Assembly (NCBI RefSeq): GCF_011604685.1
Contig: NZ_CP050063.1
Span: 6,303,001 to 6,367,000 of the forward strand
Direction of reading: 5' to 3'
DNA length: 64,000 nt
Origin: Spirosoma aureum
Lineage (GTDB): Bacteria; Bacteroidota; Bacteroidia; Cytophagales; Spirosomataceae
Part shown: positions 1 to 64,000 of the stretch, piece after piece
Position numbering within the stretch: position 1 is the first letter of the stretch
Layout: every line of letters begins with the position of its first letter
The notes under the pieces: model-generated
Told to the model about the DNA's origin: nothing
Database searches by the model: none
What the model saw: the letters and a program-made list of their open reading frames with translations, nothing else
Made by a program: the position numbers and the translations under genes

Positions 1-76
1 AAACAATAAGTGAGCTAACCGACCAGGATTCTCTATGCGGCTCAGTAAATTAAACCCGGTAAAAGTTAGCAGGCTT

Positions 77-622
77 TTAAATTCGTCTATGTATTGCCTG
101 AATGGCCAAACTATTCTGACTACGTTTTATATCAACTGGCTTTGCAATGCGCAGGCAATTGATGTTGTCCCGTAGCTCACTGCCCTGCTTTTCTGTCAAA
201 GGTCGCTCAAACGTACCCAGTTTGTAGTGTTGGATCGAATGTTGGGCCAGGAGACTCATTTGCTCCTCGGTTACTTCCACCTGAGTTGTGGCTACCAACT
301 CCGACGATCGTCGGAGCACATGCTGATGTTGAGTCTGTACCCTAAGCGGTTGAAATGGCCACTCGATTTGTTGCCCATTTGTCAATAAAACAACCGCCTT
401 CAGTTGCTCCGACGCCAGACTTCCGGGCGCAGTAAGGATTAAAAAGTAGCGTTCTGGCCCACCCGTAATTACTTTACAGGCACTCACTGATTGATTCATT
501 GGGGAACAGATCGTAATGTAGGATGAATTGGCATCCATTCTTTTGCGTAAAGCTTTACACTGACTGTAACTTATCTCAGAAACCAGGCAAACAAGTACTA
601 GCACATACAGGTATTGTTTCAT
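77..622 (-). CDS. Secreted protein of unknown function
   Basis: The 181-residue product starts with a hydrophobic stretch (residues about 4-18) ending in S-Y-S-Q, which reads as a Sec signal peptide, so the mature protein is probably periplasmic or outer-membrane associated. Five cysteines lie in the body, two of them in the first 50 residues. The C-terminal half is polar with R/K-rich ends. No catalytic motif or known domain is visible and I do not recognise the family. The middle of the protein (L-T-A-P-G-S-L, then V-V-L-L-T-N-G-Q) suggests a small beta-rich domain. The gene stands alone; the next gene on its 5' side starts more than 800 bp away. Confidence 0.65.
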   Translation of the reverse strand: MKQYLYVLVLVCLVSEISYSQCKALRKRMDANSSYITICSPMNQSVSACKVITGGPERYFLILTAPGSLASEQLKAVVLLTNGQQIEWPFQPLRVQTQHQHVLRRSSELVATTQVEVTEEQMSLLAQHSIQHYKLGTFERPLTEKQGSELRDNINCLRIAKPVDIKRSQNSLAIQAIHRRI

Positions 623-1435
623 GAGTTTATCTATTTTAGTTAATAATGGTTCTCTTTTGCCTGTGAGTACAAAAATGGGGTTCGTAATAGGGTAAATTTT
701 AAGACTTAACTAATGTTTCTGTACTCAGATACGACCTTTCATTGATGTGATCACCGAAGACTACGGCGTGCTTCTATAGAAATATATAGATGAAAAGGTT
801 TTATACAATAATCGGGCCGTAATGGTGTGGAATATACTCAAAATAAAGCCCTCAATCAAATACCCAGCAACATCATTTTCGCCAGCATTGATCGCCCCTT
901 CACACTTTTGTTTTCCGAATAGGGATACTTATCCTTCTAATGACGAAAACCAGGCATGCCAGCAATCGGTGTAGCTATCCCCTTGCCTCTTGGTTTCTAA
1001 CTCATTACATCTGCTCGACATGAATCAGATATAGGTCCCATTGCAATAGATTTTTGAAAAGAGAATGTGGCTTCCAGTTATTGCTGGCTAAAAACAGGCC
1101 ATACTCATAGGTAGTATGGCCTGTTGGAATCACGTCTAAATCGTTATTTAATTGCAGCCGTAAACTTCAGAACTACCCTATTCGACCAGATTCGTCTTAA
1201 AAAGTAAGGATATGGCCCGATCCAGAAGAAATTTGCATTTACCAATCGCGAAGAAGTTTGAATCTGGCAGCAGCTTTAGAGCCCAGTTGCCTGCGATACC
1301 ATTTATAAGGCAAGATTTAAGTTTGCTATGTTTGTAATATCTAAGACAATATTTGTGGTTATCGACTAAAATTATATAAATTATTTTGGGCATCAATGCC
1401 AAAGAGCAGCAGTTTGTTCAATAGCCAGTCTCGAG
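623..1435. other. Intergenic stretch, mostly featureless
   Basis: About 800 bp between two leftward genes. The only clear structure is the hairpin at 1093-1125. A 74-codon leftward reading frame (1178-1402) lies here, but it is lysine/leucine-rich, resembles no family I know, and has no supporting start context. I see nothing else. Confidence 0.5.
1093..1125 (-). terminator. Rho-independent terminator, leftward
   Basis: Perfect 12-bp inverted repeat: AACAGGCCATAC at 1093-1104 pairs with GTATGGCCTGTT at 1114-1125 around a 9-nt loop. On the minus strand the stem is followed by a T-run (TTTTTAG), so it would terminate the leftward transcript of the zinc-ribbon gene starting at 1867. Confidence 0.7.
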
Positions 1436-1867
1436 CTAATGTCTTCTAACCATAAGCATAGGCAGTTTGGCCATAGCGGTCAAATCAAACTGCTGAGATG
1501 CTTTCAATAGAATATGTTCCTGAATTTCATTTGCCTGTTCACGATCATGATCGAACAGCATATTCGAATCAGTACAGTTAGGACATAGGAGTACCGTTTT
1601 GTAACTAGTTTCATATTTGTCCAGCCCGTTTTTACACTGGGGGCAGTAGGCTTTAAGATGGCTGATCGTCCATACTTGCGTAGTTGAGTCCCATTTCCAT
1701 TTCCACTTCCAAATCCAATAGAAAAAAGTATCCTGCGTATACGTAATGGGTGACCCAAATTGTAGTGGGAAGCGGATACTTTTTACCTGATGTACGGAAA
1801 CAGGAATTTTCAACAGGAGATTTTGCAGCCACAATCGAAAACCATGACTAATTTTATAAGAAGCCAT
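1436..1867 (-). CDS. Zinc-ribbon protein of unknown function
   Basis: The product of about 143 residues carries two CPxC knuckles, C-P-Q-C and C-P-N-C, about 20 residues apart, which together form a four-cysteine zinc ribbon. The N-terminal half is basic and aromatic (a W-K-W-K-W-K-W run), and the C-terminal tail is amphipathic. A start at 1867 (M-A-S-Y-K) is preferred over the one three codons upstream because the extension adds nothing conserved. Zinc ribbons of this kind bind nucleic acid or stabilise a fold, but nothing here fixes the function. The terminator at 1093-1125 lies downstream on the same strand. It could be an orphan cytoplasmic protein. Confidence 0.55.
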   Translation of the reverse strand: MASYKISHGFRLWLQNLLLKIPVSVHQVKSIRFPLQFGSPITYTQDTFFYWIWKWKWKWDSTTQVWTISHLKAYCPQCKNGLDKYETSYKTVLLCPNCTDSNMLFDHDREQANEIQEHILLKASQQFDLTAMAKLPMLMVRRH

Positions 1868-2081
1868 AAAAAGCAAGTTACAAGCTACGAATTACTGGGT
1901 AAATATACTCATTATCCTTAATTTTTTCGATTAATTTATATTAGTAACATAACATATTTACTGGACGGCTTGCTTTTTCGTACTTCATTCAGCTGTTTGT
2001 TAATGTAACACCTTTTATGATCATTTATAATGTATCTTCCTGGAAAAGTTGACGGCTGGTCAGTCGGTGAGATACTCAATA

Positions 2082-2125
2082 AAAATGGTCATTTCATTTG
2101 AGTCCTCAAATGAAATGACCATTTT
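2082..2125. terminator. Long perfect hairpin, bidirectional terminator candidate
   Basis: The left arm begins AAAATGGTCATTTCATTTGA at 2082-2101 and is repeated inverted at 2105-2125 with almost no loop, giving about 20 paired bases. T-runs follow on both strands, so it could end transcripts in either direction. It could also be a remnant of an inverted duplication. Confidence 0.55.
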
Positions 2126-2370
2126 CTGCCTTTATGTACTACGCTAATCAAGAATGTTAAATGCTTGTAACAGAGCAACTTCACAAACCCGTCTGTTAGG
2201 GACTCGCTAGTCATTTACAACGACAGCGGCCAACCGTCTGCGTTTCAGTGAATTTTGTCTTTTGCTTCAGCGATAATTTGTTGTTTTAAAGTACTGAAAA
2301 ATCGCCCGAACTCTCTGCTTTAGAGCGGTCCGGTTTTTTGGGAGAAGTCAATCCTATTCTTTTCCCAAAA

Positions 2371-2400
2371 AGAAAAGCCCAAACCAGTAGAAAGGGGCTT
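2371..2400 (-). terminator. Terminator of the SprB-repeat adhesin gene
   Basis: On the minus strand, AAGCCC and GGGCTT (plus-strand positions 2395-2400 and 2375-2380) pair across a 14-nt loop, and the stem is followed by TTTTCTTTTT. It lies 25 bp past the stop codon of the leftward adhesin gene. Confidence 0.7.
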
Positions 2401-2424
2401 GTCTTTGGGGAAAACAAACAGCAA

Positions 2425-4968
2425 TTAGTCAGCCTTGATCACTTTGAGGGTTTTACGCTGGGTTCCACTGCTTACCTGTAAGAATAATTGTCCACGACTA
2501 GTGCCTAAGGGAACACTCACCCGCTCCAAAACAGAGGCTTCAGTGATAACTTGTTGATGAAGGCCTCGTCCCTGCAGGTCCACCAGATTAAGTTGCACCC
2601 GCTGACCAGCTACTCCTCCAATCTCCACTTCTGCCGAATTACCCGCCACTGGATTACCCAGTAACTTTACCGCTAAACCACTACCTGTCTCCTGAGTGCC
2701 GACCCGAGTAGACCCCAGATTACAGGCTGCCAGCCAGTTATAGTTGTAACTCGCCACCACATTGCTCTGTTTGGCAATTAATGTGATGGCCGGATTGTCC
2801 CCATAGAGCTGGATCGTGTAAGGGCCGGGATTGGTCGTCGGAGAAAACTCGTTGACTATCGAGAAGGAGACTGGCGTATTGTCCAGACCCGCATACTGAG
2901 GCATGAAGCTGATCTCATACCGCTTGCTGAGGCTAGGGTCCACCACCTGACAATTAACCATGGTGGCTCCTATAATGGTGAAGGTCGAGGGCACCGTCGG
3001 CATCGGGCTCACCGTCAGATTAAAACTGGTTTGGAGCATCAGCCCACCAGGATCCAGAGCTGTGATGCTGACCAGGCTCACTCCGGTGGTCGAGGGCGTA
3101 CCGCTCAGTAATGTTCCATTAATGGATAACCCATCGGGCAATCCCGTTCCCAGGTAGGTCAAGGGCTGACTATCAGGATCGCTGAAATAGGTGGCCAAAT
3201 TGAGCGCGTAGGCTTGCCCCTGGAGAATCGTTTGGCTGGGAATACCGCTAGTAGTGGGGGGACGGTTTGGTGACGTGCCGGTGCCACAGGCAGCCAGCCA
3301 CTCGAAGCGGTAGCGGGTTTCGGGATTGCCACTCTGGTTAGCCACCAGGGTGATGGTGGAGTTATCCCCGTAGAGCATCAGGCTGTAGGGGCCAGGGTTC
3401 GTGGTAGGGGAAAACTCATTGACCACCGAGAAGGAGATGGGGTTCGCATTCTGGCCGGTGTATTGTGGCGTAAAGCTGACCTGATAGCGTTTGCTGAGCG
3501 TTTCATCGACGACCTGACAATTCACCATCGTAGCTCCGGTGATGGCAAAGTCAAGGGGTAGGATTTGCAGGGTGAGGGATGGGCTAGTGCAGCCACCAAC
3601 CGTACAGGAAGCGGAGAGAGTGTAATTACCCGGGGCTGAGAAGGTATATATATTTCCATTGGCCGAGCCAGTGCCGCCCACTGGATTCCAGTTAATAGTA
3701 CCTGTGCATCCCGAAGCGGTAACGGAAATCGGTTGGTTGGTACTTAGAGCACTGGCTTGTATGGTGAGGCCACCCAAAGTAACGGATACACTCCCGGTGC
3801 AGGTGCCACCCTTGGCAATGAGCACCTGGTAACTACCCTCCCCCAGAAAGACAAAGGTTGGAGTTCCCGCGATCAGTGTACCGTTCTCCTGGACTACGGG
3901 ACTGCCCCCTACTGTCTTCACCAGTGTATATTGGTAGGGAGCCGTAATGCCTTCGACATTAATATTAAAAGAGCCGTCCTTCCCCCCACAGGTGGGCTGC
4001 TTAATGTTCGTTGCCGTCAGAGTGAGCGGAACAGCTGTGAGCTCTACAGATACATTCCCGGTGCAGGTGCCACCCTTGGCAATGAGCACCTGGTAACTAC
4101 CCTCCCCCAGAAAGACAAAGGTTGGAGTTCCCGCGATCAGTGTACCGTTCTCCTGGACTACGGGACTGCCCCCTACTGTCTTCACCAGTGTATATTGGTA
4201 GGGAGCCGTAATGCCTTCGACATTAATATTAAAAGAGCCGTCCTTCCCCCCACAGGTGGGCTGCTTAATGTTCGTTGCCGTCAGAGTGAGCGGAACAGCT
4301 GTGAGCTCTACAGATACATTCCCGGTGCAGGTGCCACCCTTGGCAATGAGCACCTGGTAACTACCCTCCCCCAGAAAGACAAAGGTTGGAGTTCCCGCGA
4401 TCAGTGTACCGTTCTCCTGGACTACGGGACTGCCCCCTACTGTCTTCACCAGTGTATATTGGTAGGGAGCCGTAATGCCTTCGACATTAATATTAAAAGA
4501 GCCGTCTTTCCCCCCACAGGTGGGCTGCTTAATGTTCGTTGCCGTCAGAGTGAGCGGAACAGCTGTGAGCTCTACAGATACATTCCCGGTGCAGGTGCCA
4601 CCCTTGGCAATGAGCACCTGGTAACTACCCTCCCCCAGAAAGACAAAGGTTGGAGTTCCCGCGATCAGTGTACCGTTCTCCTGGACTACGGGACTGCCCC
4701 CTACTGTCTTCACCAGTGTATATTGGTAGGGAGCCGTAATGCCTTCGACATTAATATTAAAAGAGCCGTCTTTCCCCCCACAGGTGGGCTGCTTAATGTT
4801 CGTTGCCGTCAGAGTGAGGCTACACGGTTGAGCTTGCGAATCTAGTAAACCAAAGGACGTAAGTACGATCGCAATGATAACAGCTATAAAATTTCTGTTT
4901 CGGACAAGCGATGTCCGCTCTACGTTTTGCGATCTGGATAAGTTGTTACAACCTGTAGAATTTCTCAT
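2425..4968 (-). CDS. SprB-repeat surface protein with T9SS sorting tail
   Basis: The product is a large secreted surface protein of about 847 residues. Order: a long basic n-region and hydrophobic signal segment ending Q-A-Q; four 88-residue repeats, each with P-T-C-G-G-K-D-G-S and T-C-T-G cysteine pairs (SprB-type repeat); a cysteine-rich Ig-like segment; two homologous modules starting near T-M-V-N-C-Q-V-V; between them an Ig/cadherin-like domain (F-S-D-P-D-S-Q-P-L-T-Y); and a C-terminal T9SS type A sorting domain (G-N-P-V ... L-V-D-L-Q-G-R-G ... L-K-V-I-K). Family knowledge: such tails direct export through the type IX system and cell-surface anchoring. A TTG start at 5037 also opens the frame but overlaps the putative promoter, so ATG 4968 is chosen. 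Likely role is adhesion; the ligand is unknown. Confidence 0.9.
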   Translation of the reverse strand: MRNSTGCNNLSRSQNVERTSLVRNRNFIAVIIAIVLTSFGLLDSQAQPCSLTLTATNIKQPTCGGKDGSFNINVEGITAPYQYTLVKTVGGSPVVQENGTLIAGTPTFVFLGEGSYQVLIAKGGTCTGNVSVELTAVPLTLTATNIKQPTCGGKDGSFNINVEGITAPYQYTLVKTVGGSPVVQENGTLIAGTPTFVFLGEGSYQVLIAKGGTCTGNVSVELTAVPLTLTATNIKQPTCGGKDGSFNINVEGITAPYQYTLVKTVGGSPVVQENGTLIAGTPTFVFLGEGSYQVLIAKGGTCTGNVSVELTAVPLTLTATNIKQPTCGGKDGSFNINVEGITAPYQYTLVKTVGGSPVVQENGTLIAGTPTFVFLGEGSYQVLIAKGGTCTGSVSVTLGGLTIQASALSTNQPISVTASGCTGTINWNPVGGTGSANGNIYTFSAPGNYTLSASCTVGGCTSPSLTLQILPLDFAITGATMVNCQVVDETLSKRYQVSFTPQYTGQNANPISFSVVNEFSPTTNPGPYSLMLYGDNSTITLVANQSGNPETRYRFEWLAACGTGTSPNRPPTTSGIPSQTILQGQAYALNLATYFSDPDSQPLTYLGTGLPDGLSINGTLLSGTPSTTGVSLVSITALDPGGLMLQTSFNLTVSPMPTVPSTFTIIGATMVNCQVVDPSLSKRYEISFMPQYAGLDNTPVSFSIVNEFSPTTNPGPYTIQLYGDNPAITLIAKQSNVVASYNYNWLAACNLGSTRVGTQETGSGLAVKLLGNPVAGNSAEVEIGGVAGQRVQLNLVDLQGRGLHQQVITEASVLERVSVPLGTSRGQLFLQVSSGTQRKTLKVIKAD
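3793..4818. repeat. 264-bp tandem repeat, about 3.9 copies, coding
   Basis: Copies start at 3793, 4057, 4321 and 4585, exactly 264 bp (88 codons) apart, and are nearly identical at the nucleotide level. One visible difference is C versus T in the codon before the glycine pair (GTCCTT in the two left copies, GTCTTT in the two right copies). This points to recent duplication or ongoing homogenisation, so copy number may vary between strains and in assemblies. Confidence 0.95.
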
Positions 4969-5002
4969 ACTGCTTGAGTTGATTATAAAGAGTATTTTAT
5001 CG

Positions 5003-5038
5003 CCAAAAAACGCTACTACACTTTGATGCTGAGACAAA
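5003..5038 (-). promoter_or_regulatory. Bacteroidota-type promoter for the adhesin gene
   Basis: On the minus strand, TTTG (plus 5035-5038) is followed after 19 nt by TAGCGTTTTTTG (plus 5004-5015), close to the Bacteroidota -33 TTTG / -7 TAnnTTTG consensus. It lies just upstream of ATG 4968 and argues against a start at 5037. Confidence 0.5.
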
Positions 5039-5129
5039 TGTATGTTTCAATATATATATCTTTTAGCGTAATACTACTTATTTTATTCCATAACTAGCTC
5101 AAATTCAATGAGGACATTAACTTCGACTT

Positions 5130-5640
5130 GCCTGGTTAAATACACCACTGACCGGCATCAGGTCCTTAGTTACCTTTGTGCTCTTAACCATCGCAGCGAC
5201 ATGGAGATCATGCATGAGGTATTGATTCATTCTGGAACTTATAGAGCCCATAACCCTGATCAATCTAAATGCTAAACTGCATCGACTTGAGGAGGTATTA
5301 CACTGAAATAGCTTCACATCTTTGGTGGCCATATAGAGGGCAATAACACCCGTATGCTCCCAGCCTTAGAGCTCATACGGTTTATCGGTCAGTTTTAATA
5401 AGGTGAGTAGCGCCAGTGCTGATTGTAAAAATATTTTTCGTAGACAGGCTTCTCGCCAGGTATGCCCTCAATCGTAAATACATAATGGCTGGCAGAAAAC
5501 TCCCGGAGCCTGTGCTGCTGAATTAGCTTCTCCAGTGGGGTGGATTCAGATCTTGTACCGTTCGGTTGTTTTTGGCATTGTCAGCATCGATACGAATAGT
5601 ACGGACTAATACGTCCCCTACCTTCAGTAGACGGGATGAG
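5130..5640 (-). pseudogene. Decayed tyrosine integrase (C-terminal half)
   Basis: Read on the minus strand in several frames, this stretch reproduces the catalytic half of the integrase encoded at 32826-34016. Matching blocks include K-V-G-D-V-L-V-R-T-I-R-I-D-A-D-N-A-K-N-N-R-T, then S-H-Y-V-F-T-I-E-G-I-P-G-E-K-P, then Y-E-K-Y-F-Y-N-Q-H, and finally A-T-K-D-V-K-L. The nucleotide match is also plain (for example CAGCATCGATACGAATAGTA at 5581-5600). In-frame stops and frameshifts interrupt it, and the N-terminal half is missing: upstream of 5640 the frame joins an unrelated short reading frame beginning M-S-E-Y-H-K at 5736. It marks an old integration of a related element. No function is expected. 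Confidence 0.85.
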
Positions 5641-6191
5641 GGGATCCGTATGGTGCAGCTCGCGCAGTTCATCGACTACTTCATCAAGCCACGAATCGAA
5701 GGATTGAGGTACGCTTGGCTTATGGTACTCAGACATAAAAAACGGTTCAGATAAGGCATGACAAGCTACAAAAATCTGAACTAATTAATTGAACCGTTTT
5801 TCTAAACCGGTAAAAATTTAAAATTGGCAAGTTTGAACGTAGCGTCCGGTGGTTCGGAAATACGAGCGTTTTTCCGAACCGGTCTATTTTTCGTATCGTC
5901 CGGAAAAATATTGCCCTACACACAAAGCGCAACTAGTCATCGAATAAAAGGAGCCTTTTCTGAGATTCAGCAGTGCAACCAAGTAAGAAAATGTATATGA
6001 CTCCCGACAAGCGGATCAAGGGCTGGTAAGAAAAACGGTCGTGCGGGTAAGATCCGGCTACTGCCTGGGGTTGGAAAGAGTGATCAATTACGCTGAAGGT
6101 GCCGGCCTTACCTAACACATAAATTGTTACTTCAGCTTACGGGACTATAATTGACTACCTTGGCTGTCTCCTTCCTCTTACAACCAACTCC
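5641..6191. other. Intergenic stretch with clustered inverted repeats
   Basis: There are about 550 bp between the integrase remnant and the sensor kinase. Two perfect inverted repeats are present: AAAAACGGTTCA at 5738-5749 with TGAACCGTTTTT at 5790-5801, and GGTTCGGAAA at 5851-5860 with TTTCCGAACC at 5871-5880. All share a GAACCG/CGGTTC core. Two overlapping leftward frames (5747-6118) have no family resemblance and are not called. Confidence 0.55.
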
Positions 6192-8261
6192 ATGCCACGA
6201 CTTTTACTGGTTTTCCTGCTCTTATTAGCGTACAGCCCCGCTTTTGCTCAACGAAAAACAGGGCAAGCCCGGCTGGATTCGCTATTAGCCGAACTGCCCC
6301 GGGCCAAACCCGACACCAATCGGGTTAAGCTGCTGAATCTGATAAGTGTTAACTATTCCCGCATTAACCCCAATGAAGGTATCAACTATGCCAACCAGTC
6401 CTTGGTACTGGCCCGGCAATTAACCTGGAAAAAAGGCATGGCTTTTGCCTATACTATTTTAGGAGGTTGTTACTCAAGCAAGTCTGATTATCCCAAAGCC
6501 CTTGCGGCTCATTTAAGTGGTTTGAAAATAGCCGAAGAACTAAAGGATAAAGACCTGATTGCTGGCATAACAGGCAACGTGGGAAACATTTATAGTACCC
6601 TAGGCAATTATCCGCAGGCCTTAGCCTATTATAAAAAAGCACTGAAAGGGCATGAGGAATTAGGAAATAAAGAAGGAGTGGTACTATGGCTGAGTAACAT
6701 AGGTGGCTTATACAGCGAACAAGGTGAGTATGCCAAAGCGCTAGACTACCGGCTAAAATCGTTGAAACTAAATGAAGCCATGGGGTTTCGGGGTGTAGAT
6801 AAGGAATTAAACCTCGATAACGTGGGGCAGAGTTATCTCAATCTGGCCGATTATCCCCAAGCCCTAACCTATCTGCAAAACGGGCTGAAGCTGAGTAATG
6901 CCAATAGAAACAAAAAAATATTAGTAAGAAGTTATAACAATCTCAGTCAACTGTATTTAAAAATTGCCATTGACAGCAACGCCACTTTCTTAACCACACT
7001 GTTGAGGAGTGATAAAGCCAAGACGTTAAATAAAGCCAACGCTTATATCGACAGTGCCGTAGTGCTGGCCAAAGAACTGGGCAATTTACCCTACCTGTAT
7101 GGAGCCTATCAAACCCGAAGCCAGATTCAGGACGCGCTGGGTGAGCCACAGGCCGCTTTGGCCAGTTATCAAGACTTTATCAAAACTAAAGCCCTGGTCA
7201 TTAACCAGCAAAACAGCAACCAAATAGCCGTCGCCACCCTTCAGTACGAGTTCGACAAAAAAGAAACGGCTTTCAAATTCGAACAACAGCTCTCAGCCGT
7301 CCAACTTCAACAGCAACAACAACAACGAATCTATCTGCTAGGAGGTATGGGATTGTTAGCCGTGTTGCTGGGCTTACTGGTCTTTGGCTATACCCAAAAG
7401 CAAAAGGCCAATACGGTCATTAATCAGAAGAGCAATCAATTAGAACAATCACTCTCCGAACTCAAGGCTACCCAAACCCAACTGATCCAAAAAGAGAAAA
7501 TGGCGAGTCTGGGTGAGCTAACAGCGGGCATCGCCCACGAGATTCAGAATCCCCTCAACTTCGTCAATAACTTCTCGGATGTGAGTACGGAATTAGTCGA
7601 TGAGCTAAAAGATGGGCCTTTTCAGAAACTTCCCGATTCGGAAAAAGAGTATGCAGCGGAAATTCTGGGGGATTTAACCCAAAACTTACAAAAGATTACC
7701 CTACATGGTGGGCGGGCCTCGGCCATCGTACGGGGTATGCTGGAGCACTCCAGGAGTTCAACGGGGGACCGGGAGCCTACCGACCTGAATGCCTTAGTTG
7801 ATGAATACCTACGGCTGACTTATCAGGGACAACGAACTAAAGACAAGACGTTCAATTGTGAGCTGGTCACTGACTTCGATGGGCATCTGGGTAAGGTTGA
7901 GCTGGTCGCTGCGGAGATGGGGCGGGTGCTGTTAAACCTGTATAACAACGCCTTTTATGCCGTAGGCGAGAAACAGAAACTCGCCCCGGCAGGCTATCAA
8001 CCAACCGTCACGGTCAGCACCCATCAGTTTGATGGGCAACTACAGATTCGGGTGAGCGACAACGGGACGGGCATGCCCGAGTCGGTGAAGGCCAAGATAT
8101 TCCAGCCTTTTTTTACCACCAAGCCCACTGGGGAAGGAACAGGATTGGGTTTGAGCTTGAGTTATGATATTGTCACCAAAGGTCACAGGGGGAGCCTGAC
8201 AGTGGAAAGCCAGGAAGGAGAAGGTACCTCGTTTGTGATTCAATTACCGGCTTTGAGTTAA
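6192..8261 (+). CDS. TPR-containing membrane sensor histidine kinase
   Basis: A 689-residue two-component sensor. Residues 1-20 form a signal peptide ending A-F-A-Q. Tetratricopeptide repeats fill about 80-330 (Y-P-K-A-L-A, Y-P-Q-A-L-A-Y-Y, Y-A-K-A-L-D-Y). A transmembrane helix spans about 380-400, preceded by a Q-rich coiled coil. The cytoplasmic HisKA domain has the H-box G-I-A-H-E-I-Q-N-P-L with phosphoacceptor His449. The HATPase domain follows, with an N-box (N-L-Y-N-N-A), a G1 box (D-N-G-T-G-M) and a G2 box (G-E-G-T-G-L-G-L). No receiver domain is fused and no response regulator is adjacent, so the partner is unknown. TPRs suggest a periplasmic protein ligand (inference). A copy of the hairpin repeat begins 20 bp after the stop. 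Confidence 0.93.
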   Translation: MPRLLLVFLLLLAYSPAFAQRKTGQARLDSLLAELPRAKPDTNRVKLLNLISVNYSRINPNEGINYANQSLVLARQLTWKKGMAFAYTILGGCYSSKSDYPKALAAHLSGLKIAEELKDKDLIAGITGNVGNIYSTLGNYPQALAYYKKALKGHEELGNKEGVVLWLSNIGGLYSEQGEYAKALDYRLKSLKLNEAMGFRGVDKELNLDNVGQSYLNLADYPQALTYLQNGLKLSNANRNKKILVRSYNNLSQLYLKIAIDSNATFLTTLLRSDKAKTLNKANAYIDSAVVLAKELGNLPYLYGAYQTRSQIQDALGEPQAALASYQDFIKTKALVINQQNSNQIAVATLQYEFDKKETAFKFEQQLSAVQLQQQQQQRIYLLGGMGLLAVLLGLLVFGYTQKQKANTVINQKSNQLEQSLSELKATQTQLIQKEKMASLGELTAGIAHEIQNPLNFVNNFSDVSTELVDELKDGPFQKLPDSEKEYAAEILGDLTQNLQKITLHGGRASAIVRGMLEHSRSSTGDREPTDLNALVDEYLRLTYQGQRTKDKTFNCELVTDFDGHLGKVELVAAEMGRVLLNLYNNAFYAVGEKQKLAPAGYQPTVTVSTHQFDGQLQIRVSDNGTGMPESVKAKIFQPFFTTKPTGEGTGLGLSLSYDIVTKGHRGSLTVESQEGEGTSFVIQLPALS

Positions 8262-8653
8262 GCCAGTGGAGTATCTCAAAAAAACGCCCATTTCTTGAAG
8301 CAGATACATGGAAATTCTATAGTCTCACGAAGGAGCATTTTGTGAGATAAGTACCCATCGGCTATAAACCCTTATTGACCGTAATGAAGTGGCTGGTGAT
8401 TTGAAATCCACTGACGGGCAGTTCCGGGTCGGCGTACCGACTGATGCCAACCTGGAACTTCAGACGTGTTTAGTCCATTTTTGGATATTTGCTGTCCATA
8501 AGTGGACAAGATGACCCCTAAAATTGAGGCAGATCGTATCCATAAAGCCTAGGTTGACCCGTACATTAGCCTGACAAATGATTTGTAGAAGATCAAGTAG
8601 ACTACCCTAAACGATTTTCTAAGAAAGACTAGTCAGCCAGAAAATCAACAACA
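8262..8653. other. Intergenic region before the AraC-permease fusion
   Basis: It contains hairpin repeat copy 1 (8281-8349) and a small palindrome TGTCCA-TAAG-TGGACA (8493-8508) with a half-site GTCCA-TTTT-TGGA just upstream (8473-8485). These could be an operator for the downstream AraC-type regulator. No gene is seen. Confidence 0.5.
8281..8349 (+). repeat. Dispersed hairpin repeat, copy 1
   Basis: Head AACGCCCATTTCTTGAAGCA (8283-8302), then a hairpin TCTCAC (8323-8328) / GTGAGA (8342-8347) with AGGAG in the loop. It is related to 12212-12277 and 16649-16719. Confidence 0.7.
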
Positions 8654-11600
8654 TTGCTCCTCGCAATTCGTAAACACGTGAGACCCGATTTCTTTCATAG
8701 AAACCTTTACGATCTGGCCGCCCTGGGAACTTTGTTCTCAGGGCTGACGCTCGCGCTACTGGTCGGATTCGCTAACAGGCCTGGCCAGCGGGCTAACCTG
8801 TTTTTAAGTTTAGCGCTTGGCGTCATCGTTGTAAAAACCAGTGGACTTTCAGCCGCTTTTTTACCGACCCTGGGGCCGCTGTTGTTTTTTTATACCAAGC
8901 ACCTGACTCGTCCGGATTGTCGGTTTCAACGCAAAGATTGGCTGCATTTTTGTCCGCTGCTGGTCGGATGTTGGATGCCGGTCTGGCTCGTTTTCATGTC
9001 GGTCACCCTCTATTTGTACTTCGCTCACCGACTCATACAAGCGTTCTATGGGCGACTGCGACCCGTGCTGATGGACAGGCCGCGTTTTGCGTTTCGCGGA
9101 CTGGAAAAAGCCCTGGTCCTGCTGGGCTGGTCCTGCTTGTTAACGTTAGTGAGTGAGTCGTTCTTTTTGGCCATGGCTGTTGTCCTGATGGGCATGGCCG
9201 TCGAGGTGATCCTCAAATCGGAGAGCCCTGTCAAACTAGGCATGCCAATCGCTGATCGATCGGATGCCCGGCAAAAAGGCCGAAAGCTAAAGGAAGCGGT
9301 GGCAGCAAACCATCTGTATGAGGATGCTGAACTGACATTGACAACGCTGGCGCTGAAACTGGCGATGCATCCCCATGAGTTGTCGCGGATCATCAACGTA
9401 GGGCTAGACAAGAACTTCAGCGATTTTATTAATGAATGTCGGGTTCGTGAAATTGTGCGAAAAATGCGGGATCCAGCCTACGATCGGCTCACGCTGTTGG
9501 GCATTGCCTATGAGTCGGGCTTTAATTCTAAAACGACGTTCAACCGGGTTTTCAAGGAGATGACCGGCAAAACCCCCTTCGAATACAAAAACAGCTTAAA
9601 AAAAGAGGTACCAATTCATGAATTGGTACCTCCCTCGCCGATACAGCCGCTAGTATTGCGTTCGGGAAGCTCGCCAACCAGGGCTACTGATAGCTCAATA
9701 CGCACGATCATGATCCGCAATTATCTCAAAATCGCCTTTCGCAATCTGAAGCGACAAAAAGTCTCAACCAGCATCAATGTGATTGGTCTGGCAATCGGCC
9801 TGGCTACGGGCATACTGATCATGCTGTATGTGCAGGACGAATTAGCCTACGACCGCTATAATGAGAAAGCGGATCAAATCGTCCGGGTCGGACTTAACCT
9901 CCAGTTAAACGGCAAGGACATTGGCGGATCCAGTTTAGGCCAGAATGCCGCCCGGGATCTGAAACAGGAATTTCCCGAAGTTCTAAAAGCAACGCGCATC
10001 CGCGGGTGGAGTGAGTTTGTCAGTTACGGAACAACCTCATTCCGACAGGATAATCTGATGCTTGCCGACTCCTCTTTTTTCGACGTATTCACCATCCCGT
10101 TCCTGAAAGGGAATCCGAAGCGGGCGCTGACCGAGCCCAACACAGTGGTATTGACCGAAGAAACGGCCCACAAATACTTCGGCAATCAAGATCCAGTCGG
10201 AAAAATCTTGTCGTTTGGTCCTGACAAGAGACCCTACCGAATTACGGGCGTAGTCCAAAATGTGCCGTCGAACTCCCATTTTCAGTTCGATATGCTGGCT
10301 ACCTTAGTCGGCCGGGATGAAAAAACAGATGGGTCGGGATGGCTTTATAGTATAGATTATCAAACCTATCTGCTACTGCCCGAGCACTACAATTACAACC
10401 AGTTGGCGGCCAAACTGTCCAGACTCGCGGAAAAACAGATGGGGAGTGATATCCAGAAATTTCTGAAACTGACGCCGAAACAGTTTCGCGAGCGGGGGGA
10501 TAATTTCGGGGCGTTTCTGCAACCGCTCACCGACATTCATTTGTATTCCAGGGACGCGTCAAGCGCTGGGGGGGCTATTCTGTACGTCTACGTACTGACG
10601 GCTATTGCGGCCTTTATGTTGCTGATCGCCTGTGTAAACTTCATGAACTTGTCGACGGCCACAGCGGTTCGTCGTTCGCGGGAGGTTGGCGTGCGGAAAG
10701 TGCTGGGTTCGGTGACGGGCCAATTGCAGCAACAGTTCCTACTTGAATCGGTCCTGCTAGCGATGATAGCGCTGCTGGTTGGGTTACTGTTGGTCGGTCT
10801 AGCGCTGCCCTTCTTTAATCAACTAACGGGCAAATCGCTTTCATTTCAGGTATTGACCCAACCCCTCATGGTCGCTGGTTTAGTAGCGAGTACAGGGCTG
10901 GTAGGACTGTTAGCCGGTAGTTACCCGGCTTTTTACCTGGCTTCCTTTACCCCGGTTTTGGTCTTGAAAGGCACGAGTTTAACCAGACGTGGAAGCTTTA
11001 CCCTGAGAAGCGGTTTGGTGGTCTTTCAATTTTTCATTACCATTTCGATGATCATTGCCACCCTAACGGCCGATCGGCAACTGCGGTACATGCAGGCGCA
11101 AAAACTGGGTTATAACCACGAACACGTGCTGGTGATTCACGATACGAATATGTTGGGCACTAACGAAGGCGTGTTTCGTGACCAGCTCGTTCAATCCCCT
11201 CAGGTTGTTATGGGAAGCATCTCTGGGCAGGTCCCCGTTGGCCGGACAAACCTGGATAACACCCCCGTCCGGGCCAAGAAAAATCCGGACCAAGGTGTCA
11301 TGAGTCGATTCTATTACGTTGACCCCGAGTACATTCCTACGTTGGAAATGCGTATCGTAGAGGGACGTAATTTTTCAAAAAATAGCCCGAGCGATGCTTC
11401 CGGTGTTATTCTGAATGAAACGGCGGTCAAGGCCTTAGGCTGGCAGAAGCATCCCATTGGCCAAGAAATAATCGGCCACACGGATGATAACGGGGTTCAT
11501 ACCATTTACCGGGTAGTTGGGGTTGTCAGCGACTTTCATTTCGAATCTCTGCGGCAGAAGATTGGGCCTGTGGTCATGTTTTTGGGTCGGAATTCAGGGA

Positions 11601-12130
11601 ATATTCTTCTCAAGACCCGTGCAAATAATCTGCCGCAGTTTTTGGCCTCCCTCAAGCAGCAATGGACGTCTTTTTCACCCGTTGCTCCGTTTAGTTATTC
11701 GTTTTTAGATGATCGGTTTGCGCAGGTGTATGTAGCCGAGCAAAAAATAGAACAGGTGTTAACGCTGTTCTCCAGTCTGACCATTTTCATTGCCTGTTTA
11801 GGCTTATTCGGATTAGCGACTTATACCGCTGAACAGCGTACCAAAGAGATTGGTGTACGGAAAGTATTGGGCGCATCGGTGGGCAGTGTAGTGGCCTTAC
11901 TTTCCAAAGACTTTCTCAAACTCATTCTGATCGCTTTGGTATTAGCTTCTCCCATTGCCTGGTGGGGGATGACTCATTGGCTGAACGAATTTGCCTATAA
12001 GGTTACGCTGGACTGGTGGATTTTTGCGCTGGCGGGCTTGCTGGCGGTTGGGATTGCCTTACTGACGGTAAGCTTCCAAAGTATAAAAGCCGCGTTAATG
12101 AATCCAGTGAAAAGCTTACGGAGTGACTAG
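8654..12130 (+). CDS. Fusion: membrane AraC-type regulator plus MacB/FtsX-type ABC permease
   Basis: A single 1158-residue frame joins two proteins. Residues 1 to about 200 hold several membrane helices. Residues about 210-310 are an AraC-type double helix-turn-helix (L-T-T-L-A-L-K-L-A-M-H-P-H-E-L-S, then I-A-Y-E-S-G-F-N-S-K-T-T-F-N-R-V-F-K-E). From M-I-R-N-Y-L-K-I-A-F-R-N-L (residue 353) the rest is a MacB-type permease: one N-terminal helix, a large periplasmic core, and two FtsX blocks with the signatures S-R-E-V-G-V-R-K-V-L-G and T-K-E-I-G-V-R-K-V-L-G. The start is TTG 8654; ATG 9710 could allow separate translation of the permease. Family knowledge: MacB-type permeases work with an ATPase and export factor; neither is adjacent. 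Likely roles are envelope stress sensing or efflux (inference). Confidence 0.85.
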   Translation: MLLAIRKHVRPDFFHRNLYDLAALGTLFSGLTLALLVGFANRPGQRANLFLSLALGVIVVKTSGLSAAFLPTLGPLLFFYTKHLTRPDCRFQRKDWLHFCPLLVGCWMPVWLVFMSVTLYLYFAHRLIQAFYGRLRPVLMDRPRFAFRGLEKALVLLGWSCLLTLVSESFFLAMAVVLMGMAVEVILKSESPVKLGMPIADRSDARQKGRKLKEAVAANHLYEDAELTLTTLALKLAMHPHELSRIINVGLDKNFSDFINECRVREIVRKMRDPAYDRLTLLGIAYESGFNSKTTFNRVFKEMTGKTPFEYKNSLKKEVPIHELVPPSPIQPLVLRSGSSPTRATDSSIRTIMIRNYLKIAFRNLKRQKVSTSINVIGLAIGLATGILIMLYVQDELAYDRYNEKADQIVRVGLNLQLNGKDIGGSSLGQNAARDLKQEFPEVLKATRIRGWSEFVSYGTTSFRQDNLMLADSSFFDVFTIPFLKGNPKRALTEPNTVVLTEETAHKYFGNQDPVGKILSFGPDKRPYRITGVVQNVPSNSHFQFDMLATLVGRDEKTDGSGWLYSIDYQTYLLLPEHYNYNQLAAKLSRLAEKQMGSDIQKFLKLTPKQFRERGDNFGAFLQPLTDIHLYSRDASSAGGAILYVYVLTAIAAFMLLIACVNFMNLSTATAVRRSREVGVRKVLGSVTGQLQQQFLLESVLLAMIALLVGLLLVGLALPFFNQLTGKSLSFQVLTQPLMVAGLVASTGLVGLLAGSYPAFYLASFTPVLVLKGTSLTRRGSFTLRSGLVVFQFFITISMIIATLTADRQLRYMQAQKLGYNHEHVLVIHDTNMLGTNEGVFRDQLVQSPQVVMGSISGQVPVGRTNLDNTPVRAKKNPDQGVMSRFYYVDPEYIPTLEMRIVEGRNFSKNSPSDASGVILNETAVKALGWQKHPIGQEIIGHTDDNGVHTIYRVVGVVSDFHFESLRQKIGPVVMFLGRNSGNILLKTRANNLPQFLASLKQQWTSFSPVAPFSYSFLDDRFAQVYVAEQKIEQVLTLFSSLTIFIACLGLFGLATYTAEQRTKEIGVRKVLGASVGSVVALLSKDFLKLILIALVLASPIAWWGMTHWLNEFAYKVTLDWWIFALAGLLAVGIALLTVSFQSIKAALMNPVKSLRSD
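9605..9632. repeat. Perfect 28-bp palindrome inside the fusion linker
   Basis: GAGGTACCAATTCA (9605-9618) is followed directly by its exact reverse complement (9619-9632). It falls at codons about 317-327, precisely in the linker between the helix-turn-helix domain and the permease, and about 80 bp before the internal ATG at 9710. A strong RNA hairpin here could affect read-through between the two halves. Confidence 0.9.
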
Positions 12131-12152
12131 AGGAGAAATTGGAGTCGTTTAA

Positions 12153-12191
12153 CCCCTCTAGGCATTAACTCTGCGTGAATGCCTAGAGGGG
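12153..12191. terminator. Strong hairpin after the fusion gene
   Basis: A perfect 14-bp inverted repeat: CCCCTCTAGGCATT (12153-12166) and AATGCCTAGAGGGG (12178-12191), with an 11-nt loop, 22 bp after the stop. There is no strong T-run, so it may act as a processing or 3'-stabilising structure rather than an intrinsic terminator. Confidence 0.6.
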
Positions 12192-12211
12192 CTTACGAGT
12201 TTATGTCTATT

Positions 12212-12277
12212 CCAAAAAATGCCCTATTCCTGAGTCAGAGAAATACCAGTGTCTCACGTAGGAGGGTTATTTGAGAT
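12212..12277 (+). repeat. Dispersed hairpin repeat, copy 2
   Basis: Head CCAAAAAATGCCCTATTCCT (12212-12231), then a hairpin TCTCA (12252-12256) / TGAGA (12272-12276) with loop AGGAG. It lies in the 336-bp gap after the fusion gene, which holds no gene. Confidence 0.65.
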
Positions 12278-12466
12278 TAGCAACCTCTAAACTATGCCTA
12301 TAGGCTTACTAATTGATTAGCCGGATGAAATGCCGTTAGTTCAGTAAGCACCTACATAAAATTAATTAAATCGTATAGGTTCGACAACAAGCCAACCAAA
12401 TAAGTTTCGATCTCAAGCCGTCAAATACTAATTGTTCATCCCTATTTTGGTCAAAACCTAAATCCT

Positions 12467-12886
12467 ATGCTGTCAAAATACTTTTGGATGACCGGCTCGT
12501 TGATCATTATTACATTAGGATGTATTCACCTGTATTTGACATTTTTTACCACTGCTTTTTCGTCAAGAAATGAGCCGATGATTCAGCAGATGAAAGCCAC
12601 TTCGGCTATGCTAAACCCAGCCATAAACATGTGGAAGGCCTGGATTGGGTTTAATGCCAGTCACAGTAGTGGGCTATTGTTTATTGGCTTGGTTAATTTC
12701 TATTTAGCGCTTCGCTACTTTAGCTCTGTTCAGTCCGACCCTTTCTTTTTTCTTGCTACAATCTTTGCGATTGGCTTTTACGTTTGGTTAGCCCAAAGGT
12801 ACTGGTTTACCCTACCCTTGGTAGGCGTATCGATAGCCCTAATTTGTTTCGTAGCGTCTTACATTTTGAGCTTGGTAAACGATTAA
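12467..12886 (+). CDS. Small four-helix membrane protein
   Basis: The product of 139 residues has four hydrophobic helices (about 8-30, 65-85, 88-108, 112-135). A conserved-looking block W-K-A-W-I-G-F-N-A-S-H-S-S-G sits before helix 2. This layout fits the LIC_13387-type family of small bacterial membrane proteins (recognition by memory, moderate certainty), whose function is unknown. It is a cytoplasmic-membrane protein with no operon partner: the MITE and the cupin-like gene follow on the same strand after gaps. Confidence 0.75.
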   Translation: MLSKYFWMTGSLIIITLGCIHLYLTFFTTAFSSRNEPMIQQMKATSAMLNPAINMWKAWIGFNASHSSGLLFIGLVNFYLALRYFSSVQSDPFFFLATIFAIGFYVWLAQRYWFTLPLVGVSIALICFVASYILSLVND

Positions 12887-12929
12887 TTGAGTATCGACTA
12901 GTCTGTCTAGCTTATCTATCAGTAGGAGC

Positions 12930-13078
12930 GTGGCTGTTGCACAACTCTATTTACTGGGTTACGGAGCCAATAAAGTATAAGGCCAGGCAGTCAGGAACTA
13001 CCAAATGGCCTGTTTTACACGTCAAAAGTTTCGAAAATCGCTATGGTTTAGGCATTGTTGGGGTTGTGCAACAGCCAC
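12930..13078. mobile_element. 149-bp MITE with 16-bp terminal inverted repeats
   Basis: The left end GTGGCTGTTGCACAAC (12930-12945) and right end GTTGTGCAACAGCCAC (13063-13078) are perfect inverted repeats. The element is flanked by the 4-bp direct repeat GAGC (12926-12929 and 13079-13082), which is a target-site duplication. There is no coding capacity, so it would need a transposase in trans. A 4-bp duplication and G-C-T-G-T-T-G-C-A-C-A-A-C-like ends would fit an IS5-family relative (inference). Confidence 0.85.
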
Positions 13079-13100
13079 GAGCGTTTAGGGAGACGGTTAC

Positions 13101-13121
13101 TTTTTAATATCTGTCCAATGC
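13101..13121. repeat. 21-nt sequence shared with 16725-16745
   Basis: TTTTTAATATCTGTCCAATG plus C here matches 16725-16745 except for one T/C change. Weaker similarity continues for about 25 nt. Here it follows the MITE; at the other site it follows hairpin repeat copy 3. Confidence 0.6.
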
Positions 13122-13163
13122 TAACAGTCGAATACGGTATAAACTCTCAACTAACTTCGTTAC

Positions 13164-13171
13164 TATTTTTG
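13164..13171 (+). promoter_or_regulatory. Candidate -7 box (TATTTTTG)
   Basis: It matches the Bacteroidota -7 consensus TAnnTTTG, 53 bp before ATG 13225. No clear -33 TTTG lies at the expected distance, so this is only a half match. Confidence 0.3.
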
Positions 13172-13224
13172 CAGTTGACAACAAAGCGGCAGCGGCCGGC
13201 TACTGCTCAGGCCAACCCAAATCT

Positions 13225-13662
13225 ATGCAATCGTATTCAACCCCCAAAGACATTATTCGCCTGGAGCGAATGAATAAAACCTTCACTAAATATCACTTAG
13301 GCGATGGCCGGGTGCTGCATCATTTTACGGCGGCCAATGACGAACTGTTTCATGATCACCCATGGTCTTTTCGCACGACCATTTTGTCGGGGGGGTACAT
13401 TGAGGTAGTAGCAGAGCCAAAAGGCGACGGGACGTTAGCCCTGACCAGTCACAAGCGCCTACCGGGGACAACGCACCATGTCCAGGCGGGAACGATCCAC
13501 AAGCTGAGTGGGCTCCTGAAAGGGGACTGCTGGACAATCATTGCACCCGGTAAGCCTGAGCGCAAGTCGGGCTTCTATAAGGCGGATGAAGCTGGCGTCT
13601 GGCACCGGTTCTGGAACCAGCGAAAATGGCGATTAATGGTAGCGGTACCGAGTCCAGCCTGA
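13225..13662 (+). CDS. Cupin-like protein of unknown function
   Basis: The product has 145 residues and no signal peptide. It has histidine-rich strands typical of the cupin fold: H-D-H-P-W-S-F at about 44-50, then H-H-V-Q-A-G-T-I-H-K-L near 84-94. The spacing suggests a metal site built from the H-x-H motif and a later His. Glycine turns (S-G-G-Y-I-E-V) and the end W-R-L-M-V-A-V-P support a small beta barrel. Family knowledge: such short cupins can be dioxygenases, isomerases or sugar-binding proteins; nothing indicates which. A second in-frame ATG lies at 13270 (M-N-K-T-F). It is an isolated gene on the plus strand. Confidence 0.7.
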   Translation: MQSYSTPKDIIRLERMNKTFTKYHLGDGRVLHHFTAANDELFHDHPWSFRTTILSGGYIEVVAEPKGDGTLALTSHKRLPGTTHHVQAGTIHKLSGLLKGDCWTIIAPGKPERKSGFYKADEAGVWHRFWNQRKWRLMVAVPSPA

Positions 13663-13797
13663 AACACCAACTCCCCAAACCAGCGTTTTCGCGAAACTCC
13701 TACCGCTGGCGATAATCTATCTGAAATTTTTGTAGATTGACTACCATATTGGCACTTATTGAAAACTCTGATGCATGTCATCCATTAGGTTGCACTT

Positions 13798-14334
13798 ATG
13801 AAAGGATCACTACTTTTTACCTTTGTCATAGGATTGGCACTGGCTTGTCAACAGGAAAAGACTAATTCGGTCGAGACTACAACCGATCCTAACTCCCAAG
13901 AGTCAAAGCAGGAAAGAAACAAACGGATTGTGCTAGCTCGGATGCACGGATTTGAGTCAGGCAATGTGGATTCAGTCATCAGAGCCGAAAATACGGTCGT
14001 CGATTTTATCGACCGTCGAGAAGGCAGTGCTCCCAAAAAAGGGATTCAAAACGCCCGAGCTGGTTTACTGCAATTGATGAAAGCTTTCCCCGACTATAAG
14101 GGCACCAATTTTATGGCCGTAGCGGAAGGGGATGATGTACTAGTTTATGGCGAATGGAGTGGTACCTGGAAAAATGATTTCCTAGGCCAGAAAGCCACAG
14201 GTAAGTCCTTTAAGACCAATGATGTGGCTATATTAAAGTTGAGCTCAGAAGGGAAAGTATTGGAGCATCACGGCATTCAACCTTTTGCCACAATAGCTAA
14301 GCAAGTCGGACTGCGCCTACCTGAACAGCCTTAA
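13798..14334 (+). CDS. Lipoprotein with SnoaL/ester-cyclase-like NTF2 fold
   Basis: The product has 178 residues. The N-terminus ends in I-G-L-A-L-A-C (Cys17), a lipobox, so the protein is membrane-anchored. The body reads as a SnoaL-like (NTF2-fold) domain: F-E-S-G-N-V-D-S-V, then G-I-Q-N-A-R-A-G-L-L-Q-L-M-K-A-F-P-D-Y, then V-Y-G-E-W-S-G-T-W and a long C-terminal strand. Family knowledge: SnoaL-like proteins bind small molecules in a cone-shaped pocket, and many have no known substrate. It resembles the three NTF2-like lipoproteins further right only in fold class. It is a single gene. Confidence 0.75.
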   Translation: MKGSLLFTFVIGLALACQQEKTNSVETTTDPNSQESKQERNKRIVLARMHGFESGNVDSVIRAENTVVDFIDRREGSAPKKGIQNARAGLLQLMKAFPDYKGTNFMAVAEGDDVLVYGEWSGTWKNDFLGQKATGKSFKTNDVAILKLSSEGKVLEHHGIQPFATIAKQVGLRLPEQP

Positions 14335-14519
14335 ACGCTTTTATGATGAAAAAATAAATTATCCCCTTGTTATATAAGTGCGTATACGAAACTCCAGCCT
14401 AAAGACCGTCTCGTCAAACGCCCCTTTTTTTAACTTCAAAGAAATAGTGATCTTAGCTACTTGCGCCAAAGGAATGACTGTTCATTATCCAGCCCTGTTA
14501 ACGTTGACTAGATTCGCCA

Positions 14520-15794
14520 ATGAATAAGCCGCTATTGGACGTTATTGTGGTTGGCGCGGGGCATGCTGGGATTTGCGTCAGCTATTATCTGACCAAACTT
14601 GGAGTCAGCCATCTGGTCTTTGAGCAGGGACGAATCGGGGAATCCTGGCGTTCCCAGCGTTGGGATTCGTTTAAGATGAACTCGGCTAACAAATTGAATC
14701 TGCTTCCCCAACAGGAGCCCTATTTTGGTAACCCCGAGGCCTTTACTGGTGCAATTGAATTTGCTTTGGCGCTGGAGACCTATGTACAACAGAAAAATCT
14801 GCCGGTCAAAGAATACTGTCCGGTGGTGGCCGTGCATACTGACCAGAAACGAGCTGTTTTTCGGGTTACCGTCTCTCCAGAGGGCAAAGAGACAACTTAT
14901 TTCAGCCGGCAGCTTGTTATCGCTTCGGGTGGGCAGAATAGGATTCTACTGCCTCATATTGCTCATCACCTACCCAAGTCGGTGGTGCAACTGCACGCCA
15001 GTGAATACAAAAATGCTCATCAACTTCCTGACGGAAATGTACTGGTGATAGGGAGTGCCCAATCCGGAACCCAGATCGCCCAGGATTTGCTGCGTTCGGG
15101 TCGGAATGTTTTTCTCTCGACGGCCCGGGTTGGCCGGATTCCAAGACGCTACCGGGGCAAAGATATTTTCGACTGGTTGGTTGAGATTGGGTTTTATGAT
15201 ACCCCTACTGACGAAATAAGTTCCTCGTCTTTGTTACAGGTCAGAAACCCGCAGGTGTCGGGAGCCGGTGAGCGGGGGAAAACCACGAGCTTACAGTCCC
15301 TAGCCAGAAGTGGAGCCGTCATACTGGGCCGAGCGGACCGAGCCCAGGCAAATACTATTTATTTTCAGCCCGATACAGCTGAGAACGTTAGGTATGCTGA
15401 CGAATTTTCTCGGCATGTGAAACAGCTCATCGATGAGTACATTCAAACGAATAAGGTGTTGTCTCCCCTTGCCGAGATTGACTCGGATGATTTGCCGGAT
15501 GAAGATGCCTCCTGTGCGTCTGATCTAACTCAACTGAATCTAGTAAAGGAGACAATTACCTCAATCATCTGGACGACCGGGTTTAGGGGCGATTTTAGCT
15601 ATCTGAAACTGCCCGTGCTCAATGAGGAGAAGTTACCCAGGCACCGAAACGGAGTTGGCGCAGTCAAGGGACTTTATTTTATCGGGCTCCCCTGGTTAAG
15701 GAAACGAAAATCGGCGATAATCCTAGGAATCAGAGAAGATGCGGAGTTTATTGTTGATCAGATTGTAAAAAGCAGCTTCCAAGGCAGTAAGTAA
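14520..15794 (+). CDS. FAD/NAD(P)-dependent monooxygenase-like flavoprotein
   Basis: A 424-residue cytoplasmic flavoprotein. The FAD-binding motif V-V-G-A-G-H-A-G lies at about 11-18 and the NAD(P)-binding motif V-I-G-S-A-Q-S-G at about 176-183. Between them are the conserved E-Q-G-R-I-G-E-S-W-R segment and W-D-S-F-K-M-N, and an A-T-G-like motif occurs as I-W-T-T-G-F-R-G-D near 349. This is the layout of flavin-containing monooxygenase / CzcO-type proteins. Substrate is unknown. The second Rossmann motif reads G-S-A-Q-S-G instead of G-x-G-x-x-G/A, as in several family members. It is a single gene with no pathway neighbours. Confidence 0.85.
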   Translation: MNKPLLDVIVVGAGHAGICVSYYLTKLGVSHLVFEQGRIGESWRSQRWDSFKMNSANKLNLLPQQEPYFGNPEAFTGAIEFALALETYVQQKNLPVKEYCPVVAVHTDQKRAVFRVTVSPEGKETTYFSRQLVIASGGQNRILLPHIAHHLPKSVVQLHASEYKNAHQLPDGNVLVIGSAQSGTQIAQDLLRSGRNVFLSTARVGRIPRRYRGKDIFDWLVEIGFYDTPTDEISSSSLLQVRNPQVSGAGERGKTTSLQSLARSGAVILGRADRAQANTIYFQPDTAENVRYADEFSRHVKQLIDEYIQTNKVLSPLAEIDSDDLPDEDASCASDLTQLNLVKETITSIIWTTGFRGDFSYLKLPVLNEEKLPRHRNGVGAVKGLYFIGLPWLRKRKSAIILGIREDAEFIVDQIVKSSFQGSK

Positions 15795-16078
15795 AAAACA
15801 CGCCCGAAAGAATTCTATCGTTTCCCTTCAGAAGATTGGATCGTTCCTTCCATAAGGGCTGATCCAGCAATAAATCCTCGTATGCGACGGATAGTCATCG
15901 ACAAATAGTAAAATAACCCGTCAAATTAAACGCCCGTTTTCAATGGTAATCTGTTTAATCTGAAAATGATAGTTGCCGAAAAACCAGAGGGGGTTACTGA
16001 CTGGGAATTAATAAGTTCTAGCTGTTTTTGCCTTTTAACAGGCTATTACCCGCTTCTATAGTTCAACTCTTGATCGAC

Positions 16079-16606
16079 TTATCCCCGAAGTAGCGTAAAG
16101 ACAGCCTGAGCAAAGTCAGCTCGTAAATTCTTGTCAATCAGTGTATCGTACAAATCGGACAGGACAATGACTTGCTTTTGGGCGGTGTCAAGCTGGATCA
16201 CAAAATTTAAATTGTAGGTTATTCGGTCACCCCGACCAGTCCTGGTTACAAACTCATGCCCCGTCTCGTAAGGTCGGAAATAATCCACTGTGGTAACGAC
16301 TAGGTAATTGTTCGAATCTACCCACTGCTTGTAATAAATTAAAAAACCGCCTACTTGCCCAGGTAAACTGCTTAAGTGAGTCATCAACTCGCTGATTTCT
16401 AGTCCGGCTTTAAAGTTCATCCTATCCACGGGTCTGTAAAGCGACAGAGCGAATTCTTCACCCAGAGCCGTATTTTGCTGGAGTTGCTTGCTAAAGCGAT
16501 TCGTAGCTTTTTTCAAAGCCCTATTTTGAAAAAAAGGGTAGAGCATGAAGGCGAGACTAATTATGACAGACAGCGTCCAGACAATAATAAACTCGGTGTA
16601 ATGCAT
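16079..16606 (-). CDS. Membrane-anchored protein of unknown function
   Basis: The product has 175 residues with one N-terminal transmembrane helix (about 5-27) followed by a basic segment, so the rest is probably cytoplasmic. The soluble part alternates strands and aromatic residues (Y-Y-K-Q-W-V-D-S-N-N-Y, Y-F-R-P-Y-E-T-G-H-E-F) and ends in an amphipathic helix. No motif is recognised. It lies alone on the minus strand. Hairpin repeat copy 3 lies about 45 bp upstream of its start. Confidence 0.6.
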   Translation of the reverse strand: MHYTEFIIVWTLSVIISLAFMLYPFFQNRALKKATNRFSKQLQQNTALGEEFALSLYRPVDRMNFKAGLEISELMTHLSSLPGQVGGFLIYYKQWVDSNNYLVVTTVDYFRPYETGHEFVTRTGRGDRITYNLNFVIQLDTAQKQVIVLSDLYDTLIDKNLRADFAQAVFTLLRG

Positions 16607-16977
16607 TGGGCGAGGGGTTCATAGCCTAAAAGCTTTAGTTGTGATCAACCTAACGCCCATTTCTTGAAGCATATCCATTCGACTTTCTTCGTCTCAGTTA
16701 GGAGCGAATTATGAGACATAAATTTTTTTAATATCTGTCCAACGCCATCCGTAGCATACAGGGTATTTTTGATAGATTTACTGAATGTCATAAATCCTTC
16801 TTTTCCGAATTGCTTCGCTTAATTAAGTCATTGGTTTTCATAACTATAAAATTTGAGTTTACTTCGTAGCGGATTTACCGTGTTGATTACAAGGCCTGCG
16901 CTACCCAGGATACGCGGTACCGAGTTCAACCTTCGGGACGCGCGTATTGATTTCTTGATGAGTGATCAACAAATAGA
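16607..16977. other. Intergenic region with hairpin repeat copy 3
   Basis: It is a divergent spacer between the leftward membrane protein and the rightward response regulator. Contents are hairpin repeat copy 3 (16649-16719) and the 21-nt sequence shared with 13101-13121 (16725-16745). No gene is seen. Confidence 0.5.
16649..16719 (+). repeat. Dispersed hairpin repeat, copy 3
   Basis: Head TAACGCCCATTTCTTGAAGC (16651-16670) matches copy 1, then a hairpin GTCTCA (16691-16696) / TGAGAC (16712-16717) with loop AGGAG. Stem bases differ from copy 1 but stay paired. Confidence 0.7.
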
Positions 16978-17715
16978 ATGGACACCCCGTTGAAGTTGCT
17001 CGTCGTGGAGGACGACATGATCATTGCTGCCACCATCGCCCTGCAACTCACTAAACTTGGCTATGAGGTGAGTGGGATTATGCCTAGGGGCGAAGAAGCC
17101 ATTCAACATGCTGAAACCAACCGACCTGACCTGATTCTGCTCGATATCAGTCTTAAAGGCGCACTCGACGGTATCGACACAGCCCACGCAATCCACCAGC
17201 AGTGGAACATCCCGATTATTTACGTCACGGCCAATACCGACGAAGCTACCTTTAACCGGGCAAAAAAAACTCGTCCCTACGCCTTCATCTCCAAGCCTAT
17301 CCGGGCAATTGAATTGCAACGAGCTATCGAGCTGGCCATCAGCCGCCTGGCCGATGAGTCGCCCAACTCTGCCAACCCTGCCCCCGATGCGCCCTTTGTA
17401 CTCAGTGACCGGATTTTTGTGCGGCACCGCGAAAAGATCGTCAAGATTTTCATCGCCGATATTCTCTACGTGGAAGCTGACCGCAACTACTGTCACCTCT
17501 GTACCGTAGACAAAGAATACCTGCTGACAACGACCCTGAAGGTGATGGAAGACAAACTCCCGGCGGCCTATTTTGTACGCGTGCATCGATCCTATCTGGT
17601 GAATCTGACGCTGGTTGATGAGGTGGGCGAAGGGCATATCGGGATCAAGGGGAAAACGATTCCTCTGAGCCACAACCTGCGCGAGGCACTGCTGAAACGA
17701 ATCCAGACTATTTGA
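16978..17715 (+). CDS. LytTR-family response regulator
   Basis: The product has 245 residues. The receiver domain (1 to about 120) shows the acidic pair D12/D13, phosphoacceptor D56 (L-I-L-L-D-I-S), a T in Y-V-T-A-N, and K in I-S-K-P-I. A linker rich in A/P/S leads to a LytTR DNA-binding domain (about 140-245: I-L-Y-V-E-A-D-R-N-Y, R-V-H-R-S-Y-L-V-N-L, I-P-L-S-H-N-L-R). Family knowledge: LytTR regulators bind paired direct repeats and often control extracellular products. The nearest kinase is the propeller kinase at 24649, separated by the lipoprotein/surface-protein genes; that pairing is inference. Confidence 0.92.
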   Translation: MDTPLKLLVVEDDMIIAATIALQLTKLGYEVSGIMPRGEEAIQHAETNRPDLILLDISLKGALDGIDTAHAIHQQWNIPIIYVTANTDEATFNRAKKTRPYAFISKPIRAIELQRAIELAISRLADESPNSANPAPDAPFVLSDRIFVRHREKIVKIFIADILYVEADRNYCHLCTVDKEYLLTTTLKVMEDKLPAAYFVRVHRSYLVNLTLVDEVGEGHIGIKGKTIPLSHNLREALLKRIQTI

Positions 17716-18209
17716 GGGTCAAGATCAGCTACTTGATCAATCGGAACGCTGCTCATTCCCTCCTTCGGTAAGTAATTCCCTCCCTTCGGACAGTAAACGG
17801 ATGCGTTCGTCCGGGCGAACTTGGTTGGGGAATACGCTGGCGATAGTTTCGATCCGTTGTCGGCCAAATCGCTCTGCCGGGCTGATAGGGCCGCTCCGTT
17901 CAAGACCACACCCAAACTAGGCTTAACCATGCCGTTTCCGTTTGCCACTATTCGTTCGCCAGCGATTTTTAGCTTCCTGTGGCTGGCGCCGAACATGACG
18001 CTCATGCTGAACGGCAAAGCCCCGGTCAACGCTACCCGAAACGTGTATAGTTATGCGTTGGCTTCTCAGGAGATGGGAATGCAGTTCAAAACCGCCCACG
18101 TACCGCTTAGCGAGTGAGCCGACGTTTGATCCTCATACAGGCTTCTAACGTTCATCTGAAGCCGTTTTTCCCGTTAATCCAAATCCCCAAAACCAATCAA
18201 ACTACACCA
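17716..18209. other. Gap with possible gene remnant
   Basis: There are about 490 bp between the response regulator and the first lipoprotein. A 98-codon plus frame (17821-18117) crosses it with a hydrophobic patch (I-F-S-F-L-W-L-A-P), but I recognise no family; an antisense frame covers the same stretch. It may be a decayed gene. No clear promoter is seen. Confidence 0.4.
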
Positions 18210-18704
18210 ATGAAAACCAACCAGGTACCACTGATGCTGGCTGCACTTGCGGCTACGCTTGTATTCACGGCTAGCTGCAACTCGCCCGCCAAAGAAAGTG
18301 CCGTGACGGTCGATAACGCCACACTCAAAAAAGAAAACGAAACCGCCAATATTGAGTTCGCGGGCTTCATCGCCAAAGGCGACTCGGTGGGTATGGCCAA
18401 TTTTTATACCGAAGACGCCAAACTGATGCTCTCAAATGCACCAGCCATCGTGGGCCGCAAAAATATTCAGACGGCCATACACAACGTCCTCGGTTTTGGA
18501 ATCGCCAAAGCTGAGTTTACCACTATCGACGTATGGGGAACCGGCGATTTCGTGTCGGAGGAAGGCCAGGCAAGCCTTTTCGATAAAAACGGTACTCAGG
18601 TGATTAAGGACAAGTACATCGTCCTCTGGAAAAAGGAAGCTGGTAAATGGAAACCCTTCCGCGACATAACCAATTCCGATCTACCTCTGCCTGCGGCTAA
18701 GTAG
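18210..18704 (+). CDS. NTF2-like (DUF4440/SnoaL-type) lipoprotein
   Basis: The product has 164 residues. ATG 18210 is chosen because it gives a proper lipoprotein signal: M-K-T-N-Q-V, a hydrophobic core and the lipobox F-T-A-S-C. The body has the NTF2-like pattern I-A-K-G-D-S-V-G-M-A-N-F-Y-T-E-D-A-K-L-M, then V-G-R-K-N-I-Q-T-A-I, ending W-K-K-E-A-G-K-W-K-P-F-R-D. Family knowledge: DUF4440 proteins bind small ligands or act as cyclases; the substrate is unknown. It shares its N-terminus with the next gene (M-K-T-N-Q-V) and its fold with that at 24095, so the three are likely paralogues. Confidence 0.8.
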   Translation: MKTNQVPLMLAALAATLVFTASCNSPAKESAVTVDNATLKKENETANIEFAGFIAKGDSVGMANFYTEDAKLMLSNAPAIVGRKNIQTAIHNVLGFGIAKAEFTTIDVWGTGDFVSEEGQASLFDKNGTQVIKDKYIVLWKKEAGKWKPFRDITNSDLPLPAAK

Positions 18705-18742
18705 GTCAATACAGCCAATCAACCCTATTTAAAGATAGCCCA

Positions 18743-19282
18743 TTGAAAACCAACCAAGTATCCCAGATGTTGGCCGTTTTTACGGCCTTGTTCCTGTTTG
18801 CCGCCGGTTGCAATTCACCCGCTAAAGAAACGGCTACCCAAACGACCGACGCGTCGGTCCAGGCATCTCAACCAGTCCAGGTAGATGAAAAGGAAATTGA
18901 CACCCTCACCAAAGAATTTTTTAAAAACGTTGAGAAACTGGATATCGAGACGTGCATGTCGTTCTTCGAAGATTCACCGGATTTTTTGTCAATTAATCCA
19001 GATGGCACCGTTGGGGACTACGGCTCACTTAAAAAACTGAATGCAGATGGATTCAGCCAGATGGCTTCGTTCAAACTTACGCCCAAAAAGGAAGCCATCC
19101 GGATACTATCCGACTCACAGGTTCTCTACGCATTCAACCACAGTCAGGACGCTACGCTCAAAAACGGCCAGAAATTACACTACGAAAACGTTTCCGGAAC
19201 GATGCTCTTCACCAAAATCAATGGCGCGTGGAAAGCGACGTTTTACCAAGAGTCTGCATCGGCACCTGTAGTGCTAAAGTAG
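18743..19282 (+). CDS. NTF2-like lipoprotein, paralogue 2
   Basis: The product has 179 residues and a TTG start. Again M-K-T-N-Q-V, a hydrophobic core and the lipobox L-F-A-A-G-C, followed by N-S-P-A-K-E exactly as in the preceding protein. A T/Q-rich linker follows. The body starts K-E-F-F-K-N-V-E-K-L-D-I-E-T-C-M-S-F-F, has P-D-G-T-V-G-D-Y-G-S-L-K, and ends W-K-A-T-F-Y-Q-E-S-A. It lies 38 bp after the previous gene and is probably cotranscribed. The lipobox-proximal identity contrasts with diverged domains, which suggests an old tandem duplication. Likely anchored in the envelope; ligand unknown. Confidence 0.8.
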   Translation: MKTNQVSQMLAVFTALFLFAAGCNSPAKETATQTTDASVQASQPVQVDEKEIDTLTKEFFKNVEKLDIETCMSFFEDSPDFLSINPDGTVGDYGSLKKLNADGFSQMASFKLTPKKEAIRILSDSQVLYAFNHSQDATLKNGQKLHYENVSGTMLFTKINGAWKATFYQESASAPVVLK

Positions 19283-19385
19283 TGAGTTCCATAGCCGAGG
19301 TCCGAAGACGCTGACCTTAGTCACTGCAATTGGCAGCTGTAGCAGGACTCTATGCTGAGACAAGCCACCTAATTCAATTGTACTT

Positions 19386-22300
19386 ATGGTTTATTATTAC
19401 ACATCCGACGTATACTCACTCCGCTCTTCGACTACCGTAGGATGTATCATTCTGTTTTGTCTCGTTTTACTGGGTGGATTGACAGCTCAGGCTCAGCGAA
19501 CCTGGACGGGCGCTACCAGTACCGACTGGAACACGGCTGGCAACTGGAACCCGGCCAACTTGCCCACCGCCAGCGATGATGTGATCATTCCATCGGCCCC
19601 GTCCAGACAACCTATTCTCAGTACGGCAGGGGTAGCCAAATCTGTGGTGGTCAACAGTGGGGCTTCGCTGAGCATCACCAGCGGGGGAACACTGACTATC
19701 AATGGCGCTACGAACGATGGGCTGAATAATAGTGGTATAGTTAGACAGGCCGGTACGTTGATTATCGGCAGTTCAGGCGTTACGTTAGGAGGGTTTGGTA
19801 TCCTGAATGCAGGTACGTTCACGAACGAGGCCAGTAGCGGAGTGATTCAGATTGACAGGGCTACGGGTGGCATTGGTAATGCTTCTTCCTTTACCAACGC
19901 GGGTCAAATTCGGATGGGAACCGCAGTGCCACTTACCCAGCAGGGCATCCGAAACCGGACTCAGCTCGCGGGGATCACGGCCATGTTTACCAATGCGGCA
20001 GGGGGCATCATTCAGGTTGAGCAGTCGGGCGTCAACAGCATTCAGAATGATGTGAATTCGAGCTTCATCAACTCGGCGACCATCACCATGGGCGCATCGA
20101 CCACGAGTGGGAATGCTGGTATTTTTAATTCGGGTACATTCACGAATAATACAGGGGGTGAAATTCGCGCGGACCGATCCAGTACGCTCGGTATATCCAA
20201 TGTCGCCAGTGCCACGATGACCAATTCGGGAAAGCTCGTAGTAGGTAATACCGCATCGGTTGGTACGAATGGTATCGAAACACAGGGAACATTCACCAAT
20301 ACGGCAGGGGGCGAAATTCGGGTCGATCGGGGTAGCTCCGGAATCGTTCTGAGTGGGACAGCCACCGTAACCAACTCGGGTACGATTGTTATTGGGGCAG
20401 TTGCGGGGTTAGCTTCATCGGGAATCGGTGTTCTGGGGTCGGGTCGCTTTCTCAATAATGCAGGGGGCGACATTCGGATCGACCGAGCCGAGACGGGCAT
20501 TTTAACAGGGGCGACCTCCTCCACGATGATCAATTCGGGTTCGGTTGTCATTGGTACCATTGCCGGAAACGGGACTACTGTCGCCGGTTATTTCAATAAT
20601 TGTCTTCGCAATAAGGGAACCCTGACCAACACTGCAACGGGTGTGCTTATTCTTGATCGGGGCGCTTTCTACGGAATTTTACACGAAACAGGTGTATTCC
20701 AGAATACAGGCCAAATCAAGATTGGCTCCATTGCCCCCCTCCCTGCCAGTTTGAATGGGCAAACAGCTCCGGTGGGGATTAGCAATTTGGCGCCGTCTAG
20801 CAATTCGGCCGGGGGCGATATCCGTATTGACGGGGGAAGTACGGGTATTCGAAACTTTAATTCATTGACCAATACGGCTCAGATCACGCTGGGTGGGACG
20901 ACGACCCTAACGACCGGCATCGACAATTCTAAGGTCACGAGTGTTACGAGTATAAATGGTCAGTTCGTAAACGATGCAGGGGGGATTATTCGCATTGATC
21001 AGGTACTGACTGGCTTATCAAACAATGGGGGGGTGTTCAGCAACTCGGCTACCCTGATCATTGGCGCTACGCCAACGGTCAGCAACATTTGCATTCTAAA
21101 CTATGCCGGCGGATCGTTTACGAATGCCGTAACGGGGCTCGTTGATCTCCATATTTCCGGGACTTCCTCTGATGCGCTTGCTAATGCTACTTCATCGGCG
21201 GGTATGACGACGTTTGCCAACAGTGGAACCTTAGTCATTGGCCGCGCGGTATCAACCACGTATTCATTTGGCATCAATAATGAAGCGTCCTTTACGAACA
21301 CAGCTACGGGCTTGATTCGGGTTGATGGGACCAACTTTGGTATTTATAATGGTATTCCGACAAGCTCCAGCGCGGTCTTTGCCAATAACGGAACTATCCG
21401 GCTTGCCTTTCAGGAAACGACTGGGCAGCCAGGCAGTGGTATCTGGAACCTTGATAAATTCAGCAATCAGTCGGGCGGTAAAATATACATAGATGGCTAT
21501 CTCGGCCCTGGGCTTCTGAACAGTATAAAGGGAGAACCGCTGGCGTCCAGAACAACCGGAACCGCCAATTTTCAGAATGTGGGACTGATCCAGATCGGAG
21601 CCAGCGTCCAGAATGGTCTGGCGGGCATTCTCAACAACCAACAATTCAGTAACAATACCGGTGGATTTATTCAGATTGATCGGACGGGGCAGGAGGGAAT
21701 TAGTAATACCAATAGTGGCACCTTAACGGCCAGTTTCACCAACAATGCCACGATTTCCATCGGTACGTCGGCCAGCATTGGAACGGATGGCCTTTTCAAT
21801 ACGGGTACGTTCGCCAATGGTTCCTGTGCTACGTTGACGGTGTTCGATAATCTAGCCAACGGGAGCAGTTTCACCAATTCGGGCCTGTTTACCCTTAGAA
21901 CCTCACAACTCCATAGCAACACAGGTACGTTGACGAACAACGGGATTCTGGAATATCCGCCAGGTAATCCCATTCCCAACGTAACAAATAATAAACTAAT
22001 TGCCGCGCCTGTTAGCAGTTGCAGCCCCTCTTTCATCCCAGCCCTCCAATTGGGCGGCAACAACAATCAGCTAACGGTTGGCACTACGTGGTATTCCGAT
22101 CAGGCGTTGACCCAGATAGCGGGGACCTACAACCAGAGCACCAATACGTTCGCACCCATCAACAAGACGCCAGGTAGCAGTCAGGTCGTTTATTTTTCGG
22201 TGTTGGACAACGCCAGTGGTTGCAGCAAAACTGTCTCTGTATCCACAACCCTGAACGCTACGTTACTGGTTGTCAACATTGCGGCTAATCCGTCATTAAC

Positions 22301-24047
22301 CATCGCCACAGGGCAGAGCACTACGTTGACGGCATCATCCGGAGCGCCGGCCGGAGCTACTACGTATCAGTGGAGCACGGGGGCCAGTACGCCGTCCATT
22401 TCGATAAATACAGCCGGAACGTATTCGGTAACCGGCACCACTGGCGGCTGCTCTTCCGTAACCAGCGTAGTGGTAAGCGTTACGTGTACACCTGTATACG
22501 TAACACAGACTGGTGCGGGTTCACAGAATGGCAGTAGCTGGAGCAATGCCTATGCCGGAACATCGCTACAAACGGCTATTAATCAGGCGGCTACCTGCGT
22601 TGGCATTGGCTCGGTCTGGGTGGCCGCGGGTACGTATAAACCAACCACCACCAACGACCGCGACGGTACGTTCACGATGCGCCCCAACGTAGCGATCTAC
22701 GGCGGATTTGTCGGCAACGAAACCTCGCTTAGCCAACGCCCTGCCATCAGCGTCACGGTTCCCTCCAGTACGACCCTCAGCGCCGATATTGCCAACAACG
22801 TCAATGTCAGTGCCTACAATCTGTTTCGCAACGGCAACAACCTGACCAACACGGCTGTTCTCGATGGCTTTGTATTAACTTTTGCCCTCGCTAATAACAC
22901 TGGCGCTCAGGCTGGAAAAGCCGTTGGTGGGGCCATGTACAATGAAGCGGTCGGAGGAGTCTGTAGCCCAACCATCCGCAACTGCTGGTTTATGAACAAT
23001 TACGCCTTAACCGGTGGGGGGGCTCTCTACAATTATGCTTCCAACGGAGGTGATGCCAGCCCGATTCTTGAGAATTGCCGTTTTCAGAACAATATCGTGC
23101 AAAATGGCAGCGGTGGAGCCATCTATAATCGCGCCCAGAGCGCCAGCGGCCAGCTTAATTACAACACTAAATCAAGCCCCAAAATCCTGAATTGCCTGTT
23201 CGTTAACAATGTAGCGTCGAGCGGAAATGCCACTTCTGATGGCGGTGGTGCCCTCTACAACTATGCCTATGGTGGCACCGCCAGTCCGATCATTACAGGT
23301 AGTTCGTTTCAGAACAACTCAGCCACCATCCGGGGTGGAGCTATCTGCACCAATGGCAGTGACGACGGTGCCGGAAGTTACACGGGTACGGCCAAGCCGG
23401 TTCTGATCAACTGCTCGTTTCAGGGCAACTCGGCCCCTGTCGGACAGGGGTCGGTCATGGCGAATATCCACATCAATAGTGCCACCAGCACCAATGCCAC
23501 TGCTACATTGGTGAACTGTATCGTCTTCAACAACAATGGTTCCGTGCCTTTCGCTAATACGTCGGGAGCTACGGTAAGCTTATCGTACAGTTTGTATGAG
23601 CCGGGCGTTGACAGCCAATCGGGCAATACCACTGGCACAGGTACTATTTCAACCAACGTATCACCCTTCGCTAGCACAACTGGTACGCAACTGTCTACAG
23701 GGTCAGCCGCCATCAACGCGGGCAACCCAGCCTCGACTACCGCTACGTTAGGAACGAGTGTGGATCTTGGTGGCAATCCCCGAATTGTGGATGGCCGTAT
23801 CGACATGGGCGCGTATGAGTATCCGATTAGTGCCTGTCAGGGGCCTATCACCACCGTTAAAGCCGGAAGTTGGGACGACCCAACAGTCTGGTCGTGCGGG
23901 GCAGTGCCGGTGCTTACGGATGTGGTTCAGCTCAACCATGCTGTCAGTCTGCCAGGCAGCTATATAGCCCAGGTCAAAACGCTACGCTACGGCGCGGGTG
24001 GGAAGTTGACTTACCAGACCGGGGCACAAGTGAGACTAGGCTTTTAA
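19386..24047 (+). CDS. Giant secreted beta-repeat surface protein
   Basis: A 1553-residue protein with an N-terminal hydrophobic signal ending L-T-A-Q-A-Q. The first module, W-T-G-A-T-S-T-D-W-N-T-A-G-N-W-N, is common at the start of Bacteroidota surface proteins. Residues about 100-850 hold roughly a dozen degenerate 45-50-residue repeats of the form F-T-N-x-A-G-G-x-I-R-I-D-R ... I-x-I-G, which would stack as a beta helix. Then comes an Ig/PKD-like part (G-C-S-K-T-V-S-V) and a right-handed parallel beta-helix (choice-of-anchor Q type: G-G-A-L-Y-N-Y-A-x-G-G-x-A-S-P, ending D-L-G-G-N-P-R-I-V-D-G-R-I-D-M-G-A-Y-E-Y). The C-terminus (G-S-W-D-D-P-T-V-W-S) lacks an obvious T9SS tail. Likely an adhesin or matrix protein. 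Confidence 0.85.
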   Translation: MVYYYTSDVYSLRSSTTVGCIILFCLVLLGGLTAQAQRTWTGATSTDWNTAGNWNPANLPTASDDVIIPSAPSRQPILSTAGVAKSVVVNSGASLSITSGGTLTINGATNDGLNNSGIVRQAGTLIIGSSGVTLGGFGILNAGTFTNEASSGVIQIDRATGGIGNASSFTNAGQIRMGTAVPLTQQGIRNRTQLAGITAMFTNAAGGIIQVEQSGVNSIQNDVNSSFINSATITMGASTTSGNAGIFNSGTFTNNTGGEIRADRSSTLGISNVASATMTNSGKLVVGNTASVGTNGIETQGTFTNTAGGEIRVDRGSSGIVLSGTATVTNSGTIVIGAVAGLASSGIGVLGSGRFLNNAGGDIRIDRAETGILTGATSSTMINSGSVVIGTIAGNGTTVAGYFNNCLRNKGTLTNTATGVLILDRGAFYGILHETGVFQNTGQIKIGSIAPLPASLNGQTAPVGISNLAPSSNSAGGDIRIDGGSTGIRNFNSLTNTAQITLGGTTTLTTGIDNSKVTSVTSINGQFVNDAGGIIRIDQVLTGLSNNGGVFSNSATLIIGATPTVSNICILNYAGGSFTNAVTGLVDLHISGTSSDALANATSSAGMTTFANSGTLVIGRAVSTTYSFGINNEASFTNTATGLIRVDGTNFGIYNGIPTSSSAVFANNGTIRLAFQETTGQPGSGIWNLDKFSNQSGGKIYIDGYLGPGLLNSIKGEPLASRTTGTANFQNVGLIQIGASVQNGLAGILNNQQFSNNTGGFIQIDRTGQEGISNTNSGTLTASFTNNATISIGTSASIGTDGLFNTGTFANGSCATLTVFDNLANGSSFTNSGLFTLRTSQLHSNTGTLTNNGILEYPPGNPIPNVTNNKLIAAPVSSCSPSFIPALQLGGNNNQLTVGTTWYSDQALTQIAGTYNQSTNTFAPINKTPGSSQVVYFSVLDNASGCSKTVSVSTTLNATLLVVNIAANPSLTIATGQSTTLTASSGAPAGATTYQWSTGASTPSISINTAGTYSVTGTTGGCSSVTSVVVSVTCTPVYVTQTGAGSQNGSSWSNAYAGTSLQTAINQAATCVGIGSVWVAAGTYKPTTTNDRDGTFTMRPNVAIYGGFVGNETSLSQRPAISVTVPSSTTLSADIANNVNVSAYNLFRNGNNLTNTAVLDGFVLTFALANNTGAQAGKAVGGAMYNEAVGGVCSPTIRNCWFMNNYALTGGGALYNYASNGGDASPILENCRFQNNIVQNGSGGAIYNRAQSASGQLNYNTKSSPKILNCLFVNNVASSGNATSDGGGALYNYAYGGTASPIITGSSFQNNSATIRGGAICTNGSDDGAGSYTGTAKPVLINCSFQGNSAPVGQGSVMANIHINSATSTNATATLVNCIVFNNNGSVPFANTSGATVSLSYSLYEPGVDSQSGNTTGTGTISTNVSPFASTTGTQLSTGSAAINAGNPASTTATLGTSVDLGGNPRIVDGRIDMGAYEYPISACQGPITTVKAGSWDDPTVWSCGAVPVLTDVVQLNHAVSLPGSYIAQVKTLRYGAGGKLTYQTGAQVRLGF

Positions 24048-24094
24048 AGATATTGGGTAGTTCACCGGACTATCCGTTTAAACTCAATTTAATC

Positions 24095-24577
24095 ATGAAG
24101 ACCAAATCTTCTATACGAATCTTGGCCGCTTTTGCTGCCCTTCTCCTGTTTGCCGCCGGTTGCAACACCACTGCCAACGAAAAGCCTACCACTACCGAAG
24201 AACTGTCCCAGATGAACAGGGACTTTGCCGCTGCGATCAATGCCAAAGATGCCGTGGCGGCTGCGAACTGCTATGCCGATGAGGCTACGTTGTATCCGCC
24301 CAATGAGCCTGCCGTTACAGGTCGGGAGGCCATTCTCAACTACTGGAAGGGGGCTATTGACGCGGGGGCCACCCATGTATCCATCAAAACGGTTGCTACG
24401 GGTAGTGACGGGAACCTGGGGTGGGAAACGGGTCAATTCCAGATGGATGTAAAAACGCCCGATGGAAAAGTCGTGGTCGATCAGGGCCGGTACACCGAGT
24501 TGCTCAAACGCAATACAGACGGGAAATGGGTCTCCATCATGGGTATGTGGAATGCCGATGCACCACCCGTCCCTTGA
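24095..24577 (+). CDS. NTF2-like lipoprotein, paralogue 3
   Basis: The product has 160 residues. ATG 24095 gives a lipoprotein signal with lipobox L-F-A-A-G-C, matching paralogue 2. The domain has the best-preserved NTF2 pattern of the three: F-A-A-A-I-N-A-K-D-A-V-A-A-A-N-C-Y-A-D-E-A-T-L-Y, then P-A-V-T-G-R-E-A-I-L-N-Y-W, then V-D-Q-G-R-Y-T-E-L, ending W-V-S-I-M-G-M-W-N-A. It lies 47 bp after the giant surface protein and 71 bp before the propeller kinase, consistent with one transcription unit. Confidence 0.82.
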   Translation: MKTKSSIRILAAFAALLLFAAGCNTTANEKPTTTEELSQMNRDFAAAINAKDAVAAANCYADEATLYPPNEPAVTGREAILNYWKGAIDAGATHVSIKTVATGSDGNLGWETGQFQMDVKTPDGKVVVDQGRYTELLKRNTDGKWVSIMGMWNADAPPVP

Positions 24578-24648
24578 CAGATCGCTTTCACTGGCTCCGA
24601 AAACCTATTTTCGTATCTTGTGAGCTACAGCATTCCGGTTGTCCCAAG

Positions 24649-27600
24649 ATGGGTAAATACGTTGTTTTTAGGTGGCTCCTCCTGCTATTGTGCCTGTCCG
24701 GCGGACGCGGACAGGCACAATCCACGGTGCTTTACTTCGACGAACCCCCCAAAGAGACGCTGGGTCGCAACCGAAATCAATTAACCATCAATCGATTCTT
24801 TACTGACCGCGACGATTTTCTCTGGTTCGTCACCGGCAGTGGCCTGAGCCGGTACGACGGCCATGAGATCGTAACGGTGCGCTTTGATCCAGCGGATTTG
24901 AACTCCCTCTCCTCGGCGCGGGTGGCGGATATGATTCAGGATGAGCGAGGCACGTTCTGGATAACCACCCGCGACGGGGGCCTGAATGCCTACAATCAGC
25001 GAACGGGCAACGTGACCCATTTTCGACACCTACCCACCAACAAAACCAGTTTATCGTCGGATAAGCTTCGGTTTCTTCAACGCGATGAATCCGGTTTTCT
25101 CTGGATTGGCAGCGATTATGGTATGAATCGGTTTGACCCCAAAACGGGCCGTACTGTCCGTTTTTTGCCCAAACCAGGCGAGCCAGGGCAATTACAGGGC
25201 AACCCGCTGTCGCCTATTCTGGTTGAATCGGTGGCCCAATCCAGGCCGGGCCACGCCAGGCCGGGCTATATTTACGTTTGCACAACGGCTGGGTTCGAGC
25301 AGTTTGACCGAACCCGTAACCGTTGGCGGTGCTTTCCGACGGTAACTAAATCCGGGGTGCCCGTCATCAACGCTACCGATGGTCTCAATGTGATTAACGG
25401 CCTCTGCCAAGATCGTCGCGGCCTGATCTGGATGGGTGTTCCGGACCAAACCGGGCTGCGGGTTTTTAACCCTAAAACAGGACAAATCAATTGGTTCGAT
25501 AGGCGAACGGCCGACGGAAAACCCATTCCGTTTCCAAACGTGATTCTGGAAGATCGCGCGGGGCGGCTTTGGCTTTGCAGCGATAACGACATCTTCCGCA
25601 TTTCAGCCGACCGGACCGTCGTGGAGCAATGCACACCCGTAGCCATCAGCAATGGGGAACAGCTCAAGGAACTGGTAACGCTGTACGAAGATAGACAGGG
25701 GTTAATCTGGCTGGAGAGAGCAAGCGACAAAAATCCGCTTTTTTTCGACCCCCGTCAGGAACGCCACCCCAACATTCCATTGCCAAAATTTAAGAACACG
25801 GCCGGTGGGGTTTCGACCCGACCCGTAACGGAGTCCCTCATGCCCGACCCGGAAGGCTTCCTTTGGATCAGTACCGATCTGGGTCTGATTCGCTATAATC
25901 CGGTCCAGAATGAAATGATGATTGTCTTGAAACAACCCCTCACCTATTTCACCAGCCCACTGTCAGGTGCGGCCGGAACCAGCTCCAATCGCTACCTGCT
26001 TGTAGGCGCGGAGGCTGGCTTATTCGTTTACGACAAAAAAACGAGTCGTCTCACACCCGTCCGTTTAGATAAGACGGGGCGTAATACGATCCAAAATGCC
26101 ATTGCTTCGGTTATTGACGGGGATGGCGACCTCTGGATTTCAACCTGGGGGAAAGGGCTTTTCCGCATTCCAAAGGGTAGCTTATCCGTCGAGACGGGGC
26201 TGGTGAGTACTTATGAACAATGGAAAAACGACCCTACCAACGCCAATAGTTTACTCTCCAATACGCTCCAGAAAATTGCGGTCGATGCCCAGAACACCGT
26301 GTGGGTCTGCGGAGCCGCTCACGGCCTTAGTCGGGTAAACAAACGAACCCGGCACGTGCAGCGGTTTGTACTCCGGCAAGGCGACCTCTATGGACTGGCC
26401 AGCAACTACACCTTTGCGCCCGTGATTGATAAACAGGGTGATGTATGGATAACGAGTGGGTATGCGGCTCCCTTACAGAAACTGTCGGTCAAAACGGGGC
26501 GATTCAAAAAATATGGTGCAGCCAACGGGTTCACGGACGATTATTTTGCCCACGCTACCCTCGACAGAACCGGCAAAATCTGGTTCAACCAGCATCAGGT
26601 GGTATCCTGTATCGACCCCCTTACGGAGCGCGTAACCACCTTTCCGCAGTTTGTCGGCAACTCGGTTTACTCGACGCCCATTACAGCGCTGGCGACTACC
26701 GGCGAGATTTATTTCGGTTGCCAGAACAACTTACGGCGGTTTGGGCCAACCGATACCATCCACCACATTCCTAAAGCGTCATCACCGCTGCGGTTGGTGA
26801 GCGTTTCCTGCTTCGACACCGACGGAACGCAAACCATGCGGCCCATGCCCCAGGATCGCTGGCGAGCCAATGTACTGGCCTTGTCGCACCGGGAAAACAC
26901 CCTAGAACTAAAATTTGCGCTACTGGATTACCGCAACACCAGCAGTCGTGCCTATGCCTATTCCCTGACCGGACCGAATGACGAGCCAAAATGGATAAGC
27001 ATTGGCCCCAATAACACCGTTGATTTTGCCCAGATGAAGCCGGGAACGTACCTGTTCCACCTGAAAGCCCGCAATAGCGATGGAATTTGGACCAATCTAG
27101 CGCCCCTCCGTCTACACATCAGCCCACCCTGGTGGCAAAGCCTTTGGGCCTATGCGGCTTATGGGCTGCTGCTGTTACTCGGCTTTTGGTACTTATTGAC
27201 GATCCGTCTGCGGGAACAGGCCCGCGAACTGGCCCTGCAGGAAGCCGTTGTCATTAAACAACAGCGCGACGAGATTGCTCAGAAAAACGCCCAGAACGAA
27301 CTGCTGCTGAAAGAGATTCATCACCGGGTCAAGAATAATCTGTCCGTGGTGTCGGGACTGCTCGCCTTGCAGTCGGCTAAAGTGACTGACCCCAACGTAC
27401 AGGAAGCCATACAGGCCAGTCAAAACCGGGTGCAGAGTATGGGCATCATTCATCAGAAACTCTACCAGGGCAAGCAATTAGGGGCGATTGAAATGCGCGA
27501 TTATTTTAACAATCTGGGCGAAAGCATTCTCGATTCATTCGATGCCGCCGGCCGCATTACCATCGATTGTTCAATGCCCGAGCTAGTACTGGATATTGAC

Positions 27601-27900
27601 ACGGCGATTTCGATAGGATTACTAACGAATGAGTTAATCACTAACTCGCTTAAATATGCATTTGTCGGTAAGGACAACGGCCTTATCCGCATCAGCCTGA
27701 CGCGGATGGGCGACGATTCGTTGCTGTTGATGGTAGCTGACAATGGTATCGGTAAACAGCCTGTGGAAGCCGTCAATGAAACGGGCTTCGGCACCCAGTT
27801 AGTGGAGCTGCTTACCCGCCAGCTTGAAGGCACGCTCACCTACGAAAACCAGAATGGGACGTTGGTCAAACTCCACTTCAACCGGGCAGTTATTACCTAA
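24649..27900 (+). CDS. Two-component propeller sensor kinase, HisKA_2 type
   Basis: A 1083-residue sensor. ATG 24649 gives a signal peptide (W-L-L-L-L-L-C-L, ending G-Q-A-Q). About 20-770: repeated Reg_prop blades (D-R-D-D-F-L-W-F-V, D-E-R-G-T-F-W-I-T-T-R-D-G-G-L, D-E-S-G-F-L-W-I-G-S-D-Y-G), forming two seven-bladed propellers in the periplasm. A Y_Y_Y domain follows (Y-A-Y-S-L-T-G ... F-H-L-K-A-R-N-S-D-G-I-W), then one transmembrane helix (about 825-848). The cytoplasmic H-box is E-I-H-H-R-V-K-N-N-L with histidine near 891, and the ATPase part has N-E-L-I-T-N-S-L-K-Y-A and D-N-G-I-G. There is no fused receiver or DNA-binding domain; the LytTR regulator at 16978 is the best partner candidate. 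Confidence 0.92.
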   Translation: MGKYVVFRWLLLLLCLSGGRGQAQSTVLYFDEPPKETLGRNRNQLTINRFFTDRDDFLWFVTGSGLSRYDGHEIVTVRFDPADLNSLSSARVADMIQDERGTFWITTRDGGLNAYNQRTGNVTHFRHLPTNKTSLSSDKLRFLQRDESGFLWIGSDYGMNRFDPKTGRTVRFLPKPGEPGQLQGNPLSPILVESVAQSRPGHARPGYIYVCTTAGFEQFDRTRNRWRCFPTVTKSGVPVINATDGLNVINGLCQDRRGLIWMGVPDQTGLRVFNPKTGQINWFDRRTADGKPIPFPNVILEDRAGRLWLCSDNDIFRISADRTVVEQCTPVAISNGEQLKELVTLYEDRQGLIWLERASDKNPLFFDPRQERHPNIPLPKFKNTAGGVSTRPVTESLMPDPEGFLWISTDLGLIRYNPVQNEMMIVLKQPLTYFTSPLSGAAGTSSNRYLLVGAEAGLFVYDKKTSRLTPVRLDKTGRNTIQNAIASVIDGDGDLWISTWGKGLFRIPKGSLSVETGLVSTYEQWKNDPTNANSLLSNTLQKIAVDAQNTVWVCGAAHGLSRVNKRTRHVQRFVLRQGDLYGLASNYTFAPVIDKQGDVWITSGYAAPLQKLSVKTGRFKKYGAANGFTDDYFAHATLDRTGKIWFNQHQVVSCIDPLTERVTTFPQFVGNSVYSTPITALATTGEIYFGCQNNLRRFGPTDTIHHIPKASSPLRLVSVSCFDTDGTQTMRPMPQDRWRANVLALSHRENTLELKFALLDYRNTSSRAYAYSLTGPNDEPKWISIGPNNTVDFAQMKPGTYLFHLKARNSDGIWTNLAPLRLHISPPWWQSLWAYAAYGLLLLLGFWYLLTIRLREQARELALQEAVVIKQQRDEIAQKNAQNELLLKEIHHRVKNNLSVVSGLLALQSAKVTDPNVQEAIQASQNRVQSMGIIHQKLYQGKQLGAIEMRDYFNNLGESILDSFDAAGRITIDCSMPELVLDIDTAISIGLLTNELITNSLKYAFVGKDNGLIRISLTRMGDDSLLLMVADNGIGKQPVEAVNETGFGTQLVELLTRQLEGTLTYENQNGTLVKLHFNRAVIT

Positions 27901-28255
27901 ATCTAGACAAAATCAGAACCCTGTAGTTGACCGTTTGCTTATCTAGCAACTAATTTCCGGCTTTCGATAGGGGGCGTTTTCGTTATGTGAGAACCTGTTG
28001 ATTACCGTACCGTATCGTCTCCTCCTTCTGGTCGTTTTCGACCACGAAAAGGGTAATAAAAATCGAATTACCTTCATAAACTTCTGCAAACAAGCTGTTT
28101 ATATGAATTTCCCGTTCATGTCAAATCGCTTAGGAAAACCTCCAATAGCTTTCGAGAAAAGGTACTGGCATATACTACGAAAGTAACTACAGTTGCAAAA
28201 ATGAACGACTCTTGGCATATTGCAGTTGTAGTGATGAAAAAAGGCACTGCTTGCT
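27901..28255. other. Upstream region of the toxin-antitoxin operon
   Basis: About 355 bp. Apart from the operator-like repeat at 28186-28232, I see nothing. A 62-codon frame at 27998-28186 has no family resemblance. Confidence 0.45.
28186..28232 (+). promoter_or_regulatory. Operator-like inverted repeat before the Xre/RES genes
   Basis: ACTACAGTTGCAA (28186-28198) and TTGCAGTTGTAGT (28220-28232) form an inverted repeat with two mismatches and a 21-nt spacer, about two helical turns. It ends 23 bp before the antitoxin start. Family knowledge: Xre antitoxins of RES pairs repress their own operon through such repeats. Confidence 0.5.
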
Positions 28256-28666
28256 ATGGCATACCCAACACTTCCTCCACAGACGGCTGTTTATACCCCG
28301 TACACTGTCATTGATAAATCCCGGCAGGGCATGCTTCGTACAGAAGCCGATCAGGTAGCCCAGTTAGCCGGATTGACCGATATTGAACTGGCTCGCATTC
28401 TGAACATGTCGGTACGCAACCTACATCGGCTCAAAGCTGACGATAAACTGGCCCGAGACGCTTCTGAGCGGCTGCTGTTGCTAACCAACTTGTTGCAACA
28501 TGGGCTGGATGTCTTCGATGAGGATGCCCAGACACTGGCCGAATGGCTTCGTTCGCCCATTCGTGAACTCAATACCCAATCCCCCTTGTCGCTCCTAGAC
28601 ACCACAACTGGGTTTGGGCTCGTGGATGATGTGCTGGGGCGCATCGAACACGGTATTGTCGGCTAG
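28256..28666 (+). CDS. Xre/MbcA/ParS-type antitoxin of a RES pair
   Basis: A 136-residue cytoplasmic protein. The N-terminal helix-turn-helix is seen at about 38-65 (L-T-D-I-E-L-A-R-I-L-N-M-S-V-R-N-L-H-R). The C-terminal DUF2384-like toxin-binding domain has A-S-E-R-L-L-L-L, then V-F-D-E-D-A-Q-T-L-A-E-W-L-R-S-P, then G-F-G-L-V-D-D-V-L-G-R-I-E-H-G-I-V-G. This matches the Xre-RES antitoxin layout. It binds and neutralises the RES toxin next door and, with it, represses the operon (family knowledge). The start is just downstream of the operator-like repeat; the toxin begins 17 bp after its stop. Confidence 0.92.
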   Translation: MAYPTLPPQTAVYTPYTVIDKSRQGMLRTEADQVAQLAGLTDIELARILNMSVRNLHRLKADDKLARDASERLLLLTNLLQHGLDVFDEDAQTLAEWLRSPIRELNTQSPLSLLDTTTGFGLVDDVLGRIEHGIVG

Positions 28667-28682
28667 TTATCCTGCTCCCTTG

Positions 28683-29159
28683 ATGTTAACCGTTTACCGA
28701 ACTGTTAAAGCAAAGTACATCCATGAACCCTTGGCTACCGAAGGGGCCCGGCTGTTTGGGGGCCGGTGGAACCCAAAGGGGTACCCCCTACTCTATACTA
28801 CCTCCTCCCCTGCTCTGGCCTTAGTCGAATCGTTAGTACACCAACCTCGGGTCAAGTACGACAAGTTGCCCAAGCTAATTTTGTTTACCCTGGAGGTGCC
28901 CGATGACTCGTTGACCACTTGGTCGCTGGATGACTTGCCTGCTTATTGGAATGAGGAGAGTTATGAACGTACCCAATGGATTTTAGGGGATTGGCTAAAT
29001 GAGCCCACCACGTTAGTGGCGGCTGTTCCTTCCGTGGTAGTGCCGATGTCTTACAATTATTTGCTTCATCCAGCTCATATAGCTTTTGGCCAAATCCGGG
29101 TTGTCCACCAGGAGCCTTTTCCTATCGAACGTCGACTCTGGCAGCAGGAAGGTTCCTAA
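28683..29159 (+). CDS. RES-domain toxin
   Basis: A 158-residue protein; ATG 28683 is chosen because M-L-T-V-Y-R-T-V is the usual RES-domain beginning. The domain signature is L-F-G-G-R-W-N-P-K-G-Y-P-L-L-Y-T with R and W-N, then L-A-L-V-E-S-L-V-H (conserved E) and a late V-P-M-S-Y-N-Y-L-L-H-P (conserved S and N). Family knowledge: RES toxins resemble ADP-ribosyltransferases and deplete NAD+, arresting growth. Length is normal, and no inactivating change is visible, so the pair is probably functional. Location near an IS630 remnant and a prophage fits mobile or accessory DNA. Confidence 0.93.
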   Translation: MLTVYRTVKAKYIHEPLATEGARLFGGRWNPKGYPLLYTTSSPALALVESLVHQPRVKYDKLPKLILFTLEVPDDSLTTWSLDDLPAYWNEESYERTQWILGDWLNEPTTLVAAVPSVVVPMSYNYLLHPAHIAFGQIRVVHQEPFPIERRLWQQEGS

Positions 29160-29357
29160 TTCATTCCATTAGCAAACCTGTAACTAGTCAAATAAAGGCG
29201 GACTTTGGAATGTAACTTATATTAGCTGATTTGTATAAACCAGTTCATTTATCATCGTCCAAATAAAGGTCGACTATCAGCATTAATTGAACTTGTTGTA
29301 AACAGTGGCCAAAACCGTTCAGTTAAACGTCCGAATATAATAAGGACAAGACAACCA

Positions 29358-29681
29358 TCAATGAAAACCTTTTTGAACTTTGGTACAAGGCCATGGACAC
29401 ATCAATGGCGAGCCTTTAATACGCAGTAAAGAGTTGAGTTTAGTAGTAGTGTCCTTTTTTGTCAAACATACACAAGTTAGTGATTGCCCTTGACATACAA
29501 AATATAATGCTGGATTTTCTTTCATCGTAAATGAATGAACCGAAACAGTTTCATACTCAGTAATAGACGTTGGAAGAAATACTAATTCTCCCTTCTTAAT
29601 TTCTACTGAATGTGAATAGGGATTATGCTGTACCCTAACAACTCCAACTATCAGGATTAAAAGTAGGGTGAAAGTTTTCAT
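29358..29681 (-). CDS. Small secreted protein of unknown function
   Basis: The product has 107 residues and starts with a signal-like segment (M-K-T-F-T-L-L-L-I-L-I-V-G-V-V-R-V-Q). Three to four cysteines (F-V-C-Q-G, T-C-V-C-L, M-C-P-W-P-C) are grouped in the second half. No family is recognised. Composition is AT-rich compared with the host genes. It lies between the toxin-antitoxin pair and the IS630 remnant and may be accessory DNA. The signal sequence and coherent length support a gene, but evidence is limited. Confidence 0.45.
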   Translation of the reverse strand: MKTFTLLLILIVGVVRVQHNPYSHSVEIKKGELVFLPTSITEYETVSVHSFTMKENPALYFVCQGQSLTCVCLTKKDTTTKLNSLLRIKGSPLMCPWPCTKVQKGFH

Positions 29682-29805
29682 TGATTTATTTTTACTTACT
29701 GTTCACGGAGAATATCAATTGTTTTTTTACAAAAAAAAATTTAACACTTTTATCAGTTGAAAAAATTTATTAACTAACATAAATTAGTCGTACTATAATC
29801 ATTAT

Positions 29806-30899
29806 TGATACGTGAATTATTCCGTAATGAAGGCCACCTCTTTTTTATTGAAGAATGCCTTCACTGAGTTAGGGTCATTTTCAAACCGCTTGGCTTGCTC
29901 AAGAACTGCTACCGTTAGCTCCTCTAAGCTAGTAAATACTCGGTTTTTCAAGTCGCCTTTCAACTGACTCCAAACCAATTCGACTGGGTTCAGTTCCGGG
30001 CCACCGTGGCGCGGCTGTAAGCGGGTAAGCGTTCCAAATGAATCCGACCGGGCCGCTCCCGAAGGAACTGCTTAACAGCTTCACTACGATGAATGGCGGC
30101 TCCGTCCCAGATAATCAGTAGATTCCGCTTCCGATAGCGCCCACACAGTTGGCTTAAAAACCAGACTATGTCCTCACCCGTGAACGCCTGATCCTGACCA
30201 GCCACGTAGATTCGACCGTTTGGGGCGATAGCCGCAATCAGGCTTAAGTGGGTCCGTCCTGCTTGTTCAACCAGTACCGGTGTCTGCCCACAAGGTGCCC
30301 AAGTATGAGCTACTAAGGGCAGTAAATAACAGGCTGACTCATCGACATATAAAATAACTCGCTCTTCATCCTTCGCTTTTTCGCTTCGGCGATCCGATTG
30401 AGTTCCGGTAAGCGTTCCTATCGCCATTGAGCAACTGCTTGCGCATCTTGCTGACGGGCTTTGCATTGCGGCAACTGCCTGCTCCAGCCTACTTTCTTCA
30501 AAATACGACCTATTTGAGAGGGGTCATAACTGACGCCAAATAACTTCCTGATCACTTCATTAATTCGGGGGCGGGTCCAGACTACTCCGCTAAATCCGTG
30601 ATGTTCGGCTCCTTTATTAAGTTCACTTACTAATTGGCTTAGTTGCTGAGTCGATAAACGGGCTGGTGCACCGGTTCGCTTCCCTTCTTGCAAGGCGGTT
30701 GGTCCTTGCTGGTTGTATTTCTTCAGGGTTCGACTAACCCAAGGTTGAGTGAGTCCAAAGGCCTGAGCAATGGCGGCTTGCTGCCAGCCTGTCTGGCTGA
30801 GTTCAACACAGCGTCGGCGAAGGGCTTCGTAGTCGGATTGTTTGTAGATTGCCATGGAAAGCAAAAGTCGCTCACATAACAGACTTACTCACGGATCAA
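29806..30899 (-). mobile_element. IS630-family element, inactive, TA-flanked
   Basis: The ends are imperfect inverted repeats: TTGATACGTGAATTA at 29806-29820 and, read inward from the right, TTGATCCGTGAGTAA at 30899-30885 (3 mismatches in 15). Both are flanked by the dinucleotide TA (29804-29805, 30900-30901), the target duplication typical of IS630/Tc1-mariner elements. Length is about 1.09 kb, normal for the family. Confidence 0.8.
29818..30855 (-). pseudogene. Broken IS630 transposase
   Basis: The N-terminal part (to 30418) has a helix-turn-helix: W-Q-Q-A-A-I-A-Q-A-F-G-L-T-Q-P-W-V-S-R-T. It ends at a TAG after Q-W-R. The catalytic part continues in the -1 frame with D of the DDE triad in L-Y-V-D-E-S-A and again in I-I-W-D-G-A-A-I-H. 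After R-L-P-A-Y-S an extra 14 bp (C-G-C-G-C-C-A-C-G-G-T-G-G-C) shifts the frame, so the third catalytic acid in P-E-L-N-P-V-E, near 29970, is out of frame. The first shift could be programmed frameshifting, but the 14-bp insertion cannot, so the enzyme is dead. Confidence 0.85.
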
Positions 30900-31016
30900 T
30901 AAAGCCGCCCTGGGTATGAATCAACAGACGATTCCAACCGAAGTAGTACTGTTTCGGGTCTAAGTTTTTAATGTACTAACTGTTCATTTTTTATTGTATT
31001 AGGCATTACTTTTCAT

Positions 31017-32177
31017 TTATTGTTTAATTACAACTTTCTCATTACTAAAGTTAAATTGCAAACCAAACAATGTTAACAGTGAATTATCCAAGCCAAAATT
31101 TTTCCCGAAGGTTCCAGTTAAAAAGACATTATCAGCAATTCTATAATTTAGAACTCCCGCAGCTCTATCAGAATTCAAGTCCTTGTTAGTTATATCTAAG
31201 CGTCTAACATATTCAAATCCAATAGAGAATCTTTTAAATTCGCCCTCTACTTTACCTCCAAAATCGAAGTATGAATGGTACTCTGTGTGCTCTTTATCTA
31301 TTACTAATTTATCATTTGTTAAATACCTAAGAACACCAATAGTATGAAGAAACCTTTGCTCTTTATCATTCCTTATTGGTATCCAATTTATATTAGCCCA
31401 AGCACCAACCCTATCAAATCTGCCGGAACTTAAACGTGTTGTATCAAATGCATAATTAACTGCTCCAGCAATATCGACAGTAAATGCCGGCTTCTCAGTT
31501 AAAAATTTCCTTATTGTATCGGATTGTGACTTTGTATTCTTTAAATGCCCTGCCTGTAATGCCTTTATTTTATTATTCCTCTCTTTTGTAAGCTTTACAA
31601 TTTCATTCTTATCATTAATATCCCGCATCTTAAGTTGATATTCTATAGCTACATCAGCAATGGAACTATTAAGCCTAGCAAGGCTATCTACTATAATTCT
31701 ATGATATTTTATTACAGTATCTATAGCAGATTTTTTATTTATTTGAAATAACCTTGTACGAGCACCAAGGACAATATTACTTACAGATTTCCCAGCTTTT
31801 TCGTCAGTATTATTCTTATTCAGAACTGCTAGTGAAATTGAAATAAGTTTAGCTGAAGCAATTGACCTTTGGTACAATTCCCCCTGTTTATCTTCCTTAA
31901 TTCCAAGATATCTGAATGATGTCATGTTGCTTCTTCGCACCAACCAATATGGCGTAAACTCTGCCGCACCACCATTATTGTTTATTAAATTTATTACACT
32001 TGCCGTAAAAGCCTTTGCAGTTGCTGGTTTTTCAATACTGCTTGGAGCAGCGTCAAGCAACACAAATGCAGGAGAGGAAGGTGGTGCTAAATCTGAAATT
32101 TTCACTGTATCAGCAAATTGAGATTGCCCAAATGCCTTACAATAAACAAGTACCATTATTAGTATTAGTTTTTTCAT
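31017..32177 (-). CDS. Putative outer-membrane beta-barrel protein
   Basis: The product has 386 residues. The signal peptide (M-K-K-L-I-L-I-M-V-L-V-Y-C, ending F-G-Q) is followed by an alpha-helical middle part (about 100-220, K/R/N rich, coiled-coil-like). From about 225 there are alternating strands: F-T-V-D-I-A-G-A-V-N-Y-A-F, R-F-S-I-G-F-E-Y-V-R-R, N-V-F-L-T-G-T-F-G-K-N-F, ending L-F-G-L-Q-F-N-F. The end in a phenylalanine-rich strand fits a beta barrel. No family name is recognised. The gene is AT-rich compared with neighbours and pairs with 32197, 19 bp upstream on the same strand. Confidence 0.65.
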   Translation of the reverse strand: MKKLILIMVLVYCKAFGQSQFADTVKISDLAPPSSPAFVLLDAAPSSIEKPATAKAFTASVINLINNNGGAAEFTPYWLVRRSNMTSFRYLGIKEDKQGELYQRSIASAKLISISLAVLNKNNTDEKAGKSVSNIVLGARTRLFQINKKSAIDTVIKYHRIIVDSLARLNSSIADVAIEYQLKMRDINDKNEIVKLTKERNNKIKALQAGHLKNTKSQSDTIRKFLTEKPAFTVDIAGAVNYAFDTTRLSSGRFDRVGAWANINWIPIRNDKEQRFLHTIGVLRYLTNDKLVIDKEHTEYHSYFDFGGKVEGEFKRFSIGFEYVRRLDITNKDLNSDRAAGVLNYRIADNVFLTGTFGKNFGLDNSLLTLFGLQFNFSNEKVVIKQ

Positions 32178-32196
32178 AAATTTTCAAATTTTATCC

Positions 32197-32595
32197 TCAA
32201 AAAAGCATATCTACAATTTTAATAAAAGTCATTACTCTTTTATCATCAGACAAAATGATATCATTTGATGTAGGCGTAATATCTTCCTGCCCTAATGGTC
32301 CACCAGAAAAAGTATAGATTACTTCTGTATCGTCAATTACAGAATCTAAATTATCTTTATCTATTTGAGACAAATCTATACTTGTAATAAAAATAATAAA
32401 GCTATTAATAAGGCTAATGGAATTACCTATGTGGGTAGTAGGAATATTCCCCCCACTATCTTTATCAGACTCAGCAATTCCAACTTTAGAAGCACTACCT
32501 CTTTTCTGAAAAACCGAAGTTTTTGCTATGCCTTCAGTATCAACAAATGCACTTATTTGAATGTCGTTACTTGATCCGACTTTATAAACAGCCAT
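32197..32595 (-). CDS. Unrecognised protein upstream of the barrel gene
   Basis: A 132-residue product rich in S, D and I, without a signal peptide. Beta-strand-like segments (I-Q-I-S-A-F-V-D, V-I-Y-T-F-S-G-G) and acidic loops (D-K-D-S-G-G, D-D-T-E-V) are seen. No family is recognised. It precedes the putative outer-membrane protein with a 19-bp gap and similar AT-rich composition, so the two are probably one operon acquired together. It lies between the IS630 element and the phage integrase, a likely accessory location. Confidence 0.55.
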   Translation of the reverse strand: MAVYKVGSSNDIQISAFVDTEGIAKTSVFQKRGSASKVGIAESDKDSGGNIPTTHIGNSISLINSFIIFITSIDLSQIDKDNLDSVIDDTEVIYTFSGGPLGQEDITPTSNDIILSDDKRVMTFIKIVDMLF

Positions 32596-32682
32596 AAAGT
32601 ATTCAATTTAGTAAATTCTTATTTTTTACTTATTTGATCAGGTTCAATTACCAACAGCAAAGTTTTACAATTGCTTAAAAAG

Positions 32683-32708
32683 TAAAAAGGAGGAAAACCC
32701 CCTTTTTT
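32683..32708 (+). terminator. Rho-independent terminator candidate
   Basis: AAAAAGGAGG followed by AAAA and then CCCCCTTTTTT forms a hairpin with one mismatch and a T-run, in the gap between the leftward pair and the integrase. On the minus strand it would also end the integrase transcript, since A/T tracts occur on both sides. Confidence 0.5.
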
Positions 32709-32825
32709 AGACTACAATCTCGGGGAAATCACCCTTTTTTGTTTGCAAGAGTTTTCTTTGGTATTTGTACCATTCAAATAAACAATATATTCATTTAAAT
32801 CAACAAAGAGTAGAATCCCAACTAC

Positions 32826-34016
32826 TTAGATACTTTCTAGTTTCCCAAACTGATCTTCGTTTAAAAACAGTCCCAAATCGCGCAGGTATTTATCCGTCTG
32901 GTCTAGACTGCTATGACGGCACTGACGTTGGATAAGCTTGACATCTTTAGTAGCTCGATAAAGCGCTATAACACCTGTATGTTTCCAGCCATACAAATCG
33001 TAAGATTGATCCGTCATTTTCAGTAAGTTCAGAATGCGCCGATGCTGGTTATAGAAATACTTCTCATAAGCTGGTTTAGGACCAGGAATTCCATCAATCG
33101 TAAACACATAGTGGTTCGCCTGGTAGTCTCGTATCCGATGCTGTATAAGTAGCTTCTCGAGCGGTGGTGGAATCAATACGTGAGCGGTCCGGTTGTTCTT
33201 CGCATTTTCAGCATCGATACGAATAGTACGGTCTAATATATCACCTACTCGAAGCAGGCGCAACTCTGACTGGGGTCGGGCAAACGTATAATAAATGAAG
33301 TTTAAGAATAACCATAGCTGATGATCCTGAGTCAGCACACAGGCATCCCGAATGCGTCCAACCTGATCTGGCAGGAAAGCCGTATGTCGGCCCGGTCGTT
33401 CAGCCAAAGGCTTCACGGTCACAAAGGGATTTATTTTGAGCTGGCCCCGCTGTTGGTAAAAATTAAACAACGTCTCCAGTACACCCAGATGCTTATTAAA
33501 CGATTTATTGGAGAGCCCTAAATCGGCCAGCACATAATCCATATAGGTGTGAGCATGAGCGGCAGTAAACTGATTCAATCGTAAACGGACCAAGCTCTTG
33601 TCCGACAAATAAGTGCGAAACAGCTTCAGCGATGACCGGTAGGTCTTATGAGAATTAGCCTTGAGACTGTTCTTCTTGATGGCCAGGAAGTAGTCAATAG
33701 CCGCTGACAAATTGGATGTTGGATCAATGGCAGGCACCAGAGCCAATTTAACCGGAGCAGGAGTTTGATCGACAGGGAATTCAGGGTCAACGATAGCGCC
33801 AGATTTTAGCTGTCTGTTCACCTCTTTAATGACCATTTCCGCATCCCGTTTTCGCTCAACTATGGAGTCTCCCTTAATAATCACCCGTTTTCGAAGCAAC
33901 TTCTCTTGTTTCTCTGACCAGGCATAATAGACGACCACCCATTGTTTGGTCAGGTCGCCCCCCGCATCCGATAAGCGAGCTAATCGGAATGAGGCTTTTT
34001 CTTTCGCTTTTTTCAT
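32826..34016 (-). CDS. Phage-type tyrosine integrase
   Basis: A 396-residue recombinase. The start M-K-K-A-K-E-K-A-S-F-R-L (34016) is preferred over an in-frame 22-codon extension made mostly of A-V repeats. An arm-binding N-terminus (W-V-V-V-Y-Y-A-W-S-E-K) and a SAM-like core-binding domain (A-A-I-D-Y-F-L-A-I-K-K-N-S, about 120-215) precede the catalytic domain: Arg in F-A-R-P-Q-S-E-L-R, Lys in A-E-N-A-K-N-N-R, the H-box as G-W-K-H-T-G, His in C-R-H-S-S-L, and the nucleophile Tyr in T-D-K-Y-L. The K-H-T form is typical of Bacteroidota. It catalyses site-specific integration and excision. A decayed relative lies at 5130-5640. Confidence 0.95.
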   Translation of the reverse strand: MKKAKEKASFRLARLSDAGGDLTKQWVVVYYAWSEKQEKLLRKRVIIKGDSIVERKRDAEMVIKEVNRQLKSGAIVDPEFPVDQTPAPVKLALVPAIDPTSNLSAAIDYFLAIKKNSLKANSHKTYRSSLKLFRTYLSDKSLVRLRLNQFTAAHAHTYMDYVLADLGLSNKSFNKHLGVLETLFNFYQQRGQLKINPFVTVKPLAERPGRHTAFLPDQVGRIRDACVLTQDHQLWLFLNFIYYTFARPQSELRLLRVGDILDRTIRIDAENAKNNRTAHVLIPPPLEKLLIQHRIRDYQANHYVFTIDGIPGPKPAYEKYFYNQHRRILNLLKMTDQSYDLYGWKHTGVIALYRATKDVKLIQRQCRHSSLDQTDKYLRDLGLFLNEDQFGKLESI

Positions 34017-34055
34017 ACAAGTTACTGCCACTAAACTGCCACCAAATTGGCCCAA

Positions 34056-34081
34056 AACTGCCACTGCCACTGCCACTGCCA
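34056..34081. repeat. Hexanucleotide repeat ACTGCC
   Basis: Four tandem copies of the 6-bp unit (ACTGCC), just upstream of the integrase start; single ACTGCC or TGCCAC units also occur at 34022-34042. In the integrase frame it encodes alternating A and V. A 6-bp unit keeps the frame when copy number changes. Confidence 0.8.
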
Positions 34082-34111
34082 TTAGACTTCCATTATCAAA
34101 AAAAGCAACAA

Positions 34112-34145
34112 AAAAAACCCCGATAGTGTTGACTATCAGGGCTTT
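34112..34145 (-). terminator. Strong leftward terminator
   Basis: On the minus strand, GCCCTGATAGT-CAAC-ACTATCGGGG is followed by a run of eight Ts. It lies between the repressor gene and the integrase. Its position directly after the tRNA-end-like sequence at 34152-34172 suggests it came with a tRNA gene. Confidence 0.85.
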
Positions 34146-34151
34146 ACAATG

Positions 34152-34172
34152 TGGAGACGGAGAGATACTCTC
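34152..34172 (-). other. Degenerate tRNA 3' end
   Basis: On the minus strand GAGAG-TAT-CTCTC-CGTCTCC-A reads as a T-stem (GAGAG/CTCTC), a T-loop cut from 7 to 3 nt, a 3' acceptor strand (CGTCTCC) and a discriminator A. A transcription terminator follows at once, as after real tRNA genes. The 5' part of a tRNA is not present. It may be an attachment-site remnant, as integrases often use tRNA 3' ends. Confidence 0.4.
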
Positions 34173-34248
34173 AGATCTGTATGTAGTTGCGACTCAGCCG
34201 TTTAGCCGAATAATCCTTACTTTTTGTATGGTTTACCAACTGCTTCAC

Positions 34249-34623
34249 TTATGATTGTGCTATAGCCAGTTGAGCCGCGTTCGGAAAAAAACGTACTACT
34301 AAATCATTATACCTTTCTTGTAGGTCAAAATACTTTTGCTGTAACTCCCAGTGTATTTCAGCCGGTACGGTTCCGTCTGTTACCGTTAATTTCTCCCCTC
34401 CTTTTACGGGTTGCGGCTCCTTTAATACAACGTCTCCAAAAAAAGCATCTAACGAAAAGTCTAACTTTTCTGCATACGGCCTTAGTACTTTTCTTGTTAA
34501 TCGCTCACTTTTCATGTGCTTATCGACTGCGGCTCTGGTTACGCCAAATTGGCTTGCTAATTCACTCATATTAAAGCCTTTAGCCTTAATAATTGTCCTT
34601 AGCTTATTCCCGTGATGTTCCAT
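34249..34623 (-). CDS. Phage-type helix-turn-helix repressor
   Basis: A 124-residue DNA-binding protein. A clear HTH lies at about 17-40: F-N-M-S-E-L-A-S-Q-F-G-V-T-R-A-A-V-D-K-H. The C-terminal part (I-H-W-E-L-Q-Q-K-Y-F-D-L-Q-E-R-Y-N-D-L) is a probable coiled coil for dimerisation. There is no peptidase-like LexA/CI domain, so induction by RecA-type autocleavage is not evident. It is divergent from the early genes starting at 34759, with a 135-bp shared promoter region, the usual layout of a lysogeny repressor (inference). Confidence 0.85.
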   Translation of the reverse strand: MEHHGNKLRTIIKAKGFNMSELASQFGVTRAAVDKHMKSERLTRKVLRPYAEKLDFSLDAFFGDVVLKEPQPVKGGEKLTVTDGTVPAEIHWELQQKYFDLQERYNDLVVRFFPNAAQLAIAQS

Positions 34624-34758
34624 ATCAATAAATTATTTACAATTTTTAGTTGACATATATTACAACATAATGTATTGTTGCGAACATTTAAACGTAATTG
34701 TCTGACGTTTGAACGTAAAACTAACGCAAAGTTTAACCATAAGCCAACCCTTTTTATT
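34624..34758. promoter_or_regulatory. Divergent lysogeny/early promoter region with operator-like repeats
   Basis: Between the repressor and the early genes. Contains CAACA-TAATGTAT-TGTTG (34663-34680, inverted arms) and direct repeats AACGTAA (34691-34697), AACGTAA (34712-34718) and AACGCAA (34723-34729). These are candidates for repressor binding sites. An exact promoter could not be assigned. Confidence 0.45.
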
Positions 34759-35019
34759 ATGAGCAAAACAATAACCCACTCTTCTAAAAGACTAAACGTT
34801 TTAGGATATGCTTACAAAAACGCTACAGTAGCAAATCAACTACGTTTTAAAGCAGAATTGTTAGAAGCTGGTGAACGAGACAAAGCCAACTATTGGCGCG
34901 CCTTCCGCGATGTCTGGCAGTATTCGGAGTATATAGGGAAAGCGCCATTTGTAATTGTCGTTATCGCCGACGAAGTGCTTGACTTTGAGAATCAACCTAT
35001 CTCCGAGCTACCCCTATGA
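34759..35019 (+). CDS. Early phage protein of unknown function
   Basis: An 86-residue product; the start M-S-K-T-I-T-H-S-S-K-R (34759) follows the divergent promoter region. It contains K-R-L-N-V-L-G-Y-A-Y-K-N-A-T-V-A-N-Q-L-R-F-K-A-E-L-L-E-A-G, which looks helical, and a hydrophobic strand F-V-I-V-V-I-A-D-E-V. No family is recognised. Its stop overlaps the next start by 4 nt (ATGA), so translation of the two is coupled. As first gene after the repressor, it could be an early regulator (inference). Confidence 0.6.
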   Translation: MSKTITHSSKRLNVLGYAYKNATVANQLRFKAELLEAGERDKANYWRAFRDVWQYSEYIGKAPFVIVVIADEVLDFENQPISELPL

Positions 35020-35168
35020 AAAAGTACAGGTTTCACTACCGCACGTTAGGGCGCGGGATTAAAGGCGTGGTCAATGTCAAGGCTGAGAATTTCGCCGATG
35101 CGACCCGCCTGTTTTTTGAGAATACCAAGCGTAAAAGCTTTCGGACTTTTTATGTGGAGTTCCCCTAA
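35016..35168 (+). CDS. Small basic early protein (50 residues)
   Basis: ATG 35016 overlaps the stop of the previous gene (TATGA). The product begins M-K-K-Y-R-F-H-Y-R-T-L-G-R-G and ends F-R-T-F-Y-V-E-F-P; it is rich in K, R, F and Y. The pattern of F-H-Y-R, then V-V-N-V-K-A-E-N-F-A-D-A-T-R-L-F-F, suggests a tiny beta-alpha-beta domain. No family is recognised. The 4-nt overlap and the 20-bp gap to the next gene make it a credible operon member despite its length. Confidence 0.6.
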   Translation: MKKYRFHYRTLGRGIKGVVNVKAENFADATRLFFENTKRKSFRTFYVEFP

Positions 35169-35188
35169 ATCCGTTTGACTCAATTCCA

Positions 35189-36400
35189 ATGAGCAAAGCC
35201 GCTGATAAACCCATTAAATTTTTACTGATTATGGACTACCTGGAAAAGAAATATGATTTTCGGTTTAACACCGTTTCGATTGACCTGGAATATAAAACCA
35301 AACAGGAAACCGATTGGAAAACCCTCAACCCCGCCGATTTAGAAGTTGAGCTACTGCGCGAAGGCTTTACGGGCTTTGATAAGCAGTTAGCCGCTTTATT
35401 GAAGTCCTCCTTTGTGCCCCGCTTTGACCCTATTCTCGAATACTTTGAGAGTTTGCCCCCCTGGGATAATCAGAACGATTACATCGGTATTCTAGCCAAT
35501 TATGTACGAACAACCGATCAGGAATTTTACCTCCGACAGTTTAAAAAAATGCTGGTGCGCATGGTGGCACAAGGACTCAATGCCATCGCCTTTAATAAGC
35601 ACTGTTTTACGTTTTATTCCAATCAGAATGACGGCAAAACCTACTTTTTTGAGAACCTGCTGCAAGGCACCGGCCTAGCCGAATACGCCAAAAAGAATAT
35701 TGAATTTGAGGGCAAAGATGCGAAGCGATCCCTGGCCGAAAACTTCATGATTAACCTCGATGAATTGGCCGGGTTAAGCAAACAGGATGTCAACCGGGCG
35801 AAGGCGTTTTTCTCCGAATCACAAATCAAATTGCGCCTTCCCTACGACAAAAAGGACTCGATTATGTCGCGCCGGGCGTCGTTCGTGGGCTCGACTAACC
35901 AGCGCGAATTTCTGGTCGATGAAACGGGAAACGTGCGCTGGATCGTCTTTGAAGTGCTCTCCATTAATCACGACAACGGGGGGCCGAATGGCTACAAAGC
36001 CGTTGACATCAATAAAGTCTGGGCGCAAGCCTATTTTCTGTTTAAGAACGATTACCCGGTTCAACTCGACAAAGACGAGATTGCCCACAGCGAGAACAAC
36101 AATGCCCGCTATGGCCGCGATAGTGTCGAATACCAGATGTTGCTGCAATACTTCACGCCGGTAGGCAAAGAGCAGGGCGGCACGTTTTATCAACCCTACA
36201 AGCTGGTGGAGCGGCTAACCCAACTGGCCAGCAATACCGTCCGGCTCACCAGCGAAAATATAGGCCGGGCGTTAAAGAAAATGGGCGTCGAAAAGGCACA
36301 GACCCGAATAGGACAATTACCCGTTTGGGGCTACTACCTGACCGAGAACTTGCTGAACGCAGCCGATCAGCCAGGAGGCAAGTCTGACATCCCTTTCTAA
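35189..36400 (+). CDS. VapE-type replication helicase
   Basis: A 403-residue protein of the virulence-associated E (VapE) superfamily, phage SF3-like helicases. The ATPase core shows a Walker A-like F-Y-S-N-Q-N-D-G-K-T at about 143-152, a Walker B-like F-M-I-N-L-D-E-L near 186-193, and the sensor segment S-F-V-G-S-T-N-Q-R-E-F-L-V-D. Before it stands Y-F-E-S-L-P-P-W-D, a typical VapE motif. The C-terminus is a winged-helix-like tail (I-G-R-A-L-K-K-M-G-V). Family knowledge: it unwinds DNA at the phage origin together with a primase, which is encoded after the repeat region. Confidence 0.88.
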   Translation: MSKAADKPIKFLLIMDYLEKKYDFRFNTVSIDLEYKTKQETDWKTLNPADLEVELLREGFTGFDKQLAALLKSSFVPRFDPILEYFESLPPWDNQNDYIGILANYVRTTDQEFYLRQFKKMLVRMVAQGLNAIAFNKHCFTFYSNQNDGKTYFFENLLQGTGLAEYAKKNIEFEGKDAKRSLAENFMINLDELAGLSKQDVNRAKAFFSESQIKLRLPYDKKDSIMSRRASFVGSTNQREFLVDETGNVRWIVFEVLSINHDNGGPNGYKAVDINKVWAQAYFLFKNDYPVQLDKDEIAHSENNNARYGRDSVEYQMLLQYFTPVGKEQGGTFYQPYKLVERLTQLASNTVRLTSENIGRALKKMGVEKAQTRIGQLPVWGYYLTENLLNAADQPGGKSDIPF

Positions 36401-36425
36401 AAAAAAACTCTTTTCTCAAAAACAA

Positions 36426-36660
36426 CCTACTACACTTACTACATACTACCTATCACTCAGACGATCAGTCTATTATATGTAGTAACTCTGTTAGAACTAA
36501 CCTACTACAAACTTACTACTACTTACTACAAAACAGCGATTTTTAAGTAGTATGTAGTAAGTAGGGTTTTGGAAGAACGGGGTTGTAAGGGGCGGTAAAC
36601 CAGTGAGTTACCGCCGAATGTAGTAGGATGTAGGATGTAGTACCCTACTTTTTGAAAATT
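36426..36660. repeat. Clustered TACTAC/GTAGTA motifs, candidate origin
   Basis: More than twelve copies of CTAC/TACTAC or the inverse GTAGTA lie in 230 bp between the helicase and primase genes, in blocks: plus-oriented CTACTAC at 36427, 36511 and nearby, inverse GTAGTA at 36479, 36547-36564 and 36620-36642. A perfect hairpin GGCGGTAA (36591-36598) / TTACCGCC (36608-36615) lies in the middle. An AT tract follows. This fits iterons around an origin but no protein is known to bind. Confidence 0.7.
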
Positions 36661-36680
36661 ATTTTTTTTTCATTCACTCC

Positions 36681-36729
36681 CTTTTCTTTTAGCGGCCTAA
36701 GAAATTGGATTAAGCCGCTAAAAGAAAAG
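36681..36729. repeat. 16-bp inverted repeat before the primase start
   Basis: CTTTTCTTTTAGCGGC (36681-36696) and GCCGCTAAAAGAAAAG (36714-36729) are perfect inverted arms with a 17-nt spacer, ending 18 bp before ATG 36748. It could be a replication, autoregulation or terminator-like structure. Confidence 0.7.
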
Positions 36730-36747
36730 TAAAATCCTACCGCAACG

Positions 36748-37623
36748 ATGATTGAATTACAGACCATCGAACAGTTGAAACAGGCGGTTCGTATTACGGA
36801 CTATTTGTACTCGAAAGGCTTTACGCCCTGCAACAGTACCGGCAAACAATTCGTCTACCGCTCACCACTTACCAACGAGAAATCGGCTTCGTTTTTTGTG
36901 GAACCGGAGTTGAACGTTTTCAGCGATTTTTCGTCTGGCGAGAAAGGCGATAATATCCGGCTGGTACGGTTGATTGATCAGGTGGACTTTGTGACGGCCA
37001 TTCGCACCCTGCAACGCTTGCAACCCTACGAAAGCGTTCCCTTCTCCCTGGGTGCATCGAAAGAGTACATTCTGCAACCCGATCAGCAACGGCACGAAAT
37101 AACAGCCATTTGCCCCCTGCAACATCGGGCCCTGGTGCAGTACCTGGAAAAACGGGCGATTCCCTTTGCTATGGCTTTTAACTACGTGAAGGAGATCCAC
37201 TACCGATTAAATGCCGATGGTCGGCACTACTTCGGTATTGGCTTCGAGACGGATAAAGGCAGTTGGGCGGTTCGCTCGGAGAACTTCAAAACCCACATTG
37301 GTAGCCAGTCGGTAACGACCCTCGAAACGCCGGGTTCGACTTCGATCAATCTGTTTGAGGGCTTTTTTGACTTCCTGTCGGCGCTGGTCTATTTCCGGGT
37401 CAAGACCATGCGCAATACGGCTATCATTCTCAATACGACGACCAATCTAAATAAAGTAATCGACCGTCTCAAGGCGGCTCAATGCGTGTACACCTTCCTG
37501 GACAATGACAAAGGAGGGCGTAAAGCGCTGGACGACATCAAGGCGGCCGGCTGTACAGTCATTGACCGCTCGACGCTGTACGCCGATTACAATGATTTTA
37601 ACGAGCGTTTACAGGCACTATAA
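36748..37623 (+). CDS. DnaG-type Toprim primase
   Basis: A 291-residue protein. The N-terminal part (Y-L-Y-S-K-G-F-T-P-C-N-S-T-G ... F-V-Y-R-S-P-L-T-N-E-K-S-A-S-F-F-V, then F-S-D-F-S-S-G-E-K-G-D-N) is the zinc-finger-like domain of phage/plasmid primases, here without a complete cysteine set. The Toprim domain shows N-L-F-E-G-F-F-D (catalytic Glu) and F-L-D-N-D-K-G-G (acidic pair), then D-Y-N-D-F-N-E. Family knowledge: it makes RNA primers for phage replication, with the VapE helicase upstream. It is shorter than host DnaG, as usual in mobile elements. Confidence 0.9.
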   Translation: MIELQTIEQLKQAVRITDYLYSKGFTPCNSTGKQFVYRSPLTNEKSASFFVEPELNVFSDFSSGEKGDNIRLVRLIDQVDFVTAIRTLQRLQPYESVPFSLGASKEYILQPDQQRHEITAICPLQHRALVQYLEKRAIPFAMAFNYVKEIHYRLNADGRHYFGIGFETDKGSWAVRSENFKTHIGSQSVTTLETPGSTSINLFEGFFDFLSALVYFRVKTMRNTAIILNTTTNLNKVIDRLKAAQCVYTFLDNDKGGRKALDDIKAAGCTVIDRSTLYADYNDFNERLQAL

Positions 37624-37637
37624 CTCACAACCATATA

Positions 37638-37714
37638 GGCTTACCGTAGGCTTTCAGAGGGCTTTTGTCAGGCTTTCGGGAAAAATACGGTTGGCTTTCG
37701 GCTGGCTTTACTCA
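37638..37714. repeat. 11-bp phased GGCTTT array
   Basis: GGCTTT-type cores start at 37638, 37649, 37660, 37671, 37693 and 37704. All intervals are 11 bp or twice 11 bp; the unit at 37682 has lost the core. Written as 11-mers they read GGCTTACCGTA, GGCTTTCAGAG, GGCTTTTGTCA, GGCTTTCGGGA, (AAAATACGGTT), GGCTTTCGGCT, GGCTTTACTCA. The array is in the non-coding gap after the primase. The single helical face suggests cooperative protein binding. Confidence 0.85.
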
Positions 37715-37733
37715 CCTATAAATCAAACAAACG

Positions 37734-37931
37734 ATGCTAACACCCACCTTTAACACCAGCCCAAAACGCTTTATGATTCGGGCGCTTCACGACCCTAGTG
37801 ATTGCGGTATCATCAAAGCCAAGTCGGTCGAAGATGCCATCAATAAAACCCTCAAGGCCATGTGCCAGATCGCCCGGCGAGAAAATAAAATCCTGGTGCC
37901 TTTTGAGGTCATTGAGCTAGGTAGCGAATAA
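37734..37931 (+). CDS. Small phage protein of unknown function
   Basis: A 65-residue product. M-L-T-P-T-F-N-T-S-P-K-R-F-M-I-R-A-L, then A-K-S-V-E-D-A-I-N-K-T-L-K-A-M-C-Q-I-A, then K-I-L-V-P-F-E-V-I-E-L; the helical middle and beta ends suggest a small mixed fold. No family is recognised. It follows the 11-bp array and precedes a strong terminator at 37978-38013, so it ends the replication operon. It may bind the adjacent array (inference only). Confidence 0.55.
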   Translation: MLTPTFNTSPKRFMIRALHDPSDCGIIKAKSVEDAINKTLKAMCQIARRENKILVPFEVIELGSE

Positions 37932-37977
37932 ATCAGACTAACTGGTAGTAAGCAGACTTAAGCTTCCTATTATGTAA

Positions 37978-38013
37978 ACAACAAGCCCGGCCAATGTTGG
38001 CCGGGCTTGTTGT
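37978..38013. terminator. Very strong terminator hairpin
   Basis: ACAACAAGCCCGGCCAA (37978-37994) and its exact complement TTGGCCGGGCTTGTTGT (37997-38013) form a 17-bp stem with a 2-nt loop. It closes the replication operon and borders the AT-rich accessory block. Confidence 0.85.
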
Positions 38014-38069
38014 CATTTAACAGTCTGCTAATATGTTCGGTGATAGCTAATGAGACCATGTTAAGTACT

Positions 38070-38567
38070 CTATCTGGTCAGTGTAAATCCGTACTTTGGG
38101 GAATGATTATAACTTCCCAATTGATAGATCACTATTTTATTGCATTCGTTACTAGCTACATAACAAGGCCAAATCACCCCCGCTCTTGTGGTTGAAAGCA
38201 TTAAATCAACTCTAAATACTTTGCCAGTGTATCCCCCAAAGCCTGAAGAGTTGGTTTCATCTGTACTGTAAATTTTGTCAACAATCTTGCCTAACTCGAT
38301 CCTATTTTCAAATAGTGAATCAGGGTCAATGATATGGTTTTGGGCAGTAAATGTAACTGTTCCTGTTCTTGTAGTCCCCGGAGGAGAGCGGTTTGATTCA
38401 AAGCGCCAGGTACCAATGATATTTTGCTCAATCGGTGGAGCTTGACAAGTGGTTTGGGTACTAGGTGGATCGTTTGGGGGCGGTAAGGGCGTAATTCGAA
38501 TTCGACAAGCTTGAGTAACTGTTAGAAGAGCAAATAAAACCGCTAGTTGGTTTAAAGTGGTTTTCAT
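38070..38567 (-). CDS. Lipoprotein of unknown function
   Basis: A 165-residue product with a lipobox L-L-T-V-T-Q-A-C at about 14-21, followed by a proline-rich linker (P-L-P-P-P-N-D-P-P). The body contains I-G-T-W-R-F-E-S-N-R, G-T-V-T-F-T-A-Q-N and a C-terminal Y-G-F-T-L-T-R, resembling small lipocalin-like lipoproteins with a G-T-W motif (weak). It is AT-richer than the flanking phage genes, leftward, and faces the terminator. It may be a cargo (moron) gene changing the host surface. Confidence 0.6.
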   Translation of the reverse strand: MKTTLNQLAVLFALLTVTQACRIRITPLPPPNDPPSTQTTCQAPPIEQNIIGTWRFESNRSPPGTTRTGTVTFTAQNHIIDPDSLFENRIELGKIVDKIYSTDETNSSGFGGYTGKVFRVDLMLSTTRAGVIWPCYVASNECNKIVIYQLGSYNHSPKYGFTLTR

Positions 38568-38649
38568 ACGAAGAGCTATTTGTTTGCATAACGAGAAAGC
38601 TCTTTTATTCTTTTATAAAATAGAGTAGTTATTACAAAGCGAATCCATC

Positions 38650-38683
38650 TACTTTTACAACCACCACGACACTTATACAAAAG
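38650..38683 (+). repeat. Accessory-block motif, copy 1
   Basis: ACTTTTACAACC ... CACTTATACAAAAGAAC (core 38670-38686) lies directly before ATG 38689. It matches the consensus CTTTACATA..n..CACTTATACAACAGAA, with an altered spacer. Confidence 0.5.
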
Positions 38684-38688
38684 AACGT

Positions 38689-39576
38689 ATGCCAATAAAC
38701 GACAGCAGGTATTGTATCAACGCAGCTAAGGGTATCCCTGCTTTTGTCGTATTGCTGATTTGTTGGTTTAGCACATTATTCTCCTGTAAGGACTCAGCTT
38801 ACTCGCATATTGACTATTTCAAGGATGGATCTATTAAGACTACATGTAAAACGATCGAGGATAGTATCGTTCTGATAACTGACTATTACCAAAATCATAC
38901 GATTAAAAATGTTAGAACGGCTGTCAATGGCCAACTCAAAGGTATTTCTCAATCTTTTAATGAGCAGGGGGTAATGATAGCCAAAACAACCTGGCTGCAT
39001 GATAAACAGCATGGGCAAAGTCTGTATTATTATCCAAATGGAAGATTGAAGCAGAGGGTAAATTTTATGTACGGTTTACGATGTGGCGAGTATAAAGAGT
39101 ACTATAACTCAACCGGTAATCAAGTTCGCTTTTTGGTTAATTACTTGGTAATAGGAAAGAAGGAGTACCCTAATGAGTATTTTGAGTATGATCGAGCTGG
39201 TAAATTAATAAATCAATCACCCCTTGTAAAGGCTGCTTATAAGACCAATTATAGTGATTGCACAGCTCACCTCACTTTGCAGTTAATCACTCCAGACTTT
39301 CCGGAAATGACGGTCTTAATTGGAAACTATGATGCCTTCTTTAACCTAAATGATTCTACAAGCTTGCATACATATAGCACTACACGTCTTCTGAACAATG
39401 TAGCTATTAAATTGCCTGTAGTCAATGACACAATAATAAGAGGTGTGATAGTAAACTATAAGCAGTTAAAGAGTGATAGAAAGCCTCTAACTAAAATGAT
39501 GGGCAAAGATCTATATTGGAGTTTGGCGATTAAAGGTTGCCAAAGGTTAAACTCGCATTTAACGAGTATCGACTAG
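38689..39576 (+). CDS. MORN-repeat lipoprotein (YwqK-like)
   Basis: A 295-residue product. The N-terminal hydrophobic segment (F-V-V-L-L-I-C-W-F-S-T-L-F-S-C) contains a lipobox, so the protein is envelope-anchored. Residues about 40-180 hold MORN_2-type repeats: Y-F-K-D-G-S-I-K, L-Y-Y-Y-P-N-G-R-L-K-Q-R-V-N-F-M-Y-G, G-E-Y-K-E-Y-Y-N-S-T-G-N-Q. Family knowledge: such repeats occur in YwqK-type proteins, some proposed as antitoxins for unknown toxins. The C-terminal part is not recognised. A copy of the ~29-bp block motif (CACTTATACAA) lies 8 bp before the start. Confidence 0.75.
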   Translation: MPINDSRYCINAAKGIPAFVVLLICWFSTLFSCKDSAYSHIDYFKDGSIKTTCKTIEDSIVLITDYYQNHTIKNVRTAVNGQLKGISQSFNEQGVMIAKTTWLHDKQHGQSLYYYPNGRLKQRVNFMYGLRCGEYKEYYNSTGNQVRFLVNYLVIGKKEYPNEYFEYDRAGKLINQSPLVKAAYKTNYSDCTAHLTLQLITPDFPEMTVLIGNYDAFFNLNDSTSLHTYSTTRLLNNVAIKLPVVNDTIIRGVIVNYKQLKSDRKPLTKMMGKDLYWSLAIKGCQRLNSHLTSID

Positions 39577-39769
39577 ACTTGTATTTTACTAATTAATTAA
39601 GCATATACGTACAAAATAATCTTACGTCTTTTTTATCATAACATAATGGTAGTTATATGGGGATTCTGAAAAAAAAATATAACCTACTGCCACACAGCTG
39701 ATTGATACTATTACCAGACTCGTTCTATAACTAACTTTATATAATATGAATGAAGTAAGTTGTAACATA

Positions 39770-39777
39770 TATCTTTG
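39770..39777 (+). promoter_or_regulatory. -7 box TATCTTTG
   Basis: It matches the Bacteroidota -7 consensus TAnnTTTG, 42 bp before ATG 39819. No -33 TTTG stands at the usual spacing. This gene lacks the block motif found before its neighbours. Confidence 0.4.
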
Positions 39778-39818
39778 TAGAGTTAAAGATTAGAAAAAGT
39801 CAAAAATTCTTAAAAAAA

Positions 39819-40157
39819 ATGGAAAAGGATTTTATAATCATCAAAGTAAGTTGGCGTACTAGGAGAATCAGGAATTACGATGCAACTGAAGAGAACGCAA
39901 AGACCCTAGTTTATTTTAAAGCATTAATTAATTTTTTACAGAACAATGAACTAACTACTCGTGTAATATTACCCGATAATGGCATAGTAACAGATGAAAC
40001 GTGCATTCGTAAATCGGACTTGACAGAATTTGGCTATCAATTATTTGCAAAGAAGCATTTTGACAAATGGGTAGATGCTATTTTTGATAGAGGTAAAGAC
40101 CCTACTGACGTAAAGGCACTTAAAAAGGCTTTACAAAAAATAGTAAGCAGCCAATAA
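39819..40157 (+). CDS. Unrecognised 112-residue protein
   Basis: The product is charged and cytoplasmic: K-V-S-W-R-T-R-R-I-R-N-Y-D-A-T-E-E-N-A-K-T, then F-L-Q-N-N-E-L-T-T-R-V-I-L-P, then S-D-L-T-E-F-G-Y-Q-L-F-A-K-K-H-F-D-K-W, ending with a lysine-rich helix (A-L-K-K-A-L-Q-K-I). No family is recognised. AT-rich. The ending resembles small immunity proteins in size and helix content, but that is only an impression. It stands alone between gaps of 240 bp and 150 bp. Confidence 0.6.
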   Translation: MEKDFIIIKVSWRTRRIRNYDATEENAKTLVYFKALINFLQNNELTTRVILPDNGIVTDETCIRKSDLTEFGYQLFAKKHFDKWVDAIFDRGKDPTDVKALKKALQKIVSSQ

Positions 40158-40188
40158 TGTAAAAGAATTGTCTTTTCATACATTGCTT

Positions 40189-40217
40189 CTTTGCTACATA
40201 ACTCACTTCATGTAAAG
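40189..40217 (-). repeat. Accessory-block motif, copy 2
   Basis: On the minus strand: CTTTACATGAAGTGAGTTAT then GTAGCAAAG. It lies in the gap between convergent genes rather than next to a start codon, which argues that it is not simply a promoter. Confidence 0.55.
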
Positions 40218-40310
40218 AAATTAACTCAATAAATGCAAAAAGAATAAATTTAGCGTAAATTATAATAATACAATTTTCAATATCTACTTTCACAACATTT
40301 GCATACTTGC

Positions 40311-40748
40311 CTACGGCCATTTTATAGGGTACGATAATTCTTTATAGGTAATACGATTTTCATAATTTAGAAGAAATATATGCAACGAATCATAAGCCTG
40401 TTTATAATTCAGCGCTCTTTGAAAATTGTCATTGATTTGATCACTAAAGGCTAACAAACTATCCTTTGGCCATTTCTTAAACTCACCCGCTAAACTTAAA
40501 GGCTCAAGAATTATTTCAGCAGATGCATTTTTTTCAGGAAGGCGTTTTATATCAAAATGATGACTAAAATAGAAATCAATTTGAGGGTGCAATCGCTCAA
40601 ACTCATTGATAAAAGTTTGCTCCTTAGCAGTTAGGTTGGGGCTATGTATCGTCCCCATACCGATTCCCCAAAGAATATAGTAAGATGCGTAAGAAATAAC
40701 GCAGAAGGCGATTGAGATAGCTATAAACCATTTCCAGTTTTTTTTCAC
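40311..40748 (-). CDS. Unrecognised membrane-anchored protein
   Basis: A 145-residue product with one N-terminal transmembrane helix (about 6-28: W-F-I-A-I-S-I-A-F-C-V-I-S-Y) after K-K-N. The rest is helical and charged, with F-E-R-L-H-P-Q-I-D-F-Y-F-S-H-H-F-D-I-K-R and L-A-F-S-D-Q-I-N-D-N-F-Q-R-A-L. No family is recognised. AT-rich like its neighbours. A motif copy (CACTTATATAACAG, plus 40784-40797) lies about 40 bp upstream of its start. Confidence 0.6.
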   Translation of the reverse strand: MKKNWKWFIAISIAFCVISYASYYILWGIGMGTIHSPNLTAKEQTFINEFERLHPQIDFYFSHHFDIKRLPEKNASAEIILEPLSLAGEFKKWPKDSLLAFSDQINDNFQRALNYKQAYDSLHIFLLNYENRITYKELSYPIKWP

Positions 40749-40783
40749 GGTATATGGAAGCGTGTAAAACCAATTCTAATTTC

Positions 40784-40810
40784 CTGTTATATAAGTGCTT
40801 AAACAAGGCT
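40784..40810 (-). repeat. Accessory-block motif, copy 3
   Basis: On the minus strand: CTTGTTTAAG, then CACTTATATAACAG. It points toward the start at 40748. Confidence 0.5.
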
Positions 40811-40960
40811 GCGTAAGTATAAACGTTTCTTCTCGAAAGACATAGTCTTATCTCACGGTTCCCTCAGGTGGTCGGTTTACGCTATCGAGCGTCATCTAAC
40901 TTAGATCTGACCACCAGAATAGTTAGTTCGTATCCATGTAATGCTTTATCATTACAGTCA

Positions 40961-40989
40961 CTTTACATATAGCAGATTATACAACAGAA
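40961..40989 (+). repeat. Accessory-block motif, copy 4
   Basis: Full-length copy: CTTTACATATAGCAGATTAT followed by ACAACAGAA, ending immediately before ATG 40990. Confidence 0.6.
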
Positions 40990-41406
40990 ATGGGTGCACG
41001 GATAAGTACAGTATATTTTGATTTTAACCCTACCCAAACAGAGGTTCTATCTACTTTGAGTAAGATAGCAGGGAAAGAATTAACAGTTGAGTACTTAGGG
41101 GAAAACGGCCTATCTATTAGTATAGAAAATCAAAAAGTAGACATTGTAGTTGAGTGGATCAATAAGCGCCGGGGTTATGATGAAAGCATTAAAGATATAC
41201 TTGGTGATACATACGAGTATCCTTTTCCGGATAAAAATCAGTGCATTCGTGTATTCAGGGAACTGGATAATACCGACTATTTAGAAGTGACTCTACTCTA
41301 CTTACTTAAACAGTCTGGCGGCATATCCGAGAACGCTTTTGACCTACCCCTCTGGGCAGGAAAAAGCTGGATAGACAGACCTAGAAAATGGTGGCAGCTA
41401 ACATAA
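40990..41406 (+). CDS. Unrecognised cytoplasmic protein
   Basis: A 138-residue product without a signal peptide: strands F-D-F-N-P-T-Q-T-E-V, a V-E-Y-L-G-E-N-G-L-S-I-S-I block, I-V-V-E-W-I-N-K-R-R-G, and a C-terminal Y-L-E-V-T-L-L-Y-L-L-K-Q-S-G-G. The end W-A-G-K-S-W-I-D-R-P-R-K-W-W-Q is tryptophan-rich. No family is recognised. It is preceded directly by a full motif copy and followed after 21 bp by the membrane protein gene, probably the same transcript. Confidence 0.6.
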   Translation: MGARISTVYFDFNPTQTEVLSTLSKIAGKELTVEYLGENGLSISIENQKVDIVVEWINKRRGYDESIKDILGDTYEYPFPDKNQCIRVFRELDNTDYLEVTLLYLLKQSGGISENAFDLPLWAGKSWIDRPRKWWQLT

Positions 41407-41409
41407 ACG

Positions 41410-41422
41410 CACTTATATAACA
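41410..41422 (+). repeat. Accessory-block motif, copy 5 (short)
   Basis: CACTTATATAACA, between two rightward genes and 5 bp before ATG 41428. Only the second half of the motif is present. Confidence 0.45.
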
Positions 41423-41427
41423 AAAGG

Positions 41428-41826
41428 ATGACAAGGCTAATATCATTAAACTCCATAAACCTTAGCTACCTGTGTATAATAGTCTCTATTATCTTATCAT
41501 TTATCTCAATCTTAGGATTTTATTTAAATAGCCTTCTCTTCATCAGTATTCCCTTAGTGGGTTGTGCGTATTTAATTTATATAGCTTTACTATACGAGAT
41601 TAGAATAAATGAGCAAGACATTATGATAACCCATCTTTATTATGGAACCAAACGGTACAAAAAAGATGAGTTTGTCAGCATTAGCCAACCAGCCATTGGA
41701 CCAATGCGAATAAATCTACAAGATGGTCGTAGCTATTCATTCATGCCTAATCTAACTCGCAGTTTTTTAAAGTATACTACGCACGATAATTACGTGAAGT
41801 ATTGGACTAAGGAGCTAAGCTCATAA
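41428..41826 (+). CDS. Unrecognised two-helix membrane protein
   Basis: A 132-residue product. Two membrane helices (about 10-31, 35-56: S-Y-L-C-I-I-V-S-I-I-L-S-F and L-L-F-I-S-I-P-L-V-G-C-A-Y) precede a soluble part with strands I-R-I-N-E-Q-D-I-M-I-T-H-L-Y-Y-G-T-K-R-Y, F-V-S-I and M-R-I-N-L-Q-D-G-R-S-Y-S-F. This layout (two helices plus a small PH-like strand domain) is common in bacterial small membrane proteins. No family name is given. It lies 21 bp after the preceding gene. Confidence 0.6.
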   Translation: MTRLISLNSINLSYLCIIVSIILSFISILGFYLNSLLFISIPLVGCAYLIYIALLYEIRINEQDIMITHLYYGTKRYKKDEFVSISQPAIGPMRINLQDGRSYSFMPNLTRSFLKYTTHDNYVKYWTKELSS

Positions 41827-41883
41827 ATGTGTTATTCCAATATTGTCTAATAAGGAGCCTTCCAACTTTTCTTTGAATTTTTT

Positions 41884-41908
41884 CTTTACATAAAATTAGT
41901 TATAAACT
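41884..41908 (+). repeat. Accessory-block motif, copy 6
   Basis: CTTTACATAAAATTAGTTAT then AAACT. It lies in the gap between convergent genes, away from any start codon. Confidence 0.5.
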
Positions 41909-41964
41909 CGCCTAAAATAAGTGCAATAAGCGGAAGAACAATTAGTTAGTATTTAACCAAGATT

Positions 41965-42420
41965 CTACAAAAGCTTTTTATGTACTACTTCGACAAAATA
42001 TTTCCTTACATTTTTTTCAAAAAATGCTCCGAACCCACTCATACTTTCAGTCTTCCAATCCTCAATAATTGCTCTCTCTTTTTTCTTTACATGACTGTTG
42101 ATTAACTGCACGACCACAACTCTATTACCCTGTTCATCCAAGTAGCCGAAATACTGTCTATAGCAGTTCTCAAGCTTGATATGCTGATTCGTATAACCTG
42201 CGTTAATAATGTCTTCAGCAACAGTAATTTCGACTAAAGAAGGAGTAAATCGGCTAACTGAGCCCAAGGGAATGGGAGCATTGTCAGTTGAGGCATCAAA
42301 AATCACTCCTTCTTGAAGATACTTGGTTGGTATTTTGATTACCTGAACTGGCTGGGCTAATGTAAGAAATGGCATAACGCCAATGAAAGCACAGAATACT
42401 ATAAGTGACAGATGCTCCAT
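41965..42420 (-). CDS. Secreted protein of unknown function
   Basis: A 151-residue product with a signal-like N-terminus (L-S-L-I-V-F-C-A-F-I-G-V-M-P-F-L-T-L-A-Q). The body is strand-rich (V-I-K-I-P-T-K-Y, L-V-E-I-T-V-A-E-D-I, Q-Y-F-G-Y-L-D-E-Q-G-N-R-V-V-V-V-Q-L-I-N) and ends with a basic helix. No family is recognised. The end F-E-K-N-V-R-K-Y-F-V-E-V-V-H is amphipathic. Motif copy 7 lies about 60 bp upstream of the start, on the same strand. Confidence 0.6.
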   Translation of the reverse strand: MEHLSLIVFCAFIGVMPFLTLAQPVQVIKIPTKYLQEGVIFDASTDNAPIPLGSVSRFTPSLVEITVAEDIINAGYTNQHIKLENCYRQYFGYLDEQGNRVVVVQLINSHVKKKERAIIEDWKTESMSGFGAFFEKNVRKYFVEVVHKKLL

Positions 42421-42480
42421 TAGAAAAGTCTAAAATTTGATACTCGATTTACTTCTGTAAAAATTGACCAATTTTTAGTC

Positions 42481-42507
42481 AAGTTGAATAACTCATTTTA
42501 TGTAAAG
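42481..42507 (-). repeat. Accessory-block motif, copy 7
   Basis: On the minus strand: CTTTACATAAAATGAGTTAT then TCAACTT. It points toward the start at 42420. Confidence 0.55.
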
Positions 42508-42589
42508 GGAATAAACTAATTTGAAGTGTTTACTAGACTTTATGAATAGCTTGGGTAAGTTTAATTTTTTTAGGGAAAATAAAATGCCC

Positions 42590-43033
42590 TCATTCTATTA
42601 GAAGATGCAGAGTTTGGGGACTTTTGGATAGAGTGTCTATTTGTTCCGCGTCTGTTTCCTTTACAAAAATTTTAGAGTTTTTGACCCCTACGCTACGTAG
42701 ATCATTACAATATAGTACAACTTTCTTGCTCTCGCACCTTACCCATAATTCCAAGATCGCATCCATTCCTGTCATTTTACCACTCACAAAACACTCTGAT
42801 TCAGGTAGCCCACCTTGTTTGCGAATTCCATAAGTGAAAGCAAACCCACGATAAAACACTCTGGTGTATTCGATTTTAGTAAAGAAAGTGCTTGAACAAT
42901 TAGGCATCTGATAGACAGTATATTCGTAATTTGTCCAAGTAAAAGCGTAAACTAACCCTATCAATGAGAACAAAAAAAACGTAGCTGGAAAATATCCGAT
43001 TCGCGTTAATATAATCTTAATTTTAGAGGCCAT
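42590..43033 (-). CDS. Unrecognised membrane protein
   Basis: A 147-residue product with an N-terminal membrane helix (about 13-33: P-A-T-F-F-L-F-S-L-I-G-L-V-Y-A-F) and a soluble domain with four to five cysteines (N-C-S-S-T, E-C-F-V, V-R-C-E-S, Y-C-N-D-L) that could form disulfides if exported. No family is recognised. Motif copy 8 lies 35-63 bp upstream. Composition is AT-rich. Confidence 0.6.
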   Translation of the reverse strand: MASKIKIILTRIGYFPATFFLFSLIGLVYAFTWTNYEYTVYQMPNCSSTFFTKIEYTRVFYRGFAFTYGIRKQGGLPESECFVSGKMTGMDAILELWVRCESKKVVLYCNDLRSVGVKNSKIFVKETDAEQIDTLSKSPQTLHLLIE

Positions 43034-43067
43034 TAATCATGTGTTTCTTTTCGAAAAATAGACGATT

Positions 43068-43096
43068 TTCTGTTGTATAAGTGGCATTATGTAAAG
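43068..43096 (-). repeat. Accessory-block motif, copy 8
   Basis: On the minus strand: CTTTACATAATGCCACTTAT then ACAACAGAA. Full-length copy, pointing toward the start at 43033. Confidence 0.6.
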
Positions 43097-43106
43097 CTGA
43101 GATTAT

Positions 43107-43538
43107 TTAAGACACAACCATAGTGCAGACAATATCATATCTGTTGCTTTCAGCCATTTGAAAGACAGCTAACATTTCATCAATCAATGCAGTACTAAAA
43201 TCCCGGCTGTCCTGATTATAGAAATTGGCTAGTTTCCCCTCATATGTCCTTAAGGATGATTTTACCTTTGTGTAGAAGTTTATCCAAGCTGGTATATCGA
43301 TACTCTCATATGCTTGAAAGAATTTGGGTGTATCCTCTGGGGTATAACCTCTCTCTCGCATATGGTCATGATTAGCTACTGGAGTGTATTTTTCAATGCC
43401 TTCGACAATAAGTCCTAGTTTTTCTAGCTCATCCTTATTGCCAAAAGTATAGGCTAGTTCATTAAAGTGGCCTCTAAAGGTCAGTTCACCAGCATTTGTA
43501 GAGCCTTGACGAAAATAAGCTTTTATTCTATACTCCAT
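43107..43538 (-). CDS. Unrecognised cytoplasmic protein
   Basis: A 143-residue product without a signal: R-I-K-A-Y-F-R-Q-G-S-T-N-A-G-E-L, H-D-H-M-R-E-R-G-Y-T-P-E-D-T-P-K, and a helical C-terminus (L-I-D-E-M-L-A-V-F-Q-M-A-E-S). Charge is mixed. No family is recognised. It is preceded by motif copy 9. It is the last AT-rich gene before the phage late region. Confidence 0.6.
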   Translation of the reverse strand: MEYRIKAYFRQGSTNAGELTFRGHFNELAYTFGNKDELEKLGLIVEGIEKYTPVANHDHMRERGYTPEDTPKFFQAYESIDIPAWINFYTKVKSSLRTYEGKLANFYNQDSRDFSTALIDEMLAVFQMAESNRYDIVCTMVVS

Positions 43539-43550
43539 TATTCAGTGTTT

Positions 43551-43579
43551 TCCTGTTGTATAATCTGTTATATCTTAAG
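43551..43579 (-). repeat. Accessory-block motif, copy 9
   Basis: On the minus strand: CTTAAGATATAACAGATTAT then ACAACAGGA, 13 bp upstream of the start at 43538. First half diverged, second half intact. Confidence 0.55.
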
Positions 43580-43711
43580 CTAAAGCCCTGATTGGATAAA
43601 ATATAACCCAAGTGACAGTTTTACGCAAGGCCGCCTGGTGGTCAGCCGTTGCCTTACGAAACGGTAAAACGACCCTACTTCCTATTCTTTTCTCAAATAG
43701 GCTCTCCAGAA

Positions 43712-43924
43712 TCAGGTAGCCTTGGGTAGTTGCCAGGTCGTGACCGTATTGACGGCAAACCCGGCTCTGGCCAGTAGCTCTTCCTTCTTTTCGGTTGAAA
43801 TAAACTTCCCCTTATTGACTTTGAAGCGGTTGTTGCGCTTGTCCTGATGGCTCAGGCCCGTCCGTGACCAGTAGTATTCGCTGTTGACCAGCGTCTCGAA
43901 AGCTTCGTCCGTGGTTAATGGCAT
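43712..43924 (-). CDS. Small phage protein of unknown function
   Basis: A 70-residue product: T-D-E-A-F-E-T-L-V-N-S-E-Y-Y-W-S-R-T-G-L, then K-R-N-N-R-F-K-V-N-K-G-K-F-I-S-T-E-K-K-E-E-L-L-A-R-A-G. The basic middle and following helix resemble small DNA-binding or regulator proteins, but no motif is certain. It is read leftward and divergent from the late operon; the 24-bp repeat copy and the late start lie in the shared 100-bp spacer. A control role for the late genes is possible (inference). Confidence 0.5.
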   Translation of the reverse strand: MPLTTDEAFETLVNSEYYWSRTGLSHQDKRNNRFKVNKGKFISTEKKEELLARAGFAVNTVTTWQLPKAT

Positions 43925-43971
43925 CGTTTTTCAGGCGTTATTTTCTGTAAATCTACAAAAAACAGGCCTCC

Positions 43972-43995
43972 CGCGTCTTAGCGGGTGTCGCGGCT
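43972..43995 (+). promoter_or_regulatory. 24-bp repeat upstream of a late gene, copy A
   Basis: It starts CGCGTCTTAGCGGGTGTCGC and ends GGCT; identical to 49943-49966. Exactly 31 nt separate its end from ATG 44027. The six bases TTCGCG stand at the same offset (3 nt before the ATG) in both places. The sequence context between differs. Confidence 0.85.
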
Positions 43996-44026
43996 AGCCA
44001 GTGGCGGTCCGTTCACCTTCGCGCCT

Positions 44027-44287
44027 ATGATCAAGGTGCAGGAGATGGTTCGTCAGATGCGGCTAACCGATGCCAGGGGGAAACCCAGGGCATTTTCTCT
44101 GCTGGTCTGTACGGCAAACCGGCAAAAAAAGACGGGCGGGCGAATACTGGATCTGCCCAAGGTCAGACTGCTCACCAAAAAGCGTCAATCCGAACGCTAT
44201 CTGCAAGTACAGCCACTGGGCACGAAAGATGTCGTCAAGCTGCACCTCGATCTGATACTGTATTTCAACAATCAGGAGGTAGTCTGA
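44027..44287 (+). CDS. First late-operon protein, unknown function
   Basis: An 86-residue basic product from ATG 44027 (M-I-K-V-Q-E-M-V-R-Q). A GTG 42 nt upstream is also in frame, but the homologous 24-bp repeat at 49943 is followed by a stop in the equivalent frame, so the longer start is disfavoured. Body: A-F-S-L-L-V-C-T-A-N-R-Q-K-K-T-G-G-R-I-L-D-L, then L-Q-V-Q-P-L-G-T-K-D-V-V-K-L-H-L-D-L-I-L-Y-F-N. Strand-rich; no family recognised. Its stop overlaps the portal start by one base (TGATG). Confidence 0.65.
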   Translation: MIKVQEMVRQMRLTDARGKPRAFSLLVCTANRQKKTGGRILDLPKVRLLTKKRQSERYLQVQPLGTKDVVKLHLDLILYFNNQEVV

Positions 44288-45705
44288 TGGCTAAGAACAG
44301 CAAAACTGTCGAATATTTTGAGGGAGCCTACCACGACGTAGCCATCCTGTCCAGTGCTGGCGTCGAAGTAGCGCTGGAACATGACCGTCCCGCCAATAAA
44401 AAATCGGCCTTTGAACCCTCCTCTCAGCCCAAAGGCAAGCCCTCAGCCGCGGTTCCGGATGAATCCCAGTTCCCGTCTATTGGTGGTGATATTCTGTCCT
44501 GGGGAGATGGCAATGATTTCCCTCAGCGCATGGTCGACCTCTACAATCAGGATCCGATCATCCCGGCCACGCTGGGTAAACTATCGGCCATGATTCAGGG
44601 TCAGGGCCTGATTGCTGTGCTGGAGGATATCGGCGACGATGGCAAAGAAGTCGTGCGGCCACTGGTCGGTCCAGCCAACATTGTCGCCGAAATACAGGAG
44701 TTTATCAGCAATGAGCTGTTCCAGCTTTATCTGCGGGAAATGGCCGCCGATGCCGCCTGGTTCTTCAATGGCTGGCCTGAAATGCTGGTCAGCAAGGATC
44801 GCACGAAAATTGTGCAATTGCACCCCTTGAGTGCGGAGGAGGTTCGCTGGTGTCGGATGCGGCCCGATGGCAGTTTGCCCCACGTTTATCTGAACGCCAA
44901 CTATCCCCGCAATAACAGCGAGAGCGCCAGTACGGTCAAAATCAATGCCATCGACCCCTACCGCTGGGACGCAGTCGACTGGCTCCGGGAAAGCAGTTTT
45001 TACAACTGCGTCTATCCGATATCGATCCCCACACCCGGCAAACGGTTTTACTCGCTTCCCCACCACTACAGCCTGGTCGAATCAGGCTGGCTCGATGTGC
45101 ATTTAGCCATCCCCGCCTTCAAGAAATTTCTGATGAAAAATCAGATGACCATCAAGTATCACTGGAAGGTCGATAAGGATTACTGGGGGTCGATGTATGG
45201 GGAAAAATACACCAAAGGTTCTCCAGACCAGAAGCGGGCCATCAAACAGAAGTGGCTGAATCAGATGAACAAGCAGCTCACTGATGTCAGTAAAGCGGGT
45301 AACTCGATCATTACCGACGTCACCTGGGATCCGGTCAATAAGCTCTTTAAAGATCACATCACGGTGACAGCCATCACCGATACGATGAAAGACGGCAAGT
45401 TCCTCGATGACAACATGGAGGCTGCCGCCAACATTTACTACGCCCTCAACTGGGATCCCACGATTTCAGGCTATCAGGGTGGTGGCAAAGGCGGCTCCCG
45501 CTCCGGTGGATCCGACAAACGCGAAGCCTACCTCATCGCCCTGCAGATGATCAAGCCCTTCCGGGATATGGTCCTGCAGCCAGTTCTGTTCACAGCCAAA
45601 TACAACGGCTGGAAAGCGGCCATTCCCAAACTGGGCTTTCGCTGGCGTGATACGATTCTGACCACCCTGGATACCGGAGCCGGTACCGCTAAAAAGGTAA
45701 GCTAA
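44287..45705 (+). CDS. Portal-like phage protein
   Basis: A 472-residue product. The N-terminal third has the pattern I-L-S-W-G-D-G-N-D-F-P-Q-R-M-V-D-L-Y-N-Q-D-P, then L-S-A-M-I-Q-G-Q-G-L, seen in portal proteins of Bacteroidota phages. Long helices and the clip region Q-I-L... are followed by Y-Y-A-L-N-W-D-P-T-I-S-G and a G-rich loop, then A-L-Q-M-I-K-P-F-R-D-M. Length and position (start of the late operon) fit. Role: dodecameric ring at the capsid vertex for DNA packaging (family knowledge). No terminase gene precedes it here. The stop overlaps the next start by one base. Confidence 0.65.
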   Translation: MAKNSKTVEYFEGAYHDVAILSSAGVEVALEHDRPANKKSAFEPSSQPKGKPSAAVPDESQFPSIGGDILSWGDGNDFPQRMVDLYNQDPIIPATLGKLSAMIQGQGLIAVLEDIGDDGKEVVRPLVGPANIVAEIQEFISNELFQLYLREMAADAAWFFNGWPEMLVSKDRTKIVQLHPLSAEEVRWCRMRPDGSLPHVYLNANYPRNNSESASTVKINAIDPYRWDAVDWLRESSFYNCVYPISIPTPGKRFYSLPHHYSLVESGWLDVHLAIPAFKKFLMKNQMTIKYHWKVDKDYWGSMYGEKYTKGSPDQKRAIKQKWLNQMNKQLTDVSKAGNSIITDVTWDPVNKLFKDHITVTAITDTMKDGKFLDDNMEAAANIYYALNWDPTISGYQGGGKGGSRSGGSDKREAYLIALQMIKPFRDMVLQPVLFTAKYNGWKAAIPKLGFRWRDTILTTLDTGAGTAKKVS

Positions 45706-46673
45706 TGACGACACTCTTCACCGGAGATACAGGGCTGTTTCGCCAGTTCGTTTCGGTCAACCGCAACTTTACCATGGCCGACGTACTGCCCTCGCTCCAG
45801 GCGACGGCTGAAACGTTGTTGCCCCGCTTTTTAGGCGACGAGCTGGCCGATCAGATTACCAGTCGGGCGGATAATCCGTTACCCGAAAACCCCACGGCCG
45901 ATGATCTGATCCTGAATAAAGCCTTATTCTGGACGCGATCGATCGTTGCCAAGCTGGGATTTGCCACGAATCTCATTTTCAGTGAGCTACAAATTGATAA
46001 CGATGGCATCACCGTATCGGCCAATGAAGGTCGGCGGGCTGCTTTCGATTACCAGACCAAAGAGCTCAAGCGAACCCTGCAGGAGCAGGGCTGGCAGGCA
46101 CTGGATGAGTTGCTGAAGCTGATCAGCAAAAACCCGGCTCTGTTTCCCGGCTGGGAGGATTCCCCCTACTACACCCAATACCAAAACGCTCTGTTTGGCA
46201 ATCCGGTCGAGTTCAGCAAATACTACCCGATTCAGGACCGCTGGCTGACCTACTGGGCGCTGATCCCCTTCATGGCCGATGTGGCCGATCGCATGGGTGA
46301 ACCGGCACTGGCTCGAATCGAGGCACTGCCCAATACCGTCAATGAAACGGTTCGCGGCAAGCTGAAGCGCAGTTTGCTACGGGCACTGGCCTACGAGGTG
46401 ATGATTCAGGCCGTGCCCGGTCTGAGCATCGAAGTGGTGGGTGCCAACGTGCAACTGAATTATGCCAGCCAGTACGGGGGTAAGGAAAGCTACTACACGC
46501 CACCTGGCCGTGAGCTGCTCGACTGGGTGCTGGGCAATCTGAAAGGACAGGTCGCTGTGTTCTGGGAAAATTTCGAGAATGCCATCGCTGTACTGGAGCC
46601 GTCGACGGATCCTGATTTGTCCGACGACGCCCTGGGCCTGATCGATAGCGAAGGCCCTTTTGTCATGATTTAA
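45705..46673 (+). CDS. Putative head-tail connector protein (DUF6712-like)
   Basis: A 322-residue product starting M-T-T-L-F-T-G-D-T-G-L-F-R-Q-F-V. Helical segments carry L-L-P-R-F-L-G-D-E-L-A-D-Q-I-T near 37-52, as in DUF6712 proteins of Bacteroidota phages (recognition from memory, moderate). Others are F-S-K-Y-Y-P-I-Q-D-R-W-L-T-Y-W-A-L and Y-E-V-M-I-Q-A-V-P-G. It is immediately downstream of the portal gene, with a one-base overlap, so it belongs to the virion structural operon. A head-completion or adaptor role is inferred from position only. Confidence 0.55.
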   Translation: MTTLFTGDTGLFRQFVSVNRNFTMADVLPSLQATAETLLPRFLGDELADQITSRADNPLPENPTADDLILNKALFWTRSIVAKLGFATNLIFSELQIDNDGITVSANEGRRAAFDYQTKELKRTLQEQGWQALDELLKLISKNPALFPGWEDSPYYTQYQNALFGNPVEFSKYYPIQDRWLTYWALIPFMADVADRMGEPALARIEALPNTVNETVRGKLKRSLLRALAYEVMIQAVPGLSIEVVGANVQLNYASQYGGKESYYTPPGRELLDWVLGNLKGQVAVFWENFENAIAVLEPSTDPDLSDDALGLIDSEGPFVMI

Positions 46674-46693
46674 TCACTGATCATCTGCTTCCC

Positions 46694-47035
46694 ATGGCAA
46701 CTCAATCCAACAAACCGCAAATACCCGCCTGGCTCGAGTTCGTCGTCGACAAACTGGTGCTGATTCTGCTCATTTTATTGGAAAACTGGCTGATCATCTT
46801 CGTCTTCCTGATGGCGTTTGGTGTCATCTCCAGCTGTAAATCCAAACCGCAAGCTCCTGCTCAATCGATCCCCACAATGCCCCCGATTGATTCGGTGCGC
46901 CTAAAACTTGAACAGGAGGCCCAGTGGTCATCGGGTAATGGCATGGCCACCAGCAAGCAACAGTCTCAATCCGCAATCATTGACTATGAAAAAGCTAAAC
47001 AATACTTTGATACGAGCCGGGTTACTCTTCCTTAG
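46694..47035 (+). CDS. Lysis-cassette membrane protein, spanin-like
   Basis: A 113-residue product with one or two adjoining hydrophobic helices (about 14-45: V-D-K-L-V-L-I-L-L-I-L-L, then L-I-I-F-V-F-L-M-A-F-G-V) ending I-S-S-C-K-S. The last segment could be a lipobox. The C-terminal part is polar and Q-rich. Its last 50 bp overlap the start of the next gene in another frame, an arrangement reminiscent of Rz/Rz1 spanin pairs. With the muramidase and holin-like gene downstream this suggests a lysis cassette. No sequence homology is claimed. Confidence 0.55.
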   Translation: MATQSNKPQIPAWLEFVVDKLVLILLILLENWLIIFVFLMAFGVISSCKSKPQAPAQSIPTMPPIDSVRLKLEQEAQWSSGNGMATSKQQSQSAIIDYEKAKQYFDTSRVTLP

Positions 47036-47576
47036 CCTGGTGATCGGCCTGCTACTCAGCAAATGTTCCTATGGCCAGACCCAGTCCGCGCCATCGGTGC
47101 AGGCCATGGTACGGAATCAGCCGTTTCCGTACCATTCCGGAGTAGCCATGGACACGGTGCTCTATGTCCGGGTGAAGACCAGGCTGATCGCTGCCGATTC
47201 GCTGCGAGCAGCTGCCGAGAAGGCGATTAAAACACTCCAGTCTGAACTTTTGGCTACGCGCAAAGCCATCGATGATCAGTTTCGACTCGGTCAATATGAC
47301 AAAGCCAAAGCACAAACCTTGCTGGCTCAGCTCAATATCCTGCAGGGGCAACTCGTCCAGGCACAGGATTGGCTGCGTCAGGCACAGCTGGCCCGAGATG
47401 CCGTCGTGAAGGAGCTGCCCCGAAAGGTTCGTAAGCTACTGGAGCAGGCCACACCCGATCAGATTGCTGCGGCAACCGTGGACTACATTCATGTGCTGCA
47501 AAAGCGGAAATGGAAATGGGCGGGCTGGAGTGTGGGTGGTGGGTTTGTACTCGGACTCTTAACCGGTTTCTTTTAA
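46986..47576 (+). CDS. Lysis-cassette protein with coiled coil and two membrane ends
   Basis: A 196-residue product from ATG 46986 (M-K-K-L-N-N-T-L). N-terminal hydrophobic segment L-L-F-L-S-L-V-I-G-L-L-L-S-K-C-S with a possible lipobox, a long coiled coil (about 75-150, A-L-Q-L heptads) and a C-terminal membrane helix (W-A-G-W-S-V-G-G-G-F-V-L-G-L-L-T-G). Spanning two membranes with a coiled coil between is what a unimolecular spanin does (family knowledge). It overlaps the previous gene by 50 bp; the muramidase starts one base after its stop. Confidence 0.55.
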   Translation: MKKLNNTLIRAGLLFLSLVIGLLLSKCSYGQTQSAPSVQAMVRNQPFPYHSGVAMDTVLYVRVKTRLIAADSLRAAAEKAIKTLQSELLATRKAIDDQFRLGQYDKAKAQTLLAQLNILQGQLVQAQDWLRQAQLARDAVVKELPRKVRKLLEQATPDQIAAATVDYIHVLQKRKWKWAGWSVGGGFVLGLLTGFF

Positions 47577-47577
47577 C

Positions 47578-48171
47578 ATGGGTAAGTCACTCACGGGAGC
47601 TGGCCTGCAGCTGGCAGCCCACTCGCTGCGGACGGGTATTGCGGAAGTACGCACACTGGCTGCAGTCGAATCGAACGGGCAAGGCTTTCTGGACGATGGC
47701 CGAGTGACGATCCGCTTTGAGCCGCACATTTTTCACCTGCGTACCGCTGGGCGTTACGACGTCACGTATCCGCATCTGAGTTACAAAGAGTGGAATCCAA
47801 AGATTCCCAAGAATACGGAGCACTCCTATCAACTCTTTAACCAGGCCTGTACGCTCAACGCGACGGCAGCGGTGCTGAGCAGCTCATGGGGCATGTTTCA
47901 GGTGATGGGCTTCAATTTCGCCAGTTGCGGGTGTAATAACCTCAAGCAGTTTGTCACCCTGATGGAGAAATCCGAAGATTCACAACTGGAGCGGACAGTC
48001 ATTTACCTGTTGACAACCGGCCTCGATGATGAACTGCGCGAACACCGCTGGGAGGATCTAGCCCGCTTGTATAACGGCAAACAGTATAAGCGAAACCAAT
48101 ACGATACGAAACTGGCAGCTGCTTACGAGCGGTTTGCTGCAATGCCTACAATCACCCTTTTAAACCCCTAA
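47578..48171 (+). CDS. Phage endolysin, N-acetylmuramidase family
   Basis: A 197-residue product. It matches the N-acetylmuramidase (DUF3380-like) family: T-L-A-A-V-E-S-N-G-Q-G-F with Glu31 as likely catalytic acid, F-E-P-H-I-F-H, S-S-S-W-G-M-F-Q-V-M-G-F-N, then F-V-T-L-M-E-K-S-E-D-S-Q-L and L-A-R-L-Y-N-G-K-Q-Y-K-R-N-Q-Y. Family knowledge: it cleaves the glycan chains of peptidoglycan for host lysis. There is no signal peptide, so export would need the holin. It sits between two putative lysis membrane genes, inside the structural operon. Confidence 0.88.
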   Translation: MGKSLTGAGLQLAAHSLRTGIAEVRTLAAVESNGQGFLDDGRVTIRFEPHIFHLRTAGRYDVTYPHLSYKEWNPKIPKNTEHSYQLFNQACTLNATAAVLSSSWGMFQVMGFNFASCGCNNLKQFVTLMEKSEDSQLERTVIYLLTTGLDDELREHRWEDLARLYNGKQYKRNQYDTKLAAAYERFAAMPTITLLNP

Positions 48172-48176
48172 ACCCT

Positions 48177-48518
48177 ATGGAATGGACAGCGTTGTTCACT
48201 GACGTATTGAAATTATCGCCTTTCGTTGCGGCCCTACTGTATTTTCTAATGACGGTCTGGAACACCATGCGAGCGACCCAGGATGCCTTGTTTACCTCCA
48301 TGAAAGAAAATCAGGCGCAAGGATTGCAGATGCAGGAAAAGCACATCATGGCTCAGAATAATTCAGCGGATGCCAACCGGCAGCTGGCCAGCGCGATCGG
48401 CGATCTGAAAGATCATCTGAGCGACAAACTGGACGAGGTAAAAAGCACCCTGCCCCGTAATGGTAGCCCTGTCCGTCGGACACCGGCTTCGGTAGAAATC
48501 CCTAAAGCTGCGGCCTAA
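48177..48518 (+). CDS. Holin-like small membrane protein
   Basis: A 113-residue product with one membrane helix near 14-31 (L-S-P-F-V-A-A-L-L-Y-F-L-M-T-V-W) preceded by a short polar segment, then a coiled coil (about 40-90, Q/K/E/L rich) and a charged C-terminus. This layout resembles single-helix holins such as BhlA-type proteins (inference by form). It starts 5 bp after the endolysin and its stop overlaps the next start by one base. Role: membrane hole or lesion for endolysin release. Confidence 0.6.
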   Translation: MEWTALFTDVLKLSPFVAALLYFLMTVWNTMRATQDALFTSMKENQAQGLQMQEKHIMAQNNSADANRQLASAIGDLKDHLSDKLDEVKSTLPRNGSPVRRTPASVEIPKAAA

Positions 48519-49420
48519 TGAACACGTTTGAACTCTATATCTCAACTCAGCGTGGGGCTGGTTTCCGGCTCCCGTTTACCGGCCCCTCCAGTTGGGATGA
48601 AGTGAGCGTAAAACAGGCGGTGGCCATCATGCGCTGGCGGGCGGTGGCCAATAGTCAACCGGCTACCCAGTTTGCCGTTTTGCAAATGCTGTATCAAATG
48701 AAACCCAAACAGCAACGCTGGCTCTTCGATGAGCGGTTTCTGCGCCAGCAGGGTCTGGATGATGATGATCGGGCGACCTTTTTAGAGTACGGCCAGTCGG
48801 TGATCGATCTGATTCGCTGGGCTGGAGAGACCGAACCGGGGGCGGATTTCCTTGTTAAGAAATTCAGGCGCTTCGATTTTCGGTATGGTACACCGGGTGT
48901 GCTACTCCGCCGGTTATGGTATCGGAAACAGTATTTCGCTCCGGCTGAAGCCCTGGGGGATTGCACGTTTGAGGAGTTTATCTGCGCCGAAAAAGCCTAC
49001 AGAACCGATAAACTGGCCGAATTAGCGACTGTTCTTTACCGACCTCAGCGCCAGGGTGAGCGGGAAGCCTTTTCCAGCAAAACCCTCGCCGAGCGAACCG
49101 CCTTGTTTGCGGATCTGGATCCGGCGCTGTTGCAGCTCATCGCCAGCCAGTTTGATGCCAGCCTGCAGTATTTACAGAGCTGTTTTCGGTACGTTTTCCC
49201 CAAAAAACAGGTAATCGAGGGCGCCGAAGTCCCCAAAACGAACAAACCCGCTGGCAACTGGCTCGATGTGGCCATCAACATGGCTAAGCTCGATGCCACC
49301 AAAGTGGGCTTAATCGAGCAGCTCAATCTGTACCTGGCCCTGAAAGTGCTCAATGAACAGATGCGTCAGGCAGATGAGTTGGAAAAACAGCTGGAGAAAG
49401 CCAAAAACAAAAGCCGCTAA
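48518..49420 (+). CDS. Unrecognised phage structural-operon protein
   Basis: A 300-residue product, helical and aromatic, without a signal peptide: R-L-P-F-T-G-P-S-S-W-D-E-V-S-V-K-Q-A-V-A-I-M-R-W-R, then L-L-R-R-L-W-Y-R-K-Q-Y-F-A-P-A-E-A-L-G-D-C-T-F-E-E-F, and a lysine-rich C-terminal helix (E-K-Q-L-E-K-A-K-N-K). No family is recognised with certainty. Position suggests a head-tail or tail assembly role. One-base overlap with the holin-like gene; 3 bp gap to the next gene. Confidence 0.6.
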   Translation: MNTFELYISTQRGAGFRLPFTGPSSWDEVSVKQAVAIMRWRAVANSQPATQFAVLQMLYQMKPKQQRWLFDERFLRQQGLDDDDRATFLEYGQSVIDLIRWAGETEPGADFLVKKFRRFDFRYGTPGVLLRRLWYRKQYFAPAEALGDCTFEEFICAEKAYRTDKLAELATVLYRPQRQGEREAFSSKTLAERTALFADLDPALLQLIASQFDASLQYLQSCFRYVFPKKQVIEGAEVPKTNKPAGNWLDVAINMAKLDATKVGLIEQLNLYLALKVLNEQMRQADELEKQLEKAKNKSR

Positions 49421-49423
49421 GCC

Positions 49424-49927
49424 ATGGACGAACAGGAATACATCGACTATTTTGAAAATCTGGCTCGCCGTCACAAGCAGATTAATCATTCGGAGGCCGA
49501 GCCTGCCTTCTATGCGGTTCGCGACGACAACATGACGGAACTGGACAATGTCGTTCGCAAAAAACTGAAATTTCCGGCCCTGCTGCTCGATGAGTACCTC
49601 GACGATCAGGATTACAAGCAGGATAATTTTCGCATGCAGCTCAATGGTGGCTTTTCCATTTTGTGCAAACTAGAAAAGGGCAATGACGTTAGCATTCGGG
49701 AAGCTCGTCATCAGGCTCGTCAGATTGCCCGCAGCATTCTGAATCGGATCCGCAAGGATAGTTTGCCGGGTGGCTTTCTAGCCAGTAAAAAACTGGTTAG
49801 CTCCCAGCAGTATCCGGGTGAAAAAGCACCCGTCGTCGCTGATACGGCAACAGGATGGGCGTATCCATTTGAGTGGCAGTTTCCCATTTCAGTAGCGGTC
49901 AACACCGATGACTGGAACGATTTATAG
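49424..49927 (+). CDS. Unrecognised phage protein
   Basis: A 167-residue product: Y-I-D-Y-F-E-N-L-A-R-R-H-K-Q-I, then R-K-K-L-K-F-P-A-L-L-L-D-E-Y-L-D-D, then A-R-H-Q-A-R-Q-I-A-R-S-I-L-N-R-I-R-K-D, ending W-A-Y-P-F-E-W-Q-F-P-I-S-V-A-V. The final aromatic strand suggests a tail-completion or minor head protein type, but this is only an impression. Three bp gap to the previous gene. The 24-bp repeat copy B lies 16 bp after its stop. Confidence 0.6.
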   Translation: MDEQEYIDYFENLARRHKQINHSEAEPAFYAVRDDNMTELDNVVRKKLKFPALLLDEYLDDQDYKQDNFRMQLNGGFSILCKLEKGNDVSIREARHQARQIARSILNRIRKDSLPGGFLASKKLVSSQQYPGEKAPVVADTATGWAYPFEWQFPISVAVNTDDWNDL

Positions 49928-49942
49928 TCCGCGTCATTCGTG

Positions 49943-49966
49943 CGCGTCTTAGCGGGTGTCGCGGCT
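49943..49966 (+). promoter_or_regulatory. 24-bp repeat upstream of a late gene, copy B
   Basis: Identical to copy A (43972-43995) in all 24 positions and again followed by exactly 31 nt before ATG 49998. In the frame of the downstream gene an in-frame TGA interrupts it, so it is not coding for that gene. Confidence 0.85.
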
Positions 49967-49997
49967 GGCTCCCTGCTGATCGGAGTATTTCGCGGGC

Positions 49998-51980
49998 ATG
50001 GCCGTCACCCTCCTCAGCACTCCCGACCTCTTCGCCCTCACCCGTGGAGGGCGCATGGTCTACCAGTTCCAGGGAACGGGTCAGCAGGCTACGCTCGGAA
50101 CACCGGCCCAGAGCTTTATCAATTTTTCCGGACCAGTACCGGCGGGCACCGTCATTCGGCTGAAATGGAATGGCACCGAGCATCCCATTGTTGCCCGCAC
50201 CAATCCCACGGAAGCCAATGAATTTCCGGCTGGGGATGGTTCTTCGGCTTATGTAGACTCCCTGCTGGAGTTCTTTCAGAGCTATTTCCCCTTTTACGAG
50301 GATTTTATCGCCGAGCGGCTTGATTTTATCAACCTGCATCAGATCCTGCTGGCAGCCAAGCAGCCCGGCCCCCAGTTCAATATCTCGGCACCAGCCGTCA
50401 GTAATGCCATTGAAGTGGTGGTCGGTACGCCGGGAGCTGACCCGATTGTTCGCGAGCAGTATGGCGTCTATGCCGAGATCTGGGTCAAGCGACCGGGCGA
50501 AAGTAGTTACACCCGAATATTTGCGCCGACGATCGCCTGTGATGCCGAGGGCATTGCGACCATGGACGTGGGCAAAATACTGCATGGTCAGTTAGGCCCT
50601 GACTGGCCTACCTGGAGCTATAACCAACCCACCGGCTCCACCCGTTCGCAGCTCAGCTACTACGTCACCTATGCCGAATCGTTTGGGCAACCCCAGCAGG
50701 TCGGTAAGATCCAGAAAGACGATGTGCGCCAGGCTTATTTTGGCGGGGTTGATTATCAACACCAAGCTGGACAGGGTTTTGAGCTGGCCAGTTATGTGGT
50801 GCGTCAGCCGGATGCCGGTTCCGATCGGGCCTTGCGGCTGGGTTCCTTTACCCGGTATGTCCGATCGAATGAACCGCAATTCCTGACGTTTCTCAATACG
50901 CGTGCTGATCGGGCCGATGTGCACCTGCTGGTGGAGCTCACCTTTGCTGACAACAGTAAATTCTACTACAACACCCGCTACGCCCCCCAAACCTGGCCCA
51001 AAGGATCAAAAATTACGTATGCCGTTGGGCCTGCTCAACTTAACATCGCTGATCAGCTGAACGATGGCGATACCGTGGTCGAGTACTCCGTCTGGCTGGC
51101 CAATACCGACTCAACGGCGTACTATTCGCAGAAGTACCGGTTCATTCTGGTATCCAGTTATGAGCCGTTCACGCGCTACTTTGCCTATCTCAATAGCCTG
51201 GGGGCCGTCGATACGGTTACGACGTTCGGCAAAGGCTCTTATGAGCTAACCCGTTTTTACGAGCAGGCCAATCAGTATTTACCGGCTCATTATAATGCGG
51301 AACTGGGCCAGTTTGTCCAGTACGATGTCTCCCTGCAGCAGCAGATCGAGGTGGCCACCGGCTACCGCACATTCACCGAATTGATGGGCTGGAACGATGT
51401 GTACCGATCAGCCTACCTGTTTCACATGCAGGCGACCAAAGCGCTGCCCATCGCCATTGTTTCCAAAAGCATTAAGCAGGGGAAGGATCAGGATAACCTC
51501 TACGCGCACACGTTTCAGTTTGTCTACCGCTGGCAGGAATCGTTTTTCTCTGAAGAGCAGGATCCTGAGCTGATCGGTGAACCGGCTCCCCCTTTAAATA
51601 CGCCAACCGGGCCAGTGACCATCGAGCAACCGACGGTGATCGATTCGGTCGACCATACGGTGCCGGATGTGGTGCGTGGGATAACTGATCAGAAAGTGGG
51701 CAACTGGAATCAGGCGTATGCGTGGGGGAATCATGCCCTTCAAGGCTACCTGAAGCAGGATACAGCCTCCCAGCTTTTCTACAGAAAAGATTCCAAAATC
51801 GACTACCAGGCTGATCTGATCAACAAGCCTTTCAGCCGTGATTCGGCGGGTCTGACGGACGTGCTGACCATAGACGAAACGGGCGATCTGGCTCTACTGA
51901 ACGCGTTTACACAAATCAAAAAACTTGTCGGCTTTCGCCCAGTTGCCCGCAGCTGGACTGGCGATGACGAACCCCAATAA
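49998..51980 (+). CDS. Large tail/baseplate-type structural protein
   Basis: A 660-residue product starting M-A-V-T-L-L-S-T-P-D-L-F-A-L-T, a beginning seen in Bacteroidota phage structural proteins. The middle is beta-rich with repeated fibronectin-like strands (S-Y-Y-V-T-Y-A-E-S-F-G, V-V-E-Y-S-V-W-L-A-N). Near the end is a phage fibre motif, V-G-N-W-N-Q-A-Y-A-W-G-N-H-A-L-Q-G-Y-L, also seen in other Bacteroidota fibre proteins. No signal peptide. It begins the adhesion module; the next gene starts 4 bp later. A baseplate or fibre-attachment role is inferred. Confidence 0.7.
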   Translation: MAVTLLSTPDLFALTRGGRMVYQFQGTGQQATLGTPAQSFINFSGPVPAGTVIRLKWNGTEHPIVARTNPTEANEFPAGDGSSAYVDSLLEFFQSYFPFYEDFIAERLDFINLHQILLAAKQPGPQFNISAPAVSNAIEVVVGTPGADPIVREQYGVYAEIWVKRPGESSYTRIFAPTIACDAEGIATMDVGKILHGQLGPDWPTWSYNQPTGSTRSQLSYYVTYAESFGQPQQVGKIQKDDVRQAYFGGVDYQHQAGQGFELASYVVRQPDAGSDRALRLGSFTRYVRSNEPQFLTFLNTRADRADVHLLVELTFADNSKFYYNTRYAPQTWPKGSKITYAVGPAQLNIADQLNDGDTVVEYSVWLANTDSTAYYSQKYRFILVSSYEPFTRYFAYLNSLGAVDTVTTFGKGSYELTRFYEQANQYLPAHYNAELGQFVQYDVSLQQQIEVATGYRTFTELMGWNDVYRSAYLFHMQATKALPIAIVSKSIKQGKDQDNLYAHTFQFVYRWQESFFSEEQDPELIGEPAPPLNTPTGPVTIEQPTVIDSVDHTVPDVVRGITDQKVGNWNQAYAWGNHALQGYLKQDTASQLFYRKDSKIDYQADLINKPFSRDSAGLTDVLTIDETGDLALLNAFTQIKKLVGFRPVARSWTGDDEPQ

Positions 51981-51983
51981 GCT

Positions 51984-54788
51984 ATGCCAGGCATTCGCAT
52001 TGATACCCCGATCGGGGACGGCTGGGACTACTCGCTGGATTCGCAAACCTGGCAGAGCTCACCCAAATTTTCAACCAAGCCCGATGGCTCTGCTTTCGTG
52101 GTCGGAACGCTGTACACAGTCCATTGCCGACATCAGGAGCAGAACATCATCAAGGATGTGACCATCATCTTCGGAGAGGACTCCTCCGAGGCCATCTTTG
52201 ATACGATCGCTAAGCGGGGCACACCCGCTAAACGCGGCTGGACCGATCAGATCCTGCGTTTGATGGGCGGCATTATTTCGGATTTGCCGACAACGACTGA
52301 TGCGGATTATGCAACGGTGGTGATTGACGATCTGGGTAAAATGTGGCGCAGAGGAGGCAAAATCCTCGACTACATCCGGGTGACTGGCCCCAATGCGTTT
52401 CCCAAAAATCAGACGGGTCAGTTTGTGGCCACGGCCTACTATACCGATGGCACCAGCAAACCCGCTATTGGCGCAGTCTTCACCGTACAGGGGGTTGATG
52501 CGACCATCAACTTTGCCAGTGGTTTGATGACGCCCGGCCCCAACGCCGAGGTCGGTGGAGCTTATACCGTTACCGCCACGTTTAACGGCAAAACGCACTC
52601 AAAAGGCACCACGCTGACCGATCCAATTATCGCCTTTACGGTGGCGGGTGCACCGAAATACTTCGAGCCAGTCGGTCTTTTAGGCCCCAATTATGACGGC
52701 TCGTTGGATGTGGTCAACTGCTTTCAGATCACGGGCTGGGTGGCCGATCTCAACCACCCCAACATTCCCGCGCAGGCAAGAATCTACATTAATGGCATTC
52801 TGGCCACGACAATCACGGCCACTCAATCGCGTTCCGATGTCAGCCAGGCTAACAACCTAACCAATACGACGGGCCATATTTATGGGTTCTCGTATAATGT
52901 GCCGAGTTCGTTCCGGAATGGCACCGCCATTACCGTCGAGCTGAAGCCGGTATCCGGGAACAACGCCTTCCGATTCTCGCCAAAAACCTCCGCTGAGGCT
53001 TGTCTGGATCTATCGAACCTGCTCAATGTGGCTCAAAGCAAAACCGTCACGGCTGAGTTTGTGGGCTGGAGTGATGACTGGCTACCAGCCCACCTGACCG
53101 ATGACAATAACGCAACCGGCTGGACTTCGTCCTGTATCGCTGAAACGACACCGTCTACCATTCAGATTGATCTCAATGGGACAGCGGCTCCCCAGACGAT
53201 CTCAATTATGCCGCATCCAGCCGGGGATGGCGCTACCTGGCTACCCTTCGATTATGTGATTTGGGGATCGCTCGACGGAACCAGCTGGTTTGTGATGTGT
53301 ACGGTCTTGAATCAGTCCCGAACATCGGCAGAAATCGTACTGCCGGTGGAAAAGGATCTGTCGAACAATTACCGAACCGTTCGCTACGTCAAACTAGTCA
53401 CCAGTCGGAATGCTCTGGAGGCAGGCGGCTCCGGATGCGGCTACGTTCGCTTTGGTGAAATTCGTGTGCTGGCTCCCACCTTCACACCGTTGGATGGCCC
53501 GGCACAAAACCGTCAGCCCCAAAAGCTGGTGTTGTTTGGTGATTCGGGGATGAACGAGGGGACCAACAAAGACTACCAGGTCTTTTTGTTCTACACGAAC
53601 GGGGATTCCGAAGATGTCACGACGCTGGCCACGCTCTCGATCACCGGCACGGATGTGGGTTTTGCCTTGGTCGGTAATCAGGCCCGGTTGACGGCGGCTA
53701 CCAACAGCACCGCAGGCGATACCCGGACGGTGACGCCGAAGGCCAGTTATCTGGGTCTGTCAGCGACCAAGGACGTCAACGTCTATGATGCCTCGATTAC
53801 GGTCTATATCGTGAGCTACCGCATTGATCGGATCGAAGATTCAACCACTATCACCGAGGGCGGAGCCGCTGGTACCTTCAAGATCACCGCTGAAATGTCG
53901 GATGGATCTACCCAGCAATACACCCAGGCGGGCGCTTACGGCATCATTGCTCCCTATCCCGATGGCATGACGGCCACTACGGGTGCCAATGCGATCGGCA
54001 CGGTGACCCTGCCAGCCGGTTCGATCACCGCGAATCTCAACAGTGTGCTGCGCTTCACCTTCCCGGCCGGCGGTGGGTTTATCGAAAAAACGATTGCCCT
54101 GGTCAATGTAGCCGACACCGGTCCAAGCTTCACGGGCTACGACATAACAGGTGATCTGACCCTGAATGAAAGTGCCACGGCGACTGTCACCGGCAACTAC
54201 CAGGTTATTGAACGCTACGACGATAACAGCACCAGACTTTACACAGGCGGAGGTGCTTACTCGGTGGATCCGGCCTATCCGAATGGACTAAGCTATGCGA
54301 CTGGCTCCGCGGGTACCGGAACCGTGACGCTGCCGGCTAACAGCATCACGGGGGATGTGAATATTACCCTGCGATTCACCTTCCCCGGTAATAGCACCAT
54401 TACCAAGACCGTGCAGCTGGTTAATGTGGCCTCACCGGCCCAGCCCAGTAAAATCATGGCGGTCGATTTCCGCTACTTCCACGATGTATCGGCCACCTTC
54501 CACTGGTATGTCAAAACCGATATAGCCGCTGGAGTCCAGTATACGGTCGAGTGGCCAGCTCAGGGCTCCTATGCGGCTCAGATTAAAGCCAACGGGGGCT
54601 GGCTCAATGGCGCTGACTTTGACAACGATCCGGCAGGCTATCAGAAAGTGTGTGCCCTGATCCGGGACACCCCCGCTCAGTTCAAGCTCTACCTGCGCAC
54701 AGTGGATAATCCATCGGTGGAACTCCAGCTCACCATCAACCGGCCAAGCAGTAGCCAGGCCCGCCAAACCATCTATACCGCACCCTGA
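51984..54788 (+). CDS. Large tail fibre / adhesin with discoidin-like domain
   Basis: A 934-residue product without a signal peptide. The N-terminal part is a fibre-like collar (F-G-E-D-S-S-E-A-I-F-D-T). Ig-like (BIG2-type) segments follow, then a discoidin / F5/8-type-C-like module at about 345-500 (L-T-D-D-N-N-A-T-G-W-T-S, then Y-V-K-L-V-T-S-R-N, then G-Y-V-R-F-G-E-I-R-V). From about 540 two Ig-like repeats share T-I-T-E-G-G-A-A-G-T-F-K and L-T-L-N-E-S-A-T-A-T-V. Family knowledge: discoidin modules bind glycans. Likely a receptor-binding protein on the particle. Confidence 0.75.
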   Translation: MPGIRIDTPIGDGWDYSLDSQTWQSSPKFSTKPDGSAFVVGTLYTVHCRHQEQNIIKDVTIIFGEDSSEAIFDTIAKRGTPAKRGWTDQILRLMGGIISDLPTTTDADYATVVIDDLGKMWRRGGKILDYIRVTGPNAFPKNQTGQFVATAYYTDGTSKPAIGAVFTVQGVDATINFASGLMTPGPNAEVGGAYTVTATFNGKTHSKGTTLTDPIIAFTVAGAPKYFEPVGLLGPNYDGSLDVVNCFQITGWVADLNHPNIPAQARIYINGILATTITATQSRSDVSQANNLTNTTGHIYGFSYNVPSSFRNGTAITVELKPVSGNNAFRFSPKTSAEACLDLSNLLNVAQSKTVTAEFVGWSDDWLPAHLTDDNNATGWTSSCIAETTPSTIQIDLNGTAAPQTISIMPHPAGDGATWLPFDYVIWGSLDGTSWFVMCTVLNQSRTSAEIVLPVEKDLSNNYRTVRYVKLVTSRNALEAGGSGCGYVRFGEIRVLAPTFTPLDGPAQNRQPQKLVLFGDSGMNEGTNKDYQVFLFYTNGDSEDVTTLATLSITGTDVGFALVGNQARLTAATNSTAGDTRTVTPKASYLGLSATKDVNVYDASITVYIVSYRIDRIEDSTTITEGGAAGTFKITAEMSDGSTQQYTQAGAYGIIAPYPDGMTATTGANAIGTVTLPAGSITANLNSVLRFTFPAGGGFIEKTIALVNVADTGPSFTGYDITGDLTLNESATATVTGNYQVIERYDDNSTRLYTGGGAYSVDPAYPNGLSYATGSAGTGTVTLPANSITGDVNITLRFTFPGNSTITKTVQLVNVASPAQPSKIMAVDFRYFHDVSATFHWYVKTDIAAGVQYTVEWPAQGSYAAQIKANGGWLNGADFDNDPAGYQKVCALIRDTPAQFKLYLRTVDNPSVELQLTINRPSSSQARQTIYTAP

Positions 54789-54790
54789 CT

Positions 54791-55150
54791 ATGGCAGTAA
54801 CTGACTTCGACTATGTGCCGATCACGGTGAACGGCATGAGCAAATTTCTCCAGGTAGCCTTTGGCGCTGGCTGCGCGGTAGTATCGGGCAACCTGCCACC
54901 GGGCTTTGTGCTGGTGGACGTGGTGCCTGATGCGCCCGCTGGCTTTCAGTTAAAAACCCGCGATTGTGGCGATCCCAATGAAACGGAGGCCATCTACGAT
55001 CCGGCGCACCCACATGGCAACGGAACCAATAATCCATTACCGACCGATGGTTCGGCCTGGCCGAATGGCGACCCCAATGATCACGACGATCTGAACACGA
55101 AAGTCACGTTCTCCAACCCGGTTATCCTGATCGATCAAATACAACCCTAA
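54791..55150 (+). CDS. Small protein between fibre genes, unknown
   Basis: A 119-residue product, D/P/N-rich: D-F-D-Y-V-P-I-T-V-N-G-M-S-K-F-L-Q-V-A-F-G-A-G, then G-F-V-L-V-D-V-V-P-D-A-P-A-G, then A-H-P-H-G-N-G-T-N-N-P-L-P. One to two cysteine pairs. No family is recognised. It is 2 bp after the fibre gene and 1 bp before the next, so it is part of one translation unit, perhaps a chaperone or accessory fibre component (inference). Confidence 0.55.
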   Translation: MAVTDFDYVPITVNGMSKFLQVAFGAGCAVVSGNLPPGFVLVDVVPDAPAGFQLKTRDCGDPNETEAIYDPAHPHGNGTNNPLPTDGSAWPNGDPNDHDDLNTKVTFSNPVILIDQIQP

Positions 55151-55151
55151 C

Positions 55152-57032
55152 ATGAAAAAGCTGCTTTTACTCTGGTTGCTGATCAGCAGTAGCCTTCAGG
55201 CTCAGACCTACCGACCGACCCTGCGCGAAAACGGCAACGACTATACCTACGCTCCTCAGGAAGCGAAGGCAGTCGTCAACTGGAAGCGGTTCCCCAGATT
55301 CTCCATTAATAAGGATTGGATCTACTGGGGCCCACGTTTTGTCAAGCGGAGCGGAGACATCGGCCAGTGGGACGATGATTTTCTGACGCATGGTTTTCGG
55401 CAGTTAGTGCCCAACCTGAACTATTCCGGAACCGGCAATGATGCCGTCAATAATCAGGACATTCTCAACAATGCAGGCAGTGCTTACATGGGCTATGTGC
55501 TCATGCCAGGCACGGCTAGCCAGATGCCGGATTATTTAAAAAATCCGTATAACGCTTTACCCGCCGGTGATTTAAAGGACAAAATCGGCCAGTATATCAA
55601 CTCGTTGATACCCGTCACCGACCCCACCGCCGCCAAACTAATGGGCCACTGGATGGGTGATTTGATTAAGAATTCCATCTGTGGGGGTAAAATCCCAAAA
55701 TGGGTGACGATCGATGAGGAAAGCGCCCACTACTGGGATGCCGGTGGCGAAGGCTCACTTCGCCTATTTGTGGGCTATCTCTACCAGGGGATTCTGGAGG
55801 TCTGCACGACCAGCAAAGTGTTTAGTTACGGCCCCAAGCCGATCCATGCACCAGGCTACAATGGCTATGCCGACATGGGGCGAAGCATTGGTGGGTATTT
55901 ATTCACCGAGCACCCCATTTATGGACCAAATTTCTGGTGGAGCACAGGCAACACTAGCGCCCCCTTAGATGTCAATAACCCGCTGGCTGTGGCTTTACGA
56001 GCCAACGGCGGTGGTGTGGCGGCTGGTGATCATTACTGGCGCACCACCATTGGTGCGATGTCCACCATCTACAAGAAGGATCCCCAGGGTGGCTATGTAA
56101 TGGTTGCCGGTCGACGCGTTCTGCGCACGGATAACTCAACCACAACCCTCTTCGGTAAAACCTTTACGGTGTATGGGTCTGATCCGAATTACTTCAATCA
56201 GAATGAATACGAGTATCATACGAACTGGATCTATGAGGAAATGGCTGGCGAAGAAGCCAACCGTTTCTGGATGAATGGCCGGACGTATGCGCTACGCAAG
56301 AATGATCGGAGTTCAGACTTTACGGGGGTAATGCTCGGTGACTGGTATAGGACCAACACCGAGGAAGCTAACGCGCCGGGCCAGGGCGATCCCCGGCCGA
56401 TCGATCCGGCGGCTCAGGAGCGAGGCACCATTTTTAGGGCCTTGATGCATGATGCTGAATTCCTCTGGCATGGGGAATATCTCCAGCGAGGCCCCACCAA
56501 TTTTGACTCTCAGGCCGTGCAATTGCCCGGCGTAACCGTCAATAATGGCGGCTATAAAACGAATCTAGGCCAGTTCGAATACATCGTCAAGGGCTTGCAT
56601 CGGTACAGTGAATTTGAAGGCCGTCCCTGGGGCAATTGGTATTGGATCCGGCCCCACCGGGGTATCGATGTAAATGCCGATAAATGGAAGGAGCCAGCCA
56701 TAAGAGGGCGGCTTTCCGAAACAGGCAATCACGTGCAGCTCTTTGCCTGCTGGCCCATGCTCGATCCCAGTGATGTGGTTCGGGTTGATGTCTGGGTTGA
56801 TACGGGTACCTGGAAGTCGGGCTCGACCCATTTTAACATCACCGGCCAGAATACCTATCTCGATGCCTGGCAGATTCCCGACGTGCCGAACGGGACGACC
56901 ATCCTGCCCCAGCACCTGCGCTTTCGCTTCACCACCCCACTGCTTCAAACACCCGAGACCTTCACCTGGACCGGTGATTATCGGTTCACAGCCAGCAATA
57001 GCGAGACCATCCCCGCTGCTCTAACCAATTAG
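55152..57032 (+). CDS. Secreted protein of the adhesion module, possible glycosidase
   Basis: A 626-residue product. It starts M-K-K-L-L-L-L-W-L-L-I-S-S-S-L-Q-A-Q, a complete Sec signal peptide of Bacteroidota type. The mature part has P-K-W-V-T-I-D-E-E-S-A-H-Y-W-D-A-G (about 183-200), with an acidic pair on a strand end reminiscent of a TIM-barrel glycoside hydrolase active site, and many aromatic residues (Y-L-F-T-E-H-P-I-Y-G-P-N-F-W-W). The C-terminal part is strand-rich. The fold and activity are not proven. A signal peptide inside a phage tail module is unexpected. Confidence 0.7.
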   Translation: MKKLLLLWLLISSSLQAQTYRPTLRENGNDYTYAPQEAKAVVNWKRFPRFSINKDWIYWGPRFVKRSGDIGQWDDDFLTHGFRQLVPNLNYSGTGNDAVNNQDILNNAGSAYMGYVLMPGTASQMPDYLKNPYNALPAGDLKDKIGQYINSLIPVTDPTAAKLMGHWMGDLIKNSICGGKIPKWVTIDEESAHYWDAGGEGSLRLFVGYLYQGILEVCTTSKVFSYGPKPIHAPGYNGYADMGRSIGGYLFTEHPIYGPNFWWSTGNTSAPLDVNNPLAVALRANGGGVAAGDHYWRTTIGAMSTIYKKDPQGGYVMVAGRRVLRTDNSTTTLFGKTFTVYGSDPNYFNQNEYEYHTNWIYEEMAGEEANRFWMNGRTYALRKNDRSSDFTGVMLGDWYRTNTEEANAPGQGDPRPIDPAAQERGTIFRALMHDAEFLWHGEYLQRGPTNFDSQAVQLPGVTVNNGGYKTNLGQFEYIVKGLHRYSEFEGRPWGNWYWIRPHRGIDVNADKWKEPAIRGRLSETGNHVQLFACWPMLDPSDVVRVDVWVDTGTWKSGSTHFNITGQNTYLDAWQIPDVPNGTTILPQHLRFRFTTPLLQTPETFTWTGDYRFTASNSETIPAALTN

Positions 57033-57067
57033 TGCCTGATTGCCCCTAACCCGTACAGTACTTCTCC

Positions 57068-59956
57068 ATGAAAAAGTTACTCTCCTTATTGGCTCTGTTG
57101 AGCCTGGCCCTGGCTGGGTTTGCTCAGGAAACTGAGTACTTCATCATCCGAAAAAAGAATTCGACGATTGACCTCTATAAGGTCTCCGCCACCCGCGACG
57201 TCTCGACCTATCCGAGTAACGATCAGGGGTATGAGTCCTTTCGTCAGGCCGTTTCCAATGGACTGGTCGTTCGCTATACTGAGGATGGTTGCCCCATCCC
57301 AATCGGCGTCCGGGCTCCTTTAACCAAACCGACCTGTGCCACTGTTATTTCTGTGGCCTACAACCAGACGTTTCAGGCCGAAGCGGCTGCCGGCTCCGGA
57401 GCGGTGTACGACAAACCCGGTGCTGAAGGTGGGCAAATTAAAGACGGTGAGCTGACCTATTCGGTGTCCAGCATTCCGGCCCCTGGGAGTTATACCATCA
57501 CCTTAACCTATCAATCGAACAGCTCGCCCCCCACGGCGGTGGTCAGTGTCAATAACGGCTCACCCACCTCGATTCCTCTGAACGCCACGGGGGGCGTTTT
57601 AAGTACGGTTTCAGCGACGGTACCTGGCTTTACGGCAGGTACCAACAGTGTAAAAATTACCCCGAACGGCTACTTTGCCTCTGACAAGATCGTGGTCAGT
57701 CGGGCGGGCTCGACCACCGTTACCAATCCGGGATCAGGCACGTCCACCAACCCTGGCTCCACTACTGGTCTCTTAGCGTTTCAGCACGGCTATTTTTGGG
57801 GCAATAGCTTCAACCGGGTTGGTGTTATTCCCAATTCGCAGTGGACAGCTGAGCGGGGTATGGCCGCTTCAGATCTGGCTCACGATTACTGCCATGTGCT
57901 GGAGACAGCGCTGAAGACAGCGAACCCCAACTTTTCGGCGTATGTCACAGCGGGAGGCAGCGTTTTCGAAGGCTCGTATCTGGGCAATCAGTATCCCTAC
58001 AGCAACTATATAACCGGGAATCTGAATTACAATTTTAACAACAGTCCGCCCCAGTTTGATCTGCTCGTATTAAGTATTGGCGAGAACATTAACGAAGCAA
58101 CGTTTAACAAAACGGAGTTTTTCGCGGGGCTCGACCAGGTTATCTCGACCGTTCCTAAATCGACAACCTATACGGTTGTTTTACGCAGTAGCTTTTGGGG
58201 TGGTCATACCACCTCCAGTGCCGCCCTGCAGGAGTATGCGAGCCTGCACAATTACAAGTTTGTCAATTTTAGCGATCGCATTGATTACCCAGCCTATCAG
58301 GCAACGACCGACCCTTTAGGTGTTCCGTATTCCGATGCGGGGATTCGGTCGCACTGGAACGATGCGGGTCATGCCGAAATAGCAGCCCGAATTGCGGCTC
58401 AATTAACGGGAACCACCAGTACGACACAGCCTGGTGGCGGTACCGGTGGCCAGATTGCCACCAATGGCGGCTATGGCAATATTTGGGGGGCCAATACCAA
58501 CTATGTCGAGCTATCGGAAACCACCCGGCCAAACCCCGCTGATCAGTTCCCGCGTTCGTTTTTAACCAACAGCATCGGTGCCCAGATTGCGGTCAATACG
58601 CAGGTGGGTTCGGTGGTTGACTTACTCTCGTTCCCTGATGCCAGCTCCGGCAAGAACCTGGTTAACTCACCGGTTTGGGGCAACGGCAAAACCGATGCGG
58701 GTCGCCAGTTAATGTGGAGCTGGTATGCCAACCCGTCTGGTGCCTATGATCCGGCTCACCCGGATCAGACCGAGGGACACTATGAGGAGAATGGTCAGTC
58801 GACGGCCCAAATGCATCCGCCTGGTTCGGGTTCAATTGGTTATAACCCGGTCATGGGTGGTGATGCGGGTCAGAATCCGACGTACGGTATTACCCACAAA
58901 CATCACAACGATGGGTCTACGATTTACATTAAATCGCAGGGTCTCCAGTGGGACATGGTGGGCATTTTCGCCAAGGCTTACACCGAAAACTGGATCAGTA
59001 AAGATCCGACGAGCAATCGAGCCTTCCGGATTCATGCGCGTTTGAGCCTGTTCCGGGATGATCCGTGGGCTTCTAAATTCCCAACACCCCGCCAGCAGGA
59101 GGCTCCCTGTCTCTATCAGGTAGTCGATTACCGCGATATCTATTACTGTGCCGGCACGCCTTATACGAACGCACCGCTGACCAATTACCCGATTAATTCG
59201 GAAGGGATTCAGCAGCCCGTTTTGACATCAGAACCGTTTCTATTGGCCAAAAACCCAATGAATGGTCGGTGTCTGGTGCTGATGATGTACACCAGCCGGT
59301 GGACCGCCGGTAAGTTCAACAACGAAGGCTTTACGACATCGACGAGCGTTCAATTTCCTTCCTACTACATCTCGGCAACTCCGCAGCTTTCGCTCGATCC
59401 CAACGGGGTTTATGACTTTGACAGTGCCGTGGGTGAATTTGCTAATGAATCCGATGCGCGGGCTTGGGTGAATGCGCAGCCGCACTGGGATGGTCATCCG
59501 CAGTTTGTGTTCAATACGCCTTCACGTCGTGGTTTTCTCTATCACAATTGTCAGGATCAGCGGGAAAGTAATATCACAAACAAGCTGGTGATTACCCCGA
59601 TGTTCAACAACGAGAACAACGGTAAGGATATGAACATCGGCCCGCCTGAAGTGTGGGTGGATGCGACCAACAATAAGCACATCTACATCAAGGGAGCCTT
59701 CACATCAACCACCAACACGATGTGGCTCCGCTACCGCAAAGCTGGCCCCGGTACCGGACAGGAGTTCTATAAAGAATTCACCCTGCCCAACATCACGGGT
59801 CAGGTTGGTGTGGTCGATATCGACATGTCAGGTGATCCCAACTGGTCGGGCAACGTGGCCAGCGTGGCCATTTCGCACCGCTCTCCCTATCCGGACGTGA
59901 CCAACGAGAAATGGGAAATCTATTACTGGTCTTTCGGCACTCACCTGGGCAACTAA
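57068..59956 (+). CDS. Secreted multi-domain SGNH hydrolase
   Basis: A 962-residue product. Signal peptide at 1-20 (ending L-A-G-F-A-Q). A CBM-like beta-sandwich follows (about 95-220: F-Q-A-E-A-A-A-G-S-G, N-P-G-S-G linker). The SGNH domain at about 235-450 has W-G-N-S-F-N-R-V-G (nucleophile Ser region), L-V-L-S-I-G-E-N-I and S-H-W-N-D-A-G-H-A-E-I (catalytic D and H). A T/G-rich linker then joins an unknown 480-residue C-terminal part. Family knowledge: SGNH enzymes deacylate polysaccharides or lipids. It likely acts on capsule or host surface glycan. The gene follows the glycosidase-like gene after 35 bp. Confidence 0.75.
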   Translation: MKKLLSLLALLSLALAGFAQETEYFIIRKKNSTIDLYKVSATRDVSTYPSNDQGYESFRQAVSNGLVVRYTEDGCPIPIGVRAPLTKPTCATVISVAYNQTFQAEAAAGSGAVYDKPGAEGGQIKDGELTYSVSSIPAPGSYTITLTYQSNSSPPTAVVSVNNGSPTSIPLNATGGVLSTVSATVPGFTAGTNSVKITPNGYFASDKIVVSRAGSTTVTNPGSGTSTNPGSTTGLLAFQHGYFWGNSFNRVGVIPNSQWTAERGMAASDLAHDYCHVLETALKTANPNFSAYVTAGGSVFEGSYLGNQYPYSNYITGNLNYNFNNSPPQFDLLVLSIGENINEATFNKTEFFAGLDQVISTVPKSTTYTVVLRSSFWGGHTTSSAALQEYASLHNYKFVNFSDRIDYPAYQATTDPLGVPYSDAGIRSHWNDAGHAEIAARIAAQLTGTTSTTQPGGGTGGQIATNGGYGNIWGANTNYVELSETTRPNPADQFPRSFLTNSIGAQIAVNTQVGSVVDLLSFPDASSGKNLVNSPVWGNGKTDAGRQLMWSWYANPSGAYDPAHPDQTEGHYEENGQSTAQMHPPGSGSIGYNPVMGGDAGQNPTYGITHKHHNDGSTIYIKSQGLQWDMVGIFAKAYTENWISKDPTSNRAFRIHARLSLFRDDPWASKFPTPRQQEAPCLYQVVDYRDIYYCAGTPYTNAPLTNYPINSEGIQQPVLTSEPFLLAKNPMNGRCLVLMMYTSRWTAGKFNNEGFTTSTSVQFPSYYISATPQLSLDPNGVYDFDSAVGEFANESDARAWVNAQPHWDGHPQFVFNTPSRRGFLYHNCQDQRESNITNKLVITPMFNNENNGKDMNIGPPEVWVDATNNKHIYIKGAFTSTTNTMWLRYRKAGPGTGQEFYKEFTLPNITGQVGVVDIDMSGDPNWSGNVASVAISHRSPYPDVTNEKWEIYYWSFGTHLGN

Positions 59957-59967
59957 ATCAACTCGCC

Positions 59968-60312
59968 ATGTTAATTAATCCAACTCCGAATCTAGAGCCG
60001 TTCCGCACGCATGCGGACTACATCAACCTGGCTAAACTGTTTTATGCAGCGGTCGGCATTCTGCTGCCGCACGAGCCCTTCTTTCAGAAGGAAATATCGG
60101 AGCACTGCGCGGGACACCATCTGCCTCCCTATGCGTTGGAGCTGTCCTATGTGCTGAATAACCCCTCGGCCACAACCGATCAACTGCTGATCTATCAGTA
60201 TCAGAGTGAGCTCCGGTTTGCCGAGGATTCAGAGCGGCCCATTCTCGACATCCTGATCGCGGTGGTCAAGGCGTTCCGGCACACGGTAACGCCAGCCCAT
60301 CACATCTATTAA
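59968..60312 (+). CDS. Unrecognised small protein
   Basis: A 114-residue helical product (M-L-I-N-P-T-P-N-L-E-P-F-R-T). It has Y-A-A-V-G-I-L-L-P-H-E-P-F-F-Q-K-E-I-S-E-H-C-A-G-H-H-L and A-V-V-K-A-F-R-H-T-V-T-P-A-H-H. No signal peptide. The histidine clusters could bind metal but no motif is fixed. ATG 59968 is chosen because it lies 11 bp after the preceding stop; an upstream frame overlaps that gene. Confidence 0.55.
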   Translation: MLINPTPNLEPFRTHADYINLAKLFYAAVGILLPHEPFFQKEISEHCAGHHLPPYALELSYVLNNPSATTDQLLIYQYQSELRFAEDSERPILDILIAVVKAFRHTVTPAHHIY

Positions 60313-60338
60313 CTGCAACCATTTCAACTACCTATAGA

Positions 60339-60818
60339 ATGACAACAAGTGAATTAGCAGCCATGGCTGGCCAGTGGAAACTGGATGCTTTCTACAACGA
60401 TGGTTCTGGCTATTTTTCCATTTACTTCTGGAATGTGGCTCACCCTTCGTGCCCCATTTCAAACTCTTGGATCTATGTCGAACAGTGGCCAGATCTTCGA
60501 CATGGCACCCTGACGTTTAACAACCTCACGCAGTGTGCAGCGACTTCGACCAGCTCTATCAATGCCGCTGCTGCCATTAACTCAATCGAGTTTGAGACAA
60601 TGACCAACATGAGCGGTGAGCAGGTGCAATGGTATTGCAATGATGATTCGTTGCCCTTCAGCTTTGGCCGTGGTATGGTCGATAAAAATTACAGAGTGTA
60701 TTTCCAGAATGGTGGAAACACAATGGTTTGGGAACATGACTATTACGATAGTCAGGATAATTATGTGACCAAAGCAATCGTCTGGGTTCGCGCCAGTGGT
60801 GGCCCTTCAATTCCGTAA
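60339..60818 (+). CDS. Unrecognised small protein
   Basis: A 159-residue product with lipocalin-like opening G-Q-W-K-L-D-A-F-Y-N-D-G-S-G-Y-F, then many aromatic strands (W-N-V-A-H-P-S, V-Q-W-Y-C-N-D-D, M-V-W-E-H-D-Y-Y) and cysteines at about 33, 66 and 104. The fold looks like a small beta barrel. No signal peptide is present, although the next two genes have one. Function unknown; it could be an accessory fibre subunit or a chaperone for neighbours. Confidence 0.55.
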   Translation: MTTSELAAMAGQWKLDAFYNDGSGYFSIYFWNVAHPSCPISNSWIYVEQWPDLRHGTLTFNNLTQCAATSTSSINAAAAINSIEFETMTNMSGEQVQWYCNDDSLPFSFGRGMVDKNYRVYFQNGGNTMVWEHDYYDSQDNYVTKAIVWVRASGGPSIP

Positions 60819-60826
60819 TCGATTCC

Positions 60827-61591
60827 ATGAAAAAACTGCTGTTTCTGTGGCTGGTGTCGGTATCGGCACTGGCCCAGACTCCAAACCGCCCACTGGAGCT
60901 GAACTATTCGGGCTATCTAGGCAACCCTGTTGAGGCAACCATCAACCTGGCTCCCTCCGACACAAGCCAGGTGATCACGGCTCGAGCGCTGGAGAGTGAT
61001 TTACTGCAGGCCGGGAAAGTGAGTCCACAGCCCGTCCTGAGTCGGGACGGATTGAACCTGAAAATCACCTTTCCCGCCAGCAACCTGGTCCGGGCATTTG
61101 TTGAGGTAAAAATTGGTCCCCTGATTCGCTATGCGGGCTGGTTGCAGGCCAGCAAAACGCCAACGTCTGCCCGAACGCCAACGGCGGTCCAGTACATCAC
61201 CCTGAAGGGCGATACAGGCCCCGTCGGTCCGGCTGGCCCCAAGGGTGACACGGGTGATCCAGCCAGCAACCTGGTGCAAAGTGTGGCCGGTCGACAGGGC
61301 GCTGTCCAGTTGATGTTTGCCGATCTGATCAGCCATCCGGGAACGCTGGCAGGCTATGGTATTACAGATGCGTACACCAAAAGTCAGACCTACACGCAAG
61401 CTGAAGTTACTACGCTTTTACAGGGCTATTACCTGCGCGTAACGGTCGCTACAAAAGCCCTGGCCAATGCAGCCGCAGCAGGCCCCCAGCCTAAAATCAT
61501 TACAGTCACCACGGATGAATCAGACGGCAATCGAACCAATAAGTACATCTATGACGGCGACAATCAACCCTTGCAATACCCTCTTTTTTAA
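60827..61591 (+). CDS. Secreted collagen-like fibre protein
   Basis: A 254-residue product with a Sec signal peptide (M-K-K-L-L-F-L-W-L-V-S-V-S-A-L-A-Q). A beta-rich head of about 110 residues is followed by a short collagen-like stretch (G-P-V-G-P-A-G-P-K-G-D-T-G-D, about 131-145), and a fibre tail with G-Y-G-I-T-D-A-Y-T-K-S-Q-T-Y-T-Q-A-E-V as in phage tail fibres, ending in a poorly defined C-terminus. Collagen-like repeats form trimers in phage fibres (family knowledge). Starts 8 bp after the previous stop. The N-terminal signal peptide is atypical for a fibre. Confidence 0.75.
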   Translation: MKKLLFLWLVSVSALAQTPNRPLELNYSGYLGNPVEATINLAPSDTSQVITARALESDLLQAGKVSPQPVLSRDGLNLKITFPASNLVRAFVEVKIGPLIRYAGWLQASKTPTSARTPTAVQYITLKGDTGPVGPAGPKGDTGDPASNLVQSVAGRQGAVQLMFADLISHPGTLAGYGITDAYTKSQTYTQAEVTTLLQGYYLRVTVATKALANAAAAGPQPKIITVTTDESDGNRTNKYIYDGDNQPLQYPLF

Positions 61592-61592
61592 G

Positions 61593-62831
61593 ATGAAAAC
61601 GATACTCGCACTCCTGTTTTTGGCCAGTACTGCCCTGGCACAATCCATTCCAAACCGTCAGGTTGATATTGGCGTATTGCCTCCGGTTAAGGTAACCAAT
61701 AATGACCTGCACATCCGTTCTGTGGATGATCGGGCCTACCGCATTTTGAAGGAGGGCCATTTGCCTAATATGTCGTTTGCCAGTACGCAGACGGGAGCTA
61801 GTCGTACAGTGCGAACACCCGGCAGTTCTGGCCCCTCGACAACATTTATAGTAACGCCAGGCTGCGTACTGGCCGATGGCGAACTGATTATCCAATCTGA
61901 TCAACCACTGGCCATTGCGGGCTTCATCAAACATGGAAACTATTCGGCTTCCAATACGGTAGGCGGGTCTTCGATCCCGCTGAATGTCATTGCAGCACCA
62001 GGTAATACATACCGGGCTACCCTGCCCAAATACCTCTATGAAGGTGCCCAGATCACTGTTTTCAGCCAATATTTAGCCCCACGTATCGTCAGTGATTCCA
62101 TTAAGGCTGCGGCCGTCACGGCCATGGTCAATGGCACCGAATTCACCAATCACCAGGTTTGGAATGCCCGTAAGGTTTGGTTGAATATCGGCGATAGCAT
62201 GTCGGGGGCGAATGCGATGGGTAATGATGCCGGTGGTAAACGTTACATGGGCCGTTGGCATTATTCGTTCGTGGGGGTGGACAGTTTAATCGCTGAAGGA
62301 AAAATAACCCGCCTGGTCAATCGACACCTCGACTCGGGAACATCCACCGATTTGGTGGAAGCCATCCGGAACGGTACACTCGATGACATTCCCTTTGATT
62401 TGCTGACAGTGTTTGTGGGCTTTAACAATGCCGGCTCATCGGCGGTCAACCAGCAGTTTACCGATGAGCTCAACGAGATCATTCGCTGGCGGAACCGGCA
62501 ATGGAATATCCGCTTAGTCGATGACCCAACGGTCCCCAAACCATCGATCATACTAATTGGAATGCCCGTCACGGACAAGACGCCCTATGTCTCAAACGTA
62601 GCTGGCTACCGGTCGGCCATGAGTGCGCTGGTCTCGACAGCCAACCGAGTCTATTACTATGATGCCAGTACAGCCTATAGCCTGAATGCCACCGCAACAG
62701 CGGACGTGAATATTTCCAGTGCCGATCGCACCGCTACCAACCGCGTACATCCGTCGGGCATTGGCAGTACGCTCATCGGAAAAGGACTTTACGCCATCAT
62801 CAAGACAACACCCTTTTATTCATCGTTCTAA
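61593..62831 (+). CDS. Secreted SGNH/GDSL hydrolase
   Basis: A 412-residue product from ATG 61593, giving the signal peptide M-K-T-I-L-A-L-L-F-L-A-S-T-A-L-A-Q. A beta-rich N-terminal part (about 20-190) is followed by an SGNH domain: block I N-I-G-D-S-M-S near 198-204, block III-like F-V-G-F-N-N-A near 274, and the catalytic R-V-H-P-S-G near 383-388. This is a complete GDSL layout, more canonical than the protein at 57068. It starts just after the fibre stop and overlaps the next start by one base. Likely a polysaccharide deacetylase/esterase of the particle or cell surface. Confidence 0.8.
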   Translation: MKTILALLFLASTALAQSIPNRQVDIGVLPPVKVTNNDLHIRSVDDRAYRILKEGHLPNMSFASTQTGASRTVRTPGSSGPSTTFIVTPGCVLADGELIIQSDQPLAIAGFIKHGNYSASNTVGGSSIPLNVIAAPGNTYRATLPKYLYEGAQITVFSQYLAPRIVSDSIKAAAVTAMVNGTEFTNHQVWNARKVWLNIGDSMSGANAMGNDAGGKRYMGRWHYSFVGVDSLIAEGKITRLVNRHLDSGTSTDLVEAIRNGTLDDIPFDLLTVFVGFNNAGSSAVNQQFTDELNEIIRWRNRQWNIRLVDDPTVPKPSIILIGMPVTDKTPYVSNVAGYRSAMSALVSTANRVYYYDASTAYSLNATATADVNISSADRTATNRVHPSGIGSTLIGKGLYAIIKTTPFYSSF

Positions 62832-64000
62832 TGATTGCCATCACTAACGAAGCGGGCGAAACACTTCAGCTGTTCGGCGATCAGAATCTGATCACCGAGC
62901 AGGCCGTCGCCTGGCTGACGGATGATGAGCTGCCAGCTGAGATTTCGTATCCGATCGATGCGCCGTTAAACGATGCCAACAAACGCTTTGTGGGCTATGG
63001 CTACCGGGTAGATGCGGCTCTGCCTCGCCAGACCATGCCGGTGACAGTACAGATGGAGGGCGTGCTGTATCGCCGGTGCATCTTTGCCTTCAAAGTACAA
63101 AACGGCAAACTCAATGGGTATCTGAAAATCGACAGTGCCGAGGTGTATGACAAACTCCGGCGGCTTACGCTGCTCGAAGCCCTGCCCGACGTGATTCGGT
63201 TAGGAACGGGTATTATCGATGCGGTTAATACCGTGACGCCCATTCTGGCTGATCGGATGAAAGCGATTGCGGCCATGCCTCCGGGGCAGTTTCCACTCAC
63301 GTTTTTTCCGATTCGTAACGAAGGCTTTTGGGAAGACACGCTCGATAACGTCAAGCTGCCTGGCTTCACTAAACAAACCTATGTGAATGTCTGGCAGCGG
63401 CTCCCCACTGGTCAACCAGGCTTTCATCAGGATGGTGGCTTTGTTCCGAATGAAAAAGGCTTTACGGTCGTACCCCAATTTTATTTATCGTGGGTGCTGG
63501 AGCGTATCATGGCGCTGGCTGGCTACCGGATCGAATCGAGCTGGCTGGCCAGTGAAGAAGTGCAGCGGTTAGTGATCGTCAACCAAACAGCCATGAACTG
63601 TAAAATCGGGCCAATTTTTTCCGATCCGGCTGGGATTCTACAGGGCCACCGGGTGACCGCTGGTATGCACCTGCCCGATATGAGTGTAAGCGATTTTTTA
63701 AAAGCCATCAAAGGGCGATTCGGGCTGGTGTTTGGATTTAATTCCAATACCCGCACCTGCTACATGGAACGCTTTGTGGATATGGTCCGGGCGGGAGCGG
63801 CTATCGATCTGACCGAATATCAGTCCGGCAATTACGACATCGACGAGCCCGATCTGAAAGGTTTTTCGGTCGCTGAGTTTATCGATTCGGGAGACGACCT
63901 GTATAAAGATCAGAAAGGCAATCTCATCCAGCCCGCTCCTTATGTTTCGGGTAAAGGTGGACAGCCGATTAGTCTGAAAGTCGGTACCTGCCAGATGATC
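62831..64000 (+). CDS. Structural protein, cut by the window edge
   Basis: ATG 62831 overlaps the previous stop (TAATG); at least 390 codons are open to the window edge. It starts M-I-A-I-T-N-E-A-G-E-T-L-Q-L-F-G, with V-T-V-Q-M-E-G-V-L-Y-R-R-C, then L-D-N-V-K-L-P-G-F and S-V-S-D-F-L-K-A-I-K-G-R-F-G-L-V-F-G-F-N. No signal peptide. The pattern resembles a beta-rich baseplate-hub or tail-associated protein of Bacteroidota phages (inference from context), and it continues the late operon. The C-terminus is outside the window. Confidence 0.65.
   Translation, partial: MIAITNEAGETLQLFGDQNLITEQAVAWLTDDELPAEISYPIDAPLNDANKRFVGYGYRVDAALPRQTMPVTVQMEGVLYRRCIFAFKVQNGKLNGYLKIDSAEVYDKLRRLTLLEALPDVIRLGTGIIDAVNTVTPILADRMKAIAAMPPGQFPLTFFPIRNEGFWEDTLDNVKLPGFTKQTYVNVWQRLPTGQPGFHQDGGFVPNEKGFTVVPQFYLSWVLERIMALAGYRIESSWLASEEVQRLVIVNQTAMNCKIGPIFSDPAGILQGHRVTAGMHLPDMSVSDFLKAIKGRFGLVFGFNSNTRTCYMERFVDMVRAGAAIDLTEYQSGNYDIDEPDLKGFSVAEFIDSGDDLYKDQKGNLIQPAPYVSGKGGQPISLKVGTCQMI

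Follow-up and report, generated by a model that had tools for sequence, protein, structure and literature searches.

Tail fibres and tailspike depolymerases of phages are as a rule synthesised and assembled within the cytoplasm and carry no signal sequences. Phage T5 encodes Llp, a small lipoprotein, and proteins of the Llp type are exported to the envelope, where they block receptors. The target proteins of phage DGRs are said to be without signal peptides in the available portion of one survey (PMC6199706). Q-rule signals are already on record for phage proteins without a known function: phages of P. gingivalis, the proposed Nixviridae, have five such signal-peptide genes, which the accessible part of that report describes as probably adapted to host secretion (PMC10367356). 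The same part of the report proposes that signal-like capsid N-termini in these phages are processed by the prohead protease (PMC10367356). An N-terminus of this kind therefore does not necessarily imply Sec export. Across the phylum, Q stands at +1 in about 71% of signal peptidase I (SPI) substrates, according to the available portion of PMC10653852.

The locus described here comprises four genes in a window of 64,000 nucleotides, the whole stretch of DNA that was analysed, from Spirosoma aureum, together with their counterparts in related elements. The proteins of this genomic slot resemble phage tail fibres and tailspike depolymerases in genomic position, modular swapping, SGNH domains, beta-helix-like structure, a collagen-like stretch and an SVxGxxGxV motif. 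Like Llp-type proteins, they are phage-made, are predicted to be exported to the envelope and could block receptors, but they are mostly large SPI substrates of fibre or depolymerase type. With the P. gingivalis genes they share phage encoding and Bacteroidota SPI signals with Q at +1; compared by description, the Spirosoma proteins are large and occupy a tail-fibre slot, part of them are of a fibre, spike or depolymerase type, and sister phages encode homologues that lack the signal, whereas the P. gingivalis set is five genes of unknown function in the available part of the source (PMC10367356). In the literature searched, no published link of Q-rule signals to fibre families, or of on/off signal switching, was found.

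The four genes sit in the tail operon of a prophage-like element, in which packed genes all lie on the same (plus) strand. The sequence-only reading had described such an operon, with portal-like, endolysin and fibre-like genes, a description that mostly holds. The operon includes a portal-like protein (44287..45705; weak profile match, E 0.004) and a DUF6712 protein (PF20459; 45705..46673), both syntenic in relatives, a probable spanin pair (46694..47576) and an endolysin with a profile match to the PF11860 muramidase (47578..48171). The spanin pair consists of a weak Rz-like match at 46694-47035 and an ORF from 46986 that has a hydrophobic N-terminus and LLSKC and fails the strict signal rule given below. 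The variable cargo slot is bordered on its 5′ side by a conserved tail protein, "tailA" (49998..51980), which is without signal in 22 elements, and on its 3′ side by another, "tailB" (62831..64000), which extends to 64921 past the window end. A signal-free 934-aa protein with an F5/8 type C domain (51984..54788) also lies in the slot. Beyond tailB the operon continues to a tape measure (65472-68744), identified by profile search, and synteny in the 22 elements places the slot next to tape-measure and tail genes, as for the fibres of tailed phages. The genome holds two further copies of the element, and the three sister prophages (own1, own2 and own3) carry four, two and no large signal-bearing slot proteins, respectively.

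All four ORFs are open and begin with ATG. A strict signal rule was written for the analysis, requiring a charged n-region, an uncharged 9-mer with mean hydropathy of at least 2.0 and small residues at both -3 and -1; all four window proteins pass it, in agreement with the standard Bacteroidota Sec signals first read from their N-termini. The 55152 protein begins MKKLLLLWLLISSSLQA, cut before QTY (signal peptide 55152-55202); 60827 begins MKKLLFLWLVSVSALA, cut before QTP (60827-60874); and 61593 begins MKTILALLFLASTALA, cut before QSI (61593-61640). The 57068 protein begins MKKLLSLLALLSLALAGFA followed by QET, giving a signal peptide at 57068-57124 if the cut falls between GFA and Q, and a cut three residues earlier, between ALA and GFA, scores equal or better by the strict rule. 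The predicted +1 residue is Q in all four, which are of the Sec/SPI type, and none has a lipobox with Cys at +1 as in outer-membrane lipoproteins. Eight signal-bearing proteins, including these four, gave no NCBIfam match to a T9SS C-terminal sorting domain up to E 0.1, so a reading as T9SS cargo is unsupported.

Mis-called start codons are unlikely for 55152, 57068 and 60827, because codons 12-45 of these genes contain no ATG, GTG or TTG; the hydrophobic stretch itself does include TTG or GTG codons. In 61593 a later start is possible at TTG codon 29 or GTG codon 44, and an in-frame ATG also lies upstream at 61467; its homologues P0020 (same genome) and P0021 are both 412 aa, the length counted from 61593. 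In the preferred reading set out below, the four are real Sec/SPI substrates, cleavage itself being predicted from the N-termini.

The sequence-only reading had suggested a search for the same operon in related genomes, and 22 syntenic elements were compared. A strict signal is present in 33/104 large proteins (at least 180 aa) of the tailA-tailB slot, compared with 0/164 conserved core phage genes of the same elements and 0/2,093 internal-Met starts used as a control (slot versus core, Fisher p 7e-16, a value made too small by the relatedness of the elements). Large genes far from the modules have 5/106 (p 2e-7 versus slot), and a chance origin of the slot signals is rejected on the slot, core and internal-Met counts. 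The strict rule undercounts: G121_12623, added by eye, brings the total from 33 to 34, and G048_10514 passes a looser rule only. The ORF caller was simple, and tailA of G039 was cut by the fetched stretch. Under a permissive rule, Q occupies a possible +1 position in 34/34 signal-bearing slot proteins, against 9/71 other large slot genes and 29/164 core genes. Predicted export of the signal-bearing slot proteins is thus strongly supported, and the trait is variable, with 8/22 elements missing any large signal-bearing slot protein. Strains with a signal-bearing element include S. profusum, Fibrisoma montanum and S. sordidisoli. Large signal-bearing proteins also lie upstream of tailB in 6/9 further non-duplicate loci; in the scan behind this count L081 and L085 repeat counted elements, L086-L089 were left unscanned as repeats of L083, L081, L085 and L084, and in another scan L093, L095, L096, L098, L099 and L101 are likewise repeats of elements already counted.

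The largest of the four, the 962-aa protein at 57068..59956, is modelled as a small N-domain, a CBM35, an SGNH esterase, a GH174-fucanase-like fold and C-terminal beta domains. Residues 97-215 (57356..57712) form a CBM35-like carbohydrate-binding domain with the CBM35 beta-sandwich fold present in the model, and residues 240-445 (57785..58402) form an SGNH/GDSL esterase-like domain, for which PF13472 is precomputed in homologue P0012. Residues about 470-820 (58475..59527) resemble GH174 endo-1,3-fucanases (8jd7, 9k1g) in predicted fold only, at 6-8% identity, and no GH174 sequence match was found for them. Two genes of the same genome that lie away from the three elements also encode a GH174-like domain, and capture from host exported enzymes is therefore possible.

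The 626-aa protein at 55152..57032 is homologous in its C-terminal part to signal-free slot proteins of 741/742 aa in two sister prophages, and it aligns at 55% identity over 614 columns with the N-terminal portion of P0010 from Spirosoma terrae; beyond that portion P0010 continues as a 57068-like protein. The 254-aa fibre-like protein at 60827..61591 has an Ig-like N-domain (22-112), a short collagen-like stretch (128-143), an SVAGRQGAVQL motif at 152 and a C-terminal domain; it matches fibre profiles over short stretches, and its model is weak (pLDDT 54). The 412-aa protein at 61593..62831 is 99% identical to its copy in own2 and contains an SGNH-hydrolase-like domain that scores 28.0 bits against PF13472 (E 3.7e-6), below the curated cut-off of 32.9, and the near-identical P0020 carries PF13472 among its precomputed domains.

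Among signal-bearing relatives, L081:5176 matches the fibre/spike family phrog_35419 (1.5e-16) and L083:6431 matches phrog_701 (1.2e-25) and the tail spike phrog_2234 (3.9e-6). Seven of the eight other proteins scanned have no annotated tail-family match at E 0.01 or no match at all, and L090:3536 matches only unknown families; 55152, 57068 and 61593 have no PHROG match. Unlike ordinary fibres, the four window proteins carry signals, and they are treated here as members of fibre-like families rather than filed as ordinary fibres.

Homologue pairs with and without a signal align at the mature N-terminus, where the signal-free ones start; judged from these alignments, the signal is a detachable prefix on these families. 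No hydrophobic signal is present in the 90 in-frame bases upstream of signal-free homologues in own2, own3 and G039. The existence of both kinds of homologue, together with the shortage of alternative starts noted above, points to gain or loss of the signal rather than a mis-called start. Homologues that start past the hydrophobic segment had been named beforehand as evidence against export, and the outcome is mixed: P0012, P0015 and L095:6831 do start there, and signals are kept in P0002-P0006 of the 60827 family and in 7/11 homologues of 57068. Among these eleven, from a search that scored the best 7,994 candidates, seven pass the strict rule, P0016 scores 3.7, and P0012, P0014 and P0015 (the last from the same genome) fail. 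The signal-free members of the 57068 family do not form one clade (tree test, AU p 3e-32), in a tree that leaves P0014 unscored, counts P0016 as signal-bearing and includes near-identical sister copies as two of its three signal-free rows; label shuffles were as low in 75/500. In the preferred reading, the Q-rule signal was added or removed more than once in families of tail-fibre, spike or depolymerase type.

The trait appears to be local to this Spirosoma lineage, as it is missing in order-level relatives, where 6/147 large upstream ORFs pass (20 places among the matches) and the five listed measure 185-194 aa and precede the gene that occupies the tailA position. Stretches of four isolated Bacteroidota phages (BT-TP2, B40-8, phi13:1 and FCL-2; 206 ORFs of at least 80 aa, with 50 of 76.7 kb of phi13:1) contain no large signal-bearing protein; the ORFs that pass encode four small lipoproteins (127-173 aa) and an SPI protein of 128 aa, and none is larger. 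A general trait of Bacteroidota phages is unsupported by these two scans.

From the signals, family relations, switching, slot and operon, all present in the DNA, the preferred reading, with a probability of about 0.5, is that these proteins bind or cut glycans, are produced together with the tail genes and exported by Sec, and act on polysaccharide in the envelope or outside the cell. The four proteins, whose genes lie in the cargo slot within the tail operon of a lineage of Spirosoma tailed prophages, would belong at least in part to families of tail-fibre, spike or depolymerase type. Late expression with the tail genes and signal cleavage would deliver the signal-bearing versions to the periplasm, a location from which they may bind, deacetylate or cut their presumed substrate, polysaccharide outside the inner membrane. 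There they would remove or hide receptors of the cell that makes them and, once it has lysed, clear polysaccharide from around the progeny, and the signal-free versions would keep the ordinary virion job.

Another reading, a distinct minority possibility, makes these proteins genuine fibres or spikes of the virion, which would leave the cytoplasm by Sec, fold in the periplasm and be attached to the tail as the cell lyses or afterwards; if true, it would give tailed phages an assembly route with secreted adsorption proteins. A tentative and rather doubtful extension to tailed phages of Spirosomataceae as a group would have pyroglutamate-capped, Sec-routed periplasmic receptor-binding proteins attach to tails outside the cytoplasm, upon lysis or later, with the signal switched on and off in evolution. 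Lysogenic conversion, in which captured host-type secreted carbohydrate-active proteins are expressed from the prophage and help the lysogen or block other phages, fits the accessory distribution among the three sister elements, the enzyme-like domains and the GH174-like genes elsewhere in the genome. It is unlikely, however, given that families are shared with signal-free slot proteins and that 30/34 signal-bearing genes follow the upstream same-strand gene by at most 40 bp (the gap is longer for four), which leaves scant space for separate promoters.

Export itself is questioned by a reading that treats the hydrophobic N-termini as remnants of domain capture, as membrane anchors or as targets of a phage protease. 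The hydrophobic N-terminus of P0014, which fails the strict rule, and the prohead-protease cutting proposed in the available part of PMC10367356 are in its favour. It is nevertheless very improbable in view of the Q at +1 in every signal-bearing slot protein, the low dN/dS between two copies (0.13 for 60827 and 0.075 for 61593) and the homologues of 60827: eight proteins were found, of which P0001 is 60827 itself, P0002-P0006 (41-91% identical, P0002 being encoded in this genome) satisfy the strict rule without exception, and P0007 and P0008, with matches to just 8-13% of the query, fail. The sequence-only reading had offered exported surface factors, a domesticated appendage or fibres added in the periplasm, and sequence statistics strongly favour export itself. 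Domestication of the window element into a tail-like structure served by exported fibres is suggested by its open portal-to-tape-measure and lysis genes without head genes, yet it is highly improbable and does not hold as a general explanation, since relatives that have a terminase-like gene (matching the annotated BT-TP2 phage terminase at 28% identity, E 2e-39) carry signal-bearing slots as well, making the signals independent of domestication. The terminase-like gene lies upstream on the same contig in 12/14 signal-bearing elements, the exceptions being the headless window element and G069, whose copy sits on a different contig.

The comparison of families suggests that phages retooled proteins of receptor-binding type for work outside the inner membrane. 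The lineage would either employ receptor-binding modules as enzymes that act on the envelope or remove receptors, or build part of the adsorption apparatus outside that membrane, and sister prophages in one genome, with homologous proteins with and without signals, offer a natural experiment. The Q rule, reported so far for a handful of phage proteins without a known function, is also extended to proteins whose domains can be identified. G086 was left out of the 22-element count, with tailA not found at a contig end, and its first gene encodes a signal-like protein of 547 aa. Lipoboxes are present on small slot genes (113-164 aa) of five relatives, namely G002, G024, G015, G075a and G075b.

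The four open reading frames starting at window positions 55152, 57068, 60827 and 61593 all exist, uninterrupted and with ATG starts, and the Sec-type N-termini that the sequence-only reading had assigned to them were borne out in all four, as typical Sec/signal peptidase I (SPI) signals ending A-Q. Signal calls throughout are heuristic, made on ORFs from a simple caller with a strict rule of our own writing (charged n-region, uncharged 9-mer with mean hydropathy ≥2.0, small residues at -3 and -1). In calibration on internal Met starts and distant genes, this rule was passed by 0 of 2,093 internal starts and by 5 of the 106 large genes distant from the modules.

The signals concentrate in one variable slot between two conserved tail genes, tailA (49998-51980) and tailB (62831-64921, past the window end). 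The window lies in one 8.9-Mb contig, and the operon continues beyond 62831 with a further tail gene (64918-65415) and a tape measure (65472-68744; best profile E 1.9e-40). Two sister elements of the same kind, own2 and own3, occur in the host genome, and with 19 more from a family search (G086 dropped) they and the window element, own1, make a set of 22. Where the compared stretches reach and homologues were found, gene order is kept: portal, DUF6712, lysis genes, p300, p167, tailA, slot, tailB, p165 and tape measure. Slot content varies. By the strict rule, signals occur in 33 of the 104 slot genes that are at least 180 aa long and in 0 of 164 core genes, counts that are not independent since the elements are related. 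At least one such large signal-bearing slot gene is present in 14 elements and none in eight. Among those 14, the first large slot gene lacks a signal in 12 (exceptions G018 and G002) and the last bears one in 10. Packing is tight, with gaps of ≤40 bp before 30 of 34 signal-bearing slot genes, and slot ORFs were called 160 times on the plus strand versus 10 on the minus.

Large signal-bearing proteins also lie upstream of tailB in six of nine further non-duplicate loci (L082, L083/L097, L084, L094, L100 and L090), and none was found there in L091, L092 or L102. L090 and L082 are presumably metagenome-derived, judging by the form of their names. In L090, homologues of tailA (E 6e-62) and tailB (E 2e-65) enclose just one large gene, which encodes a signal-bearing protein of 1,183 aa. 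Because a tailA homologue directly precedes tailB in the three order-level relatives tested (L138, L139 and L140), leaving the slot empty, the cargo slot either arose within a narrower lineage or was lost elsewhere. By eye, others among L136-L155 also show this adjacency.

The Sec signal behaves as a detachable prefix. Residue 22 of protein 57068 lines up with residue 3 of a signal-free 786-aa own2 protein, and the alignment runs on from there (E 4e-10); a second match covers the SGNH and C-terminal regions (31% across 821 columns). Another signal-free homologue, P0012, matches at 41% over 97% of the query. Likewise, the alignment of 60827 begins at its residue 17, opposite residue 2 of a signal-free 265-aa slot protein in element G039. 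The 16-member tree of the 57068 family requires two label changes, a lower bound only, since signal-free rows are few and modular swapping may distort the tree; grouping the three signal-free rows was rejected (p-AU 3e-32). The signal is retained in all of P0002-P0006, which are 41-91% identical to 60827, and the own1-own2 comparison gives dN/dS values of 0.13 for 60827 and 0.075 for 61593. The 61593 gene (61593-62831) has 98% DNA identity to its own2 counterpart (L034:14972-16210) versus 64-85% in six core genes compared, and so has been recently exchanged between the two prophages.

A permissive rule allows glutamine at +1 in all 34 signal-bearing slot proteins; among the remaining large slot genes 9 of 71 satisfy it, and among core genes 29 of 164. 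At the corresponding place Q is missing from three signal-free homologues: M-ATEHLIV (P0015), M-ISHDFW (P0012) and M-NNPNIP (L095:6831). According to PMC10653852, about 71% of the phylum's SPI substrates have Q at +1. Q-rule signals on phage proteins are already reported in PMC10367356, in which Porphyromonas gingivalis phages carry five such genes of unknown function; signal-like N-termini are attributed there to prohead-protease cutting in capsid proteins and to lysis in spanins. Here, by contrast, Sec signals sit in a fibre slot. Phage DGR targets are without signal peptides according to PMC6199706, and Sec-exported tail fibres had no report among the literature matches listed, most subscription papers lying outside the search scope.

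At sequence level the signals, their conservation and switching, the fibre slot and same-strand packing are established. Since no lipobox was found in the four window proteins and no T9SS sorting domain in the window proteins, the simplest inference is a soluble periplasmic form, released upon lysis. A protein needed in free form only once the cell has lysed would gain nothing from export. Export is sensible for one whose action on the envelope precedes lysis, that depends on the periplasm for folding or that has to stay apart from the tail during assembly. We favour signal-bearing slot proteins that would act on envelope or extracellular glycans, by receptor stripping, masking or exclusion, with polysaccharide clearing coming next. 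The main rival is that the exported proteins attach to the virion after export.

The window element (44287-64000, on to 68744) has open portal, lysis and tail genes, including a probable spanin pair (46694-47576) whose second gene begins within the first and has a hydrophobic N-terminus and an LLSKC motif. A terminase-like gene shares the contig in 17 relative elements, and own2 and own3 each have one, with a head-protease gene, upstream of portal. These and the other head genes known from own2 and own3 were not found in the window element; searching it and its surroundings (91 kb) with head-side genes of both sisters yielded only a 77-aa protein, which lies at 75.2-75.4 kb and is not part of the tail operon. 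The headless element may be a remnant, a tail-only particle or a helper-dependent element. Nested or degraded integration events are suggested because tyrosine-recombinase-like genes flank the region, one at 32826-34082 (minus strand; integrase profiles) and one at L002:18702-19922 (minus strand; by eye).

More signal-bearing genes lie immediately 3′ of the tape measure in own2 (42202 and 42771) and own3 (42319), comprising one lipoprotein and two SPI types. Outside the three elements, the GH174-like domain of 57068 recurs in two genes, at G000:C1:4471191-4477064 (L159, minus strand) and G000:C1:8683066-8684499 (L160, plus strand), the latter with a lipoprotein-like N-terminus by eye; AlphaFold models were built from alignments of 9 and 12 rows.
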